Source: Kutzneria chonburiensis
GTDB lineage: Bacteria > Actinomycetota > Actinomycetes > Mycobacteriales > Pseudonocardiaceae
NCBI RefSeq assembly: GCF_028622115.1
Contig: NZ_CP097263.1
Location: forward strand, 4,464,001 to 4,528,000
Direction of reading: 5' to 3'
Length of the DNA stretch: 64,000 nucleotides
Below the pieces are notes generated by a model, which was not told where the DNA came from, searched no databases, and was given only the letters and a program-made list of their open reading frames with translations. This document shows positions 1 through 64,000 of this stretch, one piece after another; the first letter of the stretch is position 1; every line of letters begins with the position of its first letter. The position numbers and the translations under genes were made by a program.

Positions 1-1491
1 CAGCGGATGCCCAAGTACAACTCCATTTCCATCTCCGGCTACCACATCCAGGAAGCCGGCGCGACGGCCGACCTGGAGCTGGCCTACACGCTGGCCGACG
101 GCGTCGAGTACCTGCGGGCCGGTGTGGCCGCCGGGCTGGACATCGACGTCTTCGCGCCGCGACTGTCGTTCTTCTGGGCCATCGGCATGAACTTCTTCAT
201 GGAGGTGGCCAAGCTCCGGGCCGCCCGGCTGCTGTGGGCCAAGCTGGTCAAGGGATTCGACCCTCGCAACCCCAAGTCGTTGTCGCTGCGCACGCATTCG
301 CAGACCTCCGGCTGGTCGCTGACCGCACAGGACGTCTACAACAACGTGGCCCGTACCTGCGTCGAGGCGATGGCCGCGACACAGGGACACACACAGTCCT
401 TGCACACCAACGCTTTGGACGAGGCGTTGGCGCTGCCCACCGACTTCTCGGCCCGTATCGCCCGCAACACCCAGCTGTTGCTGCAACAGGAATCCGGCAC
501 CACGCGGGTGATCGACCCGTGGGGCGGCAGCGCGTTCGTCGAGCGGCTGACCTACGACCTGGCCCGGCAGGCCTGGGCGCACATCGCCGAGGTCGAGGCG
601 GCCGGCGGCATGGCCAAGGCGATCGACGCCGGCATTCCCAAGCTGCGCGTGGAGGAGGCGGCGGCCCGCACCCAGGCCCGTATCGACTCCGGCCGGCAGC
701 CGGTGATCGGCGTGAACAAGTACCGGGTGGAGGCCGACGAGGAGATCGAGGTCCTCAAGGTCGACAACCACGGCGTGCGGGCCCAGCAGATCGAGAAGCT
801 CCGCCGGCTGCGGGAAGAACGTGACGAACAGTCCACTCAGGACGCCCTGGCCGCGCTGACCCGGGCCGCCGGCGGCGAGGGAAACCTGTTGGAGCTGGCC
901 GTGAACGCGGCTCGGGCCAAGGCCACCGTCGGCGAGATCTCCGACGCGCTGGAGAAGGTGTACGGGCGGCATGCCGGCCAGATCCGTACCATCTCCGGTG
1001 TGTACCGCGACGAGGCCGGCAGCGCCGGGAACGTGGCCGCCGTGTTGGAGCGGGTGGCCGAGTTCGAGCGCGAGGAGGGGCGGCGGCCGCGGATCCTGGT
1101 GGCCAAGATGGGTCAGGACGGACATGACCGTGGCCAGAAGGTGATCGCCACCGCGTTCGCCGACCTCGGCTTCGACGTGGACGTGGGCCCGTTGTTCCAG
1201 ACGCCGGGCGAGGTCGCGCGGCAGGCCGTCGAGGCCGACGTGCACGTCGTCGGGGTGTCTTCGCTGGCCGCCGGGCACCTGACCCTGGTGCCCGCACTGC
1301 GCGAGGAACTGGCCGCGCTGGACCGGGCGGACATCATGATCGTCGTCGGCGGCGTCATCCCGCCCGCCGACTTCCCCGCCCTGTACGAGGCCGGCGCCGT
1401 CGCGATCTTCCCGCCCGGCACCGTGATCGCCGACGCCGCGCTCGGTCTGATCGACCGGTTGGCCGCGCAGCTGGACCACGATGGCGCGTAA
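1..1491 (+). CDS. mutB: Methylmalonyl-CoA mutase large subunit, 5' truncated
   Basis: Adenosylcobalamin-dependent mutase interconverting succinyl-CoA and (R)-methylmalonyl-CoA in the cytoplasm. The open frame runs in from base 1, so only about the last 496 residues of a roughly 730-residue protein are here. The visible part holds the family signature [10 protein letters not shown] near the beginning, then [12 protein letters not shown] (substrate-pocket His; most homologues have Cys where this has Ser), and a C-terminal B12-binding domain with GQDGHDRG, the DxHxxG motif whose His ligates cobalt. Its 3' end overlaps meaB by 11 bp, which is the usual partner arrangement. Isobutyryl-CoA mutase is a related alternative, but the one-chain catalytic plus B12-domain layout and the sequence fit methylmalonyl-CoA mutase better. 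Confidence 0.93.
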
Positions 1492-2467
1492 GCCCATCGA
1501 CGTCCGCGAGTACGCCAAGGGCGTGCTCGACGGGTCGCGGACGACGTTGGCCCGGGCCATCACGCTGGTGGAGTCGACCAAGCCCACGCACCGTGAGCTG
1601 GCGCAGCAGCTTCTCGTGGAGCTGCTGCCCCATGCCGGTGGGGCGCACCGGGTCGGCATCACCGGCGTGCCCGGGGCCGGCAAGTCCACGTTCATCGAGT
1701 CGTTGGGCACCATGTTGACCGCCGCCGGCCACCGTGTGGCGGTCCTCGCGGTCGACCCGTCGTCCAGCCGTACCGGCGGCAGCATCCTCGGCGACAAGAC
1801 CCGGATGGCGCGGCTTGCCGTGGACGACAGCGCTTTCGTCCGGCCGTCGCCCACCTCGGGGACGCTGGGTGGCGTGGCTCGGGCCACCCGCGAGTCCATC
1901 GTGCTGGTCGAGGCCGCCGGCTACGACGTGGTCCTCGTCGAGACCGTCGGCGTGGGCCAGTCCGAGATCGCCGTCGCCAACATGGTCGACTGTTTCCTCC
2001 TGCTGGCCCTCGCCCGCACCGGCGATCAGTTGCAGGGCATCAAAAAGGGCGTTCTGGAGCTCGCCGACGTCGTCGCCGTCAACAAGGCCGACGGTCCCCA
2101 CGAGGCCGACGCCCGCAAGGCCGCCCGCGAGCTCACCGGCGCCATGCGCCTGCTCCGCGGCCCCACCGCTGCGCCGAAGGTGTTGACCTGTAGCGGTTTG
2201 ACCGGCTCCGGCCTCGACGTCGTCTGGGACACCGTCCGCGCCCATCGCTCCCTTTTGGACAGTGACGGCTCGTTGGCCGCCCGCCGCCGTCAGCAGCAGG
2301 TCGACTGGACCTGGTCCATGGTCCACGACCAGCTCTTGGCTTCCCTGCACGGAAGTCCCGCCGTCCGTTCGCTGGTGCCGGAGTTGGAACGCCAGGTCCG
2401 CGACGGCGAGCTCACCGCCACCCTCGTCGCCGAGCACATCCTGCGCGCCTTCCGCGAGTCCCAGTAG
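1481..2467 (+). CDS. meaB: Methylmalonyl-CoA mutase-associated GTPase MeaB
   Basis: G-protein chaperone (328 aa, full length for the MeaB/ArgK family) that protects and reloads the mutase with adenosylcobalamin. Visible: P-loop GVPGAGKST near residue 65, the DPSSSRTGG switch segment, ETVGVGQSE (Walker B/switch) and NKAD base-recognition motif. It starts inside the end of mutB (11 bp overlap), so the two are almost certainly translated from one message. Nothing unusual is seen in the motifs. Confidence 0.95.
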
Positions 2468-2544
2468 GCGTAGCTGCGGTCCGGGGTCGGGCCGGGTGGT
2501 GCTTGGCGCGCGGTGCGGGCACCAGGAAGCAGGGGGAAGACACC

Positions 2545-2994
2545 ATGATCGAACCGGACCCGCGGTTCCTGCCGGACTTCGAACGACTGGTCGCCGAGGA
2601 GGAACTGGACAAAGTAGCGGGGTTCCGGCGGCCGATCGAATCGGTGGACGAGGTGCCGCTGTACTCACGGGTGAGCCAGGTGGCGTTCCTGGACGGCCTC
2701 GCGCCGCGGGCCCGGGCGGGGCAGCTGATCGCAGCCGGGGCGTGGATGCTGGGCCAGATCCGAGCGGAGCTCACAGAGATGGGGCCGGGCTTCCAGTGCC
2801 TGCTGGTGATCCTGGACGGCGAACAGTTGGACGACGACGGCCTGGTCACGCCGGCGATCTGGTACACGCACCGCGAGATCGATCTGCCGCTGGTCCCGCC
2901 CAGCAGCGGGTTGGCACGGTTCGCGGTGGAGGTGCTGGGGCGGCAGGCGAAGGTGTACGACTACGGCATGGGGCGGGTGTACGTCGACCTATGA
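2545..2994 (+). CDS. Hypothetical protein (149 aa)
   Basis: I do not recognise a family. The start is ATG at 2545, preceded by a good ribosome site (AGGGGGAAG) at the right distance; an upstream in-frame start at 2503 lacks one. The product is acidic and soluble, without signal peptide or membrane segment, opening MIEPDPRFLPDFERLVAEEEL. It follows meaB by 77 bp on the same strand and could be on the same message. Its stop codon overlaps the stop of the convergent SDR gene (6 bp shared). Confidence 0.7.
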   Translation: MIEPDPRFLPDFERLVAEEELDKVAGFRRPIESVDEVPLYSRVSQVAFLDGLAPRARAGQLIAAGAWMLGQIRAELTEMGPGFQCLLVILDGEQLDDDGLVTPAIWYTHREIDLPLVPPSSGLARFAVEVLGRQAKVYDYGMGRVYVDL

Positions 2995-3897
2995 CGTGGC
3001 GGCCGACAGGTCCCACAGGCGGGTGGCACTGTCGGGATCGAGGGCGTACCAGGCGACGCCGCGGGGGTGGGAAGGGATGTCTCCGTCGTCGGGACCGATC
3101 ACCGCAGAACGTTGGCAGTCCTCGAAATACGCACCGGTGACGGTGGCAAGGTCGGGCGAGGTGGCGACAACGATCGTGGTGGCGGCGCCCTGGCCGACGG
3201 ACTTGAGCGTCTGCTGGCTGGAGGCCTTGGTGGCCTCGAGGTAGGCGGGCGGCATGTGGCGGGAGAGGTTGGTGTCGAGAATGCCGCCGGGGTGCACGGC
3301 GTTGGCGGTGATGCCGTCGGCGGCCCAGCGCCGGCCGGCCTCGACGGCGAAGAGGATGTCGGCGGTCTTGGACTGGCCGTAAGCGATGAGGGGATCGTAA
3401 GGCCGGACGGCGAAGTTGATGTCGGTGAAGTCGACGGGGGCGCGCAGATGGCCGCGAGAGGTCAACGAGACGATGCGCGCGCCCTCGGCGGCCAAGGCGT
3501 GGTGCAGCCCGGTGGCCAGGGCGAAGTGGCCGAGGTGGTTGACGGCGAAGTGCATCTCCCAGCCGGCGGAGGTGAGCTGACGGGTGGGCAAGGCCATCAC
3601 GCCGGCGTTGTTGATCAGCAGGTGTAGCGGGCCGGTCCACGCCCTGGTGAAGGCGGTGACCGAAGCAAGGTCGGCGAGGTCGAGGACGGCAACCTTAGCC
3701 CCGGGGATCTGGGCGGCGGCCCGGTTGCCGGCGTCGATATCGCGCACGGCCAGCGTCACCTCGGCGCCGGCGGCGGCCAGCACCCGGGCGGTCTCGAAGC
3801 CGATACCGGACGAAGCGCCGGTGACGACGGCCCGCTTGCCGTCCAGCCGGATACCGGAAATGGCCTGGTCGGCGGTGGTCTCCCAACCGAAAGTCAT
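2989..3897 (-). CDS. Short-chain dehydrogenase/reductase
   Basis: NAD(P)-dependent oxidoreductase of the SDR superfamily, 302 aa. Visible: N-terminal cofactor motif TGASSGIG (Rossmann TGxxxGxG), NNAGVM (the NNAG motif) and the catalytic YGQSK (YxxxK). The order and length resemble retinol-dehydrogenase/WW-domain-oxidoreductase-like SDRs. The start chosen is ATG at 3897; longer frames run through the operator repeats and the divergent tetR gene. It is transcribed divergently from the TetR regulator across three operator-like repeats, so TetR control is inferred. The substrate cannot be read from sequence. Confidence 0.88.
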   Translation of the reverse strand: MTFGWETTADQAISGIRLDGKRAVVTGASSGIGFETARVLAAAGAEVTLAVRDIDAGNRAAAQIPGAKVAVLDLADLASVTAFTRAWTGPLHLLINNAGVMALPTRQLTSAGWEMHFAVNHLGHFALATGLHHALAAEGARIVSLTSRGHLRAPVDFTDINFAVRPYDPLIAYGQSKTADILFAVEAGRRWAADGITANAVHPGGILDTNLSRHMPPAYLEATKASSQQTLKSVGQGAATTIVVATSPDLATVTGAYFEDCQRSAVIGPDDGDIPSHPRGVAWYALDPDSATRLWDLSAATS

Positions 3898-3911
3898 GAT
3901 CTTCTCCGTTC

Positions 3912-3972
3912 TAACCTGAGGCACCTCCGAATAATAACCTGAGGGGCCTCCGCCTGTAACATGAGGGGGCTC
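3912..3972. promoter_or_regulatory. Three tandem operator repeats between SDR and tetR
   Basis: Three copies of a 16-bp unit lie at 3912-3927 (TAACCTGAGGCACCTC), 3935-3950 (TAACCTGAGGGGCCTC) and 3957-3972 (TAACATGAGGGGGCTC), spaced 23 and 22 bp apart, about two helical turns. Each has a dyad core GAGG-NN-CCTC (third copy imperfect). The location between divergent SDR and tetR genes makes them the probable TetR binding sites controlling both promoters. The third copy contains an in-frame ATG at 3961 that is therefore unlikely to be the tetR start. Confidence 0.75.
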
Positions 3973-3999
3973 ACATTGGCTGGTCCGGGAGTACGAGAG

Positions 4000-4548
4000 A
4001 TGACGGAACGACCGCTGCGCGCCGACGCGCAGCGCAACCGCGACGCGCTGCTGGCGGCGGCCGCGCCGGCCTTCGCGGCCAAAGGCGCGGACGCGTCGCT
4101 GGAGGAGATCGCCCGGCAGGCCGGGGTGGCGATCGGCACCCTCTACCGGCACTTCCCGTCACGGGAAGCGCTTTTCGTGGCGGTGCACCGGGCCGAGATG
4201 ATCAACGTGGCCGAGCACGCCGACGCGCTGCTGATCACCTACGAGCCGCTGATCGCGCTCAGGCTGTGGTTGGGGCGATTCACCGAGTTCATGACGGCCA
4301 AACACGGCATGGCCGACGCATTCCGCATGGTCCTCGCCTCCGGCGAGAACCCGTTCGTGCCGATGCGGGCCATCGTGCTCGACGCCCTCAGCAAGCTCAT
4401 CCTGGCCTGCGGCTACGAGCTGCGGTCCGACATCGACGGGCTCGACATCCTGACCGTGCTCAACGGGATCTCGCTGGCCACCGACGACGTCGAGCAGACC
4501 GCCAGGCTCATCGACCTCGTGCTGGACGGGCTGCGAGCACCGAGATGA
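4000..4548 (+). CDS. TetR-family transcriptional regulator
   Basis: 182-aa repressor. The N-terminal TetR helix-turn-helix is clear (SLEEIARQAGVAIGTLYRHF, roughly residues 33-52), followed by an all-helical ligand domain. The start at 4000 is preferred over 3961 because GGGAG sits 8 bases upstream of 4000, while 3961 falls inside an operator repeat. It probably represses itself and the divergent SDR gene through the three repeats at 3912-3972. Its 3' end overlaps the convergent methyltransferase by 41 bp. Confidence 0.9.
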   Translation: MTERPLRADAQRNRDALLAAAAPAFAAKGADASLEEIARQAGVAIGTLYRHFPSREALFVAVHRAEMINVAEHADALLITYEPLIALRLWLGRFTEFMTAKHGMADAFRMVLASGENPFVPMRAIVLDALSKLILACGYELRSDIDGLDILTVLNGISLATDDVEQTARLIDLVLDGLRAPR

Positions 4549-5221
4549 TCTCCGCGCTGTCGGTCTCGAAGGGCTTGCGGTCCCAGGTTCCGTACTGGTC
4601 GACGACGTCGAGGCCGGCCTCGGCGGCGAGCGAGGCCAGCCGCTCGGCCGAGAGGAAGCGCAGCCGGCCGGCGTCGGCCCGCTGCCAACCAGCGGCGACG
4701 ATGTTCTCCACGAGGTCGACGACATCACCGACGATCGGCTGCACCTCGTAGAAGACGCGGACCTGCTCGCCCTCCCACGGGAACTCGAAGCCGCCGAGCG
4801 GCCACTGCTCCCACTCGCGAGCCACCGGATTACGCGTCTCGAAAACAAACCGGCCGCCTGGTTTCAAGGCGGCGCGGACGCCGCGCAAGGTGGTCAGCAC
4901 GTCGGCATCCGTGAGCAGGCACTGGAAAGCGTGCCCGGTCATCACGGCCAGGTCGAACTCGTTGTCCCAGTGCAGGGTGGACAGGTCCCCGTGCACCAGA
5001 TCGAGGCCGGCGGGCGCCTGCGCCAGCATCGAGGCGTCGGGGTCGAAACCGACGAGCCGCCCGGTATGCCCGGCCTCGCGGGCCTTGGCCAGCAACGTCC
5101 CCGTACCACAGCCGACATCGAGCACGGATTCCGCGCCCAGCACCAGATCCAGGTAGAACCGGTCGTCGGCCCGGCCGGACCACGGGTTCATCGCGTTGTA
5201 CAGCTCGGCAGCCTCAGGCAC
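4508..5221 (-). CDS. Class I SAM-dependent methyltransferase
   Basis: 237-aa methyltransferase with the SAM-binding motif I VLDVGCGTGTLL near residue 34, an acidic motif II (VGFDPD) and the post-motif LKPGGRFVFETRN. It fits the small-molecule methyltransferase fold (Methyltransf_25 type); the substrate is unknown. The start is GTG at 5221; an internal ATG at residue 11 is possible. It ends inside the convergent tetR gene. The downstream end of the aldehyde dehydrogenase gene lies 32 bp upstream on the same strand, so both may share a message. Confidence 0.85.
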   Translation of the reverse strand: MPEAAELYNAMNPWSGRADDRFYLDLVLGAESVLDVGCGTGTLLAKAREAGHTGRLVGFDPDASMLAQAPAGLDLVHGDLSTLHWDNEFDLAVMTGHAFQCLLTDADVLTTLRGVRAALKPGGRFVFETRNPVAREWEQWPLGGFEFPWEGEQVRVFYEVQPIVGDVVDLVENIVAAGWQRADAGRLRFLSAERLASLAAEAGLDVVDQYGTWDRKPFETDSAEIISVLAARPARGR

Positions 5222-5253
5222 TTCCCGAGGCTAACCGGGCTGTACACCGAATT

Positions 5254-6567
5254 TCACGACAGCGGCTTGTCCAGCACGGCCTTGAGGTGGCTGAACGTGT
5301 CGATGGAGTACTTGCCGTGGTAGCGGCCCATGCCGCTCTCCCCCACGCCGCCGAACGGCAGGCTCGGCACGCCGAGGTGCATCACCGGCAACCCGAAACC
5401 GACCGCACCGGACGAGGTCTCGGCCAGGATGCGTTCCTTGGTCGATTCCGAGTCGGTGAAGGCGTAGAGCGCCAACGGCTTGTCCCGCGAGGTGATGAAT
5501 TCGATGGCCGCGTCGAGCGAGGGCACGGAGATGATCGGCAGGATGGGGCCGAAGATCTCCTCGCCCATCACCGGCGATGCAGGGTCGACGTCGGCCAGCA
5601 CGGTCGGCGCGATGTACTTGTGCTCGCGGTCGGTCTGACCGCCGACGACCACGCGGCCGCTGGCCAAAAGGTTGCTGAGCCGGTCGAAGTGCCGGTGGTT
5701 GACGATCCGGCCGTACACCGGGCTCTGCGCGGGGTCGTCGCCGAACTTGGCCTGCACGGCGTCGGCCAGCGCGGCCTCGAGCTTCGCGCCGGCGCCGATG
5801 GCCAGCACGTAGTCGGGGGCGACGCAGGTCTGGCCGGCGTTGAGGAACTTGGTCTCGACCAGCCGCTGCGCGGTGACGACCGGGTCGACCTCGGCGTCCA
5901 CCACGACCGGGCTCTTCCCGCCGAGCTCCAGCGCGACCGGCGTGAGGTGCTTGGCCGCGGCCGTCATGACGATCCGGCCGACGACGCCGTTGCCGGTGTA
6001 GAAGATGTGGTCGAACTGCTGTTCCAGCAGCGCGGTGGTCTCCGGGATCGCGCCCTCGACGACGGCGACGGCCTCCTGGTCGAGGTACTGCGGCACGAAC
6101 CGGGCGATGGCCGCGGTGGTGGCCGGCGCGAGCTCGCTCGGCTTGATCACGGCGGCGTTGCCGGCGGCCAGTGCGCCGACCAGCGGGGCCAGCACGAGTT
6201 GCAGCGGGTAGTTCCACGGCCCGATGACCAGCACCACGCCCAGCGGCTCGCGCACGACCGTGCCGCGACCGGGCAGCAGCCGCTCGGGCAGCTCGGCGTC
6301 CTCAGGCGCGAGCCAGGCGTCCAGGTTGGCCAGCGTGTGGTCGATCTCCCGGACCGTGAAGTGGATCTCGGTCCGGTTGGCCTCGTCGGCGTTCTTGGCC
6401 AGGTCGGCGAACAGCGCCGCGCCGAACGCGTCCTGCTGCTCGGTCAGCATGGCCCGCAGCGCGCCGAGCTGCTCACGCCGCCAGGACACTGGCTTGGTCC
6501 GGCCGGACCGGAACGCGGCCCGCAGCCGGTGGACGACAGCCGGGATCTCCTGGAGCACATCGGTCAT
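5254..6567 (-). CDS. Aldehyde dehydrogenase family protein (ALDH3-like)
   Basis: NAD(P)-dependent oxidation of an aldehyde to its acid. 437 aa, the short length typical of the ALDH3/coniferyl-aldehyde group, without the N-terminal extension of ALDH1/2. Visible: GPWNYPLQL cofactor region, FTGNG-type segment (FYTGNGVVG), the catalytic Glu motif LELGGKSP and catalytic Cys in GQTCVAPDY. Starts at ATG 6567. Probably co-transcribed with the downstream methyltransferase. The substrate cannot be assigned. Confidence 0.9.
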   Translation of the reverse strand: MTDVLQEIPAVVHRLRAAFRSGRTKPVSWRREQLGALRAMLTEQQDAFGAALFADLAKNADEANRTEIHFTVREIDHTLANLDAWLAPEDAELPERLLPGRGTVVREPLGVVLVIGPWNYPLQLVLAPLVGALAAGNAAVIKPSELAPATTAAIARFVPQYLDQEAVAVVEGAIPETTALLEQQFDHIFYTGNGVVGRIVMTAAAKHLTPVALELGGKSPVVVDAEVDPVVTAQRLVETKFLNAGQTCVAPDYVLAIGAGAKLEAALADAVQAKFGDDPAQSPVYGRIVNHRHFDRLSNLLASGRVVVGGQTDREHKYIAPTVLADVDPASPVMGEEIFGPILPIISVPSLDAAIEFITSRDKPLALYAFTDSESTKERILAETSSGAVGFGLPVMHLGVPSLPFGGVGESGMGRYHGKYSIDTFSHLKAVLDKPLS

Positions 6568-6641
6568 GTCGTGAGCCTAGCTCGATCGGCGGCTTCGGCC
6601 GAGTCGATGCCCCTGCGACCGGCCGGTACGCTCCTTTTCGG

Positions 6642-8121
6642 TCAGAGCCAGACCGGCTTGGACGAGCCGCGGGGCACCAGCGGCACGGCGTAGCGGCCGG
6701 GCGTCGCCGACATCCGCACCTGCTCGGTCACGCCCTGGTACTCGCCCAGCGGAGTGTCCACAGTGAACGTCTCCGGATCCAGATACCGGTGCTGCTCAAC
6801 GCTTCCCGCGACCTCGGCCGCGTAGCCCTGGTCGAAGACGCCCATGCTCAAGATCCACAGGGCCGCCCGGGTCAGCGAGACGTGCACCCGGTAGCTGCCG
6901 CCGTCGACGGCCCGGCGGGCCAGCGCCTCGGCCGCGCCGGTGGCCATCAGCCAGGACACGATGTAGTCGTTGACCACGAGGATCGGCGGCAGCTTGGGGG
7001 CGTCGCCGGAGCCTTCGAGGTTCATCATGCCGACCAGGCTGCCGGCGGTCTGGTCGAAGCCGACCCGGCCGGCCCACGGGCCGTGGTCGCCGTTGAGCGA
7101 GGCCGTGACGTGCACGATGCCCGGCCGGACCTGCGCCGCTTCCTCGGCCGAGAAGCCGATCTGGGCCAGGTAGCCCGGACGGCGGTTGGCATAGAAGATG
7201 TCCGCCCCGGCCAGCAGATTGGTGATCAACTCGCGGTCGGCACGCGGATCGATCGTCGCCGACCGGGTGCCGACGTTGGCCGTGATGTACGTGACATCGT
7301 GCTCCAACTCGTTGACCCGCCACAGGTTCAACACGTCCGCGCCGTGCAGGGCCAGCGCCCGGCCGGCGCCGGCGCCGGCGATCACGTGCCCCATGCCCAG
7401 CGCGCGAATCCCGGCCAGCGGCTGATCGATCTGCGGCAGCTCGACGCCGCCGGGCAGCGGCTCCGGGTCGGAGTCGCCGATCCGCGTGATCTCGATCAGC
7501 GGCAGGTCCTCGATGCCCGTGTGCTCGGCCAGGAATTCCCCGGTGGAGCGCAACATCGGCAGCACGACGCCGGCCTCGACAGCCGCCGCCTCCAGGTCGC
7601 GAGCGTCCCATTTGGACACTGCCTGGGCCACCCGCTCGGCGTCGTCCGGCACGTCCAACAACTTCTGGGCGGCGACCTTGATCTTCGGGTACGGGTTGAG
7701 CGGCATCACCCAGCGGTCGTCGGCGGTGCGGTAGAAGCCGAAACCGAAGGCGTTGGTGGGATTGGCCGCCGACACCGGCACGTGGCCGTTGAGCTTCTCC
7801 CACTTGCGGTCGTAGAACGGGCAGAGCCGGTGCGGGGTGACGCGCAGATCGACCGAGATGTCCTGGCCGTCGCCGCCGCGCAGCCGCCACAGCTTGGCCA
7901 TCGCCGCCGACTTGGCCACCAGCGCGATCGCCGCCGCGCCGCCCAGCCGCAGCGTGCTCGGCACCACCGGGTCGGCGCCGACAAAGGGTGATCTCGCCGC
8001 CGGTGTCGGCCGGGCTCATGCCGATGCCGGCCAGCACCTCGGCCAGCTCCGCGTGCGGATCGAACGCGTCCGTGGTCAACGGGTTGGCCACCGCGGCGGC
8101 CACCCGGTCAGTCAGCGACAT
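6642..8121 (-). pseudogene. CaiB/BaiF family CoA-transferase, frameshifted
   Basis: Family III CoA-transferase-like protein. Reading from ATG 8121 gives 45 codons (MSLTDRVAAAVANPLTTD...), then the frame is lost at 7986-7988, where a GGG run (CCC on the coding strand) carries one base too many. Removing it joins smoothly into ITFVGADPVVPSTLRL and continues open to 6642, about 492 aa in total. The C-terminal part has family features such as GPWAGRVGFDQTAGSLVG. Its start overlaps the end of the PfkB kinase gene by 14 bp, so it is the last gene of the permease-led operon. It could be a real frameshift or a homopolymer error; the rest of the frame is undecayed, which favours error. Confidence 0.75.
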
Positions 8122-9028
8122 CCCCAGTCTCCTTCAGCAGCTTCTGCACCTCCTCGATGGTAGGCGCAGCAGCCGGGCCACGTCGGGTGACGGCGAGCGC
8201 GGCCGCGGCATTTGCCCGCCGCGCCGCCTGGATCGGTGACAAGCGGTCAGCCAGGCCGGCGATGAACGCCCCGGTGTGCGCGTCGCCGGCGCCGTTGGTG
8301 TCCACGACTTCGACCGGAAAGCTCGGCACCGTAACCACTTCCTCGGCCGTGGCGACGATACAGCCGCCGGCCCCGGTGCGAACGATGGCGTTGCGGCGCC
8401 GGAGCTCGGTGACGGCCTTGATCGGATCGTCCTCGCCGGTCAGCAGCCGGGCCTCGCGCTCGTTGCAGCTGATCCAGTCGGCCCGGTCCAGCACGGGTTT
8501 CAGCACGGCCTCCGGGATCTCCGCGGCCAGCGGCCCCGGGTCGAGCACGACGGTGTTCCGTGAGTCCACTGTGGATAGCCAGGAGCACACCGCCGGGCCG
8601 TTGACCGGCAGCGCAAGGCCGTAGCCCGAGACGTACACGATGTCGTCCGGGAAGACTCGGATCCGCCGCAGGTCGTTGATCCGCAGCTGGCCCTCCGCAC
8701 CGAAGGTGGTGGCGAACGTCCGCTCGCCGTCGGCGTCGATCAGTGCCACCGTGAAGCCCGTGTCCATTGTGGACAGCTTCGGTTGCAGGACGTCGACGTG
8801 CTCCTGCGCCAAACGTTTGCGGGCCAGGTCGCCCAGCGGTCCGGTGCCGTGCATGCCGCCGTACGCGGCGGTCAGCCCCTGGCGCACGGCGGCGGTGAGC
8901 ACGTTGAAGCCGCCGCCGACCTCGGTGCCACCGCTGGACGCCAGCACGTCGCCGCCGCGTTCAGGCAGGTGCGGCACGTACATCACGATGTCGACGATCA
9001 CCTGGCCCACGTGCACCAGGCGGCTCAT
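8108..9028 (-). CDS. PfkB-family carbohydrate/nucleoside kinase
   Basis: 306-aa ribokinase-fold kinase. The N-terminal substrate segment GGTEVGGGFNVLTAA and the C-terminal PfkB signature DTNGAGDAHTGAF (anion hole GAGD with catalytic Asp) are intact. Starts at ATG 9028, overlapping the ADP-ribosylglycohydrolase stop by 4 bp. It sits with an ADP-ribosylglycohydrolase, a GntR regulator and a nucleobase-type permease, the same combination as E. coli yegV with yegU and yegW. By analogy it probably phosphorylates the sugar or nucleoside released by its neighbour; the real substrate is unknown. Confidence 0.9.
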   Translation of the reverse strand: MSRLVHVGQVIVDIVMYVPHLPERGGDVLASSGGTEVGGGFNVLTAAVRQGLTAAYGGMHGTGPLGDLARKRLAQEHVDVLQPKLSTMDTGFTVALIDADGERTFATTFGAEGQLRINDLRRIRVFPDDIVYVSGYGLALPVNGPAVCSWLSTVDSRNTVVLDPGPLAAEIPEAVLKPVLDRADWISCNEREARLLTGEDDPIKAVTELRRRNAIVRTGAGGCIVATAEEVVTVPSFPVEVVDTNGAGDAHTGAFIAGLADRLSPIQAARRANAAAALAVTRRGPAAAPTIEEVQKLLKETGDVAD

Positions 9029-10008
9029 CCGCGCAGCGCCAGCAGTTCCGCGGTCAGGCCGGCCAGCGGGAGGTCGTTGACCGCGTGGATGGTGCGGACC
9101 GCCTCGTCCGGGAACGCGTCGTCGCCGTGACACGCCCCGGCGATCGCGCCGACGATGGCGGCGATGGTGTCGGTGTCGCCGCCGAGCGACGCCGCCAGCA
9201 GGCAAGCCCGCCAGGGATCGTCCGGATGCACGGCCAGCACGGCAAAAGCCGCCGGCACCGACTCCTGGGTGGCCACGCTCGTGCCGACCAAACGGTAGAT
9301 CGTCTCGGCGGCCTCACCCGGCGGCAAGCCCTCGACCAGCTCGGCCGCCCAGGCCAGCCTGGTGCCGACATCGCCTGCGGCGATCCAGTTTCCGCGCGTC
9401 GACGCCAACCGGGCCGCCTCCGACGCGATCTTCGTCGCCTCGGCGACGTCCGCGCCGGCAATCCCGGCGCTCACCGCCGCGGCGACCGCCGCCGCGCCGG
9501 ACAGCGCCACACCGGTGTTGTGCGTCACCCAGCTCGCCTCGACGACACTGTCCACAAGGGACGGCAAATCGCCGACGTCACAAGCGATACCGACCGGGGT
9601 GATGCGCATCGCGGCACCGTTGGTCGTGCCGAACCGGCCGGCCTTCTCCAGGCTCTCGCCGGCCGCGACCGCGCCGACCGCGGCCTTTGTGGACGGTCCG
9701 AGCAGGTCGAGCGACCCGCGACGGCGCATGTCTTCTTCCCACGCCAACAGATCCGCGGCCAACTGGTGCGCGTCGACATGACCGTCACCGGCGACCACCA
9801 GCCGGGCCAACAACACTGCCTGCTCGGTGTCGTCGGTGATCGAGCCGGCGGCCATGCCCGGCGCGATCGGCTGGTCGTCCGGGCCCGGCTCAAAGCCGGT
9901 GAGCACGCCGTAGCGGGCCTGGATCGCCTCCCGCGGCATCGACTGCGTCGGCATGCCCAGCGCGTCGCCGATGGCCAGTCCGGTGAAGGCGGCCAGCGCG
10001 CGGCTCAC
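9025..10008 (-). CDS. ADP-ribosylglycohydrolase family protein (YegU-like)
   Basis: 327-aa protein of the ADP-ribosylglycohydrolase/dinitrogenase-reductase-activating family. Metal-binding motifs are present: SITDDTEQAVL near the N-terminus and GGDTDTIAAIVGAI near the C-terminus, together supplying the Asp/Thr ligands of the binuclear Mg site. The start is GTG 10008, sharing GTGA with the upstream GntR stop; it ends in an ATGA overlap with the kinase. The family cleaves N- or O-glycosidic bonds to ADP-ribose; in this operon a small nucleoside or nucleotide is a likelier substrate than a modified protein (inference from context). Confidence 0.9.
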   Translation of the reverse strand: MSRALAAFTGLAIGDALGMPTQSMPREAIQARYGVLTGFEPGPDDQPIAPGMAAGSITDDTEQAVLLARLVVAGDGHVDAHQLAADLLAWEEDMRRRGSLDLLGPSTKAAVGAVAAGESLEKAGRFGTTNGAAMRITPVGIACDVGDLPSLVDSVVEASWVTHNTGVALSGAAAVAAAVSAGIAGADVAEATKIASEAARLASTRGNWIAAGDVGTRLAWAAELVEGLPPGEAAETIYRLVGTSVATQESVPAAFAVLAVHPDDPWRACLLAASLGGDTDTIAAIVGAIAGACHGDDAFPDEAVRTIHAVNDLPLAGLTAELLALRG

Positions 10009-10709
10009 TCCACGCCACCGAACTTGAGGTGCAGCCGGAACCGGTCCGGGTCCAGCAGACTCTCCGTGTGCTCCACGAAAACACCGTTGCCGTCCCGGCA
10101 CAGCCGGCGCGCCCGCAGGAAGCGCTCTCCCGGCGTGCGGCCGAGCACAGCCGCCTCCACCTCGCTGATCCGCCCCAACTCGACCCACTCCTCCCCCTGT
10201 TCGGGCACCAGCCCCTCTTCGCGCAGCACGTCGTAGATCGAACCGTCCACACCGGACTCGGGCAGGCCGCGCATCCGCCCGGTGGCCGCCACCCGCATGC
10301 ACTCGAAGGAGATCGCCGGACCGCCGGCGATGGAGCGGACCCGGTCCAGTGCCACGAATTCCGCGGTGTCCAGGCCGAACCGGTCGGCCATGTCCCTGTC
10401 GGTGACCAATTCCAGCCGGATCACCTCGATCGTGGTGTGCACGCCCTGGTCGGCCAGCGCCTTGGTCCAGCCGGCCCGGTCGTCCAGCGGGCGGTCGTCG
10501 AAGGTGACGAACGAGCCCTTGCCGGAGTGGGTGGCGATCAGGCCGCGGCTGCCCAGCTCGGCCAGCGCCTGCCGGATCGTGTTGCGGCTGACGGAAAAGC
10601 GGCTGGCCAGCACGTGCTCGCCGGGCAGCCGCGCGCCGCGCGGTAACCGGCCGTGCTGGATGTCCCGGGCCAGCTGGTCGGCGATCTGCTCGTACTTCAG
10701 GCGCAGCAC
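10005..10709 (-). CDS. GntR-family regulator, HutC/UTRA subfamily (YegW-like)
   Basis: 234-aa regulator: N-terminal winged helix (YEQIADQLARDIQHGRLPRG, then FSVSRNTIRQALAELGSRGLI) and a C-terminal UTRA effector domain (FVALDRVRSIAGGPAISFE...). The start is GTG 10709, which overlaps the isochorismatase gene by 13 bp; longer frames are out-of-frame readings of that gene. Lying inside the operon it presumably senses the transported substrate and represses its own operon. A candidate HutC-type site lies upstream of the permease at 12697-12704. Confidence 0.88.
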   Translation of the reverse strand: MLRLKYEQIADQLARDIQHGRLPRGARLPGEHVLASRFSVSRNTIRQALAELGSRGLIATHSGKGSFVTFDDRPLDDRAGWTKALADQGVHTTIEVIRLELVTDRDMADRFGLDTAEFVALDRVRSIAGGPAISFECMRVAATGRMRGLPESGVDGSIYDVLREEGLVPEQGEEWVELGRISEVEAAVLGRTPGERFLRARRLCRDGNGVFVEHTESLLDPDRFRLHLKFGGVE

Positions 10710-11230
10710 GCGAGCACCTCGTCCAACTGCTTGACCTCGATGTGCGGGCTGTAGCCGCGAGCGATGTCCAACGCCCGCTCGTGCGCCGCGTCGTCCATGC
10801 CCGCGCAGGCGTCGGCTACGACCCAAGTCACCTGGCCCGCGTCCGCGGCGGCCAGCGCCGTGGACAGCACGCAGCAGTCCGTGGCGACGCCGGCCAGCAC
10901 CAACACATCCGCGTCACCGACCCGGTCGGCCAGCGCCGGACCCCACTTGCCGAAGGTGATCTCGTCCACTGTGGACCCGTCAAAGCCGTCGACCAGTTGG
11001 TAGATCTCGGCATTCGGCGGCTGCAAGGCGAACGGCCAGCGCGCGTAGTACAGCTTCCACGCGCCGATCGGCCGGGCCGGCGCGACGAACCGGGTGAACG
11101 TGACGTCCGGGAAAGCGGCCACCAGCTTGTGGATCGGGGCCATCACGCCCTCGAAACCCGGCGTGAACCACTGGCTGCGCGGATCGGCGAACACGTACTG
11201 CATGTCGATCACCGCCAGGTGCGCCTTCAT
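10697..11230 (-). CDS. Isochorismatase-like cysteine hydrolase
   Basis: 177-aa hydrolase of the isochorismatase/nicotinamidase superfamily. The catalytic triad is visible: Asp in LAVIDMQYVF near the N-terminus, Lys in TFGKWG mid-protein, and Cys in VATDCCVLST. The family hydrolyses isochorismate, nicotinamide, N-carbamoyl compounds and ureido acids. Next to a nucleobase permease, an amidohydrolase role in nucleobase or ureide breakdown is plausible but not provable from sequence. Start ATG 11230 overlaps the permease stop by 4 bp. Confidence 0.87.
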   Translation of the reverse strand: MKAHLAVIDMQYVFADPRSQWFTPGFEGVMAPIHKLVAAFPDVTFTRFVAPARPIGAWKLYYARWPFALQPPNAEIYQLVDGFDGSTVDEITFGKWGPALADRVGDADVLVLAGVATDCCVLSTALAAADAGQVTWVVADACAGMDDAAHERALDIARGYSPHIEVKQLDEVLACCA

Positions 11231-12645
11231 ACGGCCACCAGCTCCTGCTCACGCACCTTCGACCGCTGGGTCGCCCACGTGACCACGAACCCGATCACCA
11301 ACGCCGCCAGCACGCCGAGGTTGGCCGCGGCCCACGCCCCGTCCCGGCCGCCCAGGCCCAGCGGGCCGAGCAGATATCCCTGCCAGGACAGCCACTCCGC
11401 GTACGTGTTGGTGACAAGACCCCAACCGACCACAGTGGACACCAGCACGGTGCCGACGGCCACCCAGCGCACGCTGCCGTAGCGGCCCCTCGGGTCGTAC
11501 AGGTCGGCCTCGGCGTAGCCGTTGCGGCGGGAGGCGATGTCGGCCAGCATCACGCCGCACCAGGCGGCGATCGGCGTGCCCAGCGTGATCAGGAAGCCCT
11601 GGAACGGGCCGAGGAAGTCGTCGGCGAAGAAGGCGACGTAGATCGTGCCCAGGATGATGATCACGCCGTCGATCAGCGCCGCCGCGAACCGCGGCGCCTT
11701 CAGGCCGGCGGCCAGCAGGGCCAGGCCGGAGGAGTAGATGTTCAGCACCGCGCCGCCGACCAGGCCGAGCACCGCGACGATCACGAACGGCACCAGGTAC
11801 CAGGTGGGCAGCACGCTGGCCAGCGCGCCGATCGGGTCGGCGGCGATGGCCTTGTTCAGGTCGGGCGAGGATGCGGCCAGCAGCAGGCCCATCACCAGCA
11901 GCACCACCGGGGCCAGCGCCGAGCCGAACGTGGTCCAGCCGATCACCGCGCGGCTGGACGTGGTCCGCGGCAGGTAGCGGGAGTAGTCCGCGGCCGCGTT
12001 CACCCAGCCGAGGCCGAACCCGGTCATCAGGAACACCAGCGCGCCGACCACGCTGCCGGTCGAGCCGGCCGGCACGGCCGAGACCTTGGCCCAGTCGATG
12101 TGCGGGATCACGAAGGCGATGAAGATCAGCGTCAGCACGGCCGTGACGATCGTGATCACGGTCTGCATGCGCATGATCAGGTCGAAGCCCATCACGCCGC
12201 CGCCGATGGTCAGCACCGCGACCACCAGCAGGGCCAGGATCTTCACCACCGGGCCGCCGCCCCAACCGAGCTGGGTGAACACGGTCGCCGTGGCCAGCGT
12301 GGCCAGGACCGTCAGCACGGTCTCCCAGCCGACCGTCAGCACCCAGGAGATCGCCGTGGCGACCCAGTTGCCGCGCACGCCGAACGCCGCCCGGCTCAGG
12401 ATCATCGTCGGCGCCGAGCCGCGTTTGCCGGCCACCGCGACGAAGCCGCACAGCAGGAAGGAGAAGACGATGCCGACAAGGCCGGCGATCACGGCCTGCC
12501 AGAACGAGATGCCGAAGCCCAGCGTGAACGAGCCATAGCTCAGGCCGAGCACCGAGACGTTCGCGCCGAACCACGGCCAGAACAGCTGTCTGGCGGTGCC
12601 CTTGCGCTCGTCGTCGCCGATCACGTTGATGCCGTTGGCCTCCAC
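11227..12645 (-). CDS. NCS1-family nucleobase permease (cytosine/purine type)
   Basis: 472-aa integral membrane transporter with about twelve hydrophobic segments, belonging to the nucleobase:cation symporter-1 family. The N-terminal FWPWFGANVSVLGLSYGSF is a typical NCS1 first helix. Starts at GTG 12645. It is the first gene of a six-gene overlapped minus-strand operon and presumably imports the substrate handled by the hydrolase, glycohydrolase and kinase. In the E. coli yegTUVW set this position is held by an unrelated nucleoside:H+ symporter, so the transporter has been swapped here. Confidence 0.88.
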   Translation of the reverse strand: MEANGINVIGDDERKGTARQLFWPWFGANVSVLGLSYGSFTLGFGISFWQAVIAGLVGIVFSFLLCGFVAVAGKRGSAPTMILSRAAFGVRGNWVATAISWVLTVGWETVLTVLATLATATVFTQLGWGGGPVVKILALLVVAVLTIGGGVMGFDLIMRMQTVITIVTAVLTLIFIAFVIPHIDWAKVSAVPAGSTGSVVGALVFLMTGFGLGWVNAAADYSRYLPRTTSSRAVIGWTTFGSALAPVVLLVMGLLLAASSPDLNKAIAADPIGALASVLPTWYLVPFVIVAVLGLVGGAVLNIYSSGLALLAAGLKAPRFAAALIDGVIIILGTIYVAFFADDFLGPFQGFLITLGTPIAAWCGVMLADIASRRNGYAEADLYDPRGRYGSVRWVAVGTVLVSTVVGWGLVTNTYAEWLSWQGYLLGPLGLGGRDGAWAAANLGVLAALVIGFVVTWATQRSKVREQELVAV

Positions 12646-12696
12646 CTGGAGGGGGCCGAGTCCGCACCGGGGGCCATCGAGGGCTCCTCTGATCCT

Positions 12697-12704
12697 GTCC
12701 AGAC
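12697..12704. promoter_or_regulatory. Candidate GntR/HutC operator upstream of permease operon
   Basis: The sequence GTCCAGAC (GTCTGGAC on the coding strand) at 12697-12704 lies about 52 bp upstream of the permease start. It differs by one base from GTCTAGAC, a form of the GT-N-TA-N-AC consensus known for HutC-type GntR regulators. A possible -10 (TATGGT on the minus strand, about 12722-12727) is placed so the site would overlap the start of transcription. Short and imperfect, so tentative. Confidence 0.3.
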
Positions 12705-12814
12705 CTGTTCAGTTGGCCGGACCATACGCCCGCCCACCCCACCCGGCAACACGCCCCCGGTGCCCGCCCCGAGGATCTTTCCCCTTCACCCCCTGAAACC
12801 GGTTGCGGAAGTGT

Positions 12815-12858
12815 GGAAGGGGGCCTTCCTCCACTCGGAGTGCAGGAAGGCCCCTTCC
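12815..12858. terminator. Long hairpin, probable terminator of the hydrolase gene
   Basis: The left arm GGAAGGGGGCCTTCCT (12815-12830) pairs with AGGAAGGCCCCTTCC (12844-12858) apart from one bulged G, and the loop contains a second stem CACTC/GAGTG. It lies 10 bp past the stop of the minus-strand alpha/beta hydrolase and 170 bp upstream of the permease start. The rest of the 12646-12868 gap holds only the permease promoter region. The GGCCTTCC core looks like a recurrent intergenic palindrome type. Confidence 0.6.
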
Positions 12859-12868
12859 AAGCCGAAAG

Positions 12869-13798
12869 TCAGCTCAGGCCGCGGCGGATGGCGTCGAGGC
12901 GCTCGGCGGCCATGCGCTTGGTGATCTCGGCCGCGCGGACCATCTCGGAACCGTGGAAGGTGCCGGGGAAGTGGTGCAGCTCGACCGGGACGCCGGCCTG
13001 GAGCAGCCGCAGGGCGTAGATGATGCCCTCGTCGCGCAGCGGGTCGAACTCGCACACGTTGACGTAAGCCGGCGGCAGGCCGGACAGGTCCTCGGCGCGG
13101 GCCGGGGCGGCGTACTGGTCGGCCGGCTTGCCGCCGAGGTAGTACTTCCAGCTCAGGATGGCGTTGGGGCGGTGCCACAGCGGCGTGTCGACGAACTTGG
13201 TCATGGACGGCGTGTCCAGCCGGTCGTCGAGCTCGGGGATGCCGAGCAGCTGGAACTTGACCGCGGGGCCGCCGCGGTCGCGGGCCAGCAGGGCCAGGCC
13301 GGCGCTGAGGCCGCCGCCGGCGCTCATGCCGCCGATGCCGATGCGCTCGGGGTCAATGCCGAGCTCGGAGGCCTTGGCCGCGGTCCACTCCAGCGCCGCG
13401 TAGCAGTCCTCGAGCCCGGCCGGGTACGGGTTCTCCGGCGCGAGCCGGTAGTCGACCGACACCACGACCGCACCGATCTTGTCGGCGATCTCCGTGCTGA
13501 TCGGGGCGTCCTGGTCCAGGTCGCCGATGGCGAAGCCGCCGCCGTGGATGGAGACGAAGCCGGGCCTCGGCGCCGGCGCCGAGGTCGGCGTGTAGACGCG
13601 CACCCGCACCTCGGGGGCGCCGGCCGGGCCGGGGATCAGCTTCTCCTCGACGGTGACCGGGTTGGCCGGCTCGTACGTCGGCATCTGCTCGCGCATCGAC
13701 GCCATGCGGGCCCGGCTGGCCTGGACGTCCTCGAAGCCGACGCCGTCGGGCATCATCGCCAGCCACGGGAGCAGTTCCGGATCGATCGCGTATGTCAT
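12869..13798 (-). CDS. Alpha/beta hydrolase, hormone-sensitive-lipase-like esterase
   Basis: 309-aa carboxylesterase-type hydrolase. The oxyanion-hole motif HGGGFAIGD and nucleophile elbow GMSAGGG (GxSxG) mark the HSL family; the Asp is in CEFDPLRDEG and the His in HHFPGTFHG near the C-terminus. No signal peptide, so cytoplasmic. The start is ATG 13798; further upstream the frame enters the intergenic region. Stands alone between a hairpin terminator and the promoter region of the next gene; substrate unknown, short acyl esters being usual for the family. Confidence 0.9.
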   Translation of the reverse strand: MTYAIDPELLPWLAMMPDGVGFEDVQASRARMASMREQMPTYEPANPVTVEEKLIPGPAGAPEVRVRVYTPTSAPAPRPGFVSIHGGGFAIGDLDQDAPISTEIADKIGAVVVSVDYRLAPENPYPAGLEDCYAALEWTAAKASELGIDPERIGIGGMSAGGGLSAGLALLARDRGGPAVKFQLLGIPELDDRLDTPSMTKFVDTPLWHRPNAILSWKYYLGGKPADQYAAPARAEDLSGLPPAYVNVCEFDPLRDEGIIYALRLLQAGVPVELHHFPGTFHGSEMVRAAEITKRMAAERLDAIRRGLS

Positions 13799-14028
13799 GC
13801 CACCAGCCTGCCGCTCGGGCCGGCGCCGGCGCACCCGACAACTGGCGCGGGTTGGCCGGTTCCGCCCCGCCAACTGGCTGCGTCCGGACAGCCGAGTCCG
13901 GTAATCGAGTGCCCGAAAATCGAACGTGAACCGCAATGCTGCACCGACGGTCCGCGAACCTTGTCGCCACCGAAAAGCCGCCGATAGCGTGAAGTCGAGA
14001 CCTCGTCACATACCTGGAGGGGAATTCA

Positions 14029-15009
14029 GTGCGAAGAATACGGCGCGCCCTGACAACGGCCGTCGCGGCCATCGCCGTCACGCTACTCGTGGCCACGACC
14101 GCCTCGGCCAACGAGGGCTTCAACTGGGAGCAGCAGAAACCGAACAACATGATTTCCAACGATGCCGTCGGCTCGGCGTCGTTCGACGAGGAGAACGGCC
14201 CGGTGTTCCGGGTGTGGCACGGCGACGGCACCGGTCTCCGGCCCATGTACTACGAGATCAACGGCAGCGCGCCACGGGAGATCCCCGGCGGAGGGCGCAC
14301 CGAGTTCGCACCGACGGCGATTTTCTTCAACGGCCGGATGGTCGTTTTCCACGTCGGTTTCGACCAGCAGATCTACTGGGCGGCGCGGATCAACGACAGC
14401 ACGTGGACGCCGTGGGTGGCCATTCCCGGCCAGCGGGCCCTCGGCAGCGTGTCGGTGGCCCTCTACCAGCAGGAAACCCGGCTCATGCTGGCCTATCGGG
14501 GCACCGACAGCCACATGTACATGGGCCAGTTCGACCAGATCATGTCCTGGACCGGGCTGGGCGAGATCGCCGGCAACGGGGCGACGTCGAGCACGCCGGC
14601 CATCACGGAGCTCGGCACGCATTCATCGGTCGAGGACTACATCGTGGCGGTGCACAGGGGCATCGACAATCAGGTCTATCTCACGTTCGGCCGCATGAAC
14701 AACGGACGAATGATCTGGACCGGCAACTGGCGTCAGCTACCGGGCGTCCTCATCAGCGGCGCACCGTCCATCGCCACCGCGGGCTCGGTCAACGGCTACG
14801 GCCAGATCGCCGTCCGCAATCAGGACGGCCATTTGGCGACCTACGACTTCTCGATGGACGCCAATGGCAACATCGCCCTCGGTCTGTGGCGCACCGACTC
14901 CACCAATACCTATCTCGCCGCGGCGCCCACACTGTATCGGTGGGGCTGGTACATCCTGGTCGCCATCGTCGGCTGGAACCATCTCGTCTACGAAAAGCGA
15001 TCTCGCTAG
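14029..15009 (+). CDS. Secreted beta-propeller/lectin-like protein
   Basis: 326 aa with a signal peptide (MRRIRRALTT, hydrophobic core, cleavage after TTASA near residue 26). The mature part shows about five to six degenerate repeats of 45-50 residues around motifs such as FRVWHGDGTG, VFHVGFDQQIYWA, LAYRGTDSHMYMG, AVHRGIDNQVYL and AVRNQDGHLATY. This pattern matches sugar-binding or tectonin-like beta-propellers; a glycan-binding role is inferred only from the repeat style. GTG start with GGAGGGG seven bases upstream. The 230-bp upstream gap (13799-14028) carries a possible promoter (TTGTCG, then TAGCGT) and nothing else evident. Confidence 0.75.
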   Translation: MRRIRRALTTAVAAIAVTLLVATTASANEGFNWEQQKPNNMISNDAVGSASFDEENGPVFRVWHGDGTGLRPMYYEINGSAPREIPGGGRTEFAPTAIFFNGRMVVFHVGFDQQIYWAARINDSTWTPWVAIPGQRALGSVSVALYQQETRLMLAYRGTDSHMYMGQFDQIMSWTGLGEIAGNGATSSTPAITELGTHSSVEDYIVAVHRGIDNQVYLTFGRMNNGRMIWTGNWRQLPGVLISGAPSIATAGSVNGYGQIAVRNQDGHLATYDFSMDANGNIALGLWRTDSTNTYLAAAPTLYRWGWYILVAIVGWNHLVYEKRSR

Positions 15010-15038
15010 CGGATAAGCCGGGCCAGCGGCTAGCCTCG

Positions 15039-16055
15039 ATGCATGAGGGCTTGCTGCTGCGCCTGTCCGCGCTGGACTCCGACGCGGCGAGCGCGGTGCG
15101 GGTGATCAGCTTCTTCGACGCGCTGGTGGCCCAGCACGCCGGTCTCGAGCGGCTGGTGGCCAGCACCGCGCAGCTGGCGGAGTGCCCGGCCGGCCTGGCC
15201 GTGCCGGAGACCGGCGTGTGGCTGCGGGTGGACGCCGAGGGCGCGTCGCTGGCTGCCGCCCCGCCGCCGTCGGTGAGCCGCGAGCTGGACGGCGGCGGCC
15301 GGGTCTGGCTGGAGCGGGACGGCGGGCCGCTGCCGCTGGACGAGATCGTGCTGGAACGGTTCGCCATCGCGGCGGCCGTGCTGCTCGGCGAGACCAGGTC
15401 CCGACTGTCCGGTTTGGACGATCCGGCCCTTGTCGAACTGATCGTGTCGGCCTCGGCCGGCGACGCCGAGCGGTCACGGGCCCTGCACCTGCTGGGTTTC
15501 TCGCCGCTGACGCCGATCCGCGTACTGGCCGTCGGCAGCGGCCCGCTGCCGGAGCCGCCCGGCCCGCAGGCGGCGATCGGCCGTCAGCACGCGGTCCTGG
15601 TGCCGGCGGAAACGATCGTCCCGATCGGACACACGATCGGCATCGGCCCGGTGCTGCCGGCGATGCGAGCCCCGGAGTCGTGGCGGGCGGCCACGGTCGC
15701 GGTGCGGTTCGCCGCGCCGGGCGTGGTCGACGCCATGCGCTGGGACGATCTCGGCGCCCTCGGGCCGATCGCCCAGCAGATCAAGGTGGCCGAGATCGGC
15801 GACATCCCGGACGTGCAGGCGCTGGACCGGCTGGCCGCCGAGGCCGGCGGGCCGGACACGCTGGACGTGCTGACCGCCGTGGCCGCGACCGACTCCGTGC
15901 GCAAGGCCGCGACGCTCGTGCACCGGCACCACAGCTCGGTCGCCGCCCGGCTGGCCCGGGCCGAGACGAGCATCGGCTACGCCGTCGACTCGCCGGCCGG
16001 CCGGTTCCGGCTGACCCTCGCGCTGGCGCTGCGCCGGCTGCGTGACTCGGCCTGA
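15039..16055 (+). CDS. PucR-type helix-turn-helix regulator
   Basis: 338-aa protein whose C-terminal 60 residues match the PucR/CdaR C-terminal HTH (DSVRKAATLVHRHHSSVAARLARAE, then RLTLALALRRLRDS). The N-terminal part is a poorly conserved sensor region with no recognised ligand domain. Start ATG 15039; a second ATG lies out of frame 4 bases later. It precedes the NCS1 transporter and TenA-like genes on the same strand by 156 bp and is probably their regulator; PucR proteins often control nucleobase or purine catabolism. Confidence 0.75.
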   Translation: MHEGLLLRLSALDSDAASAVRVISFFDALVAQHAGLERLVASTAQLAECPAGLAVPETGVWLRVDAEGASLAAAPPPSVSRELDGGGRVWLERDGGPLPLDEIVLERFAIAAAVLLGETRSRLSGLDDPALVELIVSASAGDAERSRALHLLGFSPLTPIRVLAVGSGPLPEPPGPQAAIGRQHAVLVPAETIVPIGHTIGIGPVLPAMRAPESWRAATVAVRFAAPGVVDAMRWDDLGALGPIAQQIKVAEIGDIPDVQALDRLAAEAGGPDTLDVLTAVAATDSVRKAATLVHRHHSSVAARLARAETSIGYAVDSPAGRFRLTLALALRRLRDSA

Positions 16056-16211
16056 GTCACGCGTTCGGGGGTACACAAGGGCAACTTCACTGCCCGGAGT
16101 GATCAACTTTGGGCTCTTCGGGTTAAGTGCCTTGCGCCTGCCGACGGGTCGGTCCTCACGCTGCGTGTAGTAGCTTTCCCAACACTGTGGGCACTGGGAG
16201 AGGGCGCGCTG

Positions 16212-17621
16212 GTGGCTGACACGACAGATCACGACTACTCGACCGGCGCGGCCGGCATCGTGCCGGCCGACGAGCGCCGGTCCCGCTACCACTTCGTCGC
16301 CCTGTGGGTGACGCTGGCCGCCGGCTTCACCTACCTGTTCCTGGGTTTCCAGTACCACGACGCGGGTTACTCGCTGCTGCAGGCGGTCGGCGCCGGCGCG
16401 ATCGGGGCCGTGGCGTACTTCCTCTACGCGCTGCCCGCCGCCTACCTCGGCTCCACCACCGGCCAGACGCACGCGCTGCTCACCCGCTCCATCCTCGGCA
16501 AGGTCGGCTCGGCCCTGGTCAGCCTGCTGCTGGTCGGCGTGGCCGCCGGCTGGACCGCGTTCGCCTTCAACCTGCTGGCCACCCTGTTCGACGGCCTGTA
16601 CGGCTGGGGTCACGTCGTGGTGGTCAGCGTGGTGCTGGCGGTGCTCGGCATCGCCAACAACCTGTTCGGCTTCAAGGGAATCGCCGCCTTCGCCCGCTGG
16701 GTCGCGGCGCCGCTGATGATCGTGTGGGTGCTGTACCTGGTGGTGAAGGGCATCGGCACCATGCCGGACGACGCACTGTCGGCCAAGCCCCAGCCCAGCG
16801 CCGAGCTGCCCTTCCTGACCGGTGTCGGGGTGGCCATCGGCTCCGTGATGTGGGGCAACGAGCCCGACACCTGGCGCTACGGCAAGCCGAAGTTCCTGTG
16901 GCCCGCGCCGGCCTTCGGCATCGCGTTCGCCGTCGGGCTGGTGCTGTTCGTGGCCGGCGGCTGGATGATGGCCGAGCTGTCCGGGGCCAGCCAGTTCGAC
17001 TTCGGGCCGGCCTTCCGCTACACCGTCGAGTACTCGCTGTTCGGGGCGCTGTGGCTGGGCGGCGTGGTGGCGGCGGTGCTGATCGTGGCGATCAACGACG
17101 GCAACTACTACGAGATGATCAACGGCGGGCAGAACGTGCTCGGCACCATTCCCGGCTGGAAGCGGTGGCACACCTGCCTGCTGATGGCCGTGATCGCCGC
17201 CGTGTTCACGTGGCAGTTCCCGGACGTGCAGGACGGCTTCTACACGGTCGCCAGCTGGTCGTCGATCGCGTTGCCCAGCACCACGGTCGTGATGTGCGTC
17301 GACCAGTTCTGGCTGCGGCGCCGCCGGGTCGACGCGGTGCCGACCTGGCGCGAGGCCGCCTTCGCCAACTGGCCCGGACTGGTCGCCGTGATCATCGCGG
17401 TGGCCTTCGGGGCCTGGGGGCTCGGGCTCCTGCCCGGTCAGGACGCCGCGCCCGGTATCGGCATCGTGCCGGTCGAGACCTGGGTGCTGGCCGGGTTGAT
17501 CTACGCTGCACTGGCCGCCGCCGTCGCCGGGACACCGAACGCCGCGGTCGTGCTCGGCTTCAGCCGGCGGCTCCGTGAGTCGACCACTGTGCTGATCAAC
17601 GAGGGGGACACGTCGCGATGA
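16212..17621 (+). CDS. NCS1-family transporter (CytX-like)
   Basis: 469-aa permease with about twelve membrane segments of the NCS1 family, distinct from the permease at 11227-12645. Hallmark regions include GSTTGQTHALLTRSILG and GSVMWGNEPDTWRYG. GTG start with GGGAGAGGG upstream. It shares ATGA with the TenA-like gene, so transport and hydrolysis are coupled. NCS1 plus TenA is a known thiamine-precursor salvage pairing (CytX for hydroxymethylpyrimidine), so a pyrimidine substrate is inferred. I found no TPP riboswitch in the 156-bp leader. Confidence 0.87.
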   Translation: MADTTDHDYSTGAAGIVPADERRSRYHFVALWVTLAAGFTYLFLGFQYHDAGYSLLQAVGAGAIGAVAYFLYALPAAYLGSTTGQTHALLTRSILGKVGSALVSLLLVGVAAGWTAFAFNLLATLFDGLYGWGHVVVVSVVLAVLGIANNLFGFKGIAAFARWVAAPLMIVWVLYLVVKGIGTMPDDALSAKPQPSAELPFLTGVGVAIGSVMWGNEPDTWRYGKPKFLWPAPAFGIAFAVGLVLFVAGGWMMAELSGASQFDFGPAFRYTVEYSLFGALWLGGVVAAVLIVAINDGNYYEMINGGQNVLGTIPGWKRWHTCLLMAVIAAVFTWQFPDVQDGFYTVASWSSIALPSTTVVMCVDQFWLRRRRVDAVPTWREAAFANWPGLVAVIIAVAFGAWGLGLLPGQDAAPGIGIVPVETWVLAGLIYAALAAAVAGTPNAAVVLGFSRRLRESTTVLINEGDTSR

Positions 17622-18274
17622 CCGCTTCGGCCCGCGAACTGTTGGAGACCGCCCGGAAGGACCTGGCGCCGGGCGAGCACGAGAACCGCCTGGTGCCGCT
17701 GATCGCCGCCGGCACCGCCTCGCGGAAAGCGCTCGCCGCGCTGGCCGCCGAGCAGCACCGCATCATCGTCAGCGACTGGCGCAGCTTCCTCGTGCTGGCG
17801 TCGCGCTGCGAGAACCCCGCCGCCGGCGCCTTCTTCTCCGGCCTCGCCGCCGGCGAGGGCCTGGCGTTGGACAACCTCGGCAAGTTCGCCACCGCCGCCG
17901 GGTTGGATGCCGCCGCACTGTCGGAGTACAGGCCGTTGGCCGGCTGCCAGGCCTATCCGTCCTATTTGGCCTGGTTGGCGTTGAACGGCGAGCCCACCGA
18001 CGTCACGTTGGCCGTCGTGGCCAACTTCGCCGCCTGGGGCAACTACTGCGCCGCCGTCGCCACCGGTTTGCGTACCCACTACGGCTTCGACGACGAGGGC
18101 TGCTCGTTCTTCGACTTCTTCGCCGCCCCCGCGCCCGACGGCGACGAGGCCGCCATCGCCATCGTGCAGGCCGGCCTCGACGCCGGCCGTGGCACCGACG
18201 CCGCCTTCGAGTACGGCCGCCTGATCCAGAGCTACGAGCTCATGTTCTGGAACACCCTGGCCGACCTGGCCTGA
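17618..18274 (+). CDS. TenA/thiaminase II-like protein
   Basis: 218-aa all-helical protein of the TenA/PqqC superfamily. The C-terminal QSYELMFWNTLADLA contains the Glu and Tyr of the active site, while NYCAAVATGLRTHYGF matches the central helix containing a Cys in the family position. TenA enzymes release hydroxymethylpyrimidine from thiamine or from aminomethylpyrimidine. Overlaps the NCS1 transporter by 4 bp; followed by a perfect terminator hairpin, so it closes the unit. Confidence 0.8.
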   Translation: MTASARELLETARKDLAPGEHENRLVPLIAAGTASRKALAALAAEQHRIIVSDWRSFLVLASRCENPAAGAFFSGLAAGEGLALDNLGKFATAAGLDAAALSEYRPLAGCQAYPSYLAWLALNGEPTDVTLAVVANFAAWGNYCAAVATGLRTHYGFDDEGCSFFDFFAAPAPDGDEAAIAIVQAGLDAGRGTDAAFEYGRLIQSYELMFWNTLADLA

Positions 18275-18310
18275 CCGCCCGCCCGCCCGAACGGGCGATG
18301 ATCCACCACA

Positions 18311-18336
18311 CGCCCCCGGCACCGGTGCCGGGGGCG
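18311..18336. terminator. Perfect 26-bp palindromic terminator
   Basis: CGCCCCCGGCACC is followed directly by its exact reverse complement GGTGCCGGGGGCG (18311-18336), 36 bp after the TenA-like stop. It makes a very stable GC hairpin without a T tract, as is normal for actinobacterial terminators. It lies just before the acyl-CoA synthetase gene and isolates the two units. Confidence 0.8.
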
Positions 18337-18370
18337 TTACGGTCGCCCGTCGTCGATGGATGGGGGCCAT

Positions 18371-19828
18371 GTGCAGAACTACGTCGCGGCCGTGCTGGCC
18401 GGCATCGGGACCGACCCGGAGCGTGTGGTCGTGCACCAGCCCGACGGCGGCACGATCACCGCCGCCGGGCTGACCGACCTCATTCACCGCTACGCCCACG
18501 CGTTGCGCGAGCGGGGCGTCGGTCGGGGCTCCACCGTGTCGATCATGTCGGACAACCGGGCCGAGGTGCAGGCCGCGCGCTACGCCACCAACCTGCTCGG
18601 GGCGCGGGTCGTCTCGCTGTACGAGGGCATGGCCGTCGACACGCTCGCCGTGATCGCCGCCGACGTCGAGACCGACGTGCTCGTCACCGACACGGCCCAT
18701 GCCGCCGACGGGGCGCGCATCGCCGAGCAGGCCACCATCAAGCACGTCCTGTCGTTCTCGGAGATGACCGGGCCGAGCACGCCGATCGAGCCGGTTCCGG
18801 TGCACGCCGACGACATCTACTGCGTGCGCCATACCGGCGGGACTACCGGGCATCCCAAGGGGATCCTGCTGCCGTTCGGTCCGCACACCGCCCAGCTCAC
18901 CGATCCGCGGCGGCCACGGCAGCCAGACGTGATGCTGGTGTGCAGCACCCTGGCCCACCTCGCCGGCATGATGGTCGACGGTGTGCTGTTGGCCGGCGGC
19001 AGCGTGGTCATCCAGACCCGTTTCGACCCGGCCTCGGTGCTGGACGCCATCGAGCGGCATCGGGTGCAGGTCACGTGGCTGCTGCCGGCTTTGCTCTACC
19101 AGCTGACCGAGCAGCAGCGCCGTTCGCCCGTGGACATCTCCAGCCTGCGGGTGATCCTCTACGGCGGGGCCTCGTCGTCACCGTCGCGGATGGCCGAGGC
19201 CGTCGAGGTGTTCGGGCCGATCTTCCTCCAGATGTACGCCCAGACCGAGGCCGGCGGCATCAGCGTCCTCATGCCGGCCGAGCACGCCCGGCCCGAGCTG
19301 CTCGGCACCGCCGGCCGGCCGTTCCCCGGCGTCGAGATCCGCATCGTCGACGACGCCGGCGACGACGCGCCGACCGGCGAGATCATCAAGCGGGCCGACG
19401 GCCAGTCCCGGGGCTACCTCAACAACCCCGAGCTGACCGCCCAGGTGTGGCGGGACGGCTGGGTGCACACCGGCGACGTCGGCTTCTTCGACGCTTCCGG
19501 CTACCTGCACGTCACCGACCGGCTCAAGGACATGATCATCGTCGTCGGCGGGCACGTGTACCCCACCGAGGTCGAGGAGGCGCTGCTCCGTCACCCCGCC
19601 ATCGCCGCCACCGCTGTGTTTGGCGTGCGGGATTCCGACGGCATCGAGCAGGTGCACGCCGCTTTGGTCCTGCGGTCGGAGCTCGACCTGGACGCCGTGC
19701 GGGCCCACGTGACCGAGCAGATGGGCCGTCAGTACGCGCCGGCCGCGATCACCGTGCTGGACGCGATTCCCCTGACCCCCGCCGGAAAACCCGACAAGAA
19801 GCTGCTCAGGGCTGCTGCTCGGGAGTGA
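18371..19828 (+). CDS. Acyl-CoA synthetase (AMP-forming, FadD-like)
   Basis: Activates a carboxylic acid to its CoA thioester through an acyl-adenylate. The ANL-superfamily motifs are present: P-loop-like HTGGTTGHPKG near residue 153, MYAQTEAGG (A4/A5), DGWVHTGDVGFFD (A7), DRLKDMIIVVGGHVYPTEVE (A8 hinge) and the C-terminal catalytic Lys in PAGKPDKKLLR. 485 aa from GTG 18371, which has GGGGG about seven bases upstream; ATG 18356 in the same frame is an alternative without a ribosome site. The 3' end overlaps the convergent GGDEF gene by 23 bp. Substrate unknown. Confidence 0.88.
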   Translation: MQNYVAAVLAGIGTDPERVVVHQPDGGTITAAGLTDLIHRYAHALRERGVGRGSTVSIMSDNRAEVQAARYATNLLGARVVSLYEGMAVDTLAVIAADVETDVLVTDTAHAADGARIAEQATIKHVLSFSEMTGPSTPIEPVPVHADDIYCVRHTGGTTGHPKGILLPFGPHTAQLTDPRRPRQPDVMLVCSTLAHLAGMMVDGVLLAGGSVVIQTRFDPASVLDAIERHRVQVTWLLPALLYQLTEQQRRSPVDISSLRVILYGGASSSPSRMAEAVEVFGPIFLQMYAQTEAGGISVLMPAEHARPELLGTAGRPFPGVEIRIVDDAGDDAPTGEIIKRADGQSRGYLNNPELTAQVWRDGWVHTGDVGFFDASGYLHVTDRLKDMIIVVGGHVYPTEVEEALLRHPAIAATAVFGVRDSDGIEQVHAALVLRSELDLDAVRAHVTEQMGRQYAPAAITVLDAIPLTPAGKPDKKLLRAAARE

Positions 19829-21908
19829 GTTCGGTGGGACGCTTGAGGTCGCCGACCTGGCCCCGGGCCAGCAGGTCGAGGAACAGGTCGACGACGTCGG
19901 GGTCGAACTGGGTGCCGCGGCCCTGACGGAGCTGCTCGGCGGCGGCGTCGACGGACAGCGCCGGCTGGTAGGGGCGGTCGACGAGCATGGCGGCCCACGA
20001 GTCGCAGATGGCGAGGACCCGGGCCTCCACGCGGATGCCGTTGCCCACGAGACGGGAGGGATAGCCGTTGCCGTCGTAACGCTCATGGTGCTGGCGGATG
20101 ATGTCGGCCACGACACCGAAGCCGGGGACCATCCGGGCCAAGCGGTAGCCGTACTCGGGGTGCTGGCGGACGAGGCGCCACTCGTCCTCGGTCAGGGCGG
20201 TGGGCTTGGTCAGGACGGCCTCGGGAATGACGATCTTGCCGATGTCGTGCAGCCGACCCGCGAGCTCGGCGTTGCGGGCGGTGGCCTCGTCCTGCCCGAG
20301 GGCGGTGACCAAGGTGTGCACCCAACGGCTGATGGCCAGGCTGTGTTCCTGGGCGTGCAGCAGGGCATCGACCTCGTCGGCGACATGACTGAGGTAGTCG
20401 ATCATCGCGGTGTGGTCGGTGACGGTGGCGGTGCTCGTCGCGGCGGCCTCGCCGATGACGACCCGGTCCCGGCCGCGGGCCTTGGCGACGTACAGGGCGC
20501 GGTCGGCGGTGGCGACGAGCTCGTTGGGACTGTCGCCGTGCAACGGGAAGCACGCGGCGCCGACGGAAACGGTGACGGCGATCCAGGTGTCCTCGGACAA
20601 CGCGACGGGACTACTGGCGACGCGCAGGCGCAGCCGCTCGGCGATGGTGGCCAGCTCGCTCAACGACGCCTCGGGCACCAGCAGCGCGAACTCCTCGCCG
20701 CCGTACCGAGCCAGCACGTCCCCGCCCCGAGCGGCCCCACGCAGCCGGGCGGCGATCTCGATCAGGGCCTGGTCGCCGGCCGGGTGCCCGTAGTGGTCGT
20801 TGATCGACTTGAAGTGGTCGACGTCCACGATGAACACGGCCAGCGAGCCGCCGGCCCGCCGCGCCCGCGCGACCTCGATGGGCAGCTGGGCCTCGAAGAA
20901 CCGCCGGGTGTGCAGTCCGGTCAACGCGTCGGTGATGGCCAGCCGCCGCTGGTCGGACACCAGACCGGCCAACCGAGCGATCGTCAGACCGAACAGCAGC
21001 GCGCAGGCCAACGCGATCACGGGGATGTCCCGAAGGTCGCCACGCGCGCTCTGGATGTACAGCGTCACCGGGGCGATCAGCGCGGCCCCGCACAGCGCGG
21101 CGATACGCGCCGGCCCGATGCTCGCGTCCCGCACGGGCGAGGGATCGGTGAGTCGAGCCATCGTCGGATGCAGCGCGGCCGCGCCCAGCGCGAGGTTGCC
21201 GGCCAGCCAGATGGCGTCGAGGTAGTTGCCGGTGACGTAGGTGCCGTCCAACTGCTGCGACACGTACATCGTGTCGGCGGCGACGAACGCGAGCATGTTG
21301 AACGTGAGCAGGTAGAACGAAGCCGGCCGCCGGCCGCCGCCGAGGATCAGTCGCAATGCCACGGTCAGCATGAGCAGGTCGAGCACCGGGTACGCGAGGG
21401 AGAAGGCCTTCACGACGACCGGGGCGTCCAGCCGCGCGTTGGGGGCGATCAGGAACAGCCAGGACAGCATGGCCGCGCCGACGCCGATCACGGCGGCGTC
21501 CAGCACGCCCGGCAGATCGCGCCCGGGCGTGCGGCGGCGGATCAGCAGCATCAGGCCGGCGACGACGAGCGGGTAGTGCGCCACGTACAGCGGGTCGGCG
21601 GCGCCGGGGTAGTCGAGGACGCCGAGCGCGTAGTGGGAGATGTAGAAGGTGGCGTCGGCGGCTGCGTAGACGACCTGGCTCAGCGCCAGCAGCAGCCACG
21701 GCAGCCGGGGCCGCGGCCGGTGGCGCACCAGACCGAAGATCACCATGACGGCGGCGGAAGCGCTGTCGAGGCAGTACAGCGTGATTCTGACGCCGGCCCC
21801 GGCCCCTTCGGTCGGCACGAGGTAGTAGGCGAGCATCACGAGTGCGCCGACCGACAGGTAGCCGATCCACAACCGGTCGTTGTCGGAACGCGGACCCCTC
21901 GCGCCCAT
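19806..21908 (-). CDS. Membrane GGDEF plus HD-GYP protein (c-di-GMP turnover)
   Basis: 700 aa. Residues 1-310 carry about eight to nine membrane segments (MASE-like sensor). A GGDEF domain follows (DALTGLHTRRFF at 327-338, active GGEEF at 403-407, inhibitory I-site RGGD at 394-397). The C-terminal HD domain has the HD pair at 554-555 and HHERYDGNGYP at 607-617, the HD-GYP signature. The protein therefore has intact motifs for both making and degrading cyclic di-GMP at the membrane. Starts at ATG 21908. The likely regulated output cannot be seen from neighbours. Confidence 0.92.
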   Translation of the reverse strand: MGARGPRSDNDRLWIGYLSVGALVMLAYYLVPTEGAGAGVRITLYCLDSASAAVMVIFGLVRHRPRPRLPWLLLALSQVVYAAADATFYISHYALGVLDYPGAADPLYVAHYPLVVAGLMLLIRRRTPGRDLPGVLDAAVIGVGAAMLSWLFLIAPNARLDAPVVVKAFSLAYPVLDLLMLTVALRLILGGGRRPASFYLLTFNMLAFVAADTMYVSQQLDGTYVTGNYLDAIWLAGNLALGAAALHPTMARLTDPSPVRDASIGPARIAALCGAALIAPVTLYIQSARGDLRDIPVIALACALLFGLTIARLAGLVSDQRRLAITDALTGLHTRRFFEAQLPIEVARARRAGGSLAVFIVDVDHFKSINDHYGHPAGDQALIEIAARLRGAARGGDVLARYGGEEFALLVPEASLSELATIAERLRLRVASSPVALSEDTWIAVTVSVGAACFPLHGDSPNELVATADRALYVAKARGRDRVVIGEAAATSTATVTDHTAMIDYLSHVADEVDALLHAQEHSLAISRWVHTLVTALGQDEATARNAELAGRLHDIGKIVIPEAVLTKPTALTEDEWRLVRQHPEYGYRLARMVPGFGVVADIIRQHHERYDGNGYPSRLVGNGIRVEARVLAICDSWAAMLVDRPYQPALSVDAAAEQLRQGRGTQFDPDVVDLFLDLLARGQVGDLKRPTELTPEQQP

Positions 21909-22074
21909 GCAAGCACCCTCTCATCCGGAATTGGCCGACGGATCTGCGCACCGCCGCCATCCCCGATCGCGTAGCGCTCAGGATAGGGGATAACGCCGGT
22001 ACGGCCGTGCCAAAGAGGGGGACGAAAGAGCAGCTCGCATTTTCGGGCCGATTTACAACGTGCCAGGTGAAGGG

Positions 22075-22119
22075 CCGGTGTGGGTTGACTAAGCCGCCGC
22101 GCATGTCAACCCACACCGG
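22075..22119. repeat. Perfect 15-bp inverted repeat in a 305-bp intergenic gap
   Basis: CCGGTGTGGGTTGAC (22075-22089) and its exact reverse complement GTCAACCCACACCGG (22105-22119) flank a 15-base spacer. The gap 21909-22213 lies between divergent GGDEF and dehydratase genes, so this is not the terminator of a visible gene. It could be an operator, a hairpin in a 5' leader or part of a small RNA. The rest of the gap holds the LacI-type site at 22169-22176 and nothing else I can name. Confidence 0.7.
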
Positions 22120-22166
22120 GGTTCGTGCTGCTCCCTCGGGGTAGCCCCGGGTTGCTGAAACACACA

Positions 22167-22179
22167 GTAAACGTTTTCA
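22167..22179. promoter_or_regulatory. LacI-type operator upstream of dehydratase
   Basis: AGTAAACGTTTTC at about 22167-22179 is centred on the perfect palindrome AAACGTTT (22169-22176) with the CG centre typical of LacI/GalR operators. It is about 35 bp upstream of the dehydratase start. The LacI-family gene immediately downstream of the dehydratase is the obvious candidate regulator, giving substrate-responsive control (inference). Confidence 0.6.
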
Positions 22180-22213
22180 ATGACGGTGTCCAGAGCGAAC
22201 GAGGAGGCAGCGG

Positions 22214-23919
<1,706 letters not shown>

Positions 23920-23964
23920 GGCGAAGATCCCGTACAGTTCCGGTTGCTCCAGGAAGGCAGGTGG

Positions 23965-24950
23965 ATGTCGGTGGCAGTGACCATTCGCGACGTGGCGCGG
24001 CAGGCGCAGGTGTCGGTGGCCACGGTGTCGCGCGCGCTCACCTCACCCGACCTGGTGCGGGCGACGACGAGGAACGCGTGCTCGCGGTCGCGGCCGACCT
24101 CGGCTACCAGCCCAATCTGGCCGCACGTGGCCTGATCACCGGCAAGACCGGCAACATCGGCATCGTGGTGCCCGACCTGAACAACCCGTTCTTCACCGGG
24201 GTGCTCAAGGGCGTGCAGAACCAGGCCCGGATGGCCAGCCACGCGGTGTTCGTCGCGGACAGCGACGAGGACCCGGCGGCCGAGGAGCAGCTGGTGCGGG
24301 CCATGGCCAAGCAGGTCGACGGCGTCATCCTGTGCTCGCCCGGCATCGACGAGCAGCAGGTGCGGGAGCTGGCCGACAGCACGACACTGGTGCTGCTGAA
24401 CCGCCGCATGCGGGGCGTGCCGGCGGCGCTGATGAACTCCGGCTCGGGCATGCGCCAGGTCATCGACCACCTGGTGGCGCTGGGCCACCACCGGATCGCC
24501 TTCCTCAACGGGCCGCGCACCTCGTGGTCGAACAAGGAACGTCGCCGCGGGCTGCGCGTCGCCGTGCAGCGCCACGATGTCGACCTGGTCGACATGGGGC
24601 CGTTCCCGCCGCGCTACGAGGGCGGTCTACAGGCGGCCGACCTGGCGATGGCCGAGAAGGTGACGGCCATCGTGGCGTACAACGACATCATGGCCCTCGG
24701 TGTGCTGGCCCGACTGCGCGACCGCGGCGTGCGGGTGCCGGAGGACGTGTCGCTGACCGGCTTCGACGACCTGATGTTCGGGGCGCTGTGCCAGCCGCCG
24801 CTGACCACGGTGGCGATGCCGGTCGTGCCGGCCGGGCGGCTGGCCGTGGACCTGCTGTTGGACCGGTTGGCCAACCGGGACGCCGAGGTGCGGCAGGAGG
24901 AGCTGGACACCCAGCTCATCGTGCGCGCGACCACGGCGCCGCCGGCGTAA
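23965..24950 (+). pseudogene. LacI-family transcriptional regulator, frameshifted
   Basis: N-terminal LacI helix-turn-helix VTIRDVARQAQVSVATVSRAL is intact from ATG 23965 (AGGAAGG upstream). The frame breaks at 24061-24062; adding one C (GGGCC instead of GGGC) restores LVRADDEERVLAVAADLGYQPN and an open frame to 24950, about 328 aa, with a periplasmic-binding-type effector domain (GNIGIVVPDLNNPFF, VSLTGFDDL). Lies 45 bp after the dehydratase, probably on the same message, and likely binds the AAACGTTT site at 22169. Confidence 0.8.
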
Positions 24951-24972
24951 GACCCATTACCGGGTTTACCTC

Positions 24973-25806
24973 TTACGGCTTGGGGAGGGCACAGCCGGCC
25001 TTGGTCAGATCGACCGCGCTGCCGGTCATGCAGCCGGCGAGCAGGTAGGTCTCCTCGCCGTAGTTCGTTCCCTCGTGGACGGTGACGTTGCCGGACTGGT
25101 CGACCTCACACGGGTTGTCGACGGTGCAGCGCTCGCCGTTCTCGTTGCCGGTGTTGTTGATGCCGATCAGCTTGCCGCTGGGGTCCTCGATCGGGGAGCC
25201 CGAGGTGCCGCCGATGGTGTTGCAGGTGGACGTGTAGCGGATCGAGTCCTTCCAGGTCCAGTCGCCTTCCTTGAGGCGGTAGACGAAGCCGTCGATGTTG
25301 CAGCTGTAGATCCGCTTCCAGTAGCCCGAGACCACCTTGATCGCGGTGCCGGCGGTCGGGTGCACCGTGGAGATCTCCAGCGGGCTGATGCCGTACCGGG
25401 ACTTGATCGCGTCGTAGGTGGTGTTCAGCTGGTAGAGCGTGATGTCCGTGTCGGTCATGGTGGCGTAGGCGACCTTGGACGCGCGCAGCGTGCCCAGGTT
25501 GCCGCCGGTCGGGGAGAGCAGCGTGAACGACCGGCTGGACGACCGGTTGACCAGGACCTCGCCCGGGTCGAGGAAGCCGCCCTCGTAGCAGTGGCCGTTG
25601 GTCAGGACCAGGGCCGGGCCGGAGGTCGGGGCGCTGCCCAGCTTGACCAGGGAGCCGGAGCAGTTGTTCAGGGCGACCGTGCCGGAGAAGTCGATGGCCG
25701 CGACAGCAGGGAGTGTGGACTGCGCGGCGGTGGCCGTGGGGACGGCGACTGCTGAGGTGGCGAGCAGGGCGCCGAAGAGGGCGCCGAGCAGGGCGCGCTT
25801 GCGCAT
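24973..25806 (-). CDS. Secreted trypsin-like serine protease
   Basis: 277-aa chymotrypsin-fold protease with a signal peptide (MRKRALLGALFGALLATSAVA, cleavage near TATAA). The catalytic His is in TNGHC, the Ser in GTSGSP, and the Asp probably in MTDTDITL. Several Cys pairs suit an extracellular enzyme. No separate pro-domain of the S1E (alpha-lytic) type is obvious. Convergent with the LacI gene (22 bp gap). The longer open frame upstream of 25806 runs through intergenic and opposite-strand DNA and is not used. Confidence 0.85.
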   Translation of the reverse strand: MRKRALLGALFGALLATSAVAVPTATAAQSTLPAVAAIDFSGTVALNNCSGSLVKLGSAPTSGPALVLTNGHCYEGGFLDPGEVLVNRSSSRSFTLLSPTGGNLGTLRASKVAYATMTDTDITLYQLNTTYDAIKSRYGISPLEISTVHPTAGTAIKVVSGYWKRIYSCNIDGFVYRLKEGDWTWKDSIRYTSTCNTIGGTSGSPIEDPSGKLIGINNTGNENGERCTVDNPCEVDQSGNVTVHEGTNYGEETYLLAGCMTGSAVDLTKAGCALPKP

Positions 25807-25941
25807 GGCAGGGATCCTTCCGTGACTCCAGGGCGTGACACGGTGTAGCAGTGTCGGACCAGTTGACCGGCTAGGCGCACCGGTCGGTACCCGCCGGAAG
25901 TCGGACGTTTCACCCACGTGAGCGACCGGGGGGACGCTACG

Positions 25942-25982
25942 TGAGTGGCTCATTTGCGCTCCAGGGCCACCTGAGCCACTCA
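25942..25982. repeat. Inverted repeat TGAGTGGCTCA / TGAGCCACTCA
   Basis: TGAGTGGCTCA (25942-25952) and its exact reverse complement TGAGCCACTCA (25972-25982) are separated by 19 bases within the 267-bp gap between the divergent protease and DUF969 genes. It resembles an intergenic palindrome rather than a terminator of either gene, since both are transcribed away from it. Function unknown. Confidence 0.55.
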
Positions 25983-26021
25983 GGTGCGGGCCACCACCGT
26001 CCGTAGTAGCGTCTTGTAGGA

Positions 26022-26032
26022 TTGTTGAACAA
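26022..26032. promoter_or_regulatory. GntR/FadR-type operator upstream of DUF969-DUF979-pcp
   Basis: TTGTTGAACAA at 26022-26032 matches the known FadR-subfamily GntR consensus TNGTNNNACNA at every fixed position and is symmetrical apart from its centre. It is 41 bp upstream of the DUF969 start, at the expected promoter position. No GntR gene of that subfamily lies in the window, so the regulator would be encoded elsewhere. Confidence 0.55.
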
Positions 26033-26073
26033 CCCTTACCCTCCTGGGAACCCCATCCCGTGAAGGAGGTCAC

Positions 26074-26763
26074 ATGATCGTCCTCATCGGCGTCGCCCTT
26101 GTGGTGATCGGCTTCGCGCTGCGGCTCAATCCGATGCTGGTCGTCACCGTCTCCGGCATCGTCACGGCCCTGCTCGGCGGCCTCAACCCGGTCGCCATCC
26201 TGGACACCTTCGGCACCGGCTTCGCCGGCAACCGCTCGGTCACCATCTACGTGATCACCCTCCCGGCGATCGGCCTGCTCGAACGGTACGGCCTGCAACA
26301 GCAGGCCGCGCGTCTGATCGGCAAGCTGCGCGCGCTGACCACCGGCCGCCTGCTCGCGGCGTACATGCTGATCCGGCAGGGCACCTCGGCGCTCGGGCTG
26401 ACCGGCATGTGCGGGCCGGCCCAGACCGTCCGGCCGCTGATCTCCCCCATGGCGCTGGCCGCCGCGCTGCGCCGGCACGGCGAGCTGTCCGACCGGCAGA
26501 TCGAACGCGTGAAAGCCTTCTCCGCCAGCTCGGACACCGTCGGACTGTTCTTCGGCGAGGACATCTTCCTTGCCGTCGGGTCGATCCTGCTGATCACGAG
26601 CTTCGTGGACAGCACGTACCACCTGAAGCTGGACGCGCTCCAGATCGCGGTCTGGGCCATTCCGACCGCCGTCTGCGCGTACCTCATCCACGGCGCCCGG
26701 CTGCTGTGGCTCGACCGGAGCCTGGCCAAGACCTCCACCAAGCAGGAGGTGGCAGCGCAATGA
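26074..26763 (+). CDS. DUF969 membrane protein, probable pyroglutamate transport subunit
   Basis: 229-aa hydrophobic protein with about five to six membrane segments, matching the DUF969 family (GMCGPAQTVRPLISPMA and FFGEDIFLAVGSILL are characteristic conserved stretches). DUF969 and DUF979 proteins occur together and beside pyroglutamyl peptidase genes; a role in moving 5-oxoproline or its peptides across the membrane is inferred from that association. ATG 26074 with GAAGGAGG upstream; overlaps the DUF979 gene by 4 bp. Confidence 0.82.
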   Translation: MIVLIGVALVVIGFALRLNPMLVVTVSGIVTALLGGLNPVAILDTFGTGFAGNRSVTIYVITLPAIGLLERYGLQQQAARLIGKLRALTTGRLLAAYMLIRQGTSALGLTGMCGPAQTVRPLISPMALAAALRRHGELSDRQIERVKAFSASSDTVGLFFGEDIFLAVGSILLITSFVDSTYHLKLDALQIAVWAIPTAVCAYLIHGARLLWLDRSLAKTSTKQEVAAQ

Positions 26764-27725
26764 TCGACGCCGAGTGGCTGTACTGGGCGTGTGGCCTGTT
26801 CTTCCTGATCGGCGCGGGTTTCAGCTATCGCCGCGCGCAGTACGGCGGCGCCGCGTTCTGGGCGCTGCTGGGACTTTCCTTCTGCTACTCCACGTTCGTC
26901 GTCAACAAGACCGCGCCGCCGTGGCCGCTGGGGCTGGCCGTGCTGGTCATCGCCGGGTTGGCCGGCTTCGGGGCCCTGGGCCGGACGACCATTGCCACCA
27001 CCGGTCAGGCCGACCGCATCTCCGCGGCCAACACGTTGCGCAGCAAGCTGTTCATCCCCGCGCTGATGATTCCCCTGGTGGCGCTGATCTTCGGCACGAT
27101 GATCGTGTCCATCAAGGTCGGCGGGAAGCCGTTGCTGGCCACCGGCACCGCGACCCTGACCGGTCTCGGCGTCGGCGCGATCGTCGCCACCGCGGTCGGG
27201 CTCGTGCTGCTGCGGCCGGCCGGTGGCGTGAAGCTGACGCTGCCGCTCGTCGAGGGCACCCGGCTGTTGCAGTCCATCGGCTGGGCCGTCGTGCTGCCGC
27301 AGATGCTGGCCGTGCTGGGCCTGGTGTTCGCCAACTCCGGCGTCGGGACCGCCGTCGGCACCATCGTGTCGGCGATCCTGCCCAAGGGATCGCTGCTCAT
27401 CGCCGTGATCCTGTACTGCGTCGGCATGGCGCTGTTCACCATCGTCATGGGCAACGCGTTCGCCGCTTTTCCCGTGATGACCGCCGCGATCGGCTGGCCC
27501 GTGCTGATCCAGGGCTTCCACGGCAACCCGGCGATCGTGTTCGCCGTGGGCATGCTGGCCGGGTTCTGTGGCACGCTGTGCACGCCGATGGCGGCCAACT
27601 TCAACATCGTGCCGGCCGTGCTGCTGGAGATGAAGGACCGCTACGGGCCGATCAAGGCGCAGCTGCCGACCGCCGGGCCGCTGCTGGTGTGCAACATCGC
27701 GATCATGTACCTGATGGGATTCTGA
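26760..27725 (+). CDS. DUF979 membrane protein, partner of DUF969
   Basis: 321-aa integral membrane protein with about nine hydrophobic segments, matching the DUF979 family. The C-terminal half has GNAFAAFPVMTAAIG and FCGTLCTPMAANFNIVPA, conserved in the family and resembling a transporter core. ATGA overlap with DUF969 and three bases before pcp indicate a single message. It probably forms a heteromeric permease with DUF969 (inference). Confidence 0.82.
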   Translation: MIDAEWLYWACGLFFLIGAGFSYRRAQYGGAAFWALLGLSFCYSTFVVNKTAPPWPLGLAVLVIAGLAGFGALGRTTIATTGQADRISAANTLRSKLFIPALMIPLVALIFGTMIVSIKVGGKPLLATGTATLTGLGVGAIVATAVGLVLLRPAGGVKLTLPLVEGTRLLQSIGWAVVLPQMLAVLGLVFANSGVGTAVGTIVSAILPKGSLLIAVILYCVGMALFTIVMGNAFAAFPVMTAAIGWPVLIQGFHGNPAIVFAVGMLAGFCGTLCTPMAANFNIVPAVLLEMKDRYGPIKAQLPTAGPLLVCNIAIMYLMGF

Positions 27726-27728
27726 GCC

Positions 27729-28370
27729 ATGAGCACCGTGCTGCTGACCGGTTTCGAGCCGTTCGCCGGGGACGCCGTCAACCCTTCCTGGGACGCCGTC
27801 GGCCTCGTCGACCTGCCCGGTGTCTCCGTGGTCAAGCAGCTGCTGCCGTGCGTGTTCGACGAGTCCCTCGTCGTGTTGCGGCAGGCGGTGCTCGCGCACA
27901 ACCCTTCCGTCGTCATCGCCGTCGGCCTCGCCGGCGGTCGCGACGTCATCACTCCCGAGCGGGTGGCGATCAACCTCAGCGACGCCCGGATTCCCGACAA
28001 CAGCGGTCGGTCGCCGATCGACGAGCCCATCGTCGACGGCGGCCCCGCCGCCTACTTCACCGGTCTGCCCATCAAGGCCGCCGTCGCCGCCATGCGCACC
28101 GCCGGCATCCCCGCCGCCGTCTCGTACTCCGCCGGCACCTTCGTCTGCAACCACGTCTTCTACGGCCTCATGCACCTGATCGCCACCACCGCGCCCCATA
28201 TCCGTGGCGGCTTCGTTCACGTCCCGTACAGCGCCGAGATGACCGCCTCCGCCGGCGCTTCCCGCCCTTCCCTCCCCCTTCACACCATCGCCGACGGCCT
28301 CGCCGCCTTCACCCTCGCCTGCCTCCAGACCTCCGATGACCTGGCCGTCGCCGAGGGCACGCTGCACTGA
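27729..28370 (+). CDS. pcp: Pyrrolidone-carboxylate (pyroglutamyl) peptidase
   Basis: Cytoplasmic cysteine peptidase (family C15) that removes N-terminal pyroglutamate from peptides. 213 aa, the normal length. The N-terminal VLLTGFEPFAGDAVNPSW is diagnostic; catalytic Glu is in the ITPERVAINL region, Cys in SAGTFVCNHVFYG, and His in GGFVHVPY. Last gene of the DUF969-DUF979-pcp unit, consistent with uptake and hydrolysis of pyroglutamyl compounds. Confidence 0.95.
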   Translation: MSTVLLTGFEPFAGDAVNPSWDAVGLVDLPGVSVVKQLLPCVFDESLVVLRQAVLAHNPSVVIAVGLAGGRDVITPERVAINLSDARIPDNSGRSPIDEPIVDGGPAAYFTGLPIKAAVAAMRTAGIPAAVSYSAGTFVCNHVFYGLMHLIATTAPHIRGGFVHVPYSAEMTASAGASRPSLPLHTIADGLAAFTLACLQTSDDLAVAEGTLH

Positions 28371-28468
28371 CCGTGACCTGGCCACTGTCAAGTGGTCTTT
28401 CGATACCTTGCGGCCTTGGGTGACTCCTTGTGTGATGGGCTCACCGCCCTTGTCGACGAGGAGGTCCG

Positions 28469-30481
28469 ATGTCTGTCCGGTTACGGCTGGCGGCGATCGG
28501 GGTCGCGGCGGTCACTGCGGCGGCGGGGCTGGCGCTGGTCGCCGCGCCGGCCGCGGTGGCCCTGGACAACGGTCTGGCCCGCACCCCGCAGATGGGGTTC
28601 AACAACTGGAACGCGACGCACTGCAGCGGCGACTTCAACGAGACGATGGTGAAGGGCATCGCCGACCTGTTCGTCTCGTCGGGACTGAAGGATGCCGGCT
28701 ACCAGTACGTCAACCTGGACGACTGCTGGGCGCTGCCGCAGCGGGACGCGAGCGGCGACCTGGTGGCGGATCCGGTGCGGTTTCCCGACGGCATCAAGGC
28801 GGTCGCCGACTACGTGCACTCGAAAGGCCTGAAGTTCGGGCTGTATTCCAGTGCCGGCACCAAAACCTGCAACACGGCGGGCTTTCCCGGCGGACTGGGG
28901 CACGAGAGGCAGGACGCGGCGCTGTGGGCGTCGTGGGGCGTGGACTACCTGAAGTACGACAACTGCAACAACGCCGGCAGCACGACAACGCAGCAGTACA
29001 TCGACCGGTACAGCGCGATGCGCGACGCACTCGCCGCGACCGGGCGGCCGATTCTGTACAGCCTCTGCGAATGGGGCGTCAACGACCCGTGGACGTGGGG
29101 CCCGGCGGTCGGCAACTCCTGGCGCACCACCGGCGACATCAGCGACAAGTACAGCTCGATGCTGTCCATCTTCAAGAAGAACGTCGTGCTCGCGCCGTAC
29201 GCCGGGCCGGGGCACTGGAACGACCCGGACATGCTGGAGGTCGGCAACGGCGGCATGACCGACACGGAGTACCGCAGCCACTTCAGCCTCTGGTCGGTCA
29301 TGGCGGCGCCGCTGCTGATCGGGTCGGACATCCGCAAGGCGACGCCGGCCACGATGGGCATCCTGACCAACCGGGACGTCATCGCCGTCGACCAGGATCC
29401 GTTGGGAGTTCAGGGAACTGAACTGTCCAATGCGAACGGTCTGCACGTGGTCGCCAAGCCGCTGGCCAACGGCGACCGGGCGGTGGCGCTGTTCAACGAG
29501 AACAACTCGCCGGCGACGATCAGCACCACCGCGGCGGCGGTCGGCCTGCCCAAGGCGTTCGGGTACCAGCTGAACGACCTCTGGTCGCACAAGACGTTCG
29601 AGACGGCCGGCAAGATCAGCGCCACCGTGCCGGCGCACGGCACGGCGATGTTCCGGGTGCACGCGGGCGGCAACTGGTGGTCGAACCCGCCGGCTGTGCA
29701 CACCAACGCCGAGCTGCCGGTCCCCTATCCCGGCGCGCCTGCGCTCGTGCAGCCCGGCACCACGACCACCGTGACCACCACGACCAGCAATGACGGTGTC
29801 CTGCCTGGACTTTTCGCTGCCGTGAAAATCACCGGTCCCGCCGGCTGGACGGTCAGCGCCGCGACACCGACCTTCTACCCCGTCCTGTCGCCCGGCCATG
29901 ATCTCCAGACCAAGTGGTCCGTCACCACGCCCGCCGGTACGCCACCAGGCAGCTATCCCTTGCACGTCAACACGACCTACGAACCCGGCAAGTCCACTAT
30001 GGACTACGATCTCGCGGTCTCCGTCGCCACGCCACTGCCGTCCGGGGCCACGCAACTCGGCGACGATCCGTGGCTGTCGGCCGACAACGGCTACGGACCG
30101 GTCGAGCGCAACACCAGCAACGGCGAGTCCAAGGCCGGCGACGGGCATCCGATCAAGCTCGGCGGCGTGACCTACGCCAAGGGCTTGGGCACCAACGCCC
30201 CCAGCACCGTCACCTACTACCTCGCCGGACGATGCTCCGCCGTCGACACCGTCGTCGGACTCGACGACGAGAAGACCGGCGCCGGCTCGGTCAGCTTCGA
30301 GATCTGGGCCGACGGGAAGAAGGTCGCCGACTCCGGCCTGATCAAACGCGGTGACCCCGCCCAGACCCTGCACGCCGACGTCACCGGGGCGAGCCTGCTG
30401 CGGCTGATCGTCACCGACGGCGGCGACGGCAACACCAACGACCACGCCGACTGGGCCGGCCCGCAGGCCACCTGCACCTGA
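28469..30481 (+). CDS. Secreted alpha-galactosidase (GH27) with NEW3 and NPCBM domains
   Basis: 670-aa extracellular glycosidase. A signal peptide ends near residue 31 (PAAVA-LDNG). The GH27 barrel begins RTPQMGFNNWN; the nucleophile Asp is in YLKYDNC and the acid/base Asp in WNDPDMLEVG. After the barrel and a small beta domain there is a NEW3-type domain (about 415-515) and a C-terminal NPCBM-like carbohydrate-binding domain (about 530-668). GAGGAGG lies upstream of ATG 28469. A small inverted repeat CCACT-gtca-AGTGG at 28382-28395 might be an operator. Ends at a bidirectional terminator. Confidence 0.92.
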   Translation: MSVRLRLAAIGVAAVTAAAGLALVAAPAAVALDNGLARTPQMGFNNWNATHCSGDFNETMVKGIADLFVSSGLKDAGYQYVNLDDCWALPQRDASGDLVADPVRFPDGIKAVADYVHSKGLKFGLYSSAGTKTCNTAGFPGGLGHERQDAALWASWGVDYLKYDNCNNAGSTTTQQYIDRYSAMRDALAATGRPILYSLCEWGVNDPWTWGPAVGNSWRTTGDISDKYSSMLSIFKKNVVLAPYAGPGHWNDPDMLEVGNGGMTDTEYRSHFSLWSVMAAPLLIGSDIRKATPATMGILTNRDVIAVDQDPLGVQGTELSNANGLHVVAKPLANGDRAVALFNENNSPATISTTAAAVGLPKAFGYQLNDLWSHKTFETAGKISATVPAHGTAMFRVHAGGNWWSNPPAVHTNAELPVPYPGAPALVQPGTTTTVTTTTSNDGVLPGLFAAVKITGPAGWTVSAATPTFYPVLSPGHDLQTKWSVTTPAGTPPGSYPLHVNTTYEPGKSTMDYDLAVSVATPLPSGATQLGDDPWLSADNGYGPVERNTSNGESKAGDGHPIKLGGVTYAKGLGTNAPSTVTYYLAGRCSAVDTVVGLDDEKTGAGSVSFEIWADGKKVADSGLIKRGDPAQTLHADVTGASLLRLIVTDGGDGNTNDHADWAGPQATCT

Positions 30482-30486
30482 CAACA

Positions 30487-30516
30487 CGCCTGACCGGCCG
30501 GAAGGCCGGTCAGGCG
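30487..30516. terminator. Bidirectional terminator between alpha-galactosidase and VOC gene
   Basis: CGCCTGACCGGCC (30487-30499), loop GGAA, and its exact complement GGCCGGTCAGGCG (30504-30516) form a 13-bp stem between convergent genes. The VOC stop codon (30510-30512) lies within the right arm. Confidence 0.8.
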
Positions 30517-30875
30517 CGGTCGTGCAGGGTGATCCGGTAGCCGTCGGGGTCGGCGAAGGTGAAGGTCCGGCCGAAGGGGCCGTCGATCGGTGCGGAGACG
30601 ATGGCGTGGCCGTCGGCGACCAGTGCGTCGTGAATGGCTTGCACATCGGTGGCGTGCAGCCAGATCGCGGCGCCGATGCCGGGCTGGACCGATGCGAGAT
30701 CAGTGCCGGGGACGAGGTCGCGGAGGGCGAACGCGATCGGCTTCGTCTCGAAGACGACGGCGTGCGGGGGCCCGGCCGGCGAGCGGACGAGGCCGAGGTA
30801 GTGCTCGTAGAACGCCTGCGAAGCGGCGAGGTCGCTCGCCTGTAGCGAGACGAAGTCGGGACCGGTGACGGGCAT
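30510..30875 (-). CDS. VOC-family (glyoxalase/bleomycin-resistance-like) protein
   Basis: 121 aa, one vicinal-oxygen-chelate module pair: FVSLQASDLAASQAFYEHYLGL at the N-terminus and FTFADPDGYRITLHD at the C-terminus. Such proteins are dioxygenases, isomerases or drug-binding resistance proteins; the usual metal-binding positions cannot all be confirmed. Divergent from a MarR gene through two dyad operators, so it is probably derepressed by a MarR ligand such as a quinone, aldehyde or drug. Confidence 0.82.
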   Translation of the reverse strand: MPVTGPDFVSLQASDLAASQAFYEHYLGLVRSPAGPPHAVVFETKPIAFALRDLVPGTDLASVQPGIGAAIWLHATDVQAIHDALVADGHAIVSAPIDGPFGRTFTFADPDGYRITLHDRA

Positions 30876-30893
30876 GACGACACTCCTTCTCTC

Positions 30894-30946
30894 ATGTCAG
30901 CTTTCTGACACGAGTCAACGTATGTCAGAATGCTGACATGAGTCAA
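30894..30946. promoter_or_regulatory. Two tandem 28-bp MarR operator repeats
   Basis: Two copies of ATGTCAG-N4-CTGACA(C/T)GAGTCAA occupy 30894-30918 and 30922-30946, repeating every 28 bp. Each includes a perfect 6-bp dyad TGTCAG/CTGACA. They fill the gap between divergent VOC and marR genes, and the second copy includes the marR start codon (30938), so a bound repressor would block both promoters and cover the marR translation start. Confidence 0.8.
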
Positions 30947-31381
30947 GACGGTGTCGACCTGCGGACGTCACTGGGCTACCTGCTCAAGGAGGCGTCCAGT
31001 GCGCTGCGCTCGGCCATGGACGACGTGCTGCGGCCGCTCGGGATGAGCGTGACGCACTACTCCTGCCTCGAACTGCTGGCGCAACGACCGGGTCTGTCGA
31101 ACTCCGAACTAGCGCGGGGCGCGTTCGTGACCCGGCAGACGATGAACGTGCTGCTCCAGGCCCTGGAACGCGACGGCTACGTCACCAGGGCCACAGCGGC
31201 GCCGGTCGGCAAGGCCCTACCCACGCGGCTCACGCCCCGCGGCCGGCGCAGCCTCGAGAAGGCGACCGTGGCGGTCCGGTCCGTCGAGGTCAGAATGCTG
31301 GCCGGCCTGACCGAGGCCGAGCAGGCCGACGCACTCCACATCCTGCGCAGGATGATCCATTCCTTGCGCACCGACGCCTAG
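30938..31381 (+). CDS. MarR-family transcriptional regulator
   Basis: 147-aa winged-helix regulator: LSNSELARGAFVTRQTMNVLLQALERDGYV is the recognition region, followed by the wing and a C-terminal dimerisation helix. The only plausible start is ATG 30938, which lies inside the second operator repeat and has no Shine-Dalgarno sequence, so the mRNA is probably leaderless. Expected to repress itself and the divergent VOC gene. Confidence 0.9.
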   Translation: MSQDGVDLRTSLGYLLKEASSALRSAMDDVLRPLGMSVTHYSCLELLAQRPGLSNSELARGAFVTRQTMNVLLQALERDGYVTRATAAPVGKALPTRLTPRGRRSLEKATVAVRSVEVRMLAGLTEAEQADALHILRRMIHSLRTDA

Positions 31382-31487
31382 CCCGGGCCCACTGCCACCT
31401 TCGCCGAGGTGAAACCCGTCAGTGCCAAGGAAACGGCAACCGCCTGATTTATCCCACCGGAACCTGTCACGCACCGCGACCTGTCTT

Positions 31488-32654
31488 TCACAGGCAGGAG
31501 TACACGGCCTCGATGAGCTCCATCTTGCGCGGGTCGTCGGCGATGACGTTGCCCATCAGGTTCATGGTGTGCCCGATGGCCAGCCCGGCCTCGGGATCGG
31601 CCAGCCCGAACGAGCCGCCGAAGCCGTCATGTCCGACCGCGCGGGGGTTGGGTCCGTAGTGGCCGTCCGGGCCGGACAACCACAGGCCCAACGCCAACTC
31701 GGACTCCCGCCCGCCCAGCCCGGCGGCGCCGATGACCAGGTCGACACTGGCCCCTTGACCCTCGCGGGCCCGCTCCGCCTGGCCGGCGCTGAGCAGACGT
31801 TGTCCACCGGCGACACCGCCGAACGCGAAGGCCCCGTACAGCGCGGCCACCCCGCGGGCCGTGCCGTGCCCGTTGGCAGCGGGAATCTCCGCCGCCCGCC
31901 AGAACTCGGCGTTGCCCTCGGCCGGGCCGACTATCGGATTTGTCAGCACCGCCAGCGCCACGGGATTGAGCTGCGCGAACATCGCCTGGAACGCCGCCGG
32001 GTCCGGGGGCGGCGGCTGCACCAGGGTCGCCACCCGGTGGTTGTCCGCCGGGGACAGTCCGATCCGGAAGTCGGCCCCTGCCCGATCGGCCACCTCACGG
32101 TGGAGGAATTCCCGCACGGTCCCGCCGGTGACCCGCCGGATCAGTTCACCGACAAGGAAACCGTAGGTGAGCGCGTGGTAGCCGGACGCGGTCCCCGGCT
32201 CCCACCACGGCTGGGTGTCCGCCAGCCGAGTGATCATCAACTTCCAGTCGGCCAGCTCGTCGGCCGTGGTCGGCTCGCGGAACGCGGCCAGTCCGGCCCG
32301 GTGCGACAGCAGGTGCCGCACCAGCACCGCGTCGTTCGTGAACTCCGGCCAGTACATACGGACGGGCCGGTCGGGGTCGAGCAGACCACGGTCGACCAGC
32401 ATGTGGAACGCCAGCGCGACGACGCCCTTGGTGGTCGACCAGACGTTGACCACGGTGTCTGGCGCCCAGGGTCTTGACCGGTCTGAATCGGCATGGCCGC
32501 CCCAGAGGTCGACCACTTCTCGATCATTGACGCGGACCGCGACGGCGGCCCCGATCTGCCGGCCATCGGCCAGCTGAGCTGCCAAAACGTCTCGTACGCG
32601 AACGAAAGCCGGGTCGCAGGTGCCATCGACAGTGGTGGCGGCCATGTCAACCAC
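31488..32654 (-). CDS. Serine hydrolase, beta-lactamase class C/esterase family
   Basis: 388-aa protein of the serine beta-lactamase-like superfamily (esterase EstB/LovD type). The nucleophile motif SxxK is STTK in NVWSTTKGVVALAF, the YxN-like tyrosine is in SGYHALTYG, and HDGFGG replaces the third KTG box, as in esterases rather than true beta-lactamases. No signal peptide, so probably cytoplasmic. Starts at ATG 32654 or, three codons later, at 32645. Physiological substrate unknown. Confidence 0.88.
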   Translation of the reverse strand: MVDMAATTVDGTCDPAFVRVRDVLAAQLADGRQIGAAVAVRVNDREVVDLWGGHADSDRSRPWAPDTVVNVWSTTKGVVALAFHMLVDRGLLDPDRPVRMYWPEFTNDAVLVRHLLSHRAGLAAFREPTTADELADWKLMITRLADTQPWWEPGTASGYHALTYGFLVGELIRRVTGGTVREFLHREVADRAGADFRIGLSPADNHRVATLVQPPPPDPAAFQAMFAQLNPVALAVLTNPIVGPAEGNAEFWRAAEIPAANGHGTARGVAALYGAFAFGGVAGGQRLLSAGQAERAREGQGASVDLVIGAAGLGGRESELALGLWLSGPDGHYGPNPRAVGHDGFGGSFGLADPEAGLAIGHTMNLMGNVIADDPRKMELIEAVYSCL

Positions 32655-32946
32655 ATCCTCGTCTGATCGGATACGGCTGTTGCTGCGGCAAGAACATACC
32701 GACTGGTTGGTCTGGACTCAAGAGGGTGGCCCGACTCAGCGCGGGGCAGGTGCGGCACGACGCGGCCGACGGCGTGATCGATGGCCCGAAAAGGTCTCAT
32801 GGTGTTGATTCAGGTTGCGAAGATCTCCTGTGTGGATCACCGTATGGGGACACCGGCCGTCGGCGGGCCCACCGGGGTCACCGGAAATCGGCGCACCACG
32901 ACCGGCGCTCGACACTGCTACTCCGCAAGCACCACCGGAGGACCCC

Positions 32947-33836
32947 GTGGTCGACACGCCTGCGCGGCCGAGTTGGACTACACCCCTGCCACCGCAGCCC
33001 ACCCCTGCCGGCCACGACGTGGTGGCCATACACCGGAAGGCCGGCACCGAGAACTTCACGGTCGCCTCGCTCCTGCTGCCGCCACGGATCCGCCGGCGGC
33101 TGCTGTCCATCTACGCCTTCGCCCGGCTGGTCGACGACATCGGCGACGAGGCCACCGGTGACCGCAACGCCCTGCTGGACAAGGTCGACCGGGACATCGA
33201 CCGCATCTACGCCGGCTACGTCGCGACCGACCCGCTGTGGGCCGATCTGACCGTCACCGTGCACGAGTGCGGCATCCCGCGTACCCCCTCGACCGTTTGG
33301 TGCAGGCCAACCGCCGCGACCAACAGGTCAAGCGCTATCGCGACTTCACCGACCTGCTCGGCTACTGCGAGCTGTCGGCCAATCCGGTGGGACACCTGGT
33401 GCTGCACGTGTTCGACGCGATGACGCCGGAACGGGCCGCGTTGTCGGACAAGGTGTGTTCGGCCCTCCAGGTGCTGGAGCACCTCCAGGATGTGGCCGAG
33501 GACCACCGCGCCGGGCGGATCTACCTGCCGGCCGAAGACCTGGAGCGATTCGGCGTCAAGGAAGCGGATCTGGCCGCCACCAAGGCGAATCGGGAGGTGC
33601 GGGCGCTGATCGCGTTCGAGACGCAGCGCACGTTGCGGCTGCTGGACGAGGGGGCGGCGATCGTGGGCACGCTGAGCGGACTGGCCCGGCTGGCCGTCGC
33701 CGGTTACGTCGCGGGCGGGCGGGCCACCGCCGCCGCCATCGTCAACGCCGGTTTCGACGTGCTGACAACCACACCACGACCACGTAAATCCCGCACGGCG
33801 GCCGAACTGGTGCGCTCGCTCGGCGGTGGCCGGTGA
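32947..33836 (+). pseudogene. hpnC: Squalene synthase HpnC, frameshifted
   Basis: In the three-enzyme HpnCDE route, HpnC converts presqualene diphosphate to hydroxysqualene. The best start is GTG 32947 with GGAGG six bases upstream. Visible: RLVDDIGDEA (first aspartate-rich motif) and, after the break, LEHLQDVAEDHRAGRIYLPAEDL. The frame is lost at 33282-33283: adding one T (CGTTAC for CGTAC) restores GIPRYPLDRLVQANRRDQQ and gives about 296 aa. The gene heads a fully coupled hopanoid operon with otherwise intact members, which favours a sequencing error. The 292-bp upstream gap presumably holds the operon promoter; I could not pick one with confidence. Confidence 0.82.
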
Positions 33837-34705
33837 CCCAGGTGCGGCTGACCGTCGACGCGGCCTACGACTACTGCGAGCGCGTCACGGGCGAGCAGGC
33901 CAAGAACTTCTCCTACGGGATCCGGTTGCTGCCGCCGGTCAAACGGCGCGCGCTCAGTGCGGTGTACGCGTTCGCCCGGCTCGTGGACGACATCGGCGAC
34001 GGTGACGCGCCGGCCGCGGAGCGGTTGGCCGGGCTGAACGAAGTTCGTGAAAGGTTGCACAATCTCGCCGACCGCAAGGACGATCTGGTTGCCGTCGCGC
34101 TCAACGACGCCACCCTGCGGTTCGGTCTGCCGCTGGGCGCGTTCGACGAGCTGATCGACGGCTGCCAGGCCGACGTGCTCGGCACGGAGTACGAGACGTT
34201 CGAGGACCTTCGGCACTACTGTCGTTGTGTCGCAGGCTCGATCGGCCGGTTGTCGCTGGCCGTGTTCGGCAGCCCCGACCAGGCGCGGGACGCCCAGCTG
34301 GCCGACGCGCTCGGCGTTGCCCTGCAGCTCACCAACATTCTTCGCGACGTGTTGGAAGACCGCCGCAACGGCCGGATCTACCTGCCGGCCGAGGACCTGC
34401 GCCGCTTCGGCTGCACGCTGGACCTCGACGCGGACGGCAACCTGGTGGACGACGAGGATGCGCTGTCGGCGCTGCTGTCCTACCAGGGCGCGCGGGCCGA
34501 GGAGTGGTACGGCGTCGGTCTGCGGCTGCTGCCCCGCCTCGACGGTCGCAGCCGGGCCTGCTGCGCCGCCATGGCCGGCATCTACCACCGGCTGCTGGCC
34601 CGCATGATGACCCGACCGTGGCTGGTCCGAAGCTCACGAACATCCTTGCCGGACTGGGAGAAAGTCCTGGTCGCGGCGCGATCGCTGGCCGGGTCGCGGC
34701 CGTGA
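33833..34705 (+). CDS. hpnD: Presqualene diphosphate synthase HpnD
   Basis: 290-aa head-to-head prenyl synthase joining two farnesyl diphosphates into presqualene diphosphate. Both aspartate-rich motifs are present: ARLVDDIGDGD near residue 44 and ILRDVLEDRRNGRIYLP near residue 170. It shares GTGA with hpnC and with hpnE. Homologous to HpnC, but its longer C-terminal region and order in the operon support HpnD. Confidence 0.92.
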   Translation: MTQVRLTVDAAYDYCERVTGEQAKNFSYGIRLLPPVKRRALSAVYAFARLVDDIGDGDAPAAERLAGLNEVRERLHNLADRKDDLVAVALNDATLRFGLPLGAFDELIDGCQADVLGTEYETFEDLRHYCRCVAGSIGRLSLAVFGSPDQARDAQLADALGVALQLTNILRDVLEDRRNGRIYLPAEDLRRFGCTLDLDADGNLVDDEDALSALLSYQGARAEEWYGVGLRLLPRLDGRSRACCAAMAGIYHRLLARMMTRPWLVRSSRTSLPDWEKVLVAARSLAGSRP

Positions 34706-36027
34706 CCGCGCGGGTGGTTGTCGTGGGCGGCGGCTTGGCCGGCCTCACCGCCGCCTGCGAACTGGCCGACCGGGGCCTGGCTGTGACGTTGCTGGAGGCC
34801 CGCGCCCGTCTCGGCGGTGTGACGTTCTCCTTCAACCGCGGCGATCTCGTCGTCGACAACGGGCAGCACGTGCTGCTGCGCTGCTACACCGCTTACCTCG
34901 ACTTCCTGCGGAAGATCGGCGTTGCTCACCACATCGACATGCAGCCACGGATGCACATCCCGGTGCAGGGCGTCGACGGCACGCCGGGTTCCCTGTCCCG
35001 CACGGCTTTGCCGGCGCCGCTGCACCTGCTCGGCTCGCTGGCCACGTACAAGCTGCTGTCCCCGGCCGACCGGCTGCGGGCGGCGCGGGCGGTGCCCGCC
35101 ATGCGGCGGCTGAATCCGGCCGATCCGCGTCTTGACGAGCAGAGTCTCGGCGACTGGCTGCGCGCGCACGGGCAGAACGACGCCACGATTGCCGCCTTGT
35201 GGAACCTGATCACCGTGGCCGCCTTGAACTGTGACGCCGACGAGGCGTCGTTGGCCTTGGCGGCCAAGGTGTTCCGCACCGGCCTGCTGGACCGCAGCGA
35301 GAACTGCGACATCGGCGTGCCGGCGGTGCCGCTGTCCGAGCTGCACGGCGAGCCGGCCATGGCGTATCTCCAGGCCCACGGGGCCCAGGTCCGCCTGCAC
35401 GCCCCGGTGCAGGAGATTCGCCGTGACGACAACGGTTTCGAGGTCGTGACCGGCGAGGACACCATCGTCGCCGACGCGGTCGTGGTGGCCACCGCCGCCG
35501 ACGCCGCGGCCCGGCTGCTGCCCGACGTCGTCACCGACGACCTCGGCCACTCGCCGATCTTCAACGTGCACGTGGTCTTCCCGCGCCGCGTCACCGACCT
35601 GCCGTTCGTGGCGGTGGTCGGCTCGCCGGTGCAGTGGGCGTTCGACCGGACCGCGGTGTCGGGGCTGACCGAGGGCCAGTACCTGGCCGTGTCGGTGTCG
35701 GCCGCGGGCGACTGGATCGACCTGCCCGTGCCGCGGCTGCGGGAGCTGTTCCTGCCGGAGATCAGCCGGGTCCTGCCGGGCGCCGCCGGGCAGCACCCCA
35801 CCGATTTTTTCGTCACCAGGGAGCGGACGGCCACCTTCCGGCAGCAGCCGGGCAGTGGTCGCAGGCGCGCCGCCCAGCGGACCGGCACGCCCGGTCTGGT
35901 GCTGGCTGGGGCGTGGACCGCGACGGGGTGGCCAGACACAATGGAGGGTGCCGTGCGCAGCGGACAGAACGCGGCCAGGTTGTTGTCGGAGCAGCTCCCC
36001 GCCCCGGTGAGCGAGGTGGCCCGATGA
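34702..36027 (+). CDS. hpnE: Hydroxysqualene dehydroxylase HpnE
   Basis: 441-aa FAD-dependent amine-oxidase-fold enzyme that reduces hydroxysqualene to squalene. An N-terminal dinucleotide motif VVVVGGGLAGLTAACEL and the following LLEARARLGG bind FAD; the C-terminal GLVLAGAWTATGWPDTMEGAV is the typical second FAD contact. GTG 34702 overlaps hpnD by 4 bp; the longer open frame upstream is hpnD read out of frame. Confidence 0.92.
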   Translation: MTARVVVVGGGLAGLTAACELADRGLAVTLLEARARLGGVTFSFNRGDLVVDNGQHVLLRCYTAYLDFLRKIGVAHHIDMQPRMHIPVQGVDGTPGSLSRTALPAPLHLLGSLATYKLLSPADRLRAARAVPAMRRLNPADPRLDEQSLGDWLRAHGQNDATIAALWNLITVAALNCDADEASLALAAKVFRTGLLDRSENCDIGVPAVPLSELHGEPAMAYLQAHGAQVRLHAPVQEIRRDDNGFEVVTGEDTIVADAVVVATAADAAARLLPDVVTDDLGHSPIFNVHVVFPRRVTDLPFVAVVGSPVQWAFDRTAVSGLTEGQYLAVSVSAAGDWIDLPVPRLRELFLPEISRVLPGAAGQHPTDFFVTRERTATFRQQPGSGRRRAAQRTGTPGLVLAGAWTATGWPDTMEGAVRSGQNAARLLSEQLPAPVSEVAR

Positions 36028-37031
36028 CCTCGACGCTGCCCCGCCCCGTCACCACCGCCGCCGACCTGGTGCAGCCGGCCATGCGGCGCGCCGTCGACAC
36101 CCTCAACCCGTCCGTGCGGCACGTGGTGAGCTACCACCTCGGCTGGCTCGACCCGGACGGCAAACCGGTGAACGGCAGCGGCGGCAAGGCTTTGCGGCCC
36201 GCGCTGGCCCTGCTGTCGGCCCAGGCCGCCGGCGGCACGATCGAGCAGGGCGTGCCCGGCGCGGTGGCCGTGCAGTTCGTGCACGACTTCTCGCTGCTGC
36301 ACGACGACGTCATGGACGGTGACATCGAGCGACGCCACCGGCCGACGGCGTGGAAGCTTTTCGGTGTGCCGGCGGCCATTCTGGCCGGCGACGCGCTGCT
36401 GACGCTGGCCGTCGAGGTGCTCCAGCCGGCGGCGTCTCCGGCCGCCATCGACAGTGTGACGCTGGCCGTGCAGGACCTGATCGCCGGGCAGAGCGCCGAC
36501 CTGGAGTTCGAGCGCCGCCGCGACGTGACGCTGGTCGAGTGCATCGAGATGGCCAACGGCAAGACCAGCGCGCTGATGCGCTGCGCCGCGTCGATCGGCG
36601 CCATCCTGGCCGGCGCGCCGCCCGAGCGCGTAGACCTGTTGGCGCGCTTCGGCATGCACCTCGGGCTGGCCTTCCAGCTGGTCGACGACCTGCTGGGGAT
36701 CTGGGGCGCGCCCGAGGTCACCGGCAAGGCGGTGCTCGCGGATCTCAAGGTACGCAAGAAGTCCCTGCCGGTCGTCGCCGCCTTGACGTCCGGCACCGCG
36801 GCCGGCGACGAGCTCGCGGCGCGCTATCTCGTCGAGGGCACCCCGGCCGACGAGGAGCTGCCCGAGTTCGCCCGGCTCATCGAGCAGGCCGGCGGCCTGG
36901 CCTGGGCCGAGGCCGAGGCCGACCGGCAGGTCCGCGCGGCCGGCGAGAACCTGGACGCGGTCGGCGCCCCTGCTGATGTTCGGGAGGCTCTGTGGCAGAT
37001 CACGCACTTCGTGACGGAGCGCGATCGGTGA
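36024..37031 (+). CDS. Polyprenyl (farnesyl) diphosphate synthase
   Basis: 335-aa trans-prenyltransferase. Substrate Asp motifs are DDVMD at residues 94-98 (first, of the DDxxD type) and DDLLG at 221-225 (second); KALRP near residue 54 binds isopentenyl diphosphate. Within the hopanoid operon it is expected to make farnesyl diphosphate for HpnD. ATGA overlap with hpnE and GTGA overlap with shc. Confidence 0.9.
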   Translation: MTSTLPRPVTTAADLVQPAMRRAVDTLNPSVRHVVSYHLGWLDPDGKPVNGSGGKALRPALALLSAQAAGGTIEQGVPGAVAVQFVHDFSLLHDDVMDGDIERRHRPTAWKLFGVPAAILAGDALLTLAVEVLQPAASPAAIDSVTLAVQDLIAGQSADLEFERRRDVTLVECIEMANGKTSALMRCAASIGAILAGAPPERVDLLARFGMHLGLAFQLVDDLLGIWGAPEVTGKAVLADLKVRKKSLPVVAALTSGTAAGDELAARYLVEGTPADEELPEFARLIEQAGGLAWAEAEADRQVRAAGENLDAVGAPADVREALWQITHFVTERDR

Positions 37032-38863
37032 GTGATGTCGATCTGGCGCGGCGCAAGGCCATCGACCACCTGGTGTCCTTGCAGGACAGCGACGGCTGGT
37101 GGAAGGGCGAACTCGAGACCAACGTCACGATGGACGCCGAGGATCTGCTCATGCGGCAGTTCCTCGGCATTCGGGAACCGGTCGGCACGGCCGAGACGGC
37201 CGCGTGGATCCGTTCCCAGCAAAGGGAAGACGGCACCTGGGCCACCTTCTACGGCGGTCCCGGCGAGCTGTCGACGACCGTCGAGGCGTACACCGCGCTG
37301 AAGCTGGCCGGCGACCCGGCCGACGCCGAGCACATGGTGCGGGCCCGGCAGTGGGTGCTGGACCACGGCGGCATCGAGAAGACCCGGGTGTTCACCCGGA
37401 TCTGGCTGGCCCTGTTCGGGGAATGGTCCTGGGACCGGCTGCCGGTGCTGCCGCCGGAGATGATCCTGCTGCCCAAGTGGTTCCCGCTCAACATCTACGA
37501 CTGGGGCTGCTGGGCCCGGCAGACCGTGGTGCCGCTGACCATCGTCGGCTCGATGCGGCCGGTGCGGCCGCTGGGGATCTCGGTCGCCGAGCTGAAGACC
37601 GGCCAGCCGGCCGCGCCGCTGGCGCCGGCGCTGAGCTGGGCCGGCTTCTTCCAGCGCCTGGACAAGGTGCTGCACCTGCACTCTCGGTTGCCGGTGAAAC
37701 CGTTGCGGGAGTTCGCCATCCGCAAGGGCCTGAAGTGGATTCTGGCCCGACAGGAGGCCGACGGTGGGTGGGGCGGCATCCAGCCGCCGTGGGTGTACTC
37801 CATCCTGGCGCTGCACCTGCGCGGCTATCCGCTGGATCATCCGGTGTTGAAGAAGGCTTTTGCCGGCCTGGAGTCGTTCACCATCAAGGAGGACGGGGTC
37901 CGCCGGCTGGAGGCGTGCCAGTCCCCGGTGTGGGACACGGCGTTGGCGGTCACGGCGTTGTTGGACGCCGGCATGCCGCCGGACGATCCCGTGCTGAAGG
38001 AAGCCGGGACCTGGCTGCTGGACGAGGAAGTCACCGTGCGCGGCGACTGGGCCGTGCGCCGGCCGTCGCTGCCGCCGGGCGGGTGGGCGTTCGAGTTCGA
38101 GAACGACAACTACCCGGACGTCGACGACACCGCCGAGATCGTGTTGGCGCTGCGGCGAATGCTGCCGTCCGACGAGCCCGCGGTGCGGCGGGCCGTCGAG
38201 TGGACCATCGGCATGCAGTCGCGTGACGGCGGCTGGGCCGCGTTCGACGCCGACAACACCCGGCGGCTGGCCGAGAAGCTGCCGTTCTGCGACTTCGGGG
38301 CCGTCATCGACCCGCCGTCGGCCGACGTCACCGCGCACGTGGTGGAAATGCTGGCGCACGAGGGGCTTTCCGGGTTGCAGCCGGCGCGGCGGGGCATCAA
38401 GTGGTTGCTGGACAACCAGGAGGCCGACGGTTCGTGGTTCGGCCGCTGGGGAGCGAACCACGTGTACGGCACCGGGGCCGTGGTGCCGGCGCTGATCGCC
38501 GCCGGCCTGCCGACCGTGCACCCGGCGATCCGCCGGTCGGTGAAGTGGTTGGAGCAGCACCAGAACGCCGACGGCGGCTGGGGCGAGGACCTTCGGTCCT
38601 ATCGGGACAAGTCGTGGGTCGGCCGTGGTGATTCCACGGCGTCGCAGACCGCGTGGGCGCTGCTCGCGCTGCTGGCCGCCGGCGAACGCGGCACCGCCAC
38701 CGAGCGCGGGATCCGTTGGCTCGTCGCGACCCAGCGTGATGACGGCACGTGGGACGAGCCGCAGTTCACCGGCACCGGCTTCCCCGGCGACTTCTACATC
38801 AACTATCACCTGTATCGGCTGGTTTTTCCGTTGACCGCGCTGGGTCGGTATCTCGATGGGTGA
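37028..38863 (+). CDS. shc: Squalene-hopene cyclase
   Basis: Membrane-associated class II triterpene cyclase converting squalene to hopene. 611 aa, near the usual 630. The catalytic acid motif DVDDTA is at residues 364-369 (DxDD, with Asp366 the proton donor position), and many QW-type repeats such as QREDGTW, QEADGGWGG, QEADGSWFG, QNADGGWGE and QRDDGTWDE stabilise the alpha-barrel. Start GTG 37028, sharing GTGA with the prenyl synthase gene. Confidence 0.96.
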   Translation: MSDVDLARRKAIDHLVSLQDSDGWWKGELETNVTMDAEDLLMRQFLGIREPVGTAETAAWIRSQQREDGTWATFYGGPGELSTTVEAYTALKLAGDPADAEHMVRARQWVLDHGGIEKTRVFTRIWLALFGEWSWDRLPVLPPEMILLPKWFPLNIYDWGCWARQTVVPLTIVGSMRPVRPLGISVAELKTGQPAAPLAPALSWAGFFQRLDKVLHLHSRLPVKPLREFAIRKGLKWILARQEADGGWGGIQPPWVYSILALHLRGYPLDHPVLKKAFAGLESFTIKEDGVRRLEACQSPVWDTALAVTALLDAGMPPDDPVLKEAGTWLLDEEVTVRGDWAVRRPSLPPGGWAFEFENDNYPDVDDTAEIVLALRRMLPSDEPAVRRAVEWTIGMQSRDGGWAAFDADNTRRLAEKLPFCDFGAVIDPPSADVTAHVVEMLAHEGLSGLQPARRGIKWLLDNQEADGSWFGRWGANHVYGTGAVVPALIAAGLPTVHPAIRRSVKWLEQHQNADGGWGEDLRSYRDKSWVGRGDSTASQTAWALLALLAAGERGTATERGIRWLVATQRDDGTWDEPQFTGTGFPGDFYINYHLYRLVFPLTALGRYLDG

Positions 38864-39392
38864 TCTCGTCGTCGTCACCGCGCTGCGGATCGAGCGGTTC
38901 GCGCTGCGGCGCGGACTGGGCGACGTGCCGGTGATCGCGGTCGGGCTGGGTGTTCGGCACCCGTCCCGGCTCTCGCTGCCGCCCGGCGCCTGTCTTGTCG
39001 TCGCCGGGGTCGGCGGCGCGCTGGTCGACGGGATCGCCCCCGGCGACCTGGTCGTCGATGATCTCTCGCTGGCCATGTCGTTGCGGGCCAACGGCTTCCC
39101 CGTGCACCACGGGGAGGTCGCGCTGAGCGACCACCTGGTCGGCCCGTCGGAACGCTCGGAACTCGCACTGCACACCGGCGCGCTGGCCGTGGACATGGAG
39201 TCCGCCCGCGTGCTCGCACTCGCCGGCGACCGCCCGCACGCCGTGGTGCGCGCGATCGTCGACACGCCGTCCCGGGCACTGCTCGGGCCGGCGACCCTCG
39301 GCGGTGGCGTCGCTGCGCTGCGCCGCCTCGCCGCAATCGGCCCGGTGTTGCGACACTGGGCGGAATCGCAAGTGAAAGAGGTCCAACAGTGA
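38856..39392 (+). CDS. hpnG: Hopanoid-associated nucleosidase/phosphorylase HpnG
   Basis: 178-aa member of the purine nucleoside phosphorylase/5'-methylthioadenosine nucleosidase superfamily. In other bacteria HpnG removes adenine from adenosylhopane to give ribosylhopane. Visible: VVAGVGGALVDGIAPGDLVV and ALAVDMESARVLALAG (the VDMES substrate-binding segment of the superfamily). Shorter than most homologues (about 210-240 aa), with the N-terminal part compact. Overlaps shc by 8 bp and hpnH by 4 bp. Confidence 0.87.
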   Translation: MGDLVVVTALRIERFALRRGLGDVPVIAVGLGVRHPSRLSLPPGACLVVAGVGGALVDGIAPGDLVVDDLSLAMSLRANGFPVHHGEVALSDHLVGPSERSELALHTGALAVDMESARVLALAGDRPHAVVRAIVDTPSRALLGPATLGGGVAALRRLAAIGPVLRHWAESQVKEVQQ

Positions 39393-40399
39393 ACATGCCG
39401 TTGCACCAGAGCCTGCGGATCGCCGGCTATCTGCTCGGGCAGAAGCTGCGCCGGCGCGAGAAGTTCCCGCTCATCGTGGAGCTGGAGCCGCTGTTCGCCT
39501 GCAACCTCAAATGCGCCGGCTGCGGCAAGATCCAGCAACCGCACGACCTGCTGCGCCAGCGCATGCCGGTCGAACGCGCGGTCAACGCCATCGAGGAGTG
39601 CGGCGCCCCGATGGTCTCCATCGCCGGCGGCGAGCCGCTGATGCACCCGCAGATCGACGAGATCGTCAACGAGCTGGTGCGGCGCAAGAAGTACGTCTTC
39701 CTGTGCACCAACGCCGTGCTGCTGCGCAAGCGGATCGACAAGTTCGACTTCAAGCCGTCCAAGTACTTCGCCTTCGCCGTGCACATCGACGGGTTGAAGG
39801 AACGCCACGACCTGTCCGTCGACAAGGACGGCGTGTTCGACGAGGCCGTTGAGGCCGTGAAGGAGCTCCAGAAGCGCGGGTTCCGGGTCACCACCAACAC
39901 CACGTTCTTCAACACCGACACGCCGCAGACCGTCATCGAGGTGCTCGACTACCTCAACGACGACCTCAAGGTCAGCGAGATGATGATCTCACCGGCCTAC
40001 GCCTACGAGAAGGCGCCCGACCAGGAGCACTTCCTCGGCGTGCAGGAGACGCGGGAGCTGTTCCGCAAGGCCTTCGCCGACGGCCGGCGCAAGCGGTGGC
40101 GTCTCAACCACTCCCCGCTGTTCCTCGACTTCCTCGAGGGCAAGATCGACTTCTCGTGCACCGCGTGGGGCATTCCGTCGTATTCGCTGTTGGGGTGGCA
40201 GAAGCCGTGCTACCTGATGTCCGACGGGTACGCCAAGACGTACCGGGAGCTCATCGACGAGACCGATTGGGACGCCTACGGCCGGGGCAAGGATCCGCGC
40301 TGCGCCAACTGCATGGCGCACTGCGGCTACGAGCCCACCGCCGTGTTGGCCACGCTCGGTTCGCTCAAGCAGTCCTTGCGCGCCGCAGTCGGTCGGTGA
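39389..40399 (+). CDS. hpnH: Radical SAM hopanoid synthase HpnH (adenosylhopane synthase)
   Basis: 336-aa radical SAM enzyme that adds a 5'-deoxyadenosyl group to hopene, giving adenosylhopane. The 4Fe-4S motif is C38-NLK-C42-AG-C45 (CxxxCxxC), followed by SIAGGEPLMHP. A Cys-rich C-terminal tail (RCANCMAHCGYEP) is typical of HpnH. GTG start shared with hpnG. Last gene of the locus; its end overlaps the convergent TPR gene by 35 bp, so no room is left for hpnO or isoprenoid genes here. Confidence 0.95.
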   Translation: MNMPLHQSLRIAGYLLGQKLRRREKFPLIVELEPLFACNLKCAGCGKIQQPHDLLRQRMPVERAVNAIEECGAPMVSIAGGEPLMHPQIDEIVNELVRRKKYVFLCTNAVLLRKRIDKFDFKPSKYFAFAVHIDGLKERHDLSVDKDGVFDEAVEAVKELQKRGFRVTTNTTFFNTDTPQTVIEVLDYLNDDLKVSEMMISPAYAYEKAPDQEHFLGVQETRELFRKAFADGRRKRWRLNHSPLFLDFLEGKIDFSCTAWGIPSYSLLGWQKPCYLMSDGYAKTYRELIDETDWDAYGRGKDPRCANCMAHCGYEPTAVLATLGSLKQSLRAAVGR

Positions 40400-41372
40400 C
40401 GAAGTAGGCCACGGTCGCCAGGATGCCGGCGGTGAGGAGGTAGACCGGCATCCAGGCGGCCGTGAGGGCCGCCGCGATGAAGACCATTGTGGACAGTACC
40501 GTCGGGGTGTAGCGGCGGTCGTTGCGGATCAGGCCGCGCAGGTGGGCGCGGACCGGTTTGGCCAGGCGGGTGACCAGTCTGATCACCATCACCAGCCAGA
40601 GGATGGAAAGCAGGGCCGCTATCGCCTCCGGGAAGGCGTGGCCCCCTTCGGAAGTCACCGTCACGAAGCCGACGCCGATGAACACCGTCTGCGACGCCAG
40701 CCTCGCGCCCCTCAGGACTCTTCGGCAGACCAGGTCGATGTTGTCACGGGCCACCTGGAGCCTCGGGTTCTCCGCCAGCGCCGCCGCGAAGCCCGCCGTC
40801 GCCGCTTCGAGGTTGTTGCCCCTCAGCTCGATCGTCGCCAGGTTGTTGCGGGCGGCGGCGTTCTCCGGGTCCAGCCTCAGCGCCTCGCGGTAGTTCCTTT
40901 CCGCCTCAGGCAGATTCCCTTTCGCTCCATTGAGGACACCCCGGGTCAGGTGCGCCTCCGCTTGCAGCGGCGCCAGCTCCACCGCGCGGTCCGCCGCCTC
41001 CGTCGCTTCCGTATAGTACTTGTCCAGCAACGGGATCAGCGTTGTCACCAGGACCACGTACTGCTGCCACTGGTGTGGCGCCAGCCTGGTTGCCTCCCTG
41101 GCCGAGGCGATCGCCTCTTCGTGCCGCTTCAGCTTGTGCAGCGCCAGCGCTTGCAGCCGGTGCGCCCATTCACTGTCCGGATTGGACGCCAGCGCCTGAC
41201 TCGCCGCATACCGCATCGCCTGGACGTCGCCCGTCTTCTGCTCGCACTGCGCCAGCAGGCACCAGGCCTCCACCGATGCCGGGTCTTCCGCCAGGGCCTT
41301 GGCCAGTTCTTCCCTGGCTTGCTCGTGGCGGCCCAGATCGATCAGCGTGCGGGCCCGGCCGATGCTGTCCAT
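40365..41372 (-). CDS. TPR-repeat membrane protein
   Basis: 335 aa. Residues 1-215 consist of about six tetratricopeptide repeats (for example ARTLIDLGRHEQAREELAKAL, and later GNLPEAERNYREALRLDPENAAARNNLA). The C-terminal 120 residues contain three to four hydrophobic segments (about 230-265 and 290-325), so the TPR part is probably tethered to the membrane. The start lies one base past the stop of the AAA ATPase gene, so the two are one operon and probably one complex. Codon use is atypical, like its partner. Confidence 0.82.
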   Translation of the reverse strand: MDSIGRARTLIDLGRHEQAREELAKALAEDPASVEAWCLLAQCEQKTGDVQAMRYAASQALASNPDSEWAHRLQALALHKLKRHEEAIASAREATRLAPHQWQQYVVLVTTLIPLLDKYYTEATEAADRAVELAPLQAEAHLTRGVLNGAKGNLPEAERNYREALRLDPENAAARNNLATIELRGNNLEAATAGFAAALAENPRLQVARDNIDLVCRRVLRGARLASQTVFIGVGFVTVTSEGGHAFPEAIAALLSILWLVMVIRLVTRLAKPVRAHLRGLIRNDRRYTPTVLSTMVFIAAALTAAWMPVYLLTAGILATVAYFVTDRLRRARTA

Positions 41373-41373
41373 G

Positions 41374-42684
41374 TCAGGCCAGCCGGTGCTTCTTCAGGTA
41401 GGCCAGCAGGTCGTCGTACATGCCGCCTTCGTTGGCGAACATCGCCACGTTCCTGGCCGCCGCAAACCATGGCCCCGTAGACGGTCTGACCTCCCTCAGC
41501 GCTTCTTCCAGATCCTTCGCGCCGATCATCCTCGTCCGCCCGGTCTTCACGGAGTCCAGCAGCGCCTTCTCCGCCGCCACATCGCAGGCGTGCGCCAGAT
41601 CCGCCCCCGAGTACCCGTCCGTCTTCTTCGCCAGCTTCGCGATGTCGATCCCTCGCGCGTGCCTGTCCTTCAGGTGGTATTCCAGAATCGCTTGCCTGGC
41701 TTCGCCATCCGGCGGCAGCACCAGCAGCGTCCGATCGAACCTGCCCGGCCTCTTCAGCGCCGTGTCCACGTCCCAGGGGTGATTCGTCGCCGCCAGCACG
41801 AAGACCCCTTCGTTGCTGTCCCTGACGTCGTCCAGCTCCACCAGCAGCTGGTTCACCGTCCCCCGCATGGCGGACGACCTCAGCTGACTCCGCTTCTGCC
41901 CCAGCGCGTCCACTTCATCCAGGAACAGCACGCAGGGCGCATTCCTCCTGGCCAGCTCGAACACTTCGTGCAGGTTCCGCTCCGACTGCCCGATGTACAT
42001 GTCCAGCACATCCGACAACGTCACCGCGATGAACTTCGCCCCCAGCTCCCCCGCCACCGCCTTCGCGATGAACGTCTTCCCACACCCCGGCGGCCCGTAC
42101 AGCATCAGGCCGCCTTTCATGCCCTTCCCGTACAGCCTCCGCAGCTCCGGATTCCGCATAGGTGCCAGAAAGGCCGCTTCCAGCCTCTCTTTCACCGCTT
42201 TCAGGCCACCCACGTCTTTCAACGTGATCCGGCCTTCTTCAACGTCCAGAAACCCCAGCTGCTCTTCGGCCGCCGCCCAGTCGAACACCACTTCCCCCAC
42301 ACGTTCCGCGTTCGCGGGGTCGTGCTCTTCCCTCGGCTCCACCGCCTTCGGCTCCGGCTCCGCATTCGCCACGGACGGCTCCGCCTCTCGGGTCGGCTCC
42401 GCGTCCGACTTCAGCTCCGCCGCGCGCTCCGGCTCCGCCTCCGCTCGCAGCTCCGCTTTCGTCGGCTCGCTCCGCACCCCCGGCGTCCCCAGCGCCCGCC
42501 CCAGCACATCCCTGGCCGCTCCCGACGTCGGCTCGTACCCCAGCGCCTCCGCCGCCTGCTCCGCCGCCCCTTCGGTGTCCCCCACCACCAGCAGCAGCTC
42601 CGCCAGATGCAGCCGCAGCGTCACATCTCCCGGCACCGCCGCCACCGCCGCACGCAGACTCCGGATCAACGGCGTGTCCGACAC
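41374..42684 (-). CDS. CDC48-like AAA ATPase with N-terminal TPR-like segment
   Basis: 436 aa. Residues 1-65 look like one or two TPR-like helical pairs. Residues 71-128 are a low-complexity acidic linker rich in Ala-Glu-Pro. The AAA core follows: Walker A GPPGCGKT at 197-204, Walker B VLFLDE at 252-257, second region of homology with RPGRFDR near 312-318. Single AAA domain, so probably a hexameric unfoldase or remodeller. AGG and A/T-ending codons are unusually frequent for this window (for example AGG AGG AAT around residues 246-248). Coupled to the membrane TPR gene. Confidence 0.88.
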   Translation of the reverse strand: MSDTPLIRSLRAAVAAVPGDVTLRLHLAELLLVVGDTEGAAEQAAEALGYEPTSGAARDVLGRALGTPGVRSEPTKAELRAEAEPERAAELKSDAEPTREAEPSVANAEPEPKAVEPREEHDPANAERVGEVVFDWAAAEEQLGFLDVEEGRITLKDVGGLKAVKERLEAAFLAPMRNPELRRLYGKGMKGGLMLYGPPGCGKTFIAKAVAGELGAKFIAVTLSDVLDMYIGQSERNLHEVFELARRNAPCVLFLDEVDALGQKRSQLRSSAMRGTVNQLLVELDDVRDSNEGVFVLAATNHPWDVDTALKRPGRFDRTLLVLPPDGEARQAILEYHLKDRHARGIDIAKLAKKTDGYSGADLAHACDVAAEKALLDSVKTGRTRMIGAKDLEEALREVRPSTGPWFAAARNVAMFANEGGMYDDLLAYLKKHRLA

Positions 42685-42787
42685 TCGGGCCCTCCCCTAC
42701 ACCAGGATCCCGCTAGTCTATCCCGCCGATCACCGCAAGGGGCCTCCCCCGATTGCGACGCAAGGCCGAAAACCCCCAATTCGCCAC

Positions 42788-43489
42788 TCAGGCTCGGCCG
42801 AAGCAGACACAGGGCGATTCTTCGTTCGTCCACCGCGCACACGCGAGACTGTCGACCATCCCACGGTCGAACTTGATGCGCGCCCCGTCCGGCAAGTCCG
42901 ACAATTCGTTCGCAAGCCTGCCCATGTACCTCATAGCCACCGCCGCCTCCACCGACACCATGTTGTCGGCCACGAACTCACCGCCCAGCACAAACGGGAT
43001 ACGCGGAACAAGTCGGTGACCGACAGGAAGCGCGCCATGAGCCTGCTGCCACGCATGAGCAACCGAGTATCCGGTGACAAAGTCGTATTGATCAAGAACC
43101 TCAGCCGCCCAGCCTCCCACGCCCTCAGCAAAGGGTGACAGTTCCGCGGTCTCAGGATTGAAGGTGTAGACCGTGGACCCGACGAGCACGAACTGGCCAC
43201 CAAAGACGTCTTCCGCAAAGAAACGACCATCGGTCACCAGGCCACCGTAGGCCCGCTTCCACAGACCGCCGTCGTTCCACTCCTCGATCGAACGCCCCGG
43301 AGCCGAACTGTCCCCGGACGCATAAACGTGCAACGCGGACTCAAACGCATAGAACCCGTTCTTGCGCAGGAGCAGTCCGTCGAGCGACCAAGCACCACTG
43401 TCGCCCGCCGCTGGCCCTGGCGGCTCGACGGACGACAGCGCGTCACCACCGATCGACAGCAGCTTCTCCACGGCATCCGAATACGGCAA
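42788..43489 (-). CDS. SMI1/KNR4 (SUKH)-like protein
   Basis: About 233 aa. Motifs such as RKNGFYAFESALHVYASG, WNDGGLWKRAYGGL, FFAEDVFGGQFVL and LPVGHRLVPRIPFVLGG resemble SUKH-family proteins, known as immunity proteins of polymorphic toxins but also found alone. There is no ATG: TTG 43489 with AAGGTGGGG upstream is my choice, GTG 43471 is an alternative. No toxin gene is recognisable next to it; its upstream neighbour is an unknown 132-aa gene. Confidence 0.6.
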   Translation of the reverse strand: MPYSDAVEKLLSIGGDALSSVEPPGPAAGDSGAWSLDGLLLRKNGFYAFESALHVYASGDSSAPGRSIEEWNDGGLWKRAYGGLVTDGRFFAEDVFGGQFVLVGSTVYTFNPETAELSPFAEGVGGWAAEVLDQYDFVTGYSVAHAWQQAHGALPVGHRLVPRIPFVLGGEFVADNMVSVEAAVAMRYMGRLANELSDLPDGARIKFDRGMVDSLACARWTNEESPCVCFGRA

Positions 43490-43551
43490 GTCACCCCACC
43501 TTCGATGACATGAACTACTCCACCGGCCCGGGTGGTCAGGTGGGCTGCCGG

Positions 43552-43950
43552 CTAAGCCGACTCGAGGCCCAGGGCCAGGCGGATCAGGGGCAGGTCGATT
43601 TTCGGCACGGTCAGCTCGTAGTCGTTCTCGCCGGCGGAAAGCAGGCATTTGGCGAAGCTGGCGCCGAAGGGGAGCTTGCCGCCGGTCTCGTTGAGCTCGA
43701 AGGGCCCGGTCAAGACCTGCACTCCGGCCCGGCCTTTCCAGGTGATCGGCTCGCCGGGAACCAGGTTCAGGAGTCCACGGGTGAGGGTCAGCGGAGTGCC
43801 GACGGCCTCGACGGGACGCAAGAAGCTGATCACCTTGAATCCGGCCCCGTTGCGGTACTCGTCGAGGTCGAGTTCCGACTTCGACTTCCGCAGCACGAAT
43901 CGGGCCACGGGGGTGTAGGTACCGGTCGAACGACGAACGCGCGCAGTCAC
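43552..43950 (-). CDS. Hypothetical protein (132 aa)
   Basis: Not recognised. Mixed alpha/beta composition without signal peptide or membrane segments; the C-terminus ends in YELTVPKIDLPLIRLALGLESA. GTG 43950 is preceded by GGAG at a suitable distance. The frame is open much further upstream, but that part is low-complexity readthrough of the SDR region. 62 bp upstream of the SUKH-like gene on the same strand, so the pair may be co-expressed. Confidence 0.6.
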   Translation of the reverse strand: MTARVRRSTGTYTPVARFVLRKSKSELDLDEYRNGAGFKVISFLRPVEAVGTPLTLTRGLLNLVPGEPITWKGRAGVQVLTGPFELNETGGKLPFGASFAKCLLSAGENDYELTVPKIDLPLIRLALGLESA

Positions 43951-44090
43951 GAACTCAACTCCACTTTCGAGAGATCCCCCCTTGCGCGCGGACACGGCGC
44001 AAGCCAGGGGTGAGGCTGCCGGAGGGGAGTGACCGGAGGAAAGAGGCCGAAAGGCGCAATCTGGCGAACCAATCGGGCAATCGGGATGGA

Positions 44091-44795
44091 TCAGCCGAAA
44101 CGGCGTTGGAAGACGCGGACGACGGAGGGGAGGAAGCCGTTGAGGCGGGCGGGGAAGCGGAGCCAGGAGGGGACGAAGATCTCGGGGCGGTTGTGCTCGA
44201 TGGCGGAGACGAGGGCCTCGGCGACGGTGACGGGAGGGAGGGGGCGGGGGCGGCGGCGGGTGTAAGGGGTGCCGCGGCGGTCGAAGAAGGGGGTGTCGAT
44301 GACGCCGGGGTGGACGACGGTGACGCCCATGGCGGGGACCTCCAGGCGGAGGGCGTCGGCGAAAGTGCGGAGGGCGGCCTTGGTGGCGGAATAGACGGCC
44401 TCGTCGGCTACGCCCATGGCGCCGGCGATGGAGGAGACGAGGACGATGTGCCCGCGGCGGCGGGAAATCATGCCGGGGAGGAGGGCGCGGGCGAGCTCGA
44501 GCTGGGACACGACGTTGACGGTGAAGAGCTCCGCGATACGGCCGGGGGGCATGGCGGCGAAAGGGCCGGCGTGGCCGAGGCCGGCGTTGAGGACCAGGAG
44601 GTCGACGTCGCCGGCCCAAGAGGCCAAGGCGGAAACGTCGATGGCGAGGTCGCAGGCGAAGGAGGAAGGGCCGGTGATGGTGCGGGCGGTGCGGAGAACG
44701 GTGGCGCCCTTGGCGGCGAGGACGTCGGAGGTGGCGGCGCCGATGCCGGAAGAAGCGCCGGTGACGAGGGCACGCAGGCCGGTCACGGAAGGCAT
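44091..44795 (-). CDS. Short-chain dehydrogenase/reductase
   Basis: 234-aa SDR. TGASSGIG cofactor motif near residue 13, NAGLGHAGPF (NAG motif), catalytic Ser in VSSIAGAMG and YSATK (YxxxK). After HPGVIDTPF the C-terminal part is basic and hydrophobic (TRRRPRPLPP, SWLRFPARLNGFLPSVVRVFQRRFG), as in membrane-associated SDRs that act on lipids. Lies 55 bp after the DMT transporter on the same strand, probably last gene of the glycosyltransferase-acyltransferase operon. Confidence 0.88.
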   Translation of the reverse strand: MPSVTGLRALVTGASSGIGAATSDVLAAKGATVLRTARTITGPSSFACDLAIDVSALASWAGDVDLLVLNAGLGHAGPFAAMPPGRIAELFTVNVVSQLELARALLPGMISRRRGHIVLVSSIAGAMGVADEAVYSATKAALRTFADALRLEVPAMGVTVVHPGVIDTPFFDRRGTPYTRRRPRPLPPVTVAEALVSAIEHNRPEIFVPSWLRFPARLNGFLPSVVRVFQRRFG

Positions 44796-44850
44796 GCGGC
44801 CTCCGAGCGAAGCATGAAGGTCTCCTCGGCAGGGTGGGCGGGAATCCCGG

Positions 44851-45714
44851 TCACCGCTGGCATTCGGGCTCCTTGGCGGCGGTCATGGGGGCACGGCGGC
44901 TGAGGACGAAGACGCCGCCGGACAAGGCCGCAAGAGCGAGAACCTGGCCGATGACGGGGCCGACGCCGGAGCGGAGGGACTCGTCGAGCCAGAGGATGCC
45001 GATGCCGATGCCCACCAGGGGGTCGAGGATGGTGATGACGGCGAGGGCGGGGGCAAGGGCGCGCTCGGCCTGGAAGGCGTTCTGGCTCAAGAGGAAACCG
45101 ACGGGGCCGCAGACGGCGACCGCATAGATGGGCCAATGGGTGAGCATGACGAGAATGCCCTGGGACAGCTCCTCGGCGGCGAGCTTGGCGAGACCGGCGC
45201 TGACGCCGTAGAGAACGCCGGCGGCGACGGCGAGGGCGAGGGCACGGGTGTTGCCGGGGCGGCGGGCGGCGACGACGAGGCAGATGGCCAACAGGGCGAA
45301 AAGGCCGATGGCCAAAGGCAGAACGGCGCCGAGGGTCATCTCCTGGCTGTCGCCGGTGGGCTGGGCGACCAAAAGGAACGCGGCCAGGCCGAAAACGCAG
45401 AGGCCGGCGCCGAGCAGGACTATGCGGTCGAAAGAGCCGGAGAACAGGACGCCGAACAGCAAACCGGTGACGAGCAGGGGCTGGACCAGAACCAACGGGC
45501 CGGTGGTGAGGGCGACCCACTGGAGGATCACGCCGAAAGCGTTGGCGACCAAGGAAAGCAGCCACACGCGCTGCTGAGCGAGGTCGACGAGCAGCCCGGG
45601 CTGCAACGCCTCCCGCCGCCGCACCTGCTGGGTCGCCCGGTGCTGGAGGGCACTGGTCAGCCCGAAGAAGGCGGCGCCACCGACAGCGGCGGGCACGGCG
45701 ACGAGGAGATTCAT
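44851..45714 (-). CDS. DMT-superfamily membrane transporter (EamA-like)
   Basis: 287 aa with about nine to ten hydrophobic segments. Internal duplication typical of EamA/DMT proteins is suggested by the two similar halves (about 1-135 and 145-275). The cytoplasmic tail ends RRAPMTAAKEPECQR. ATGA overlap with the fused glycosyltransferase-acyltransferase gene implies coupled translation, so it may export or flip the product (inference). Confidence 0.82.
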   Translation of the reverse strand: MNLLVAVPAAVGGAAFFGLTSALQHRATQQVRRREALQPGLLVDLAQQRVWLLSLVANAFGVILQWVALTTGPLVLVQPLLVTGLLFGVLFSGSFDRIVLLGAGLCVFGLAAFLLVAQPTGDSQEMTLGAVLPLAIGLFALLAICLVVAARRPGNTRALALAVAAGVLYGVSAGLAKLAAEELSQGILVMLTHWPIYAVAVCGPVGFLLSQNAFQAERALAPALAVITILDPLVGIGIGILWLDESLRSGVGPVIGQVLALAALSGGVFVLSRRAPMTAAKEPECQR

Positions 45715-47990
45715 GGTGTCCTGCCTGAGAACTCCCTCAGCGCGTCGACCATCCGGGCGGCGAGCGGCTGGCCGTCGGCCGCCCCGCCACCGGTGACGCA
45801 CACCGTCACATACCGTCCCCAGGTCAACGCGCCCCACGCGACGGGGACACCCTCGGCGAGCGGAAGCACCGCGTAAGCGGCCTCGATCTCCGAGCCGCCC
45901 AGCGAGACCTTCCACCGCGGCCCGGGGATCACGGAAGCGATGGCGCCGAACCACCGCGACTGGTACACGAGCCGAGCCAACAATCGATGCACGGGTGGCG
46001 GCAGCAAACCGATAAGGCGCACAACGAAGTTCGCGGCCTCGGGGGCACCGGACTCGACACCCGACCTCAGGGCGTCCTGAACCAATTTCAAGCAGCGCAA
46101 CGGATCTGTCTCCTGCACGGGCAGGTCGACGGACACGGCCCCGGTCCAGTTGCCGGCGGCGCGCAGGGTGTCGGTGCCACGCAACGACCACGGGACCATC
46201 ACGCGAAGCTGATCCCCTTGGTAGGCCAGGGCAAACATGGCGAGGAGCAGCTCGGTCGGCGTCGCACCAAGAGCACGGGCCGTGGCGCGCACCTCGGCGC
46301 CGGGCAGCTTGGCCAGACCAAAGCGCCGGGTGGCGCCGAATTTCGACCCACGCGGCACGGAACCGGCGCGGGCCAACGCCTTCAGGCCACTGAACCGCAG
46401 CCGCGGCAGCTTGTGGCTGACCTGATGCCCTACGGGACTGGTCCACGCACGACCTTTGCCGTCGGTGCCACTCAACAGCCCGCGCAGCACGGCAACGCCA
46501 TCACCTAGAGCGTGGTCGAGCTTGAACAGAATGGCCGGAGTAGCACCATGAACGATCAACGCCGCGGCGGTCGCGCCGATGGGCAACGGCTCGGCGTAGA
46601 AGGTGTCCACGGCGTGCTGCAACGGCATACCGTCCACTTCGGACACCAATGCCTTGGTGTCGAGGGACTCGTCCTGCGCCCAGCGCGGCCGCCGCCACCA
46701 CGACCCAGGATCCACGTGCCCGCGGACGCCGTGCATGGTGTCCAACATCCCGGCGACGTCGGAAACGTCGACCTCACGGGACATCTCCAGAATTGCGCCG
46801 ACGTGCTGCGGCACGCGCGGCGACGCGATGTGCACGAACAGCGCGTCCTCGGCCGACAACACCCGCTCGAGTCGCTCCGGCCGAACCGAGTTCAGGGCCT
46901 GCAAACCCTCCTCGACCAGCCGCTCGTCGGCCTGCTTCAACGCCAGCCGCTCCATCTGCGCCAGTCGCGGCAGGTCCCGCACGGCCGCGGCCAGCTCGCC
47001 CTCCCGCTGGCACACCACAGCAATCCCGGCGTCCTCCATCAGCTTCGCGTTGGCCCGCCCGTGAGCCGCGATCGGACGGTGCATGAGCACCGGACGGCCG
47101 ACCGCGAGCGCCTCCAACGAGGTTGCCCCGCCGGCATTGGTCACCACGACATCGCACGCCACCATCAGCGACGCCATCCGGTCGGTCCAGCCGAGCACCC
47201 GGACCCGCGGATCGTCGCCGACGGCGGCGCGGATCCTGGCCCGCAGCCGCTCGTTGCGACCGCAGACCACCACCACAACGCCGTCCGGAGTGCCCTCGAG
47301 CAGTTCATGCACGGTGTCCTCGGACCGTCCGAAACCAAGGGAACCGCAGGCCACCAACGAGATGAACTTGTCATGGGGCAGGTCCAGCTCGGCCCGCGCG
47401 GCGCCGCGATCACCCGGTTGGAAGACCTCGTCGGCGGTCGGCGCGGAGATCGCCACCGTGGCGCCGGGCGCGCTGCGCGCGGCCACCGGCACGGCGACCT
47501 CGTGCATCACCAGGTTGAGGTCGATGCCCTGGTACACCCAGAACGGATGCGGCGCGAAGTCCGACACCCAGGCGCCGATCGGCGTCTCCAGGCCGCGATG
47601 CCGGCGCAGCCAGTCAAGGCCGGCCGTGCCCAGTGGATACGTGGACAGGATCAGGTCGGGCTGGATCTGGTCGATCCTGGCGGCCAGCCGCCGACCGGCC
47701 CATTCGCCGACGAACCGCTTCGACGCCCGGGCGAACCACCGGTAGCGCCACACCGAGTCGTAGAAGAACTCGTACAGCCAGGGCGTTTTCTCCACGTTGG
47801 TGACGTAGATCCGCCGGAAGGCGGGCCCGACCCCGCGGCCCATCACGTCCAGGGTGTCCAGCCAGTGCGTCGAGGCGTCGGGCCACAGCCGCCCGGCGGC
47901 CGCGCGCAGCGCACGGCCGGTGGCGTTGTGGCCCTCGCCCATGTCGGCGGACAGGATCAGGATCCGTCGCGGCGTCGCCGAGTCCAGCAC
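45711..47990 (-). CDS. Glycosyltransferase fused to WS/DGAT-type acyltransferase
   Basis: 759 aa with two enzymes. Residues 1-370: MGDG-synthase/MurG-like glycosyltransferase, with the N-terminal LSADMGEGHNATGRAL acceptor-side loop and the nucleotide-sugar site VVTNAGGATSLEALAVGRPV. Residues about 378-755: wax-ester-synthase/diacylglycerol-acyltransferase fold, starting SAEDALFVHIASPRVPQHVG, with DHALGDG near 490-496 in the position of the HHxxxDG catalytic motif (first His replaced by Asp; the catalytic second His kept). A lipid glycosylation plus acylation role is inferred. First gene of an operon with a DMT transporter and an SDR; divergent from the benzoylformate decarboxylase gene. Confidence 0.83.
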   Translation of the reverse strand: MLDSATPRRILILSADMGEGHNATGRALRAAAGRLWPDASTHWLDTLDVMGRGVGPAFRRIYVTNVEKTPWLYEFFYDSVWRYRWFARASKRFVGEWAGRRLAARIDQIQPDLILSTYPLGTAGLDWLRRHRGLETPIGAWVSDFAPHPFWVYQGIDLNLVMHEVAVPVAARSAPGATVAISAPTADEVFQPGDRGAARAELDLPHDKFISLVACGSLGFGRSEDTVHELLEGTPDGVVVVVCGRNERLRARIRAAVGDDPRVRVLGWTDRMASLMVACDVVVTNAGGATSLEALAVGRPVLMHRPIAAHGRANAKLMEDAGIAVVCQREGELAAAVRDLPRLAQMERLALKQADERLVEEGLQALNSVRPERLERVLSAEDALFVHIASPRVPQHVGAILEMSREVDVSDVAGMLDTMHGVRGHVDPGSWWRRPRWAQDESLDTKALVSEVDGMPLQHAVDTFYAEPLPIGATAAALIVHGATPAILFKLDHALGDGVAVLRGLLSGTDGKGRAWTSPVGHQVSHKLPRLRFSGLKALARAGSVPRGSKFGATRRFGLAKLPGAEVRATARALGATPTELLLAMFALAYQGDQLRVMVPWSLRGTDTLRAAGNWTGAVSVDLPVQETDPLRCLKLVQDALRSGVESGAPEAANFVVRLIGLLPPPVHRLLARLVYQSRWFGAIASVIPGPRWKVSLGGSEIEAAYAVLPLAEGVPVAWGALTWGRYVTVCVTGGGAADGQPLAARMVDALREFSGRTP

Positions 47991-48105
47991 GGTGATCAGC
48001 TTGGCTCACCGAGGCCGACCGCGCCACACGACTTACCGAATGAACTCCTCCCCTGGACCGCGCATCCCGGTGACAGAAGGTAGTCAGCGCAGCACAAGCC
48101 GGGGT

Positions 48106-48111
48106 TAGACT
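48106..48111 (+). promoter_or_regulatory. Candidate -10 element giving a leaderless message
   Basis: TAGACT at 48106-48111 fits the actinobacterial -10 consensus TAnnnT and ends 7 bases before the ATG at 48119, so transcription would start at or next to the start codon. No Shine-Dalgarno sequence is present. The -35 element is not clear. The 128-bp gap also has to hold the promoter of the divergent glycosyltransferase gene. Confidence 0.4.
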
Positions 48112-48118
48112 GCCGATC

Positions 48119-49699
48119 ATGGCGACGGTGCGGCAAGTGACCAGGGATCTGCTGCGAAGCTGGGGCTGCACAACGGTGTTCGGCAATCCCGGCTCGACCG
48201 AGCTGCCGTTCCTGGCCGACTGGCCGGACGACTTCCGGTACGTGCTCGGCCTGCACGAGTCGTCGGTGGTCGCGATGGCCGACGGTTACGCCCAGTTCAG
48301 CGGCCGCCCGGCGGTGGTCAACCTGCACTCCTCCGGCGGCGTCGGTCACGGCTTGGGCAGCCTGGTCACGGCGTTCCGCAACCGGTCGCCGCTGCTGGTC
48401 ATCGCCGGTCAGCAGGCGCGGTCGCTGCTCAACGGGGAGCCGTTCCTCGGCGCCGTCGACGCGCCGGAGTTCCCGCGCCCGTACGTGAAGTGGAGCGCGC
48501 AGCCGGCGCGGGCGGCCGACGTGCCGGCGGCGCTGGCACGAGGTCTTCTTTTGTGCACTCAGCCGCCACAAGGTCCGGTGTTCGTGTCAGTCCCGGTGGA
48601 CGACTGGAACCAGCCAGGAGTTGACGTTCCGTCACGTCCGCCGGTCGCCGGCTTCGGACCGGACGCGGCGGCCATCCGGGTGATCGCGTCGGCATTGGAC
48701 ACGGCTGAGCGGCCGGCGATTGTCGTCGGGGCGTCGGTGGACGCGGACGACGCCGTCGAGGACGCCGTGGCCCTGGCCGAGCGCACCCGGGCGGCGGTGT
48801 GGGCGGCGCCGATGTCGTCCCGCTGCTCGTTTCCCGAGGACCATCCGCTGTTCGCGGGCTTCCTGCCGCCGGCCGATCGGCAGCTCCGGCACACGTTGCA
48901 GCCGTACGACTGTGTGCTGGTGATCGGGGCGCCCGCGTTCGTCTATCACGTGGAAACCCCGGCCGACGGCCCGGAACTGCCGCCGCTGCACCTCGTCCAC
49001 GACGATCCGACGGTCCTGTCGTGGGCACCGGCCGGCAGCGCGCTGTTGTCGACGCCCCGGCGGGCCATTCAGGCGCTGACCGAGCTGGTCGGGCCGTCGT
49101 CACGGCCGGCGCCTACCGTCCGTGCACGGGCTGCGGAGCCGACACCGACCATCCCGATGACCGGGGCATTTGTGCTGTCGGAGATCCGGCGGCTGCTGCC
49201 GGCCGACGCCGTCGTCGTCGAAGAGGCCCCGAGCCACCGCAACGACCTGCACGAACACCTGCCGATCACGGCCCGTGGCCGCGGCTTCTTCACCATCGCC
49301 AGCGGCGTGCTCGGCTACGGCCTGCCCGGCGCGGTCGGGGTGTCGCTGGCCGCGCCGGACCGCCCGGTCGTCGCGGTCGTCGGCGACGGCTCGGCGATGT
49401 ACGGCATCCAGGCGCTGTGGACCGCGGCCAAAGAGCACGCCTCGGTCACGTTTGTCGTGCTGGACAACGCGCAGTACGCGGCGCTGCGGTCGATGGCGGA
49501 GAGCGCGGGCGTGGCCAAGGCGCCCGGGGTGGAGCTCGGCGGACTGGATTTCTGCGCGCTCGCCGAGGGTATGGGCTGCCGGTCGCGGCTGGTGGAACGT
49601 CCGGACGAGCTCGAGGAGGCCTTGACCTCCGCCGTACGGGCGAGCGGGCCGACGGTGCTGCATGTGCGGGTCGATCCGGGGTACTCACCGCTGTACTGA
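48119..49699 (+). CDS. Benzoylformate decarboxylase-like ThDP enzyme
   Basis: 526-aa thiamine-diphosphate enzyme. FGNPGSTELPFL and LHESSVVAMADGYA (activating Glu) at the N-terminus and VNLHSSGGVGHGLGSL match benzoylformate decarboxylase, including the active-site Ser and His positions. The C-terminal ThDP/Mg motif runs from GDGSAM to the Asn in LDNAQYAA. Expected reaction: decarboxylation of a 2-oxo acid such as phenylglyoxylate; the true substrate is not fixed by sequence. No mandelate-pathway partners lie nearby. Confidence 0.88.
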   Translation: MATVRQVTRDLLRSWGCTTVFGNPGSTELPFLADWPDDFRYVLGLHESSVVAMADGYAQFSGRPAVVNLHSSGGVGHGLGSLVTAFRNRSPLLVIAGQQARSLLNGEPFLGAVDAPEFPRPYVKWSAQPARAADVPAALARGLLLCTQPPQGPVFVSVPVDDWNQPGVDVPSRPPVAGFGPDAAAIRVIASALDTAERPAIVVGASVDADDAVEDAVALAERTRAAVWAAPMSSRCSFPEDHPLFAGFLPPADRQLRHTLQPYDCVLVIGAPAFVYHVETPADGPELPPLHLVHDDPTVLSWAPAGSALLSTPRRAIQALTELVGPSSRPAPTVRARAAEPTPTIPMTGAFVLSEIRRLLPADAVVVEEAPSHRNDLHEHLPITARGRGFFTIASGVLGYGLPGAVGVSLAAPDRPVVAVVGDGSAMYGIQALWTAAKEHASVTFVVLDNAQYAALRSMAESAGVAKAPGVELGGLDFCALAEGMGCRSRLVERPDELEEALTSAVRASGPTVLHVRVDPGYSPLY

Positions 49700-49777
49700 C
49701 GGCCCGTGTTACCTTGGACGGTATCCCCGAACTGGCTGGTCAAGCGCCCGATCGTGGGCATTTCACGAAGGAGCGCA

Positions 49778-51103
49778 GTGTCGGACGCCAAGACCACCCG
49801 TGGGTTCTGGACCCGGGTCGCCGACTCTTTCCTGCCCGGCGTCACCGATGGCGCGCCGACCCTGAACGTGCCGACATGGATCCGGCGGGCAACACCGTGG
49901 GCGATCCTGGCCGTGCTGGCGTGGTTCGTGGTGTGCACGATCATCTGGCCGGTCGGCATGTGGTTCCAGATCGACCTTGAGGTCTACCGGGCCGGCGGGC
50001 TGACCGTGCTGGACGGTCGGTCGCTGTACGACCACCCGCTGGTGGCCAGCCTGATGTTCACCTACACGCCGTTCGCCGCGGTCATCTTCGCCCCGCTGGC
50101 GCTGCTGCCGCTGGGCGCGGCCGACATCGTCTACACCGTCGTGACCGTGCTGCTGCTGGTGTTCGCGGTGGCGCGGTGCTGGCGGTGGATGGGGTATCGG
50201 CGGGACCGCAACGTCATCGTCGTGGTGGCGCTGACCGCCGGGCTGGCGCTGATGTTCGAGCCGGTGCGGACCACGTTGTACCTGGGGCAGATCAACGTCC
50301 TGCTGCTGGCCATCGTCGTCGCCGACCTGCTGCGCATCCGCAGGTCCAACTGGATGGGCGTCGGTGTCGGCATCGCCGCCGGCATCAAGCTGACGCCGCT
50401 GATCTTCATCCCGTACCTGTTGTTGACCAGGCAGTTCAAGGCGGCCGGGGTGGCCGTCGCGAGCTTCGTCGGCACCATCGCGCTCGGCTTCGTGTTCAAG
50501 CCGAGGGACGCCTACAACTACTGGTTCGGGCAGAAGTTCGGCGAGGTCGCCCGAGTGGGTGACGTCTGGTCGACCGGCAACCAGTCGCTGCGGGGCTTCC
50601 TGGCCCGGCTCGTGTCGCCGCCCGAGGCCACCCAGACCGCGTGGATCGTGCTGGCGGCGCTGATCGGCGGGCTCGGCATCTGGGCCGCCGTCGTGGCGCA
50701 CAGGCGGGGCGAGGACCTGCTCGCCGTCGCCCTCGTCGGCATGTGCTCCACGGCTGTGTCGCCGTACTCGTGGTCGCACCACTGGGTGTGGTTCGTGCCG
50801 CTCGCCGTGTTCGCCCTGCACCGGGCCCTGGCCACCCGGCTGGCGTCCATGTGGGTGCTGACCGCGTACGTCTACATCAGCGTGTTCGCCTGGCCCGTCG
50901 GCTTCCCCGTGCACGACCCGGGCGCGCGGGCCCCCGCCGGCATCTGGATGATCAACTGGCCCGGCGAGATCGTGACCCGCAACTGGTACCTGATCGCCTA
51001 CCTGGTCACCGCCGTGTTCACGCTCGTGCACCTACGCCGTTCGAAGGTTGTCACGTCAACCGACGGGGTGATCGACAACCGGGATCGGGTGCCCAGCCGC
51101 TAG
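49778..51103 (+). CDS. GT87-family polyprenyl-phosphate-dependent mannosyltransferase
   Basis: 441-aa membrane glycosyltransferase (DUF2029/GT87, PimE-like) with about ten membrane helices. After the first helix the loop has QIDLEVYRAGG, whose Asp is in the position of the catalytic Asp of GT-C enzymes. GQINVLLLAIVVADL and GIKLTPLIFIPYLL are characteristic of the family. Likely adds mannose to a lipid or glycan on the outer face of the membrane. GTG 49778 has AAGGAG six bases upstream; an earlier in-frame GTG at 49706 has no ribosome site. Confidence 0.87.
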   Translation: MSDAKTTRGFWTRVADSFLPGVTDGAPTLNVPTWIRRATPWAILAVLAWFVVCTIIWPVGMWFQIDLEVYRAGGLTVLDGRSLYDHPLVASLMFTYTPFAAVIFAPLALLPLGAADIVYTVVTVLLLVFAVARCWRWMGYRRDRNVIVVVALTAGLALMFEPVRTTLYLGQINVLLLAIVVADLLRIRRSNWMGVGVGIAAGIKLTPLIFIPYLLLTRQFKAAGVAVASFVGTIALGFVFKPRDAYNYWFGQKFGEVARVGDVWSTGNQSLRGFLARLVSPPEATQTAWIVLAALIGGLGIWAAVVAHRRGEDLLAVALVGMCSTAVSPYSWSHHWVWFVPLAVFALHRALATRLASMWVLTAYVYISVFAWPVGFPVHDPGARAPAGIWMINWPGEIVTRNWYLIAYLVTAVFTLVHLRRSKVVTSTDGVIDNRDRVPSR

Positions 51104-51148
51104 GGTTGGCGCCAAGCCCGTCTCCGGGCGGCGTGGCCGCGGCCCGCG

Positions 51149-51182
51149 AAGGGTTCGAATAGCCCATGGCATTCGAACCCTT
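51149..51182. terminator. Perfect 12-bp stem hairpin, terminator or 5' leader element
   Basis: AAGGGTTCGAAT (51149-51160) and ATTCGAACCCTT (51171-51182) enclose a 10-base loop. It lies 46 bp after the GT87 stop, as expected for a terminator, but its right arm ends one or two bases before the ribosome site (GGGGC) of the next gene, so it may also influence that gene's translation. The GGGTTCGAAT string recalls a tRNA T-arm but no tRNA surrounds it. Confidence 0.6.
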
Positions 51183-51193
51183 GGGGCACCACG

Positions 51194-51592
51194 ATGTTCT
51201 CTCCCGTTTCCGTTCCGTGCCGGCTTGTCGACGGCACTCCCACCGTGACTGTCGTGCGGCACGACCGCCGGGTCCGGCAGGCCGTCATCCGGCTCACCCG
51301 TGCCGCGCAGTTCACCGTCACCGTGCGGGATCAGCACCTCGCTGAGCTCGCCGAGGCCCTCCGCGAGGGCGACAGCCTCGGCGTCCCCTGCCGGCACGCG
51401 ACGTACGGCGATTGGCTGCTCGGCGTGCACCCCCACCAGTGGTGGGTGAACCCCGCCGCGCCGCGGCTGCCCATGGAGCTCTACCTGCTGCTGCCCGAGG
51501 ACCAGCAGGCCGTCGTCGTCTTCACCGCGGATGAAGTGGTCGAGCTGACGGAGACGCTCGAGGTCGAGGAACTGTGCGGGGCCGAGCAGTGA
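51194..51592 (+). CDS. Hypothetical protein upstream of hicAB (132 aa)
   Basis: Not recognised. Soluble protein rich in Val, Arg and Glu with no signal peptide; central segment YGDWLLGVHPHQWWVNPAAP. Starts ATG 51194 directly after a hairpin. Its stop overlaps the hicA GTG start (GTGA), so it is translationally coupled to the toxin-antitoxin genes, though it resembles neither. Confidence 0.68.
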   Translation: MFSPVSVPCRLVDGTPTVTVVRHDRRVRQAVIRLTRAAQFTVTVRDQHLAELAEALREGDSLGVPCRHATYGDWLLGVHPHQWWVNPAAPRLPMELYLLLPEDQQAVVVFTADEVVELTETLEVEELCGAEQ

Positions 51593-51792
51593 CGTTGAAG
51601 GTGGGCGAGATCATCAAGCTGATCGAGGCGGACGGATGGCGGCTACATCGAACGACCGGGAGTCATCGGCACTACGTGCACCCGACCAAGCCAGGTGTGG
51701 TGACCGTGCCGGGCAAGCCGAGCCGAGACTTGCCGGTCGGCACCGAGCGAAGCATCCTGAAGCAGGCAGGACTTGGCAGGAGGCCCCAGTGA
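51589..51792 (+). CDS. hicA: HicA-family mRNA interferase toxin
   Basis: 67-aa double-stranded-RNA-binding-fold toxin. The HicA pattern is clear: KVGEIIKLIEADGWRLHRTTGSHRHYVHP, with the catalytic His in GSHRHY, then VTVPGKPSRDLPVGTERSILKQAGL. HicA cleaves mRNA and is neutralised by HicB. GTG 51589 is chosen because it overlaps the previous stop; GTG 51574 would add five residues. Overlaps hicB. Confidence 0.88.
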   Translation: MTLKVGEIIKLIEADGWRLHRTTGSHRHYVHPTKPGVVTVPGKPSRDLPVGTERSILKQAGLGRRPQ

Positions 51793-52010
51793 TGAGCACG
51801 TACGCGATCATCGTCGAACGCGCCGAGGACGGTGGTTACGGCGCCTGGTCTCCCGACCTGCCCGGCTGCGTGGCCCTTGGCGACACGCCTGAGCAGACGC
51901 TCCAGGAGATGCGGGTGGCTGTCCAGGGGCATCTCGACGTGATGCGCGAGCTCGGCGAGCCGATGCCGCGGCCGAACACCGTGATCGCGACGACGGTCGA
52001 AGCCGCCTGA
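51792..52010 (+). CDS. hicB: HicB-family antitoxin
   Basis: 72-aa antitoxin with the partial RNase H-like fold: YAIIVERAEDGGYGAWSPDLPGCVALGDTPEQTLQEMRVAV is the HicB signature. It lacks the C-terminal DNA-binding (RHH or HTH) domain of larger HicB proteins, so autoregulation may need another factor. ATG 51792 or GTG 51789, both overlapping the hicA stop. Confidence 0.88.
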   Translation: MSTYAIIVERAEDGGYGAWSPDLPGCVALGDTPEQTLQEMRVAVQGHLDVMRELGEPMPRPNTVIATTVEAA

Positions 52011-52011
52011 G

Positions 52012-52599
52012 TCACTGGTCGGGGCCGACGAGGTCGATGAACGGGAGTGCGGCGAGGTTGGCGGGCGGTAAGGCCCGGGCGGCGGTGAGGACGCGCTGCT
52101 GCTGGTCGTTGATGCGCTGGTCGACGAGGCGGGTCAGCTCGTAGGCGAGGGCGCCGGTCTGGCGGACGGTGACGTCGTCGAGGACGGCCTGGTCGACGGA
52201 GGTGATGGCGATGCCGCCGACCAGGCCGTCGGCGGCCTCGGCGGCGCCGACCTCGAAGCGGGCGCGGGGATTGAGGGTCTCGGAGGCATAGTGCTCACGC
52301 AGCTGGCGGAGCAGCTTGTGCCATTCGAGGACCTCGCCCTTGAGCGGCAGGGTGCTGACGTCGTCGTCGGTGAGGCGGTCGTCGGCGAAACAGCGGGCGT
52401 AGGACAACACGGCGGTGGTCCAGACCCCCTCGATCACGACGGCGTCGGCCTCCTCGTCGACGAGCTCGGCCACCAGGCGCTCGCAGCAGCGCAGCACGGT
52501 CTGCAGGTCGTCGAAGACGCCGACCAGGTCGGCGAGCGTCCGCGCGGCCGGGCTGTCGATCCGGCGCACGGTGGTCGGGTGGCTCGACTCGGTGCTCAT
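52012..52599 (-). CDS. Hypothetical protein (195 aa)
   Basis: Not recognised. Predominantly helical, acidic, no signal peptide; regions such as LVGVFDDLQTVLRCCERLVAELVDEEADAV and WHKLLRQLREHYASETLNPRARFEV. ATG 52599 is preceded by GGAGGAGG on the coding strand, which strongly supports the start. Convergent with hicB (1 bp apart) and divergent from the NYN gene. Confidence 0.75.
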   Translation of the reverse strand: MSTESSHPTTVRRIDSPAARTLADLVGVFDDLQTVLRCCERLVAELVDEEADAVVIEGVWTTAVLSYARCFADDRLTDDDVSTLPLKGEVLEWHKLLRQLREHYASETLNPRARFEVGAAEAADGLVGGIAITSVDQAVLDDVTVRQTGALAYELTRLVDQRINDQQQRVLTAARALPPANLAALPFIDLVGPDQ

Positions 52600-52700
52600 G
52601 CGGCGCTCCTCCTCCGGGCTCGGGCGTCTAGCCTAGGACCGGCCGGCGCGACCGGACGTCGCATCTTGAGACACCGTCCACTTCGGACAGGAGGATGGTC

Positions 52701-53453
52701 GTGACCAGCGAGAACACCGCCAAGCTGGCCGTGCTCATCGACGCGGACAACGCGCAGCCCTCGATCACCGAGGCGCTGCTGGCCGAGGTGGCCAAGTACG
52801 GCACCGCGCACGTCAAACGGGCCTACGGCGACTGGACCGGCACCAACCTGAAGGGCTGGAAGGACCACCTGCTGGCCCAGTCGATCCAGCCGATCCAGCA
52901 GTTCGCGTACACCACGGGCAAGAACGCCACCGACGCCGCCATGGTCATCGACGCCATGGACCTGCTGTACTCCGACCGTTTCGACGGGTTCTGCATCGTC
53001 TCGAGCGACTCCGACTTCACCCGGCTGGCCGCCCGGCTGCGGGAATCCGGGCTGACGGTCTACGGCTTCGGCGAGCGCAAGACGCCCAAGCCCTTCGTCG
53101 CGGCGTGCGACAAGTTCATCTACGTCGAGAACCTCGCCTACACCGAGGAGACCGCCGCCCCGGCCGCGTCCGCCGCGCCGCGCAAGCCCGCCGCCCAGCT
53201 CAAGGCCGATTCCGCCCTCGTCTCCCTGCTGCGTGGGGCCGTCGAGGCCGCTTCCGACGACGACGGCTGGGCCTCGCTGTCCGGCGTCGGCAACATCGTC
53301 ACCAAGCAGCGGCCCGACTTCGACTCCCGCACCTACGGCTATTCCAAGCTCAGCGACCTGGTCACCGCGACCACGTTGTTCGAGGTCAATCGCCGCAGCT
53401 CCGGCGAGGGCAAGTCGTCGACCGTGTACGTACGGGACAAGCGCCGCAGCTGA
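52701..53453 (+). CDS. NYN-domain ribonuclease with C-terminal LOTUS/OST-HTH domain
   Basis: 250 aa. The NYN (PIN-like) nuclease domain carries acidic metal-site motifs LAVLIDADNAQP near residue 10, NATDAAMVIDAMDLLY, and SSDSDFTRLAARLRE. A Pro/Ala-rich linker (about 155-175) leads to an OST-HTH/LOTUS RNA-binding domain (DGWASLSGVGNIVTKQRPDFDSRTYG...). GTG 52701 has AGGAGG at the right spacing; ATG 52695 directly abuts that site and is unlikely. Predicted RNA processing or degradation; target unknown. Confidence 0.87.
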   Translation: MTSENTAKLAVLIDADNAQPSITEALLAEVAKYGTAHVKRAYGDWTGTNLKGWKDHLLAQSIQPIQQFAYTTGKNATDAAMVIDAMDLLYSDRFDGFCIVSSDSDFTRLAARLRESGLTVYGFGERKTPKPFVAACDKFIYVENLAYTEETAAPAASAAPRKPAAQLKADSALVSLLRGAVEAASDDDGWASLSGVGNIVTKQRPDFDSRTYGYSKLSDLVTATTLFEVNRRSSGEGKSSTVYVRDKRRS

Positions 53454-53560
53454 GGGTTTTCCCCAAGATCCCCTGCCCGCGCCCGATCGTCGCGCTCGGT
53501 CGCGAGTACCGCTCCTATTGTCGCTGGCGTTCTTCGACCAACGATCTTGAGGAGAAACGC

Positions 53561-53917
53561 ATGCGCGCATCCGTGGCCGCGGCGGCAATTGCCGCGCTGG
53601 GACTGACCGTTGTCGCCCCGGCGGTGTCGTCCGCCGCACCGGCCGGCGGCGGTGCGCAGCTGTGCGTCGACCGGCTCGCCGACTACAGCGCTTCCTTGCA
53701 GTGGCCCAGCCGCGGCGGCCAGGAGACGTTCGTGATCCGTCCCGGCCAGTGCAGCAACTGGGGTCCCGGCGATGCCGGCGAGCTCATCGTCGTGTTGGCC
53801 TCCTACAACGGCGCGACCGTCAACATCGGCCACTTCTACGCCACCGGTCGCGGCGACCAGGTCGAAGCCGTCGGCCGTTTCAGCAACGGCACCGAAGGCA
53901 TCAACCTCGGCGTCTGA
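53561..53917 (+). CDS. Small secreted protein (118 aa)
   Basis: Signal peptide MRASVAAAAIAALGLTVVAPAVSSA, cleavage near residue 25, then about 90 residues with two Cys (LCVDRL and GQCSNWG) that probably form a disulfide. No family recognised. ATG 53561 with TTGAGGAG upstream. Sits in a 107-bp spaced position after the NYN gene and is convergent with the kinase gene. Confidence 0.78.
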   Translation: MRASVAAAAIAALGLTVVAPAVSSAAPAGGGAQLCVDRLADYSASLQWPSRGGQETFVIRPGQCSNWGPGDAGELIVVLASYNGATVNIGHFYATGRGDQVEAVGRFSNGTEGINLGV

Positions 53918-53932
53918 GCGCCGTCGGTCACT

Positions 53933-54802
53933 TCACAGGGCGAGCAGTTCCTCGATTGCCGCCGCCGGGCCGTTGTAGGTGAGGTGGGCGATGGCGGTCA
54001 TCGGTGCAGTGGCCTGGGCCCAGGCGTGGAGCCGATCGCCGTCGAGACCGCAGGCGGTGGCGACCCGATGGCAGCGGGCGGCGATGCCTTCCTTGCCGGC
54101 GCCGTCCAGGACGTAGTCGACGGCGTCGAAGCAGGGATCGCCGAGGCAGGCCTTGGGGTCGATGGCGATGAGGCCGCGCGACGGCCCGCCGTCGAGGGCG
54201 TTGCCGAGGTGCAGGTCGCCGTGGAGGAGAACGACCGGGGACTGGGTGTCGAGCAGGAACGCGCAGCGGTCCATGGCCCGTTGCCAAGTGGCGCAGTCGA
54301 TTCGGGCGGCGATGGTGGGGTCGGAGAGGCGGCGGCCGATGCGGGCGAAGGCTTCGTCGAGGCGGCCGCGGAGGTGCAGCGGCCAGTGCGCGGGCGGGGC
54401 GACGGAGTGCAGGGCGGCGAGTAGTTCGCCCCACTGTTGTGGCAGGGAATCCGGCGGGAGGTTCTCGGCTTCGGTGCCGGGGAGGATTTCCTCCAACGCC
54501 ATGGCGCCGGTTTCCACGTCGGCCGCCAACACTGCCGGCACCCGACCGGTGGGCTCGAAGAGGCGGAGCATCTCGGCCTGTTTGGCCAGCAATGGCTGAT
54601 CGGGGCTGAGTTTGAGCACGGCCGGCGTGCCGTCCGGCCACTGGCACCGCATGATCACGGACGAGGCCCCGCTCTCGAACAGTTCGCCAGGCGTGAATCC
54701 CCATGCGGAGGCCAGCCGCGCCGTGACGGCCGGGATCGCAGCCAGCCAATCCACGGCCTCGGGGCCGAAACGGCTGGTCAGACGGGCGGCGACGTCTTCC
54801 AT
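53933..54802 (-). CDS. Aminoglycoside/hydroxyurea phosphotransferase-like kinase
   Basis: 289-aa protein-kinase-fold phosphotransferase, closest in pattern to streptomycin 6-kinase/hydroxyurea phosphotransferase. Visible: nucleotide-binding Lys in AVLKLSPD, catalytic loop VLLHGDLHLGNAL (HGDxxxxN) and metal-binding IDPKACLGDPCFDAVDYV. ATG 54802 is preferred; 54823 is also in frame. Could be an antibiotic self-resistance or housekeeping small-molecule kinase; no aminoglycoside genes are nearby. Confidence 0.85.
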   Translation of the reverse strand: MEDVAARLTSRFGPEAVDWLAAIPAVTARLASAWGFTPGELFESGASSVIMRCQWPDGTPAVLKLSPDQPLLAKQAEMLRLFEPTGRVPAVLAADVETGAMALEEILPGTEAENLPPDSLPQQWGELLAALHSVAPPAHWPLHLRGRLDEAFARIGRRLSDPTIAARIDCATWQRAMDRCAFLLDTQSPVVLLHGDLHLGNALDGGPSRGLIAIDPKACLGDPCFDAVDYVLDGAGKEGIAARCHRVATACGLDGDRLHAWAQATAPMTAIAHLTYNGPAAAIEELLAL

Positions 54803-54857
54803 GTCCACTGGGACAGCTTGCACGTCGTGCCAATCGCTTTTCGGGATGGCGGGGAAG

Positions 54858-55979
54858 CTAAACGCCGTCCACCGGGAGGCGGCCGCGCAGTTCCATTGCG
54901 GTGCGGACGCGGGACTCGGCTAGGGAACGGGCGGCCTGGTGGGGGGTGGTGCCGGCGGAGGAAGAGGCGGAGATAACGGTCTGGGCGTTAGCTCGGAGCT
55001 TGGTGGAGATGGTGGCGTAGATGGCGGCGGGGTCGGGGCGGAACGGGGAAAGGCGGGCGTCCATGGCGTACGCGGCGGCGACGACGCCGCCGGCGTTGGC
55101 GATGAAGTCGGGGAGGACGGGGATGCCGCGGGCGGCCAAGACCTGCTGGGCCTCGACCGAAGTGGGCATGTTGGCGCCCTCGACGACGAAAGAGCACGAG
55201 AGGCGCGCGGCCAGCGAAGCGTCGATGACGTCCTGGAGGGCGCAAGGGGCCACCACGTCGGTGGGGATGAGCAGCTCGGAGCCGAGGGGAAGGTGCTCCC
55301 CGCCGGCGTAGGCGGGGACGGCGGAGTCGTCGGGAACGGCAAGAAGACGGTCGATGTCGAGACCGGAAGGGTCGTGGACGGCCCCGAGGGAGGTGGAAGC
55401 GGCGATGACGGAGGCGCCGAGCTCGACGAAACGACGGGCGGCGGCGCGGCCGACGGCGCCGAGGCCCTGGATGACGACGCGGCGGCCGGCCAGGGGGAAG
55501 ACGGCGTCGGTGGCCTCGGCGACGCCGAAGCCGGTGACGCCGAGCTGGTCATAAGGCACGCCACCGAGCTCAGCAGGGGTGCCGACGGCGGCCCCACGAG
55601 AGCGGAGCTCGTCCTGGACGATGGCGGCGTCGCGCTCGGTGAGACCCATGTCGAGACCGACGACGTACTCGGACGGGATCTCGTTGGACAGCAGGCGGAC
55701 GAAGGCCCGGAGGGCGGCTTCCTTGTCCACGGACGCCGGGTCGAAGCGGATACCGGCCTTGGCGCCGCCGAAGAACAGGTCGACGCCGGCCCACTTCCAG
55801 GTCATGACCCGAGCCAGCCGGGCGACCTCGGCGACCGACAGCGAAGGGCTCATCCGCGTCCCGCCCTTGCCCATCCCCCGGGCGGTGTTGTCGATGACCA
55901 GCACTCCCCGCATGCCGGTCCGCGAATCGGACACGCAGACGACCTTCTCGGGACCCCACTCGTCCATCAGCTCGAACAT
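54858..55979 (-). CDS. Glu/Leu/Phe/Val dehydrogenase
   Basis: 373-aa amino-acid dehydrogenase (oxidative deamination to the 2-oxo acid, NAD(P)+). ARGMGKGGTRMSP and the catalytic-lysine segment DLFFGGAKAGIRFDP are diagnostic; the Rossmann motif VVIQGLGAVGRAAARRF binds the cofactor. ATG 55979 preferred; the frame stays open upstream to 56027. Divergent from the ALDH-GCDH-E1 operon with a 134-bp gap, suggesting shared control of amino-acid catabolism. Confidence 0.88.
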   Translation of the reverse strand: MFELMDEWGPEKVVCVSDSRTGMRGVLVIDNTARGMGKGGTRMSPSLSVAEVARLARVMTWKWAGVDLFFGGAKAGIRFDPASVDKEAALRAFVRLLSNEIPSEYVVGLDMGLTERDAAIVQDELRSRGAAVGTPAELGGVPYDQLGVTGFGVAEATDAVFPLAGRRVVIQGLGAVGRAAARRFVELGASVIAASTSLGAVHDPSGLDIDRLLAVPDDSAVPAYAGGEHLPLGSELLIPTDVVAPCALQDVIDASLAARLSCSFVVEGANMPTSVEAQQVLAARGIPVLPDFIANAGGVVAAAYAMDARLSPFRPDPAAIYATISTKLRANAQTVISASSSAGTTPHQAARSLAESRVRTAMELRGRLPVDGV

Positions 55980-56113
55980 GCGCCTCACGCTAGCGACATG
56001 CAGGAGGAACAGGGCTTTGGGATCCAAGAGTAAGCACTGCTGGAGCTAGAACCAATCAGCCCGAGTCCTCACGGAGTTGGCGAAGCGACGCGCGGTTGGC
56101 CAAGGTAGAGGCC

Positions 56114-57667
56114 ATGCAGCACAAGTGCGCCTCCGTCGTCGCCGGCAACCCGCAGGCCGACGGCACCGTCCTCCTCTCCCGCAACCCGGCGAACCTCGAC
56201 GACGTGGTGGCGGAGGTGACGCTGGCCGGGCCCGACACCTTCGTTCGAGCGGCCGAAGCGGCGAAGAACGCCCAGCCGGAGTGGGCCAAGATCCCGGCGC
56301 CGGTCCGCGGCCAGGTGATCGCCCGCCTCGGCCGGCTGGTCGAGGCGAACAAGGCGGCGCTGGCCCGGCTGATCACCCGCGAGATCGGCAAGCCGCTGGC
56401 CGAGTCGCTGGGCGAGGTGCAGGAGATCGTCGACACCTGCGACTTCTTCCTCGGCGAGGGCCGCCGCCTGTACGGCCAGACGGTGCCGAGCGAGATGCCG
56501 GACAAGCAGCTGTTCACCTTCCGCGTCCCGGTCGGCGTGACGGCGATCATCACGGCGGCGAACTTCCCGGCCGCGGTGCCGTCCTGGTACCTGGTGCCGG
56601 CGCTGCTGTGCGGCAACACGGTGGTCTGGAAGCCGGCGGAGCTGTCGGCGGCGGTCGGCCAGGCGCTGGCCGAGCTGGCCTGGCGCGCGGGGGTGCCGCG
56701 CACCGTGCTGAACCTCGTTCAGGCAGACGGCAAGGCGACGTTCGAGGGGCTGGACAAGGCCCTCCAGGACGGGCTGATCGACAAGGTGGGCTTCACCGGC
56801 TCGACCGAGGTGGGCCGGCGGATCAGCGAGCTGTGCGGCCGGCACCTCCAGTCGCCGTGCCTGGAGCTGGGCGGCAAGAACCCGCTGGTGGTGATGGCCG
56901 ACGCGAACCTGGACCTGGCGGTGGAGGGTGCCCTGTTCAGCGGTTTCGGCTCGGCCGGGCAGCGTTGCACGTCGCTGGGCACGGTCTTCGTGCAGCGCGA
57001 GGTGCACGACGAGTTCCTGAGCCGGTTCACCAAGGCCGTGGAAGAAGCGATTGTCGGCGACCCGAGCCAGGGCGTCCTCTACGGACCGCTGATCGACACC
57101 CGTTACGCGGAGCGCTTCGAGGAGTACCTGACGCTGGTCCAGCCGCATCACACGGTGCACGGCTCGACCGGCACCGGCCGCATCACGGATGCCAACCCTC
57201 GCAAGGGTTTCATCGGCAACGCCGAAGACGGCATCTTCGTGCATCCGACCATTGTGGACGGTATCACCAAGGAAGACGCCCTGTACCGCAACGAGACCTT
57301 CGGCCCGCTGGTCGGCGTCGGCACGTTCGACACCTTCGACGAGGCGGTCGAACTGGCCAACGGCCACGGATACGGCCTGTCGGCGGCGATCTACACCACC
57401 AACGCCAGCAACGCGTTCCGGTTCCGCGAGCGCTGCCGGGCCGGCATGGTCAGCGTGAACAACTCGACCTCGGGCGCGGAGGCGCACCTGCCGTTCGGCG
57501 GCAACGGCCTGTCGGGCAACGGCAGTCGCCAGTCGGGCGTGTGGGTGCTGGACCAGTTCACCCGCTGGCAGTCGATGAACTGGGACTACGCCGGCAAGCT
57601 ACAGAAGGCGCAGATGGACATGGTCGAGCTGCCCGAGGCCGACCTCGCCTACCGGCTGGAGGGCTGA
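56114..57667 (+). CDS. Aldehyde dehydrogenase family protein
   Basis: 517-aa NAD(P)+ aldehyde dehydrogenase of full length. Cofactor region ITAANFPAAVPSWY, FTGSTEVG, Glu motif LELGGKNP and catalytic Cys in SAGQRCTSLG. Lysine-catabolic semialdehyde dehydrogenases have this overall layout, and the adjacent GCDH-like gene supports such a role, but the sequence alone does not prove it. ATG 56114 has AAGGTAG upstream; an in-frame TTG at 56096 is the alternative. One base before the acyl-CoA dehydrogenase ATG. Confidence 0.9.
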   Translation: MQHKCASVVAGNPQADGTVLLSRNPANLDDVVAEVTLAGPDTFVRAAEAAKNAQPEWAKIPAPVRGQVIARLGRLVEANKAALARLITREIGKPLAESLGEVQEIVDTCDFFLGEGRRLYGQTVPSEMPDKQLFTFRVPVGVTAIITAANFPAAVPSWYLVPALLCGNTVVWKPAELSAAVGQALAELAWRAGVPRTVLNLVQADGKATFEGLDKALQDGLIDKVGFTGSTEVGRRISELCGRHLQSPCLELGGKNPLVVMADANLDLAVEGALFSGFGSAGQRCTSLGTVFVQREVHDEFLSRFTKAVEEAIVGDPSQGVLYGPLIDTRYAERFEEYLTLVQPHHTVHGSTGTGRITDANPRKGFIGNAEDGIFVHPTIVDGITKEDALYRNETFGPLVGVGTFDTFDEAVELANGHGYGLSAAIYTTNASNAFRFRERCRAGMVSVNNSTSGAEAHLPFGGNGLSGNGSRQSGVWVLDQFTRWQSMNWDYAGKLQKAQMDMVELPEADLAYRLEG

Positions 57668-58825
57668 ATGGATCCCCTTGACCTGCTGGGTGTCGCCGAC
57701 GGCTTCTCCGACGAGGAACGCCTGATCCGGGACACGGTGAGGCAGTTCGTGGACGCGAAGGTCCGGCCGAACGTGGGACGCTGGTTCGCCGACGGCACGT
57801 TCCCCCGCGAGCTGGCGCCAGAACTGGGCGAGCTGGGCCTGTTCGGCATGCACCTCAACGGTTACGGCTGCGCCGGGGCCAGCGCGACGGCGTACGGCAT
57901 CGCCTGCATGGAGCTGGAAGCCGTCGACAGCGGCCTGCGCAGCTTCGTGAGCGTGCAGGGATCCCTGGCCATGACGGCGATCCACAAGTACGGCTCGGAG
58001 GAGCAGAAGCAGGCCTGGCTACCGAAGATGGCCAAGGGCGAGCTGATCGGCTGCTTCGGCTTGACCGAGCCGGACTTCGGCAGCAACCCGGCCGGCATGC
58101 GGACCACGGCGAAGCTGTCCGACGGCGAGTGGATCCTCAACGGCAGCAAGCTGTGGATCACCAACGGCGGCATCGCGGACGTCGCGGTCGTCTGGGCCCG
58201 GGCCGACGAGGGCGTCAGGGGCTTCATCGTTCCCCGTGGCACCAAGGGTTTCACCACCCGAGACATCAAGGACAAGCTGTCGCTGCGGGCCTCAGTGACC
58301 TCGGAGCTGGTCCTGGACAACGTGGCGCTGCCGGCGGACGCGGTGCTGCCGGAGAGCCGCGGCCTCAAGGCCCCACTGTCCTGTTTGAACGAAGCCAGGT
58401 TCGGCATCCTCTGGGGCGCAGTGGGTGCGGCCCGCGACTGCTACGCCACGGCCCTGGACTACGCCAAGACCCGGGTGCAGTTCGACCGCCCCATCGCCGG
58501 TTTCCAGCTGACCCAGCAGAAGCTGGTGGAAATGGCGCTGGAGTTGGAAAAGGCGTTCCTCACGGCCGTCCACATCGGACGACTCAAGGACGCCGGCAAA
58601 GCCGAGACGGCACATGTCAGCTTCGGCAAGCTGAACAACGTCCGGGCGGCACTGGAGATCGCGCGATCGGCGCGCACGATCCTGGCGGCCAGCGGCATCA
58701 CCACCGAGTACTCGGTGCTGCGGCACGCCAACAACCTCGAGTCGGTGCTGACCTACGAGGGCACCAGCGAGATCCACACGCTGGTGCTGGGCGAGGCGAT
58801 CACCGGGATCGGCGCCTACCGTTGA
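57668..58825 (+). CDS. Acyl-CoA dehydrogenase, glutaryl-CoA dehydrogenase-like
   Basis: 385-aa FAD flavoenzyme. LEAVDSGLRSFVSVQGSL and LIGCFGLTEPDFGSNP match glutaryl-CoA dehydrogenases, which oxidise and decarboxylate glutaryl-CoA to crotonyl-CoA. The C-terminal LTYEGTSEIHTLVLG has the catalytic Glu in YEGT. The glutarate-recognising residues cannot be verified fully, so a generic acyl-CoA dehydrogenase remains possible. Its stop shares TTGA with the E1 gene start. Confidence 0.87.
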   Translation: MDPLDLLGVADGFSDEERLIRDTVRQFVDAKVRPNVGRWFADGTFPRELAPELGELGLFGMHLNGYGCAGASATAYGIACMELEAVDSGLRSFVSVQGSLAMTAIHKYGSEEQKQAWLPKMAKGELIGCFGLTEPDFGSNPAGMRTTAKLSDGEWILNGSKLWITNGGIADVAVVWARADEGVRGFIVPRGTKGFTTRDIKDKLSLRASVTSELVLDNVALPADAVLPESRGLKAPLSCLNEARFGILWGAVGAARDCYATALDYAKTRVQFDRPIAGFQLTQQKLVEMALELEKAFLTAVHIGRLKDAGKAETAHVSFGKLNNVRAALEIARSARTILAASGITTEYSVLRHANNLESVLTYEGTSEIHTLVLGEAITGIGAYR

Positions 58826-60957
58826 CGGAACAGGTCGACGAGCACTTCATCGAAGCGGTGCAGGCGTTGTCGCCGGGTCGACGCCCGGCGACGAAGCTCG
58901 GGCCGGAGCTGCTGGAGCTGTTCGACGCCCAGCTGGGCAGCCGGCACATCGACCTGGCCGCGCGCGAGTTCCGGGCGCGCGGCCTGGGCTACTACACGAT
59001 CGGCTCGTCCGGGCACGAGGGCAACGCGGCGGTGGCGGCGGCGCTGCGGCCGACGGATCCGGCGCTGCTGCACTACCGTTCGGGCGCGTTCTACCTGGCG
59101 CGCATGGCCCAGCTCGGCCGCAGCGGGCTGCTGGACGTGCTGCTGGGCATGATGGCCGCCACCGATGAGCCGATCGCCGGCGGCCGACACAAGGTGTTCG
59201 GCCACCACGACGCGGCGATCATCCCGCAGACCTCGACGATCGCCTCGCACCTGCCGCGCGCGCTGGGCGTGGCGTTCGCGATCGAGCGGGCGCGCAAGCT
59301 CGGGGTGCCCTCCGCGTGGCCGGACGACGCGATCACGGTGTGCAGCTTCGGCGACGCCTCGGCCAACCACTCGACGGCCGCCGGGGCGATCAACGCGGCC
59401 GTCTACACGGCATACCAGGGCCTGCCGGTGCCGCTGCTGTTCGTCTGCGAGGACAACGGGATCGGCATCAGCGTGCCGACGCCACGCGGTTGGATCGCCA
59501 GCGCCTACGGCTCACGCGAAGGCCTGCGGTACTTCCACGCCAGCGGTTTCGACCTCGTGCAGACACGCGAGGTCGCCGTGGAGGCGGCGGAATACGTGCG
59601 CCGACACCGGAAGCCGGCGTTCCTGCACCTGTCGACCGTGCGGCTGATGGGCCACGCCGGCTCGGACGCCGAGGTCGCGTACCGCAGCGGCACGGACATC
59701 GCCGCCGGGCTGGCCAGGGATCCCCTGCTGGGCACCGCAGAAACCCTGGTCGCGGCCGGGGTTCTGACGCCGGCCGAGGTCCTCGACCGGTACGAGGCCA
59801 AACGCGCCGAGGTCCACCGGCTGGCCACCGACGCGTCCGAACGGCCGCAGCTGGACAGCGCCAAGGCGGTCATGGCCCCGCTCGCGCCCCGACGGCCGGC
59901 GCAGGTCGAAGCACGCATCGACCGGCTCACGTGGACCGAGCCGTCGACGTTCGCGCAATCGGTCAACCGGACGCTGGCCCAACTGCTCGGCCAGTACCCG
60001 AACCTGTGCGTGTTCGGCGAGGACGTGGCCCGCAAGGGCGGCGTCTACGGCGTGACGCGCGGCCTGCAGAAGCTGGCCGGCGCCGGCCGGGTGTTCGACA
60101 CGCTGCTGGACGAGCAGTCCGTTCTGGGGCTGGGCCTCGGCCTCGGTGTGTCCGGGCTGCTGCCGATCCCGGAGATCCAGTACCTGGCGTACCTGCACAA
60201 CGCGGCCGACCAGCTCCGCGGCGAGGGCGCGACCCTGCCGTTCTTCTCCAACGGCCAGTACCGCAACCCGATGGTCGTGCGGATCGCCGGCTACGCCTAC
60301 CAGAAGGGCTTCGGCGGCCATTTCCACAACGACAACGCGATCGCCGCGCTGCGGGACATCCCCGGGCTGGTGATCGCCTCACCGTCCCGGCCGGACGACG
60401 CGGCGGCCATGCTGCGCACCTGCGTCGCGGCGGCCGATGTCGACGGCACGCTGTCGGCCTTCCTGGAACCCATTGCGCTGTACCACACCCGCGACCTCCA
60501 CGAGGACGGCGACGGCGGCTGGCTGGCCCCCGCGCCGACGGAGCATGTGCCGATCGGCCGAGCCCGAACGTATGGCGACGGCACGGATCTGACCATGGTC
60601 ACGTTCGGCAACGGCGTCCGCATGAGCCTGCGGGTGGCCCGCCGGCTGGCCGCCGACGGCGTCTGCGCCCGGGTGCTGGACCTGCGCTGGCTCGCTCCAC
60701 TGCCGACCGACGACCTGCTGCGCGAGGCCGCCGCCACCGGCCGTGTGCTCGTGGTCGACGAGACCCGCCGAACGGGGGGTGTCTCGGAGACAGTTGTCAC
60801 CGCGCTGAGTGATCGCGGCTTCACCGGACTCGTCCGAAGGGTGGCCAGCGAGGACAGCTTCATCCCGCTCGGCGATGCGGCGCGCACCGTCCTGCTGTCC
60901 GAGGACACCATCCACGACGCCGCGATTTCCCTTGCGGCACAACCACTGCACAGCTGA
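58822..60957 (+). CDS. Fused E1 alpha-beta 2-oxoacid dehydrogenase (ThDP)
   Basis: 711 aa combining both E1 subunits in one chain. Residues 1-350: E1-alpha with IGSSGHEGNAAVAAAL and the ThDP motif GDASANHSTAAGAINAA...CEDNGIGIS. Residues about 365-711: E1-beta (ESVNRTLAQLL-type start, here SVNRTLAQLLGQYPNLCVFGEDVARKGGVYGVT, then transketolase C-domain VLVVDETRRTGGVSE). It would feed an E2/E3 complex that is not in the window. TTG 58822 overlapping the previous stop is the start, a coupled non-ATG initiation. Substrate perhaps 2-oxoadipate given the GCDH neighbour (inference). Confidence 0.88.
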   Translation: MTEQVDEHFIEAVQALSPGRRPATKLGPELLELFDAQLGSRHIDLAAREFRARGLGYYTIGSSGHEGNAAVAAALRPTDPALLHYRSGAFYLARMAQLGRSGLLDVLLGMMAATDEPIAGGRHKVFGHHDAAIIPQTSTIASHLPRALGVAFAIERARKLGVPSAWPDDAITVCSFGDASANHSTAAGAINAAVYTAYQGLPVPLLFVCEDNGIGISVPTPRGWIASAYGSREGLRYFHASGFDLVQTREVAVEAAEYVRRHRKPAFLHLSTVRLMGHAGSDAEVAYRSGTDIAAGLARDPLLGTAETLVAAGVLTPAEVLDRYEAKRAEVHRLATDASERPQLDSAKAVMAPLAPRRPAQVEARIDRLTWTEPSTFAQSVNRTLAQLLGQYPNLCVFGEDVARKGGVYGVTRGLQKLAGAGRVFDTLLDEQSVLGLGLGLGVSGLLPIPEIQYLAYLHNAADQLRGEGATLPFFSNGQYRNPMVVRIAGYAYQKGFGGHFHNDNAIAALRDIPGLVIASPSRPDDAAAMLRTCVAAADVDGTLSAFLEPIALYHTRDLHEDGDGGWLAPAPTEHVPIGRARTYGDGTDLTMVTFGNGVRMSLRVARRLAADGVCARVLDLRWLAPLPTDDLLREAAATGRVLVVDETRRTGGVSETVVTALSDRGFTGLVRRVASEDSFIPLGDAARTVLLSEDTIHDAAISLAAQPLHS

Positions 60958-61065
60958 CGTTCACCGTTACCACTGCCCGTGTGAGTGTCGCCACTCCGGT
61001 CCGATTGCCCCAACAGGGGGTGATGGTCGCCAACGGGGCCGTTGAGGCCTTACCATGACTCGCCG

Positions 61066-61082
61066 CGATGCGCAGCGCATCG
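61066..61082. promoter_or_regulatory. 17-bp palindrome upstream of polyamine operon
   Basis: CGATGCGC-A-GCGCATCG at 61066-61082 is a perfect 8-bp dyad around one base, 66 bp upstream of the decarboxylase start in a 191-bp gap. Position and symmetry suit an operator or a short leader hairpin. The rest of the gap shows no gene and no clear promoter. Confidence 0.45.
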
Positions 61083-61148
61083 TGACCACCCAAGCGGCGA
61101 GCGGGTCGACGCACACACTGACCCGAGAATTGGTAGGTACGTAGCGGA

Positions 61149-62366
61149 ATGGGACAGAGCCTCGCCGTCATGGCGCCGCAGCCGACAGCATCGGTCGACA
61201 CGGCGACACCTCCGCCGACAGCGGTGGAGCTGACCGGGGCGATAGCCCGTATCCGCGAGTACCTCGAGCGGGAAAAGCCCGCGACCCCGTGCCTGGTCAT
61301 CGATCTCCAGACCGTGCGTGAGCGCTACACGGAGCTGTTCGAGGCTTTCGACGGCGCGAAGCTCTACTACGCCGTCAAGGCGAATCCGGCTCGCGAGGTG
61401 GTGCGCCTGCTGGTCGAGCTGGGCGCGCACTTCGACGTGGCCAGCCCGCCGGAGATCGACCTGTGCCTGGCCGAAGGGGCCCGTCCGGAGCAGATCTCCT
61501 ACGGCAACACGATCAAGAAGCGAGCCGACATCGGCTACGCCTACGAGCGCGGCGTGCGGCTGTTCACCACGGACAGCGAGGCCGATCTCGAGGCCATCGC
61601 CGAGATGGCCCCGGGCGCGGCGGTGTTCTGCCGGATCGTGCTGGCCGACACCGGTTCGCTGACGCCGTTCGGCCACAAGTTCGGCTGTGCCCCGGAAATG
61701 GCCACCCGGCTGCTGGCCAAGGCCCCCGAGCTGGGGCTGACGCCGGCCGGGGTGTCGTTCCACGTGGGTTCGCAGCAGCTGGATCCGCGAGCCTGGGACG
61801 CGGCCGTCGAGCAGGCCGGGGAGATCACCGCCAAGCTCGCGGCCGAGGGCATCGAGCTGCGGATGCTCAACATCGGCGGTGGCCTGCCCGGCCGGTACAG
61901 CCGTCCCGCGCCGCCGCTGGCCGACTTCGCCGCGGCGATCAACGCCTCGGTGACCGAGCATTTCCCGAGCCGGCCGCAACTGGTGCTGGAACCGGGACGG
62001 TTCCTGGTCTCCGACGCCGGCCTGCTGCGCTGCGAGGTCGTGCTGGTCGCCCGCAAGTCCACTGTGGACGATAGGCGCTGGGTCTATCTCGACGTCGGCC
62101 GGTACAACGGACTGGCCGAGACCGAGAACGAATACATCACGTACCTGCTGGCAACCCCGGGTCGTGACGGCGACACGGGACCGGTCTACCTCGCGGGGCC
62201 CACCTGCGACGGTGATGACGTGCTGTACCAGCACAACATCTACCGGCTGCCGATGGGGCTGCGCGCGGGCGACCAGCTGGACTTCCTCAATACCGGGGCC
62301 TACACGGCCAGCTACTCGTCCATAGCGTTCAACGGTTTCGCGCCGCTGCCCACGCACTGCCTCTGA
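61149..62366 (+). CDS. PLP-dependent ornithine/lysine decarboxylase (fold III)
   Basis: 405-aa group IV decarboxylase that makes a diamine (putrescine or cadaverine). The PLP Lys is in KLYYAVKANP near residue 78, GSQ and IGGGLPG bind phosphate, and CDGDDVLY has the active-site Cys-Asp pair. A 40-residue N-terminal extension precedes the barrel. First gene of a decarboxylase-speD-speE operon, so ornithine is the likely substrate, giving putrescine for aminopropylation. Confidence 0.9.
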   Translation: MGQSLAVMAPQPTASVDTATPPPTAVELTGAIARIREYLEREKPATPCLVIDLQTVRERYTELFEAFDGAKLYYAVKANPAREVVRLLVELGAHFDVASPPEIDLCLAEGARPEQISYGNTIKKRADIGYAYERGVRLFTTDSEADLEAIAEMAPGAAVFCRIVLADTGSLTPFGHKFGCAPEMATRLLAKAPELGLTPAGVSFHVGSQQLDPRAWDAAVEQAGEITAKLAAEGIELRMLNIGGGLPGRYSRPAPPLADFAAAINASVTEHFPSRPQLVLEPGRFLVSDAGLLRCEVVLVARKSTVDDRRWVYLDVGRYNGLAETENEYITYLLATPGRDGDTGPVYLAGPTCDGDDVLYQHNIYRLPMGLRAGDQLDFLNTGAYTASYSSIAFNGFAPLPTHCL

Positions 62367-62440
62367 ACAGGCAAACCCCCGATTTTGTGTGCAGGCCTCG
62401 CCGGAGGTCTGTCTTCACCTGGAACAGTAGGGAGTGATAG

Positions 62441-62827
62441 ATGACCGGAGTACTGGGCTCGGTGCAGGAGACCGTCGGGTCGTTCACCGGACAGCACGTC
62501 CTCGCGGAGATGGAGGGCATCGACGCCGATCTGCTCAACGACGAGGCGTTGCTGCGCGACATCCTGACCAGGGTGCTCGACCAGGCCGGTGCGACCGTCT
62601 TGGACGTGACCTCCAAGCGGTTCGAGCCGCAGGGCGTCACCGTGCTGGCGCTGCTGTCGGAGTCGCACGCCTCGCTGCACACCTACCCAGAGATCGGGTC
62701 GGTCTTCGTCGACGTCTTCACCTGCGGCCACCGGGCCAAACCCGAGCTGGCGGTGCAGCTGCTGGCCGAGGAGCTGCGCACCGGGTACGTGCACGCGAAG
62801 ACCATCCGCCGCGGCAAGGACGACTGA
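62441..62827 (+). CDS. speD: S-adenosylmethionine decarboxylase proenzyme
   Basis: 128-aa small bacterial-type AdoMet decarboxylase. It self-cleaves in LLSESHASLHTYPE, between Glu74 and Ser75, turning Ser75 into the pyruvoyl cofactor; Cys95 in VFTCGH is the proton donor. Supplies decarboxylated SAM as aminopropyl donor. Flanked by the decarboxylase (74 bp before) and the spermidine synthase-like gene (38 bp after). Confidence 0.94.
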   Translation: MTGVLGSVQETVGSFTGQHVLAEMEGIDADLLNDEALLRDILTRVLDQAGATVLDVTSKRFEPQGVTVLALLSESHASLHTYPEIGSVFVDVFTCGHRAKPELAVQLLAEELRTGYVHAKTIRRGKDD

Positions 62828-62865
62828 CTTTCCCTTGCCTGACATGAAGATTGTGAGAAGTTGAC

Positions 62866-63738
62866 GTGACAACACTGGAACGAACCAGCCAGATCCACGA
62901 GCCGGTCGGCCACGGCCTGACCCGGGTGTGGGACCTGGACGAGGTGCTCTTCGAGGGCGACACCGCCTTCCAGCACGTCGTGATCGCCCGTACCGAGCAG
63001 GGCGTGTCGCTCTTCTGCGACAACGACCGGCAGAGCACCGAGTTCAGCCAGCTGACCTACCACGAGGCGCTGATGGTGCCGGCACTGCTGCTGGCCGACA
63101 AGATCGAGTCGGTGCTCGTCGTCGGCTCCAGCGAGGGCGTCGTGTGCCAGATGGCCGTGGCCTCGGGCGCGACCCGCGTCGACCACGTGGACATCGACAC
63201 GCAGGCCGTGCAGCTGTGCGCCGAGCACCTGCCCTACGGCTACACCCCCGAGGAGCTGGCCCGCGCCGAGCGCGGCGACGGTCCCGTGCAGGTGCACTAC
63301 GCCGACGGCTGGCAGTACCTCGTGGACGCCGCCAACGGCGACACCCGGTACGACATCGTGCTGGTCGACCTCCCCGACGAGCGGGAGGAGGAGGCGCAGC
63401 ACAACCGCCTCTACGGCGTCGAGTTCCTGACCATGTGCAAGGCCGTGCTCGCGCCGGGCGGCGTGGTCGTCACCCAGGCCGGTTGCCAGACCATGTGGCG
63501 CAACCAGACTTTGCTCACCTCGTGGCGCCGGTTCACCGAGGTCTTCGGCACCACCGCGTACTACGGCTCGGACGAGCACGAGTGGGCCTACCTGTTCGGC
63601 CGCGCCGACGAGGTCGCCGACCCGACCGCGCTGATGCAGTCCCGGCTGCCCGGGCTGGGCTACCGCCCGGAGTCCATCGACGCCGAGGCGCTGGTGGGCA
63701 ACTCCGTGCCCCCGTACCGGGTTCGCCACCAGGGCTGA
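62866..63738 (+). CDS. speE: Spermidine synthase-like aminopropyltransferase, atypical
   Basis: 290-aa Rossmann-fold enzyme expected to transfer an aminopropyl group from decarboxylated SAM to a diamine. The order of motifs is canonical: STEFSQLTYHEAL (substrate Tyr-His-Glu), VDIDTQAV, and VLVDLPDE with both Asp of the usual DSTDP conserved. However the normal GGGDGG loop is VVGSSEGVV: two Gly are lost and Asp becomes Glu. GTG 62866; the gene ends before a strong terminator. Other polyamine products are possible. Confidence 0.83.
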   Translation: MTTLERTSQIHEPVGHGLTRVWDLDEVLFEGDTAFQHVVIARTEQGVSLFCDNDRQSTEFSQLTYHEALMVPALLLADKIESVLVVGSSEGVVCQMAVASGATRVDHVDIDTQAVQLCAEHLPYGYTPEELARAERGDGPVQVHYADGWQYLVDAANGDTRYDIVLVDLPDEREEEAQHNRLYGVEFLTMCKAVLAPGGVVVTQAGCQTMWRNQTLLTSWRRFTEVFGTTAYYGSDEHEWAYLFGRADEVADPTALMQSRLPGLGYRPESIDAEALVGNSVPPYRVRHQG

Positions 63739-63749
63739 CCCGTCGCCAT

Positions 63750-63781
63750 ACATGGGCCTGGTGTCCGCACCAGGCCCATGT
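63750..63781. terminator. Perfect 14-bp stem terminator of the polyamine operon
   Basis: ACATGGGCCTGGTG (63750-63763), loop TCCG, CACCAGGCCCATGT (63768-63781): a perfect stem starting 11 bp after the speE stop. It should end the polyamine message. Confidence 0.88.
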
Positions 63782-63815
63782 AACGGTGCGCACGCGGCCG
63801 GCGACTGCTTGAGTT

Positions 63816-64000
63816 GTGGTGGGCCTGCTGATCGTCGTCGCACTCGGCGCGGCCGTCGGTGTGCTGCTCGCGTATCTCTTGTACCGCAAGCAGTACCAGC
63901 TCGCCGGCGCGGTCGTGGCCTTGGTGGCGGTGGTGCTCGTGCTCACCGGATTGCCGCTGGACTCCAACCCGATCGGGGCACCGCCGACCACGTCGCCGCC
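63816..64000 (+). CDS. Small membrane protein, 3' truncated
   Basis: From GTG 63816 the frame is open to the window end (61 codons). It encodes two hydrophobic helices separated by a basic loop (VVGLLIVVALGAAVGVLLAYLLYRKQYQ, then a second helix) followed by a Pro/Thr-rich stretch (GAPPTTSP), as in small actinobacterial membrane proteins with an extracellular tail. No family recognised; the start is uncertain (GTG 63819 also possible). Confidence 0.5.
   Translation, partial: MVGLLIVVALGAAVGVLLAYLLYRKQYQLAGAVVALVAVVLVLTGLPLDSNPIGAPPTTSP

What the first reader, a model, noticed from the sequence alone, without database searches (positions are those of the whole stretch)
45711..47990. One-chain glycosyltransferase plus WS/DGAT acyltransferase in a lipid-type operon
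Residues 1-370 are a MGDG-synthase/MurG-like glycosyltransferase and residues 378-755 a wax-ester-synthase/DGAT-like acyltransferase (seen). The acyltransferase motif reads DHALGDG instead of HHxxxDG, keeping the second His. The gene is coupled by ATGA to a DMT transporter and followed by a membrane-type SDR. Together this looks like a dedicated pathway that glycosylates and acylates a lipid and then moves it across the membrane, which I do not recognise as a described system.
Basis: partly seen in the sequence, partly recalled or inferred. Interest (0 to 1): 0.68.

Follow-up and report, generated by a model that had tools for sequence, protein, structure and literature searches.

The report
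Hopanoid-linked glycosyl- and acyltransferase fusion operon
A soil actinomycete carries one protein that combines a sugar-adding and a fatty-acid-adding enzyme, in an operon that in many members of its bacterial family sits beside the genes for hopanoids (bacterial sterol-like lipids), so it probably decorates hopanoids, and its partner reductase is a candidate for a missing step of that pathway.

Summary
On the minus strand, 45711-47990 encodes a 759-aa MGDG/UgtP/MurG-type glycosyltransferase (GT) fused to a shortened WS/DGAT-type acyltransferase (AT), ATGA-coupled to a DMT transporter and followed by a short-chain reductase (SDR). DHxxxDG is a local variant: 40 of 42 aligned proteins keep HHxxxDG.

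The operon converges on hopanoid genes (squalene-hopene cyclase, HpnG, HpnH). In 150 family genomes the fusion or its AT occurs in 53 of 59 with HpnH and 1 of 91 without, within 10 kb of HpnH in 47 of 54. A genome of another family (G361) has the same arrangement. The SDR reaches further: 35 of 39 HpnH-positive and 0 of 14 HpnH-negative genomes tested; the three Streptomyces-like genomes without it carry an HpnO-like aminotransferase.

Best reading: a hopanoid-tailoring operon. SDR reduces ribosylhopane to bacteriohopanetetrol (enzyme unassigned, PMC12583986), GT glycosylates it, AT acylates it, DMT moves it. Domains and linkage are shown; substrates, order and product are inferred. Against: G057 has fusion and transporter without hopanoid genes; GT+DMT pairs occur without hopanoids; Streptomyces reportedly makes bacteriohopanetetrol without this SDR.

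The parts
45711..47990 (-). GT-AT fusion, 759 aa
   Evidence: GT-AT fusions in 48 of 150 family genomes
46875..47990 (-). N-terminal MGDG-synthase/UgtP/MurG-type glycosyltransferase domain (residues 1-372); motifs SADMGEGHN and NAGGATSLEA
   Evidence: Pfam PF06925, PF04101; best solved relatives UgtP-type 9wde and MGD1 4wyi; motifs
45714..46865 (-). C-terminal WS/DGAT-type acyltransferase domain (residues 376-759), LDHALGDG motif from residue 491
   Evidence: PF06974 and TIGR02946 matches; best solved relatives 6chj and 7nxg
44851..45714 (-). DMT-family transporter, 287 aa, start overlaps the fusion stop (ATGA)
   Evidence: NF038012 83.7 bits, cut-off 50; sequence
44091..44795 (-). Classical SDR, 234 aa; proposed ribosylhopane reductase
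   Evidence: PF00106; co-occurrence with HpnH; motifs
39389..40399 (+). HpnH, adenosylhopane synthase (radical SAM)
   Evidence: TIGR03470 526 bits, cut-off 225
38856..39392 (+). HpnG-like nucleosidase/phosphorylase, 178 aa
   Evidence: TIGR03468 44.6 bits, below its cut-off 187; position between SHC and HpnH
36992..38863 (+). Squalene-hopene cyclase
   Evidence: TIGR01507 769 bits, cut-off 431
36024..37031 (+). Polyprenyl synthase of the hopanoid cluster
   Evidence: tblastn with relatives; a relative has PF00348
34651..36027 (+). HpnE-like FAD oxidoreductase (start approximate)
   Evidence: tblastn; a relative has PF01593
33833..34705 (+). HpnD-like squalene/phytoene synthase, 290 aa (the name HpnD is by position)
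   Evidence: PF00494 234 bits
32947..33821 (+). HpnC-like squalene/phytoene synthase, matched in two reading frames in this assembly
   Evidence: a relative has PF00494

Best explanation
The operon is the tailoring arm of C35-hopanoid biosynthesis in Pseudonocardiaceae. HpnH and HpnG (the pathway as given in PMC12583986) turn diploptene (hopene) into adenosylhopane and ribosylhopane. The SDR then reduces the open (aldehyde) form of ribosylhopane to bacteriohopanetetrol (BHT), probably with NADPH. The GT half transfers a sugar from a nucleotide-sugar to a BHT hydroxyl. The AT half transfers an acyl group, presumably from acyl-CoA, to the sugar or to another side-chain hydroxyl, using the second His of HHxxxDG. 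The DMT transporter carries or flips the product across the membrane. Fusing GT and AT would pass the glycoside from one active site to the other at the membrane face. Shown here: gene content, domains, motifs, and close linkage and co-occurrence with hopanoid genes. Inferred: substrates, sugar, acyl chain, order of steps and direction of transport.
For: (1) Linkage: in 38 loci (37 genomes; 17 genera plus G057 apart), families within 9 kb of the fusion/AT, by groups of 18: SDR 17, HpnH 16, DMT 16, SHC 15, HpnE 13, polyprenyl synthase 13, HpnG 9 (plus HpnG-IspH 6), a small membrane protein of the same region 9; the best other family reaches 4. (2) Co-occurrence in 150 genomes (recount): 53 both, 6 HpnH only, 1 fusion only, 90 neither; by genus 17/1/0/28 (Fisher p 1.6e-32 and 1e-11, relatedness ignored). 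Within genus g42, G075 and G098 have both, G042 and G118 neither. Median gap to HpnH 2.2 kb in the 47 genomes within 10 kb. (3) G361, another family, has fusion-DMT-SDR convergent with HpnH, HpnG-IspH, SHC, polyprenyl synthase and HpnE, and is the only one of 17 genomes of its family with the fusion at E 1e-30. (4) SDR orthologues in 35 of 39 HpnH+ and 0 of 14 HpnH- genomes tested; scores in the loci bimodal (>=250 against <=125 bits); SDR adjoining and convergent with HpnH in six of the 23 HpnH+ genomes outside the family tested (positions). (5) An HpnO-like aminotransferase, by the literature the other consumer of ribosylhopane, is in 9 of 40 HpnH+ genomes, including the three Streptomyces-like ones without SDR; it is contiguous with SDR and HpnH in G160. 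(6) In three of the six g26 genomes (those whose region was read), the hopanoid region has a WS/DGAT acyltransferase fused to a PAP2 domain that looks separately recruited. (7) MGDG-type GTs with a NodB-type deacetylase lie beside hopanoid genes in f15 and f19. (8) Acylated and glycosylated hopanoids are known chemistry (passages of PMC8537080). A hopanoid cluster was predicted in Kutzneria albida (passage of PMC4210621).
Against: No biochemistry. G057 (93% complete draft) has fusion and DMT but neither HpnH, SHC nor SDR. G042 and G118 have a GT (41% identical) plus DMT pair without hopanoid genes, so GT+DMT is not hopanoid-specific in general. The closest solved GT relatives are named for diacylglycerol substrates. 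Streptomyces-like genomes lack the SDR, yet BHT appears to be reported from S. coelicolor (passage of PMC10301674), so another reductase may exist; G247 is HpnH+ with neither SDR nor HpnO found. In seven of the 19 SDR+ genomes of other families SDR and HpnH are on different contigs. g24 keeps AT and SDR without a complete GT. Genomes of one family are not independent.
Confidence: 0.6

Rival explanations
1. The fusion makes an acylated glycosyl-diacylglycerol (or other glycolipid) for the cell envelope; its place beside the hopanoid genes reflects shared regulation or ancestry, and only the SDR belongs to hopanoids.
For: Closest characterised GT relatives are UgtP and MGD1. GT+DMT pairs occur without hopanoid genes in G042 and G118. 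G057 keeps fusion and DMT without SDR or hopanoid genes.
Against: 53 of 54 fusion/AT genomes have HpnH; co-presence and co-absence inside g42; same cluster in another family; another WS/DGAT-type AT in the hopanoid region of three g26 genomes.
Confidence: 0.22
2. GT and AT act on different acceptors in the same locus: the AT esterifies the hopanoid side chain directly, and the GT makes a separate glycoside carried by the DMT; the fusion only co-expresses and co-localises them.
For: g24 keeps AT and SDR while the complete GT and an orthologue-level DMT are gone; four g26 genomes keep GT+DMT away from the hopanoid locus without the fused AT.
Against: GT-AT fusions in 48 genomes of 16 genera; single-chain fusions often couple steps (inference).
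Confidence: 0.25
3. The SDR is hopanoid-specific but does another redox step (for example on a side-chain hydroxyl); BHT comes from a different reductase.
For: Three Streptomyces-like genomes lack this SDR, although BHT appears to be reported from S. coelicolor (PMC10301674 passage). SDR family membership fixes no substrate.
Against: Frequent position next to HpnH, and an HpnO-like gene present in all three SDR-lacking Streptomyces-like genomes tested.
Confidence: 0.35

Closest known systems
WS/DGAT acyltransferases (wax ester synthase / acyl-CoA:diacylglycerol acyltransferase; 6chj, 7nxg)
   Same: Related by profile; HHxxxDG, GN and PG-type motifs kept in most members
   Different: Shorter (about 385 aa in the window), fused behind a GT, far below the TIGR02946 cut-off, linked to hopanoid genes
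MGDG synthase / UgtP (processive diacylglycerol glucosyltransferase) / MurG
   Same: MGDG_synth plus GT28 C-terminal domains; best solved relatives
   Different: Below the UgtP equivalog cut-off (132 of 500 bits); genomic context is hopanoid, not diacylglycerol
HpnI-HpnK-HpnJ route (BHT N-acetylglucosamine, deacetylation, BHT cyclitol ether; as described in PMC12583986, passages)
   Same: A glycosyltransferase acting on BHT; f15 and f19 loci pair a GT with a deacetylase
   Different: Here the GT is MGDG/MurG-type and fused to an AT; HpnI family membership was not tested
HpnO branch (ribosylhopane to aminobacteriohopanetriol; PMC12583986 passage)
   Same: Acts at the same branch point that is proposed for the SDR
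   Different: Transamination instead of reduction; an HpnO-like gene was not found in the 15 Pseudonocardiaceae genomes tested
N-acylglucosaminyl-BHT of Alicyclobacillus (chemistry, cited in PMC8537080, passage)
   Same: A hopanoid bearing both sugar and acyl group
   Different: Different phylum; the product of the present operon is unknown
Staphyloxanthin pathway (CrtQ glycosyltransferase, CrtO acyltransferase; recalled, no call)
   Same: A C30 isoprenoid glycosylated and then acylated
   Different: Separate proteins, carotenoid backbone, other enzyme families

Membership tests
WS/DGAT acyltransferases | HHxxxDG catalytic motif | tested here: met
   Family: 40 of 42 aligned proteins HHxxxDG; the window itself and G087 read DHxxxDG, keeping second His, Asp, Gly
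WS/DGAT acyltransferases | Pfam WS_DGAT_cat and WS_DGAT_C above cut-off | tested here: inconclusive
   Window: C-terminal domain met (44.5/20.7), catalytic domain just below (21.8/23.6); both met in L039, L066, L067, L057, L093
TIGR02946 wax ester/triacylglycerol synthase subfamily | Score above curated cut-off 309.95 | tested here: not met
   101.8 bits window, 146.9 L041, 168.4 L081, 214.5 L093
MGDG synthase / GT28-type glycosyltransferases | PF06925 plus PF04101 above cut-off | tested here: met
   42.4/25 and 37.6/22; in the L059 fusion PF04101 is below cut-off (19.7/22)
UgtP (NF010135 equivalog) | Score above cut-off 500 | tested here: not met
   132.4 bits
Hopanoid biosynthesis locus | Operon adjacent to, and co-occurring with, SHC/HpnG/HpnH | tested here: met
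   exception G057
Hopanoid biosynthesis locus | Enzymes act on hopanoids | not testable with these tools
   needs mutants, lipid analysis or assays
Classical SDR | TGxxxGIG and Ser-Tyr-Lys with YxxxK | tested here: met
   T12 G13, G17 I18 G19, S122, Y135, K139 invariant in 11 rows
Ribosylhopane reductase (unassigned enzyme) | NAD(P)H-dependent reduction of ribosylhopane to BHT | not testable with these tools
   only genomic association here
DMT transporters NF038012 | Score above cut-off 50 | tested here: met
   83.7 window, 94.8 L041
HpnI | HpnI model match | not tested
   no HpnI model was searched by name; none appears among the six NCBIfam matches of the fusion

The most novel reading that the evidence does not exclude
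This is an undescribed terminal branch of hopanoid biosynthesis. The hopanoid-linked SDR is the missing ribosylhopane-to-bacteriohopanetetrol reductase of most hopanoid-making actinomycetes. In Pseudonocardiaceae a single bifunctional chain then makes an acylated hopanoid glycoside, which a DMT protein flips or exports.
Probability: 0.4. Interest if true: 0.82.

Novelty: new variant of a known kind. Interest (0 to 1): 0.68.

Why it matters
Hopanoids are major bacterial membrane lipids and geological biomarkers, and the enzyme that makes bacteriohopanetetrol, a very common functionalised hopanoid (recalled), is still unassigned according to a 2025 paper (PMC12583986, passages). The finding gives that step a concrete candidate gene in actinomycetes, and it predicts a class of acylated hopanoid glycosides together with the gene, strains and natural partial-loss genera needed to test it. 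It also adds a GT-AT fusion as a one-chain solution for decorating a triterpenoid.

Tried and rejected
No fold search was made on it and nothing rests on it.

Considered and rejected: that the fusion is a local accident (48 of 150 genomes have one); that the DH motif marks a new enzyme class (2 of 42 proteins); that the divergent benzoylformate decarboxylase (48119-49699) or the GT87 gene (49706-51103) belongs to the system (families 36 and 16 occur near the fusion only in genus g1 loci). A first idea, that the SDR is lost together with the AT in g26, was wrong: an orthologue lies about 10 kb from SHC there in five of the six genomes and on another contig in G130.

Limits of the work. Alignment A2 used wrong coordinates for L041 and was discarded. 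In the GT tree the g24 remnant has a very long branch, several long branches meet and the root is a midpoint, so only the broad placement is used; all trees are quick trees. Rows dropped before the motif count: L068 and L085, duplicates of L038 and L034. The contingency and distance counts use handles and coordinates typed from the printed tables and were recomputed; 68 and 71 genomes without a match are counted but not listed there. HpnH was counted at E 1e-60; one of the 59 (G102) is a fragment below the family's cut-off. In the SDR searches only part of the candidates was scored (at most 131 or 86 per genome), so misses are less certain than hits. The name HpnO-like rests on position after HpnH in G167 and on aminotransferase family matches, not on a model of that name. 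My gene calls are a simple script; it missed the SDR in some loci (L093, L105, L109) where the genome search shows it.

Literature: ten searches, of which only listings were seen. Passages were read of PMC8537080, PMC12583986, PMC4210621 and PMC10301674. No listing pointed to a GT-AT fusion or to an SDR in hopanoid tailoring, in that library only.
Full report
What is there. The frame at 45711-47990 is on the minus strand and encodes 759 aa. Residues 1-372 are an MGDG-synthase/UgtP/MurG-type glycosyltransferase; residues 376-759 are a WS/DGAT-type acyltransferase. By profile the nearest solved structures are a UgtP-type enzyme (9wde, E 3.8e-45) and chloroplast MGD1 (4wyi) for the first half, and 6chj (E 1.2e-35) and 7nxg for the second. 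The stop codon overlaps the start of a DMT transporter as ATGA, and a classical SDR follows after 55 bases. The motif LDHALGDG is a local variant: among 42 aligned proteins, window included, 40 read HHxxxDG, and only the window and its near relative G087 read DHxxxDG. The GT motifs SAxxGEGHNA and NAGGATxLEA are kept in most of the 38 fusions of that table; L042, L051, L059, L060, L062, L072, L081 and L092 deviate in one or both.

Where it comes from. The host is a Kutzneria-like member of Pseudonocardiaceae (10.41 Mb, one contig), judged from 89-92% identity over the full protein to three named Kutzneria records.

The surroundings change the reading. In the window the operon points at a plus-strand hopanoid cluster: polyprenyl synthase 36024-37031, squalene-hopene cyclase 36992-38863, an HpnG-like gene, and HpnH 39389-40399 (526 bits, cut-off 225). 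Upstream lie HpnE-like, HpnD-like (PF00494) and HpnC-like genes. In 38 loci (37 genomes) of the fusion or its AT (17 genera plus G057 apart), the families found within 9 kb are SDR in 17 of 18 groups, HpnH 16, DMT 16, SHC 15, HpnE 13, polyprenyl synthase 13, HpnG 9, a small membrane protein (cluster 8) of the same region 9, and HpnG-IspH 6. The best family outside these reaches 4. The other flank varies from genus to genus.

Co-occurrence. Two searches of the same 150 family genomes (recount) give fusion or AT in 54 (48 GT-AT fusions, counting G004 and G138; six ATs in genus g24) and HpnH in 59. Both: 53. HpnH only: six, all g26. Fusion only: G057. Neither: 90. HpnH is within 10 kb in 47 of 54, with a median gap of 2.2 kb. 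The seven exceptions are G087 and G142 (17 and 23 kb), G035 (124 kb, but HpnG and SHC next to the operon), G048, G102 and G138 (HpnH on another contig; SHC 6 kb away in G102; HpnE and polyprenyl synthase on the G138 contig) and G057 (no HpnH or SHC). By genus the table is 17/1/0/28. Fisher values (1.6e-32 and 1e-11) ignore relatedness. Inside genus g42, two of the genomes sampled have both and two have neither. In 394 genomes of the class, three match at E 1e-50: the window's own; G361, a full fusion in another family with the same convergent arrangement, and the only one of 17 genomes of that family with the fusion at E 1e-30; and G234, a GT-only gene with DMT and a NodB-type deacetylase beside a hopanoid cluster. 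So most of the 92 HpnH-positive genomes of the class sample do not have the fusion: it is a speciality of this family.

Natural dissection. In the six g24 genomes the match covers only the AT. A remnant of the GT N-domain is recognisable in two of the four g24 loci read (L066, L067), one other being partly masked (L056). Orthologue-level DMT is gone (best 143 bits, against 339 or more for orthologues), while the SDR stays in all six. In Sciscionella (G040) the DMT is not in the operon but lies on the far side of the hopanoid genes, about 12 kb away. In four g26 genomes the GT survives alone with a DMT, away from the hopanoid locus. In the three g26 genomes whose region was read (G113, G026, G146), the hopanoid region carries a WS/DGAT acyltransferase fused to a PAP2 domain. 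On a quick, midpoint-rooted tree that AT groups with two other AT-like genes of the window's own genome rather than with the fusions (SH-aLRT 97), whereas the g24 ATs nest inside the fusion clade. This suggests that GT loss is derived in g24, and that hopanoid loci of this family acquired WS/DGAT acyltransferases more than once.

The SDR. A profile of 11 SDRs finds orthologues at 255 bits or more in 16 of 16 HpnH-positive genomes and in 0 of 5 HpnH-negative ones (best 164), then at 221 bits or more in 19 of 23 HpnH-positive genomes of other families and in 0 of 9 HpnH-negative ones (best 164). Together 35 of 39 against 0 of 14 (Fisher 1.3e-9). The four misses are three Streptomyces-like genomes (f21; that name is inference from size and abundance) and G247. 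Of the 19, six have the SDR adjoining and convergent with HpnH (G471, G235, G165, G310, G390, G160), one adjoining on the same strand (G339), one within 2 kb (G195), four at 10-15 kb (G205, G249, G187, G166), of which three were seen to have it at the HpnC end of the cluster, and seven on another contig. Scores in the loci are bimodal (54 at 250 or more, 13 at 125 or less), and the 32 orthologues in the tree fall on one side of a branch (support 93) from three other SDRs. An HpnO-like aminotransferase (E 1e-100) is found in 9 of 40 HpnH-positive genomes: all three Streptomyces-like ones, and six that also have the SDR. None of the 15 Pseudonocardiaceae tested has it. In G160 HpnO-like gene, SDR and HpnH are contiguous, and in G162 SDR and HpnO-like gene are neighbours. 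Of the 40, only G247 has neither. PMC12583986 (passages) states that HpnO converts ribosylhopane to aminobacteriohopanetriol and that the enzyme making BHT from it has not been established. An NAD(P)H-dependent SDR at this place is a natural candidate.

Mechanism, with marks. Shown: domains, motifs, linkage, co-occurrence. From established knowledge (recalled): MGDG/UgtP/MurG enzymes use nucleotide sugars on lipid acceptors; WS/DGAT enzymes transfer acyl from acyl-CoA to alcohols through the HHxxxDG His; SDRs reduce carbonyls with NAD(P)H. Inferred: ribosylhopane to BHT (SDR), BHT glycoside (GT), acylated glycoside (AT), movement by the DMT. Whether the acyl group sits on the sugar or the side chain is open; g24, with AT but no complete GT, suggests that the side chain can serve.

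Against. G057 has the fusion without hopanoid genes or SDR, in a 93% complete draft. GT+DMT pairs exist without hopanoids (G042, G118). BHT appears to be reported from S. coelicolor (PMC10301674 passage), while the three Streptomyces-like genomes tested lack the SDR; another passage (PMC8537080) names aminobacteriohopanetriol as its product. None of this is biochemical proof.

Known chemistry. Passages of PMC8537080 mention N-acylglucosaminyl-BHT in Alicyclobacillus, N-acyl aminotriols, glycosides of BHT and acylated side chains. The product class is therefore plausible; the enzyme arrangement and the gene assignment were not found in the searches listed under Tried and rejected.

Verdict. Its substrate is most likely a hopanoid. 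The arrangement is a new variant of hopanoid tailoring, and the most useful lead is the SDR.

Noticed in passing
window 32947-33821 (+): The HpnC-like squalene synthase gene is matched in two different reading frames, overlapping near 33276-33288, while a near relative (L086) has it in one frame; it may be a real lesion or an assembly error.
   Followed up: partly
L044:4224-5735 and relatives (cluster 9): In several actinomycete hopanoid clusters HpnG is fused to IspH (LytB), joining a side-chain enzyme with an isoprenoid-precursor enzyme.
   Followed up: partly
L093:8783-10792, L094:2894-4894, L096:12300-14309: A PAP2-superfamily domain fused to a WS/DGAT acyltransferase lies in the hopanoid region of three g26 genomes.
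   Followed up: partly
L082:3357-5230, L099:2-1881, L101:16939-19000, L102:16911-18999: An MGDG-type glycosyltransferase next to a NodB-type polysaccharide deacetylase beside hopanoid genes in families f15 and f19; possibly another glucosaminyl-hopanoid route.
   Followed up: partly
L063:7224-9631 (own genome, 6973000-6992000 region): The window's genome has a second, 566-aa MGDG-type glycosyltransferase beside a NodB-type deacetylase, with no hopanoid genes recognised in the stretch fetched.
   Followed up: no
L062:11467-12168, L097:3277-4104 (cluster 8): A small membrane protein (weak DUF3159/IspA matches, below cut-off) lies between SDR and HpnH or next to the DMT, within 9 kb of the fusion in nine genera; function unknown.
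   Followed up: no
L059:8727-12247, L060:7768-11165, L062:8031-11470: A second, divergently transcribed GT gene adjoins the fusion in g5 and g42, which might add a second sugar.
   Followed up: no
window 40365-42684 (-): A TPR protein and an AAA+ ATPase lie between the SDR and HpnH; related genes recur in several Kutzneria loci.
   Followed up: no
G017:C27 (L089) and several f20 genomes: Second copies of HpnH; in G017 no hopanoid cluster was recognised around it in the stretch read.
   Followed up: no
L088:11263-12477, L043:10531-11823: PucR-type regulators lie next to HpnC or next to the fusion in several genera and may control the locus.
   Followed up: no
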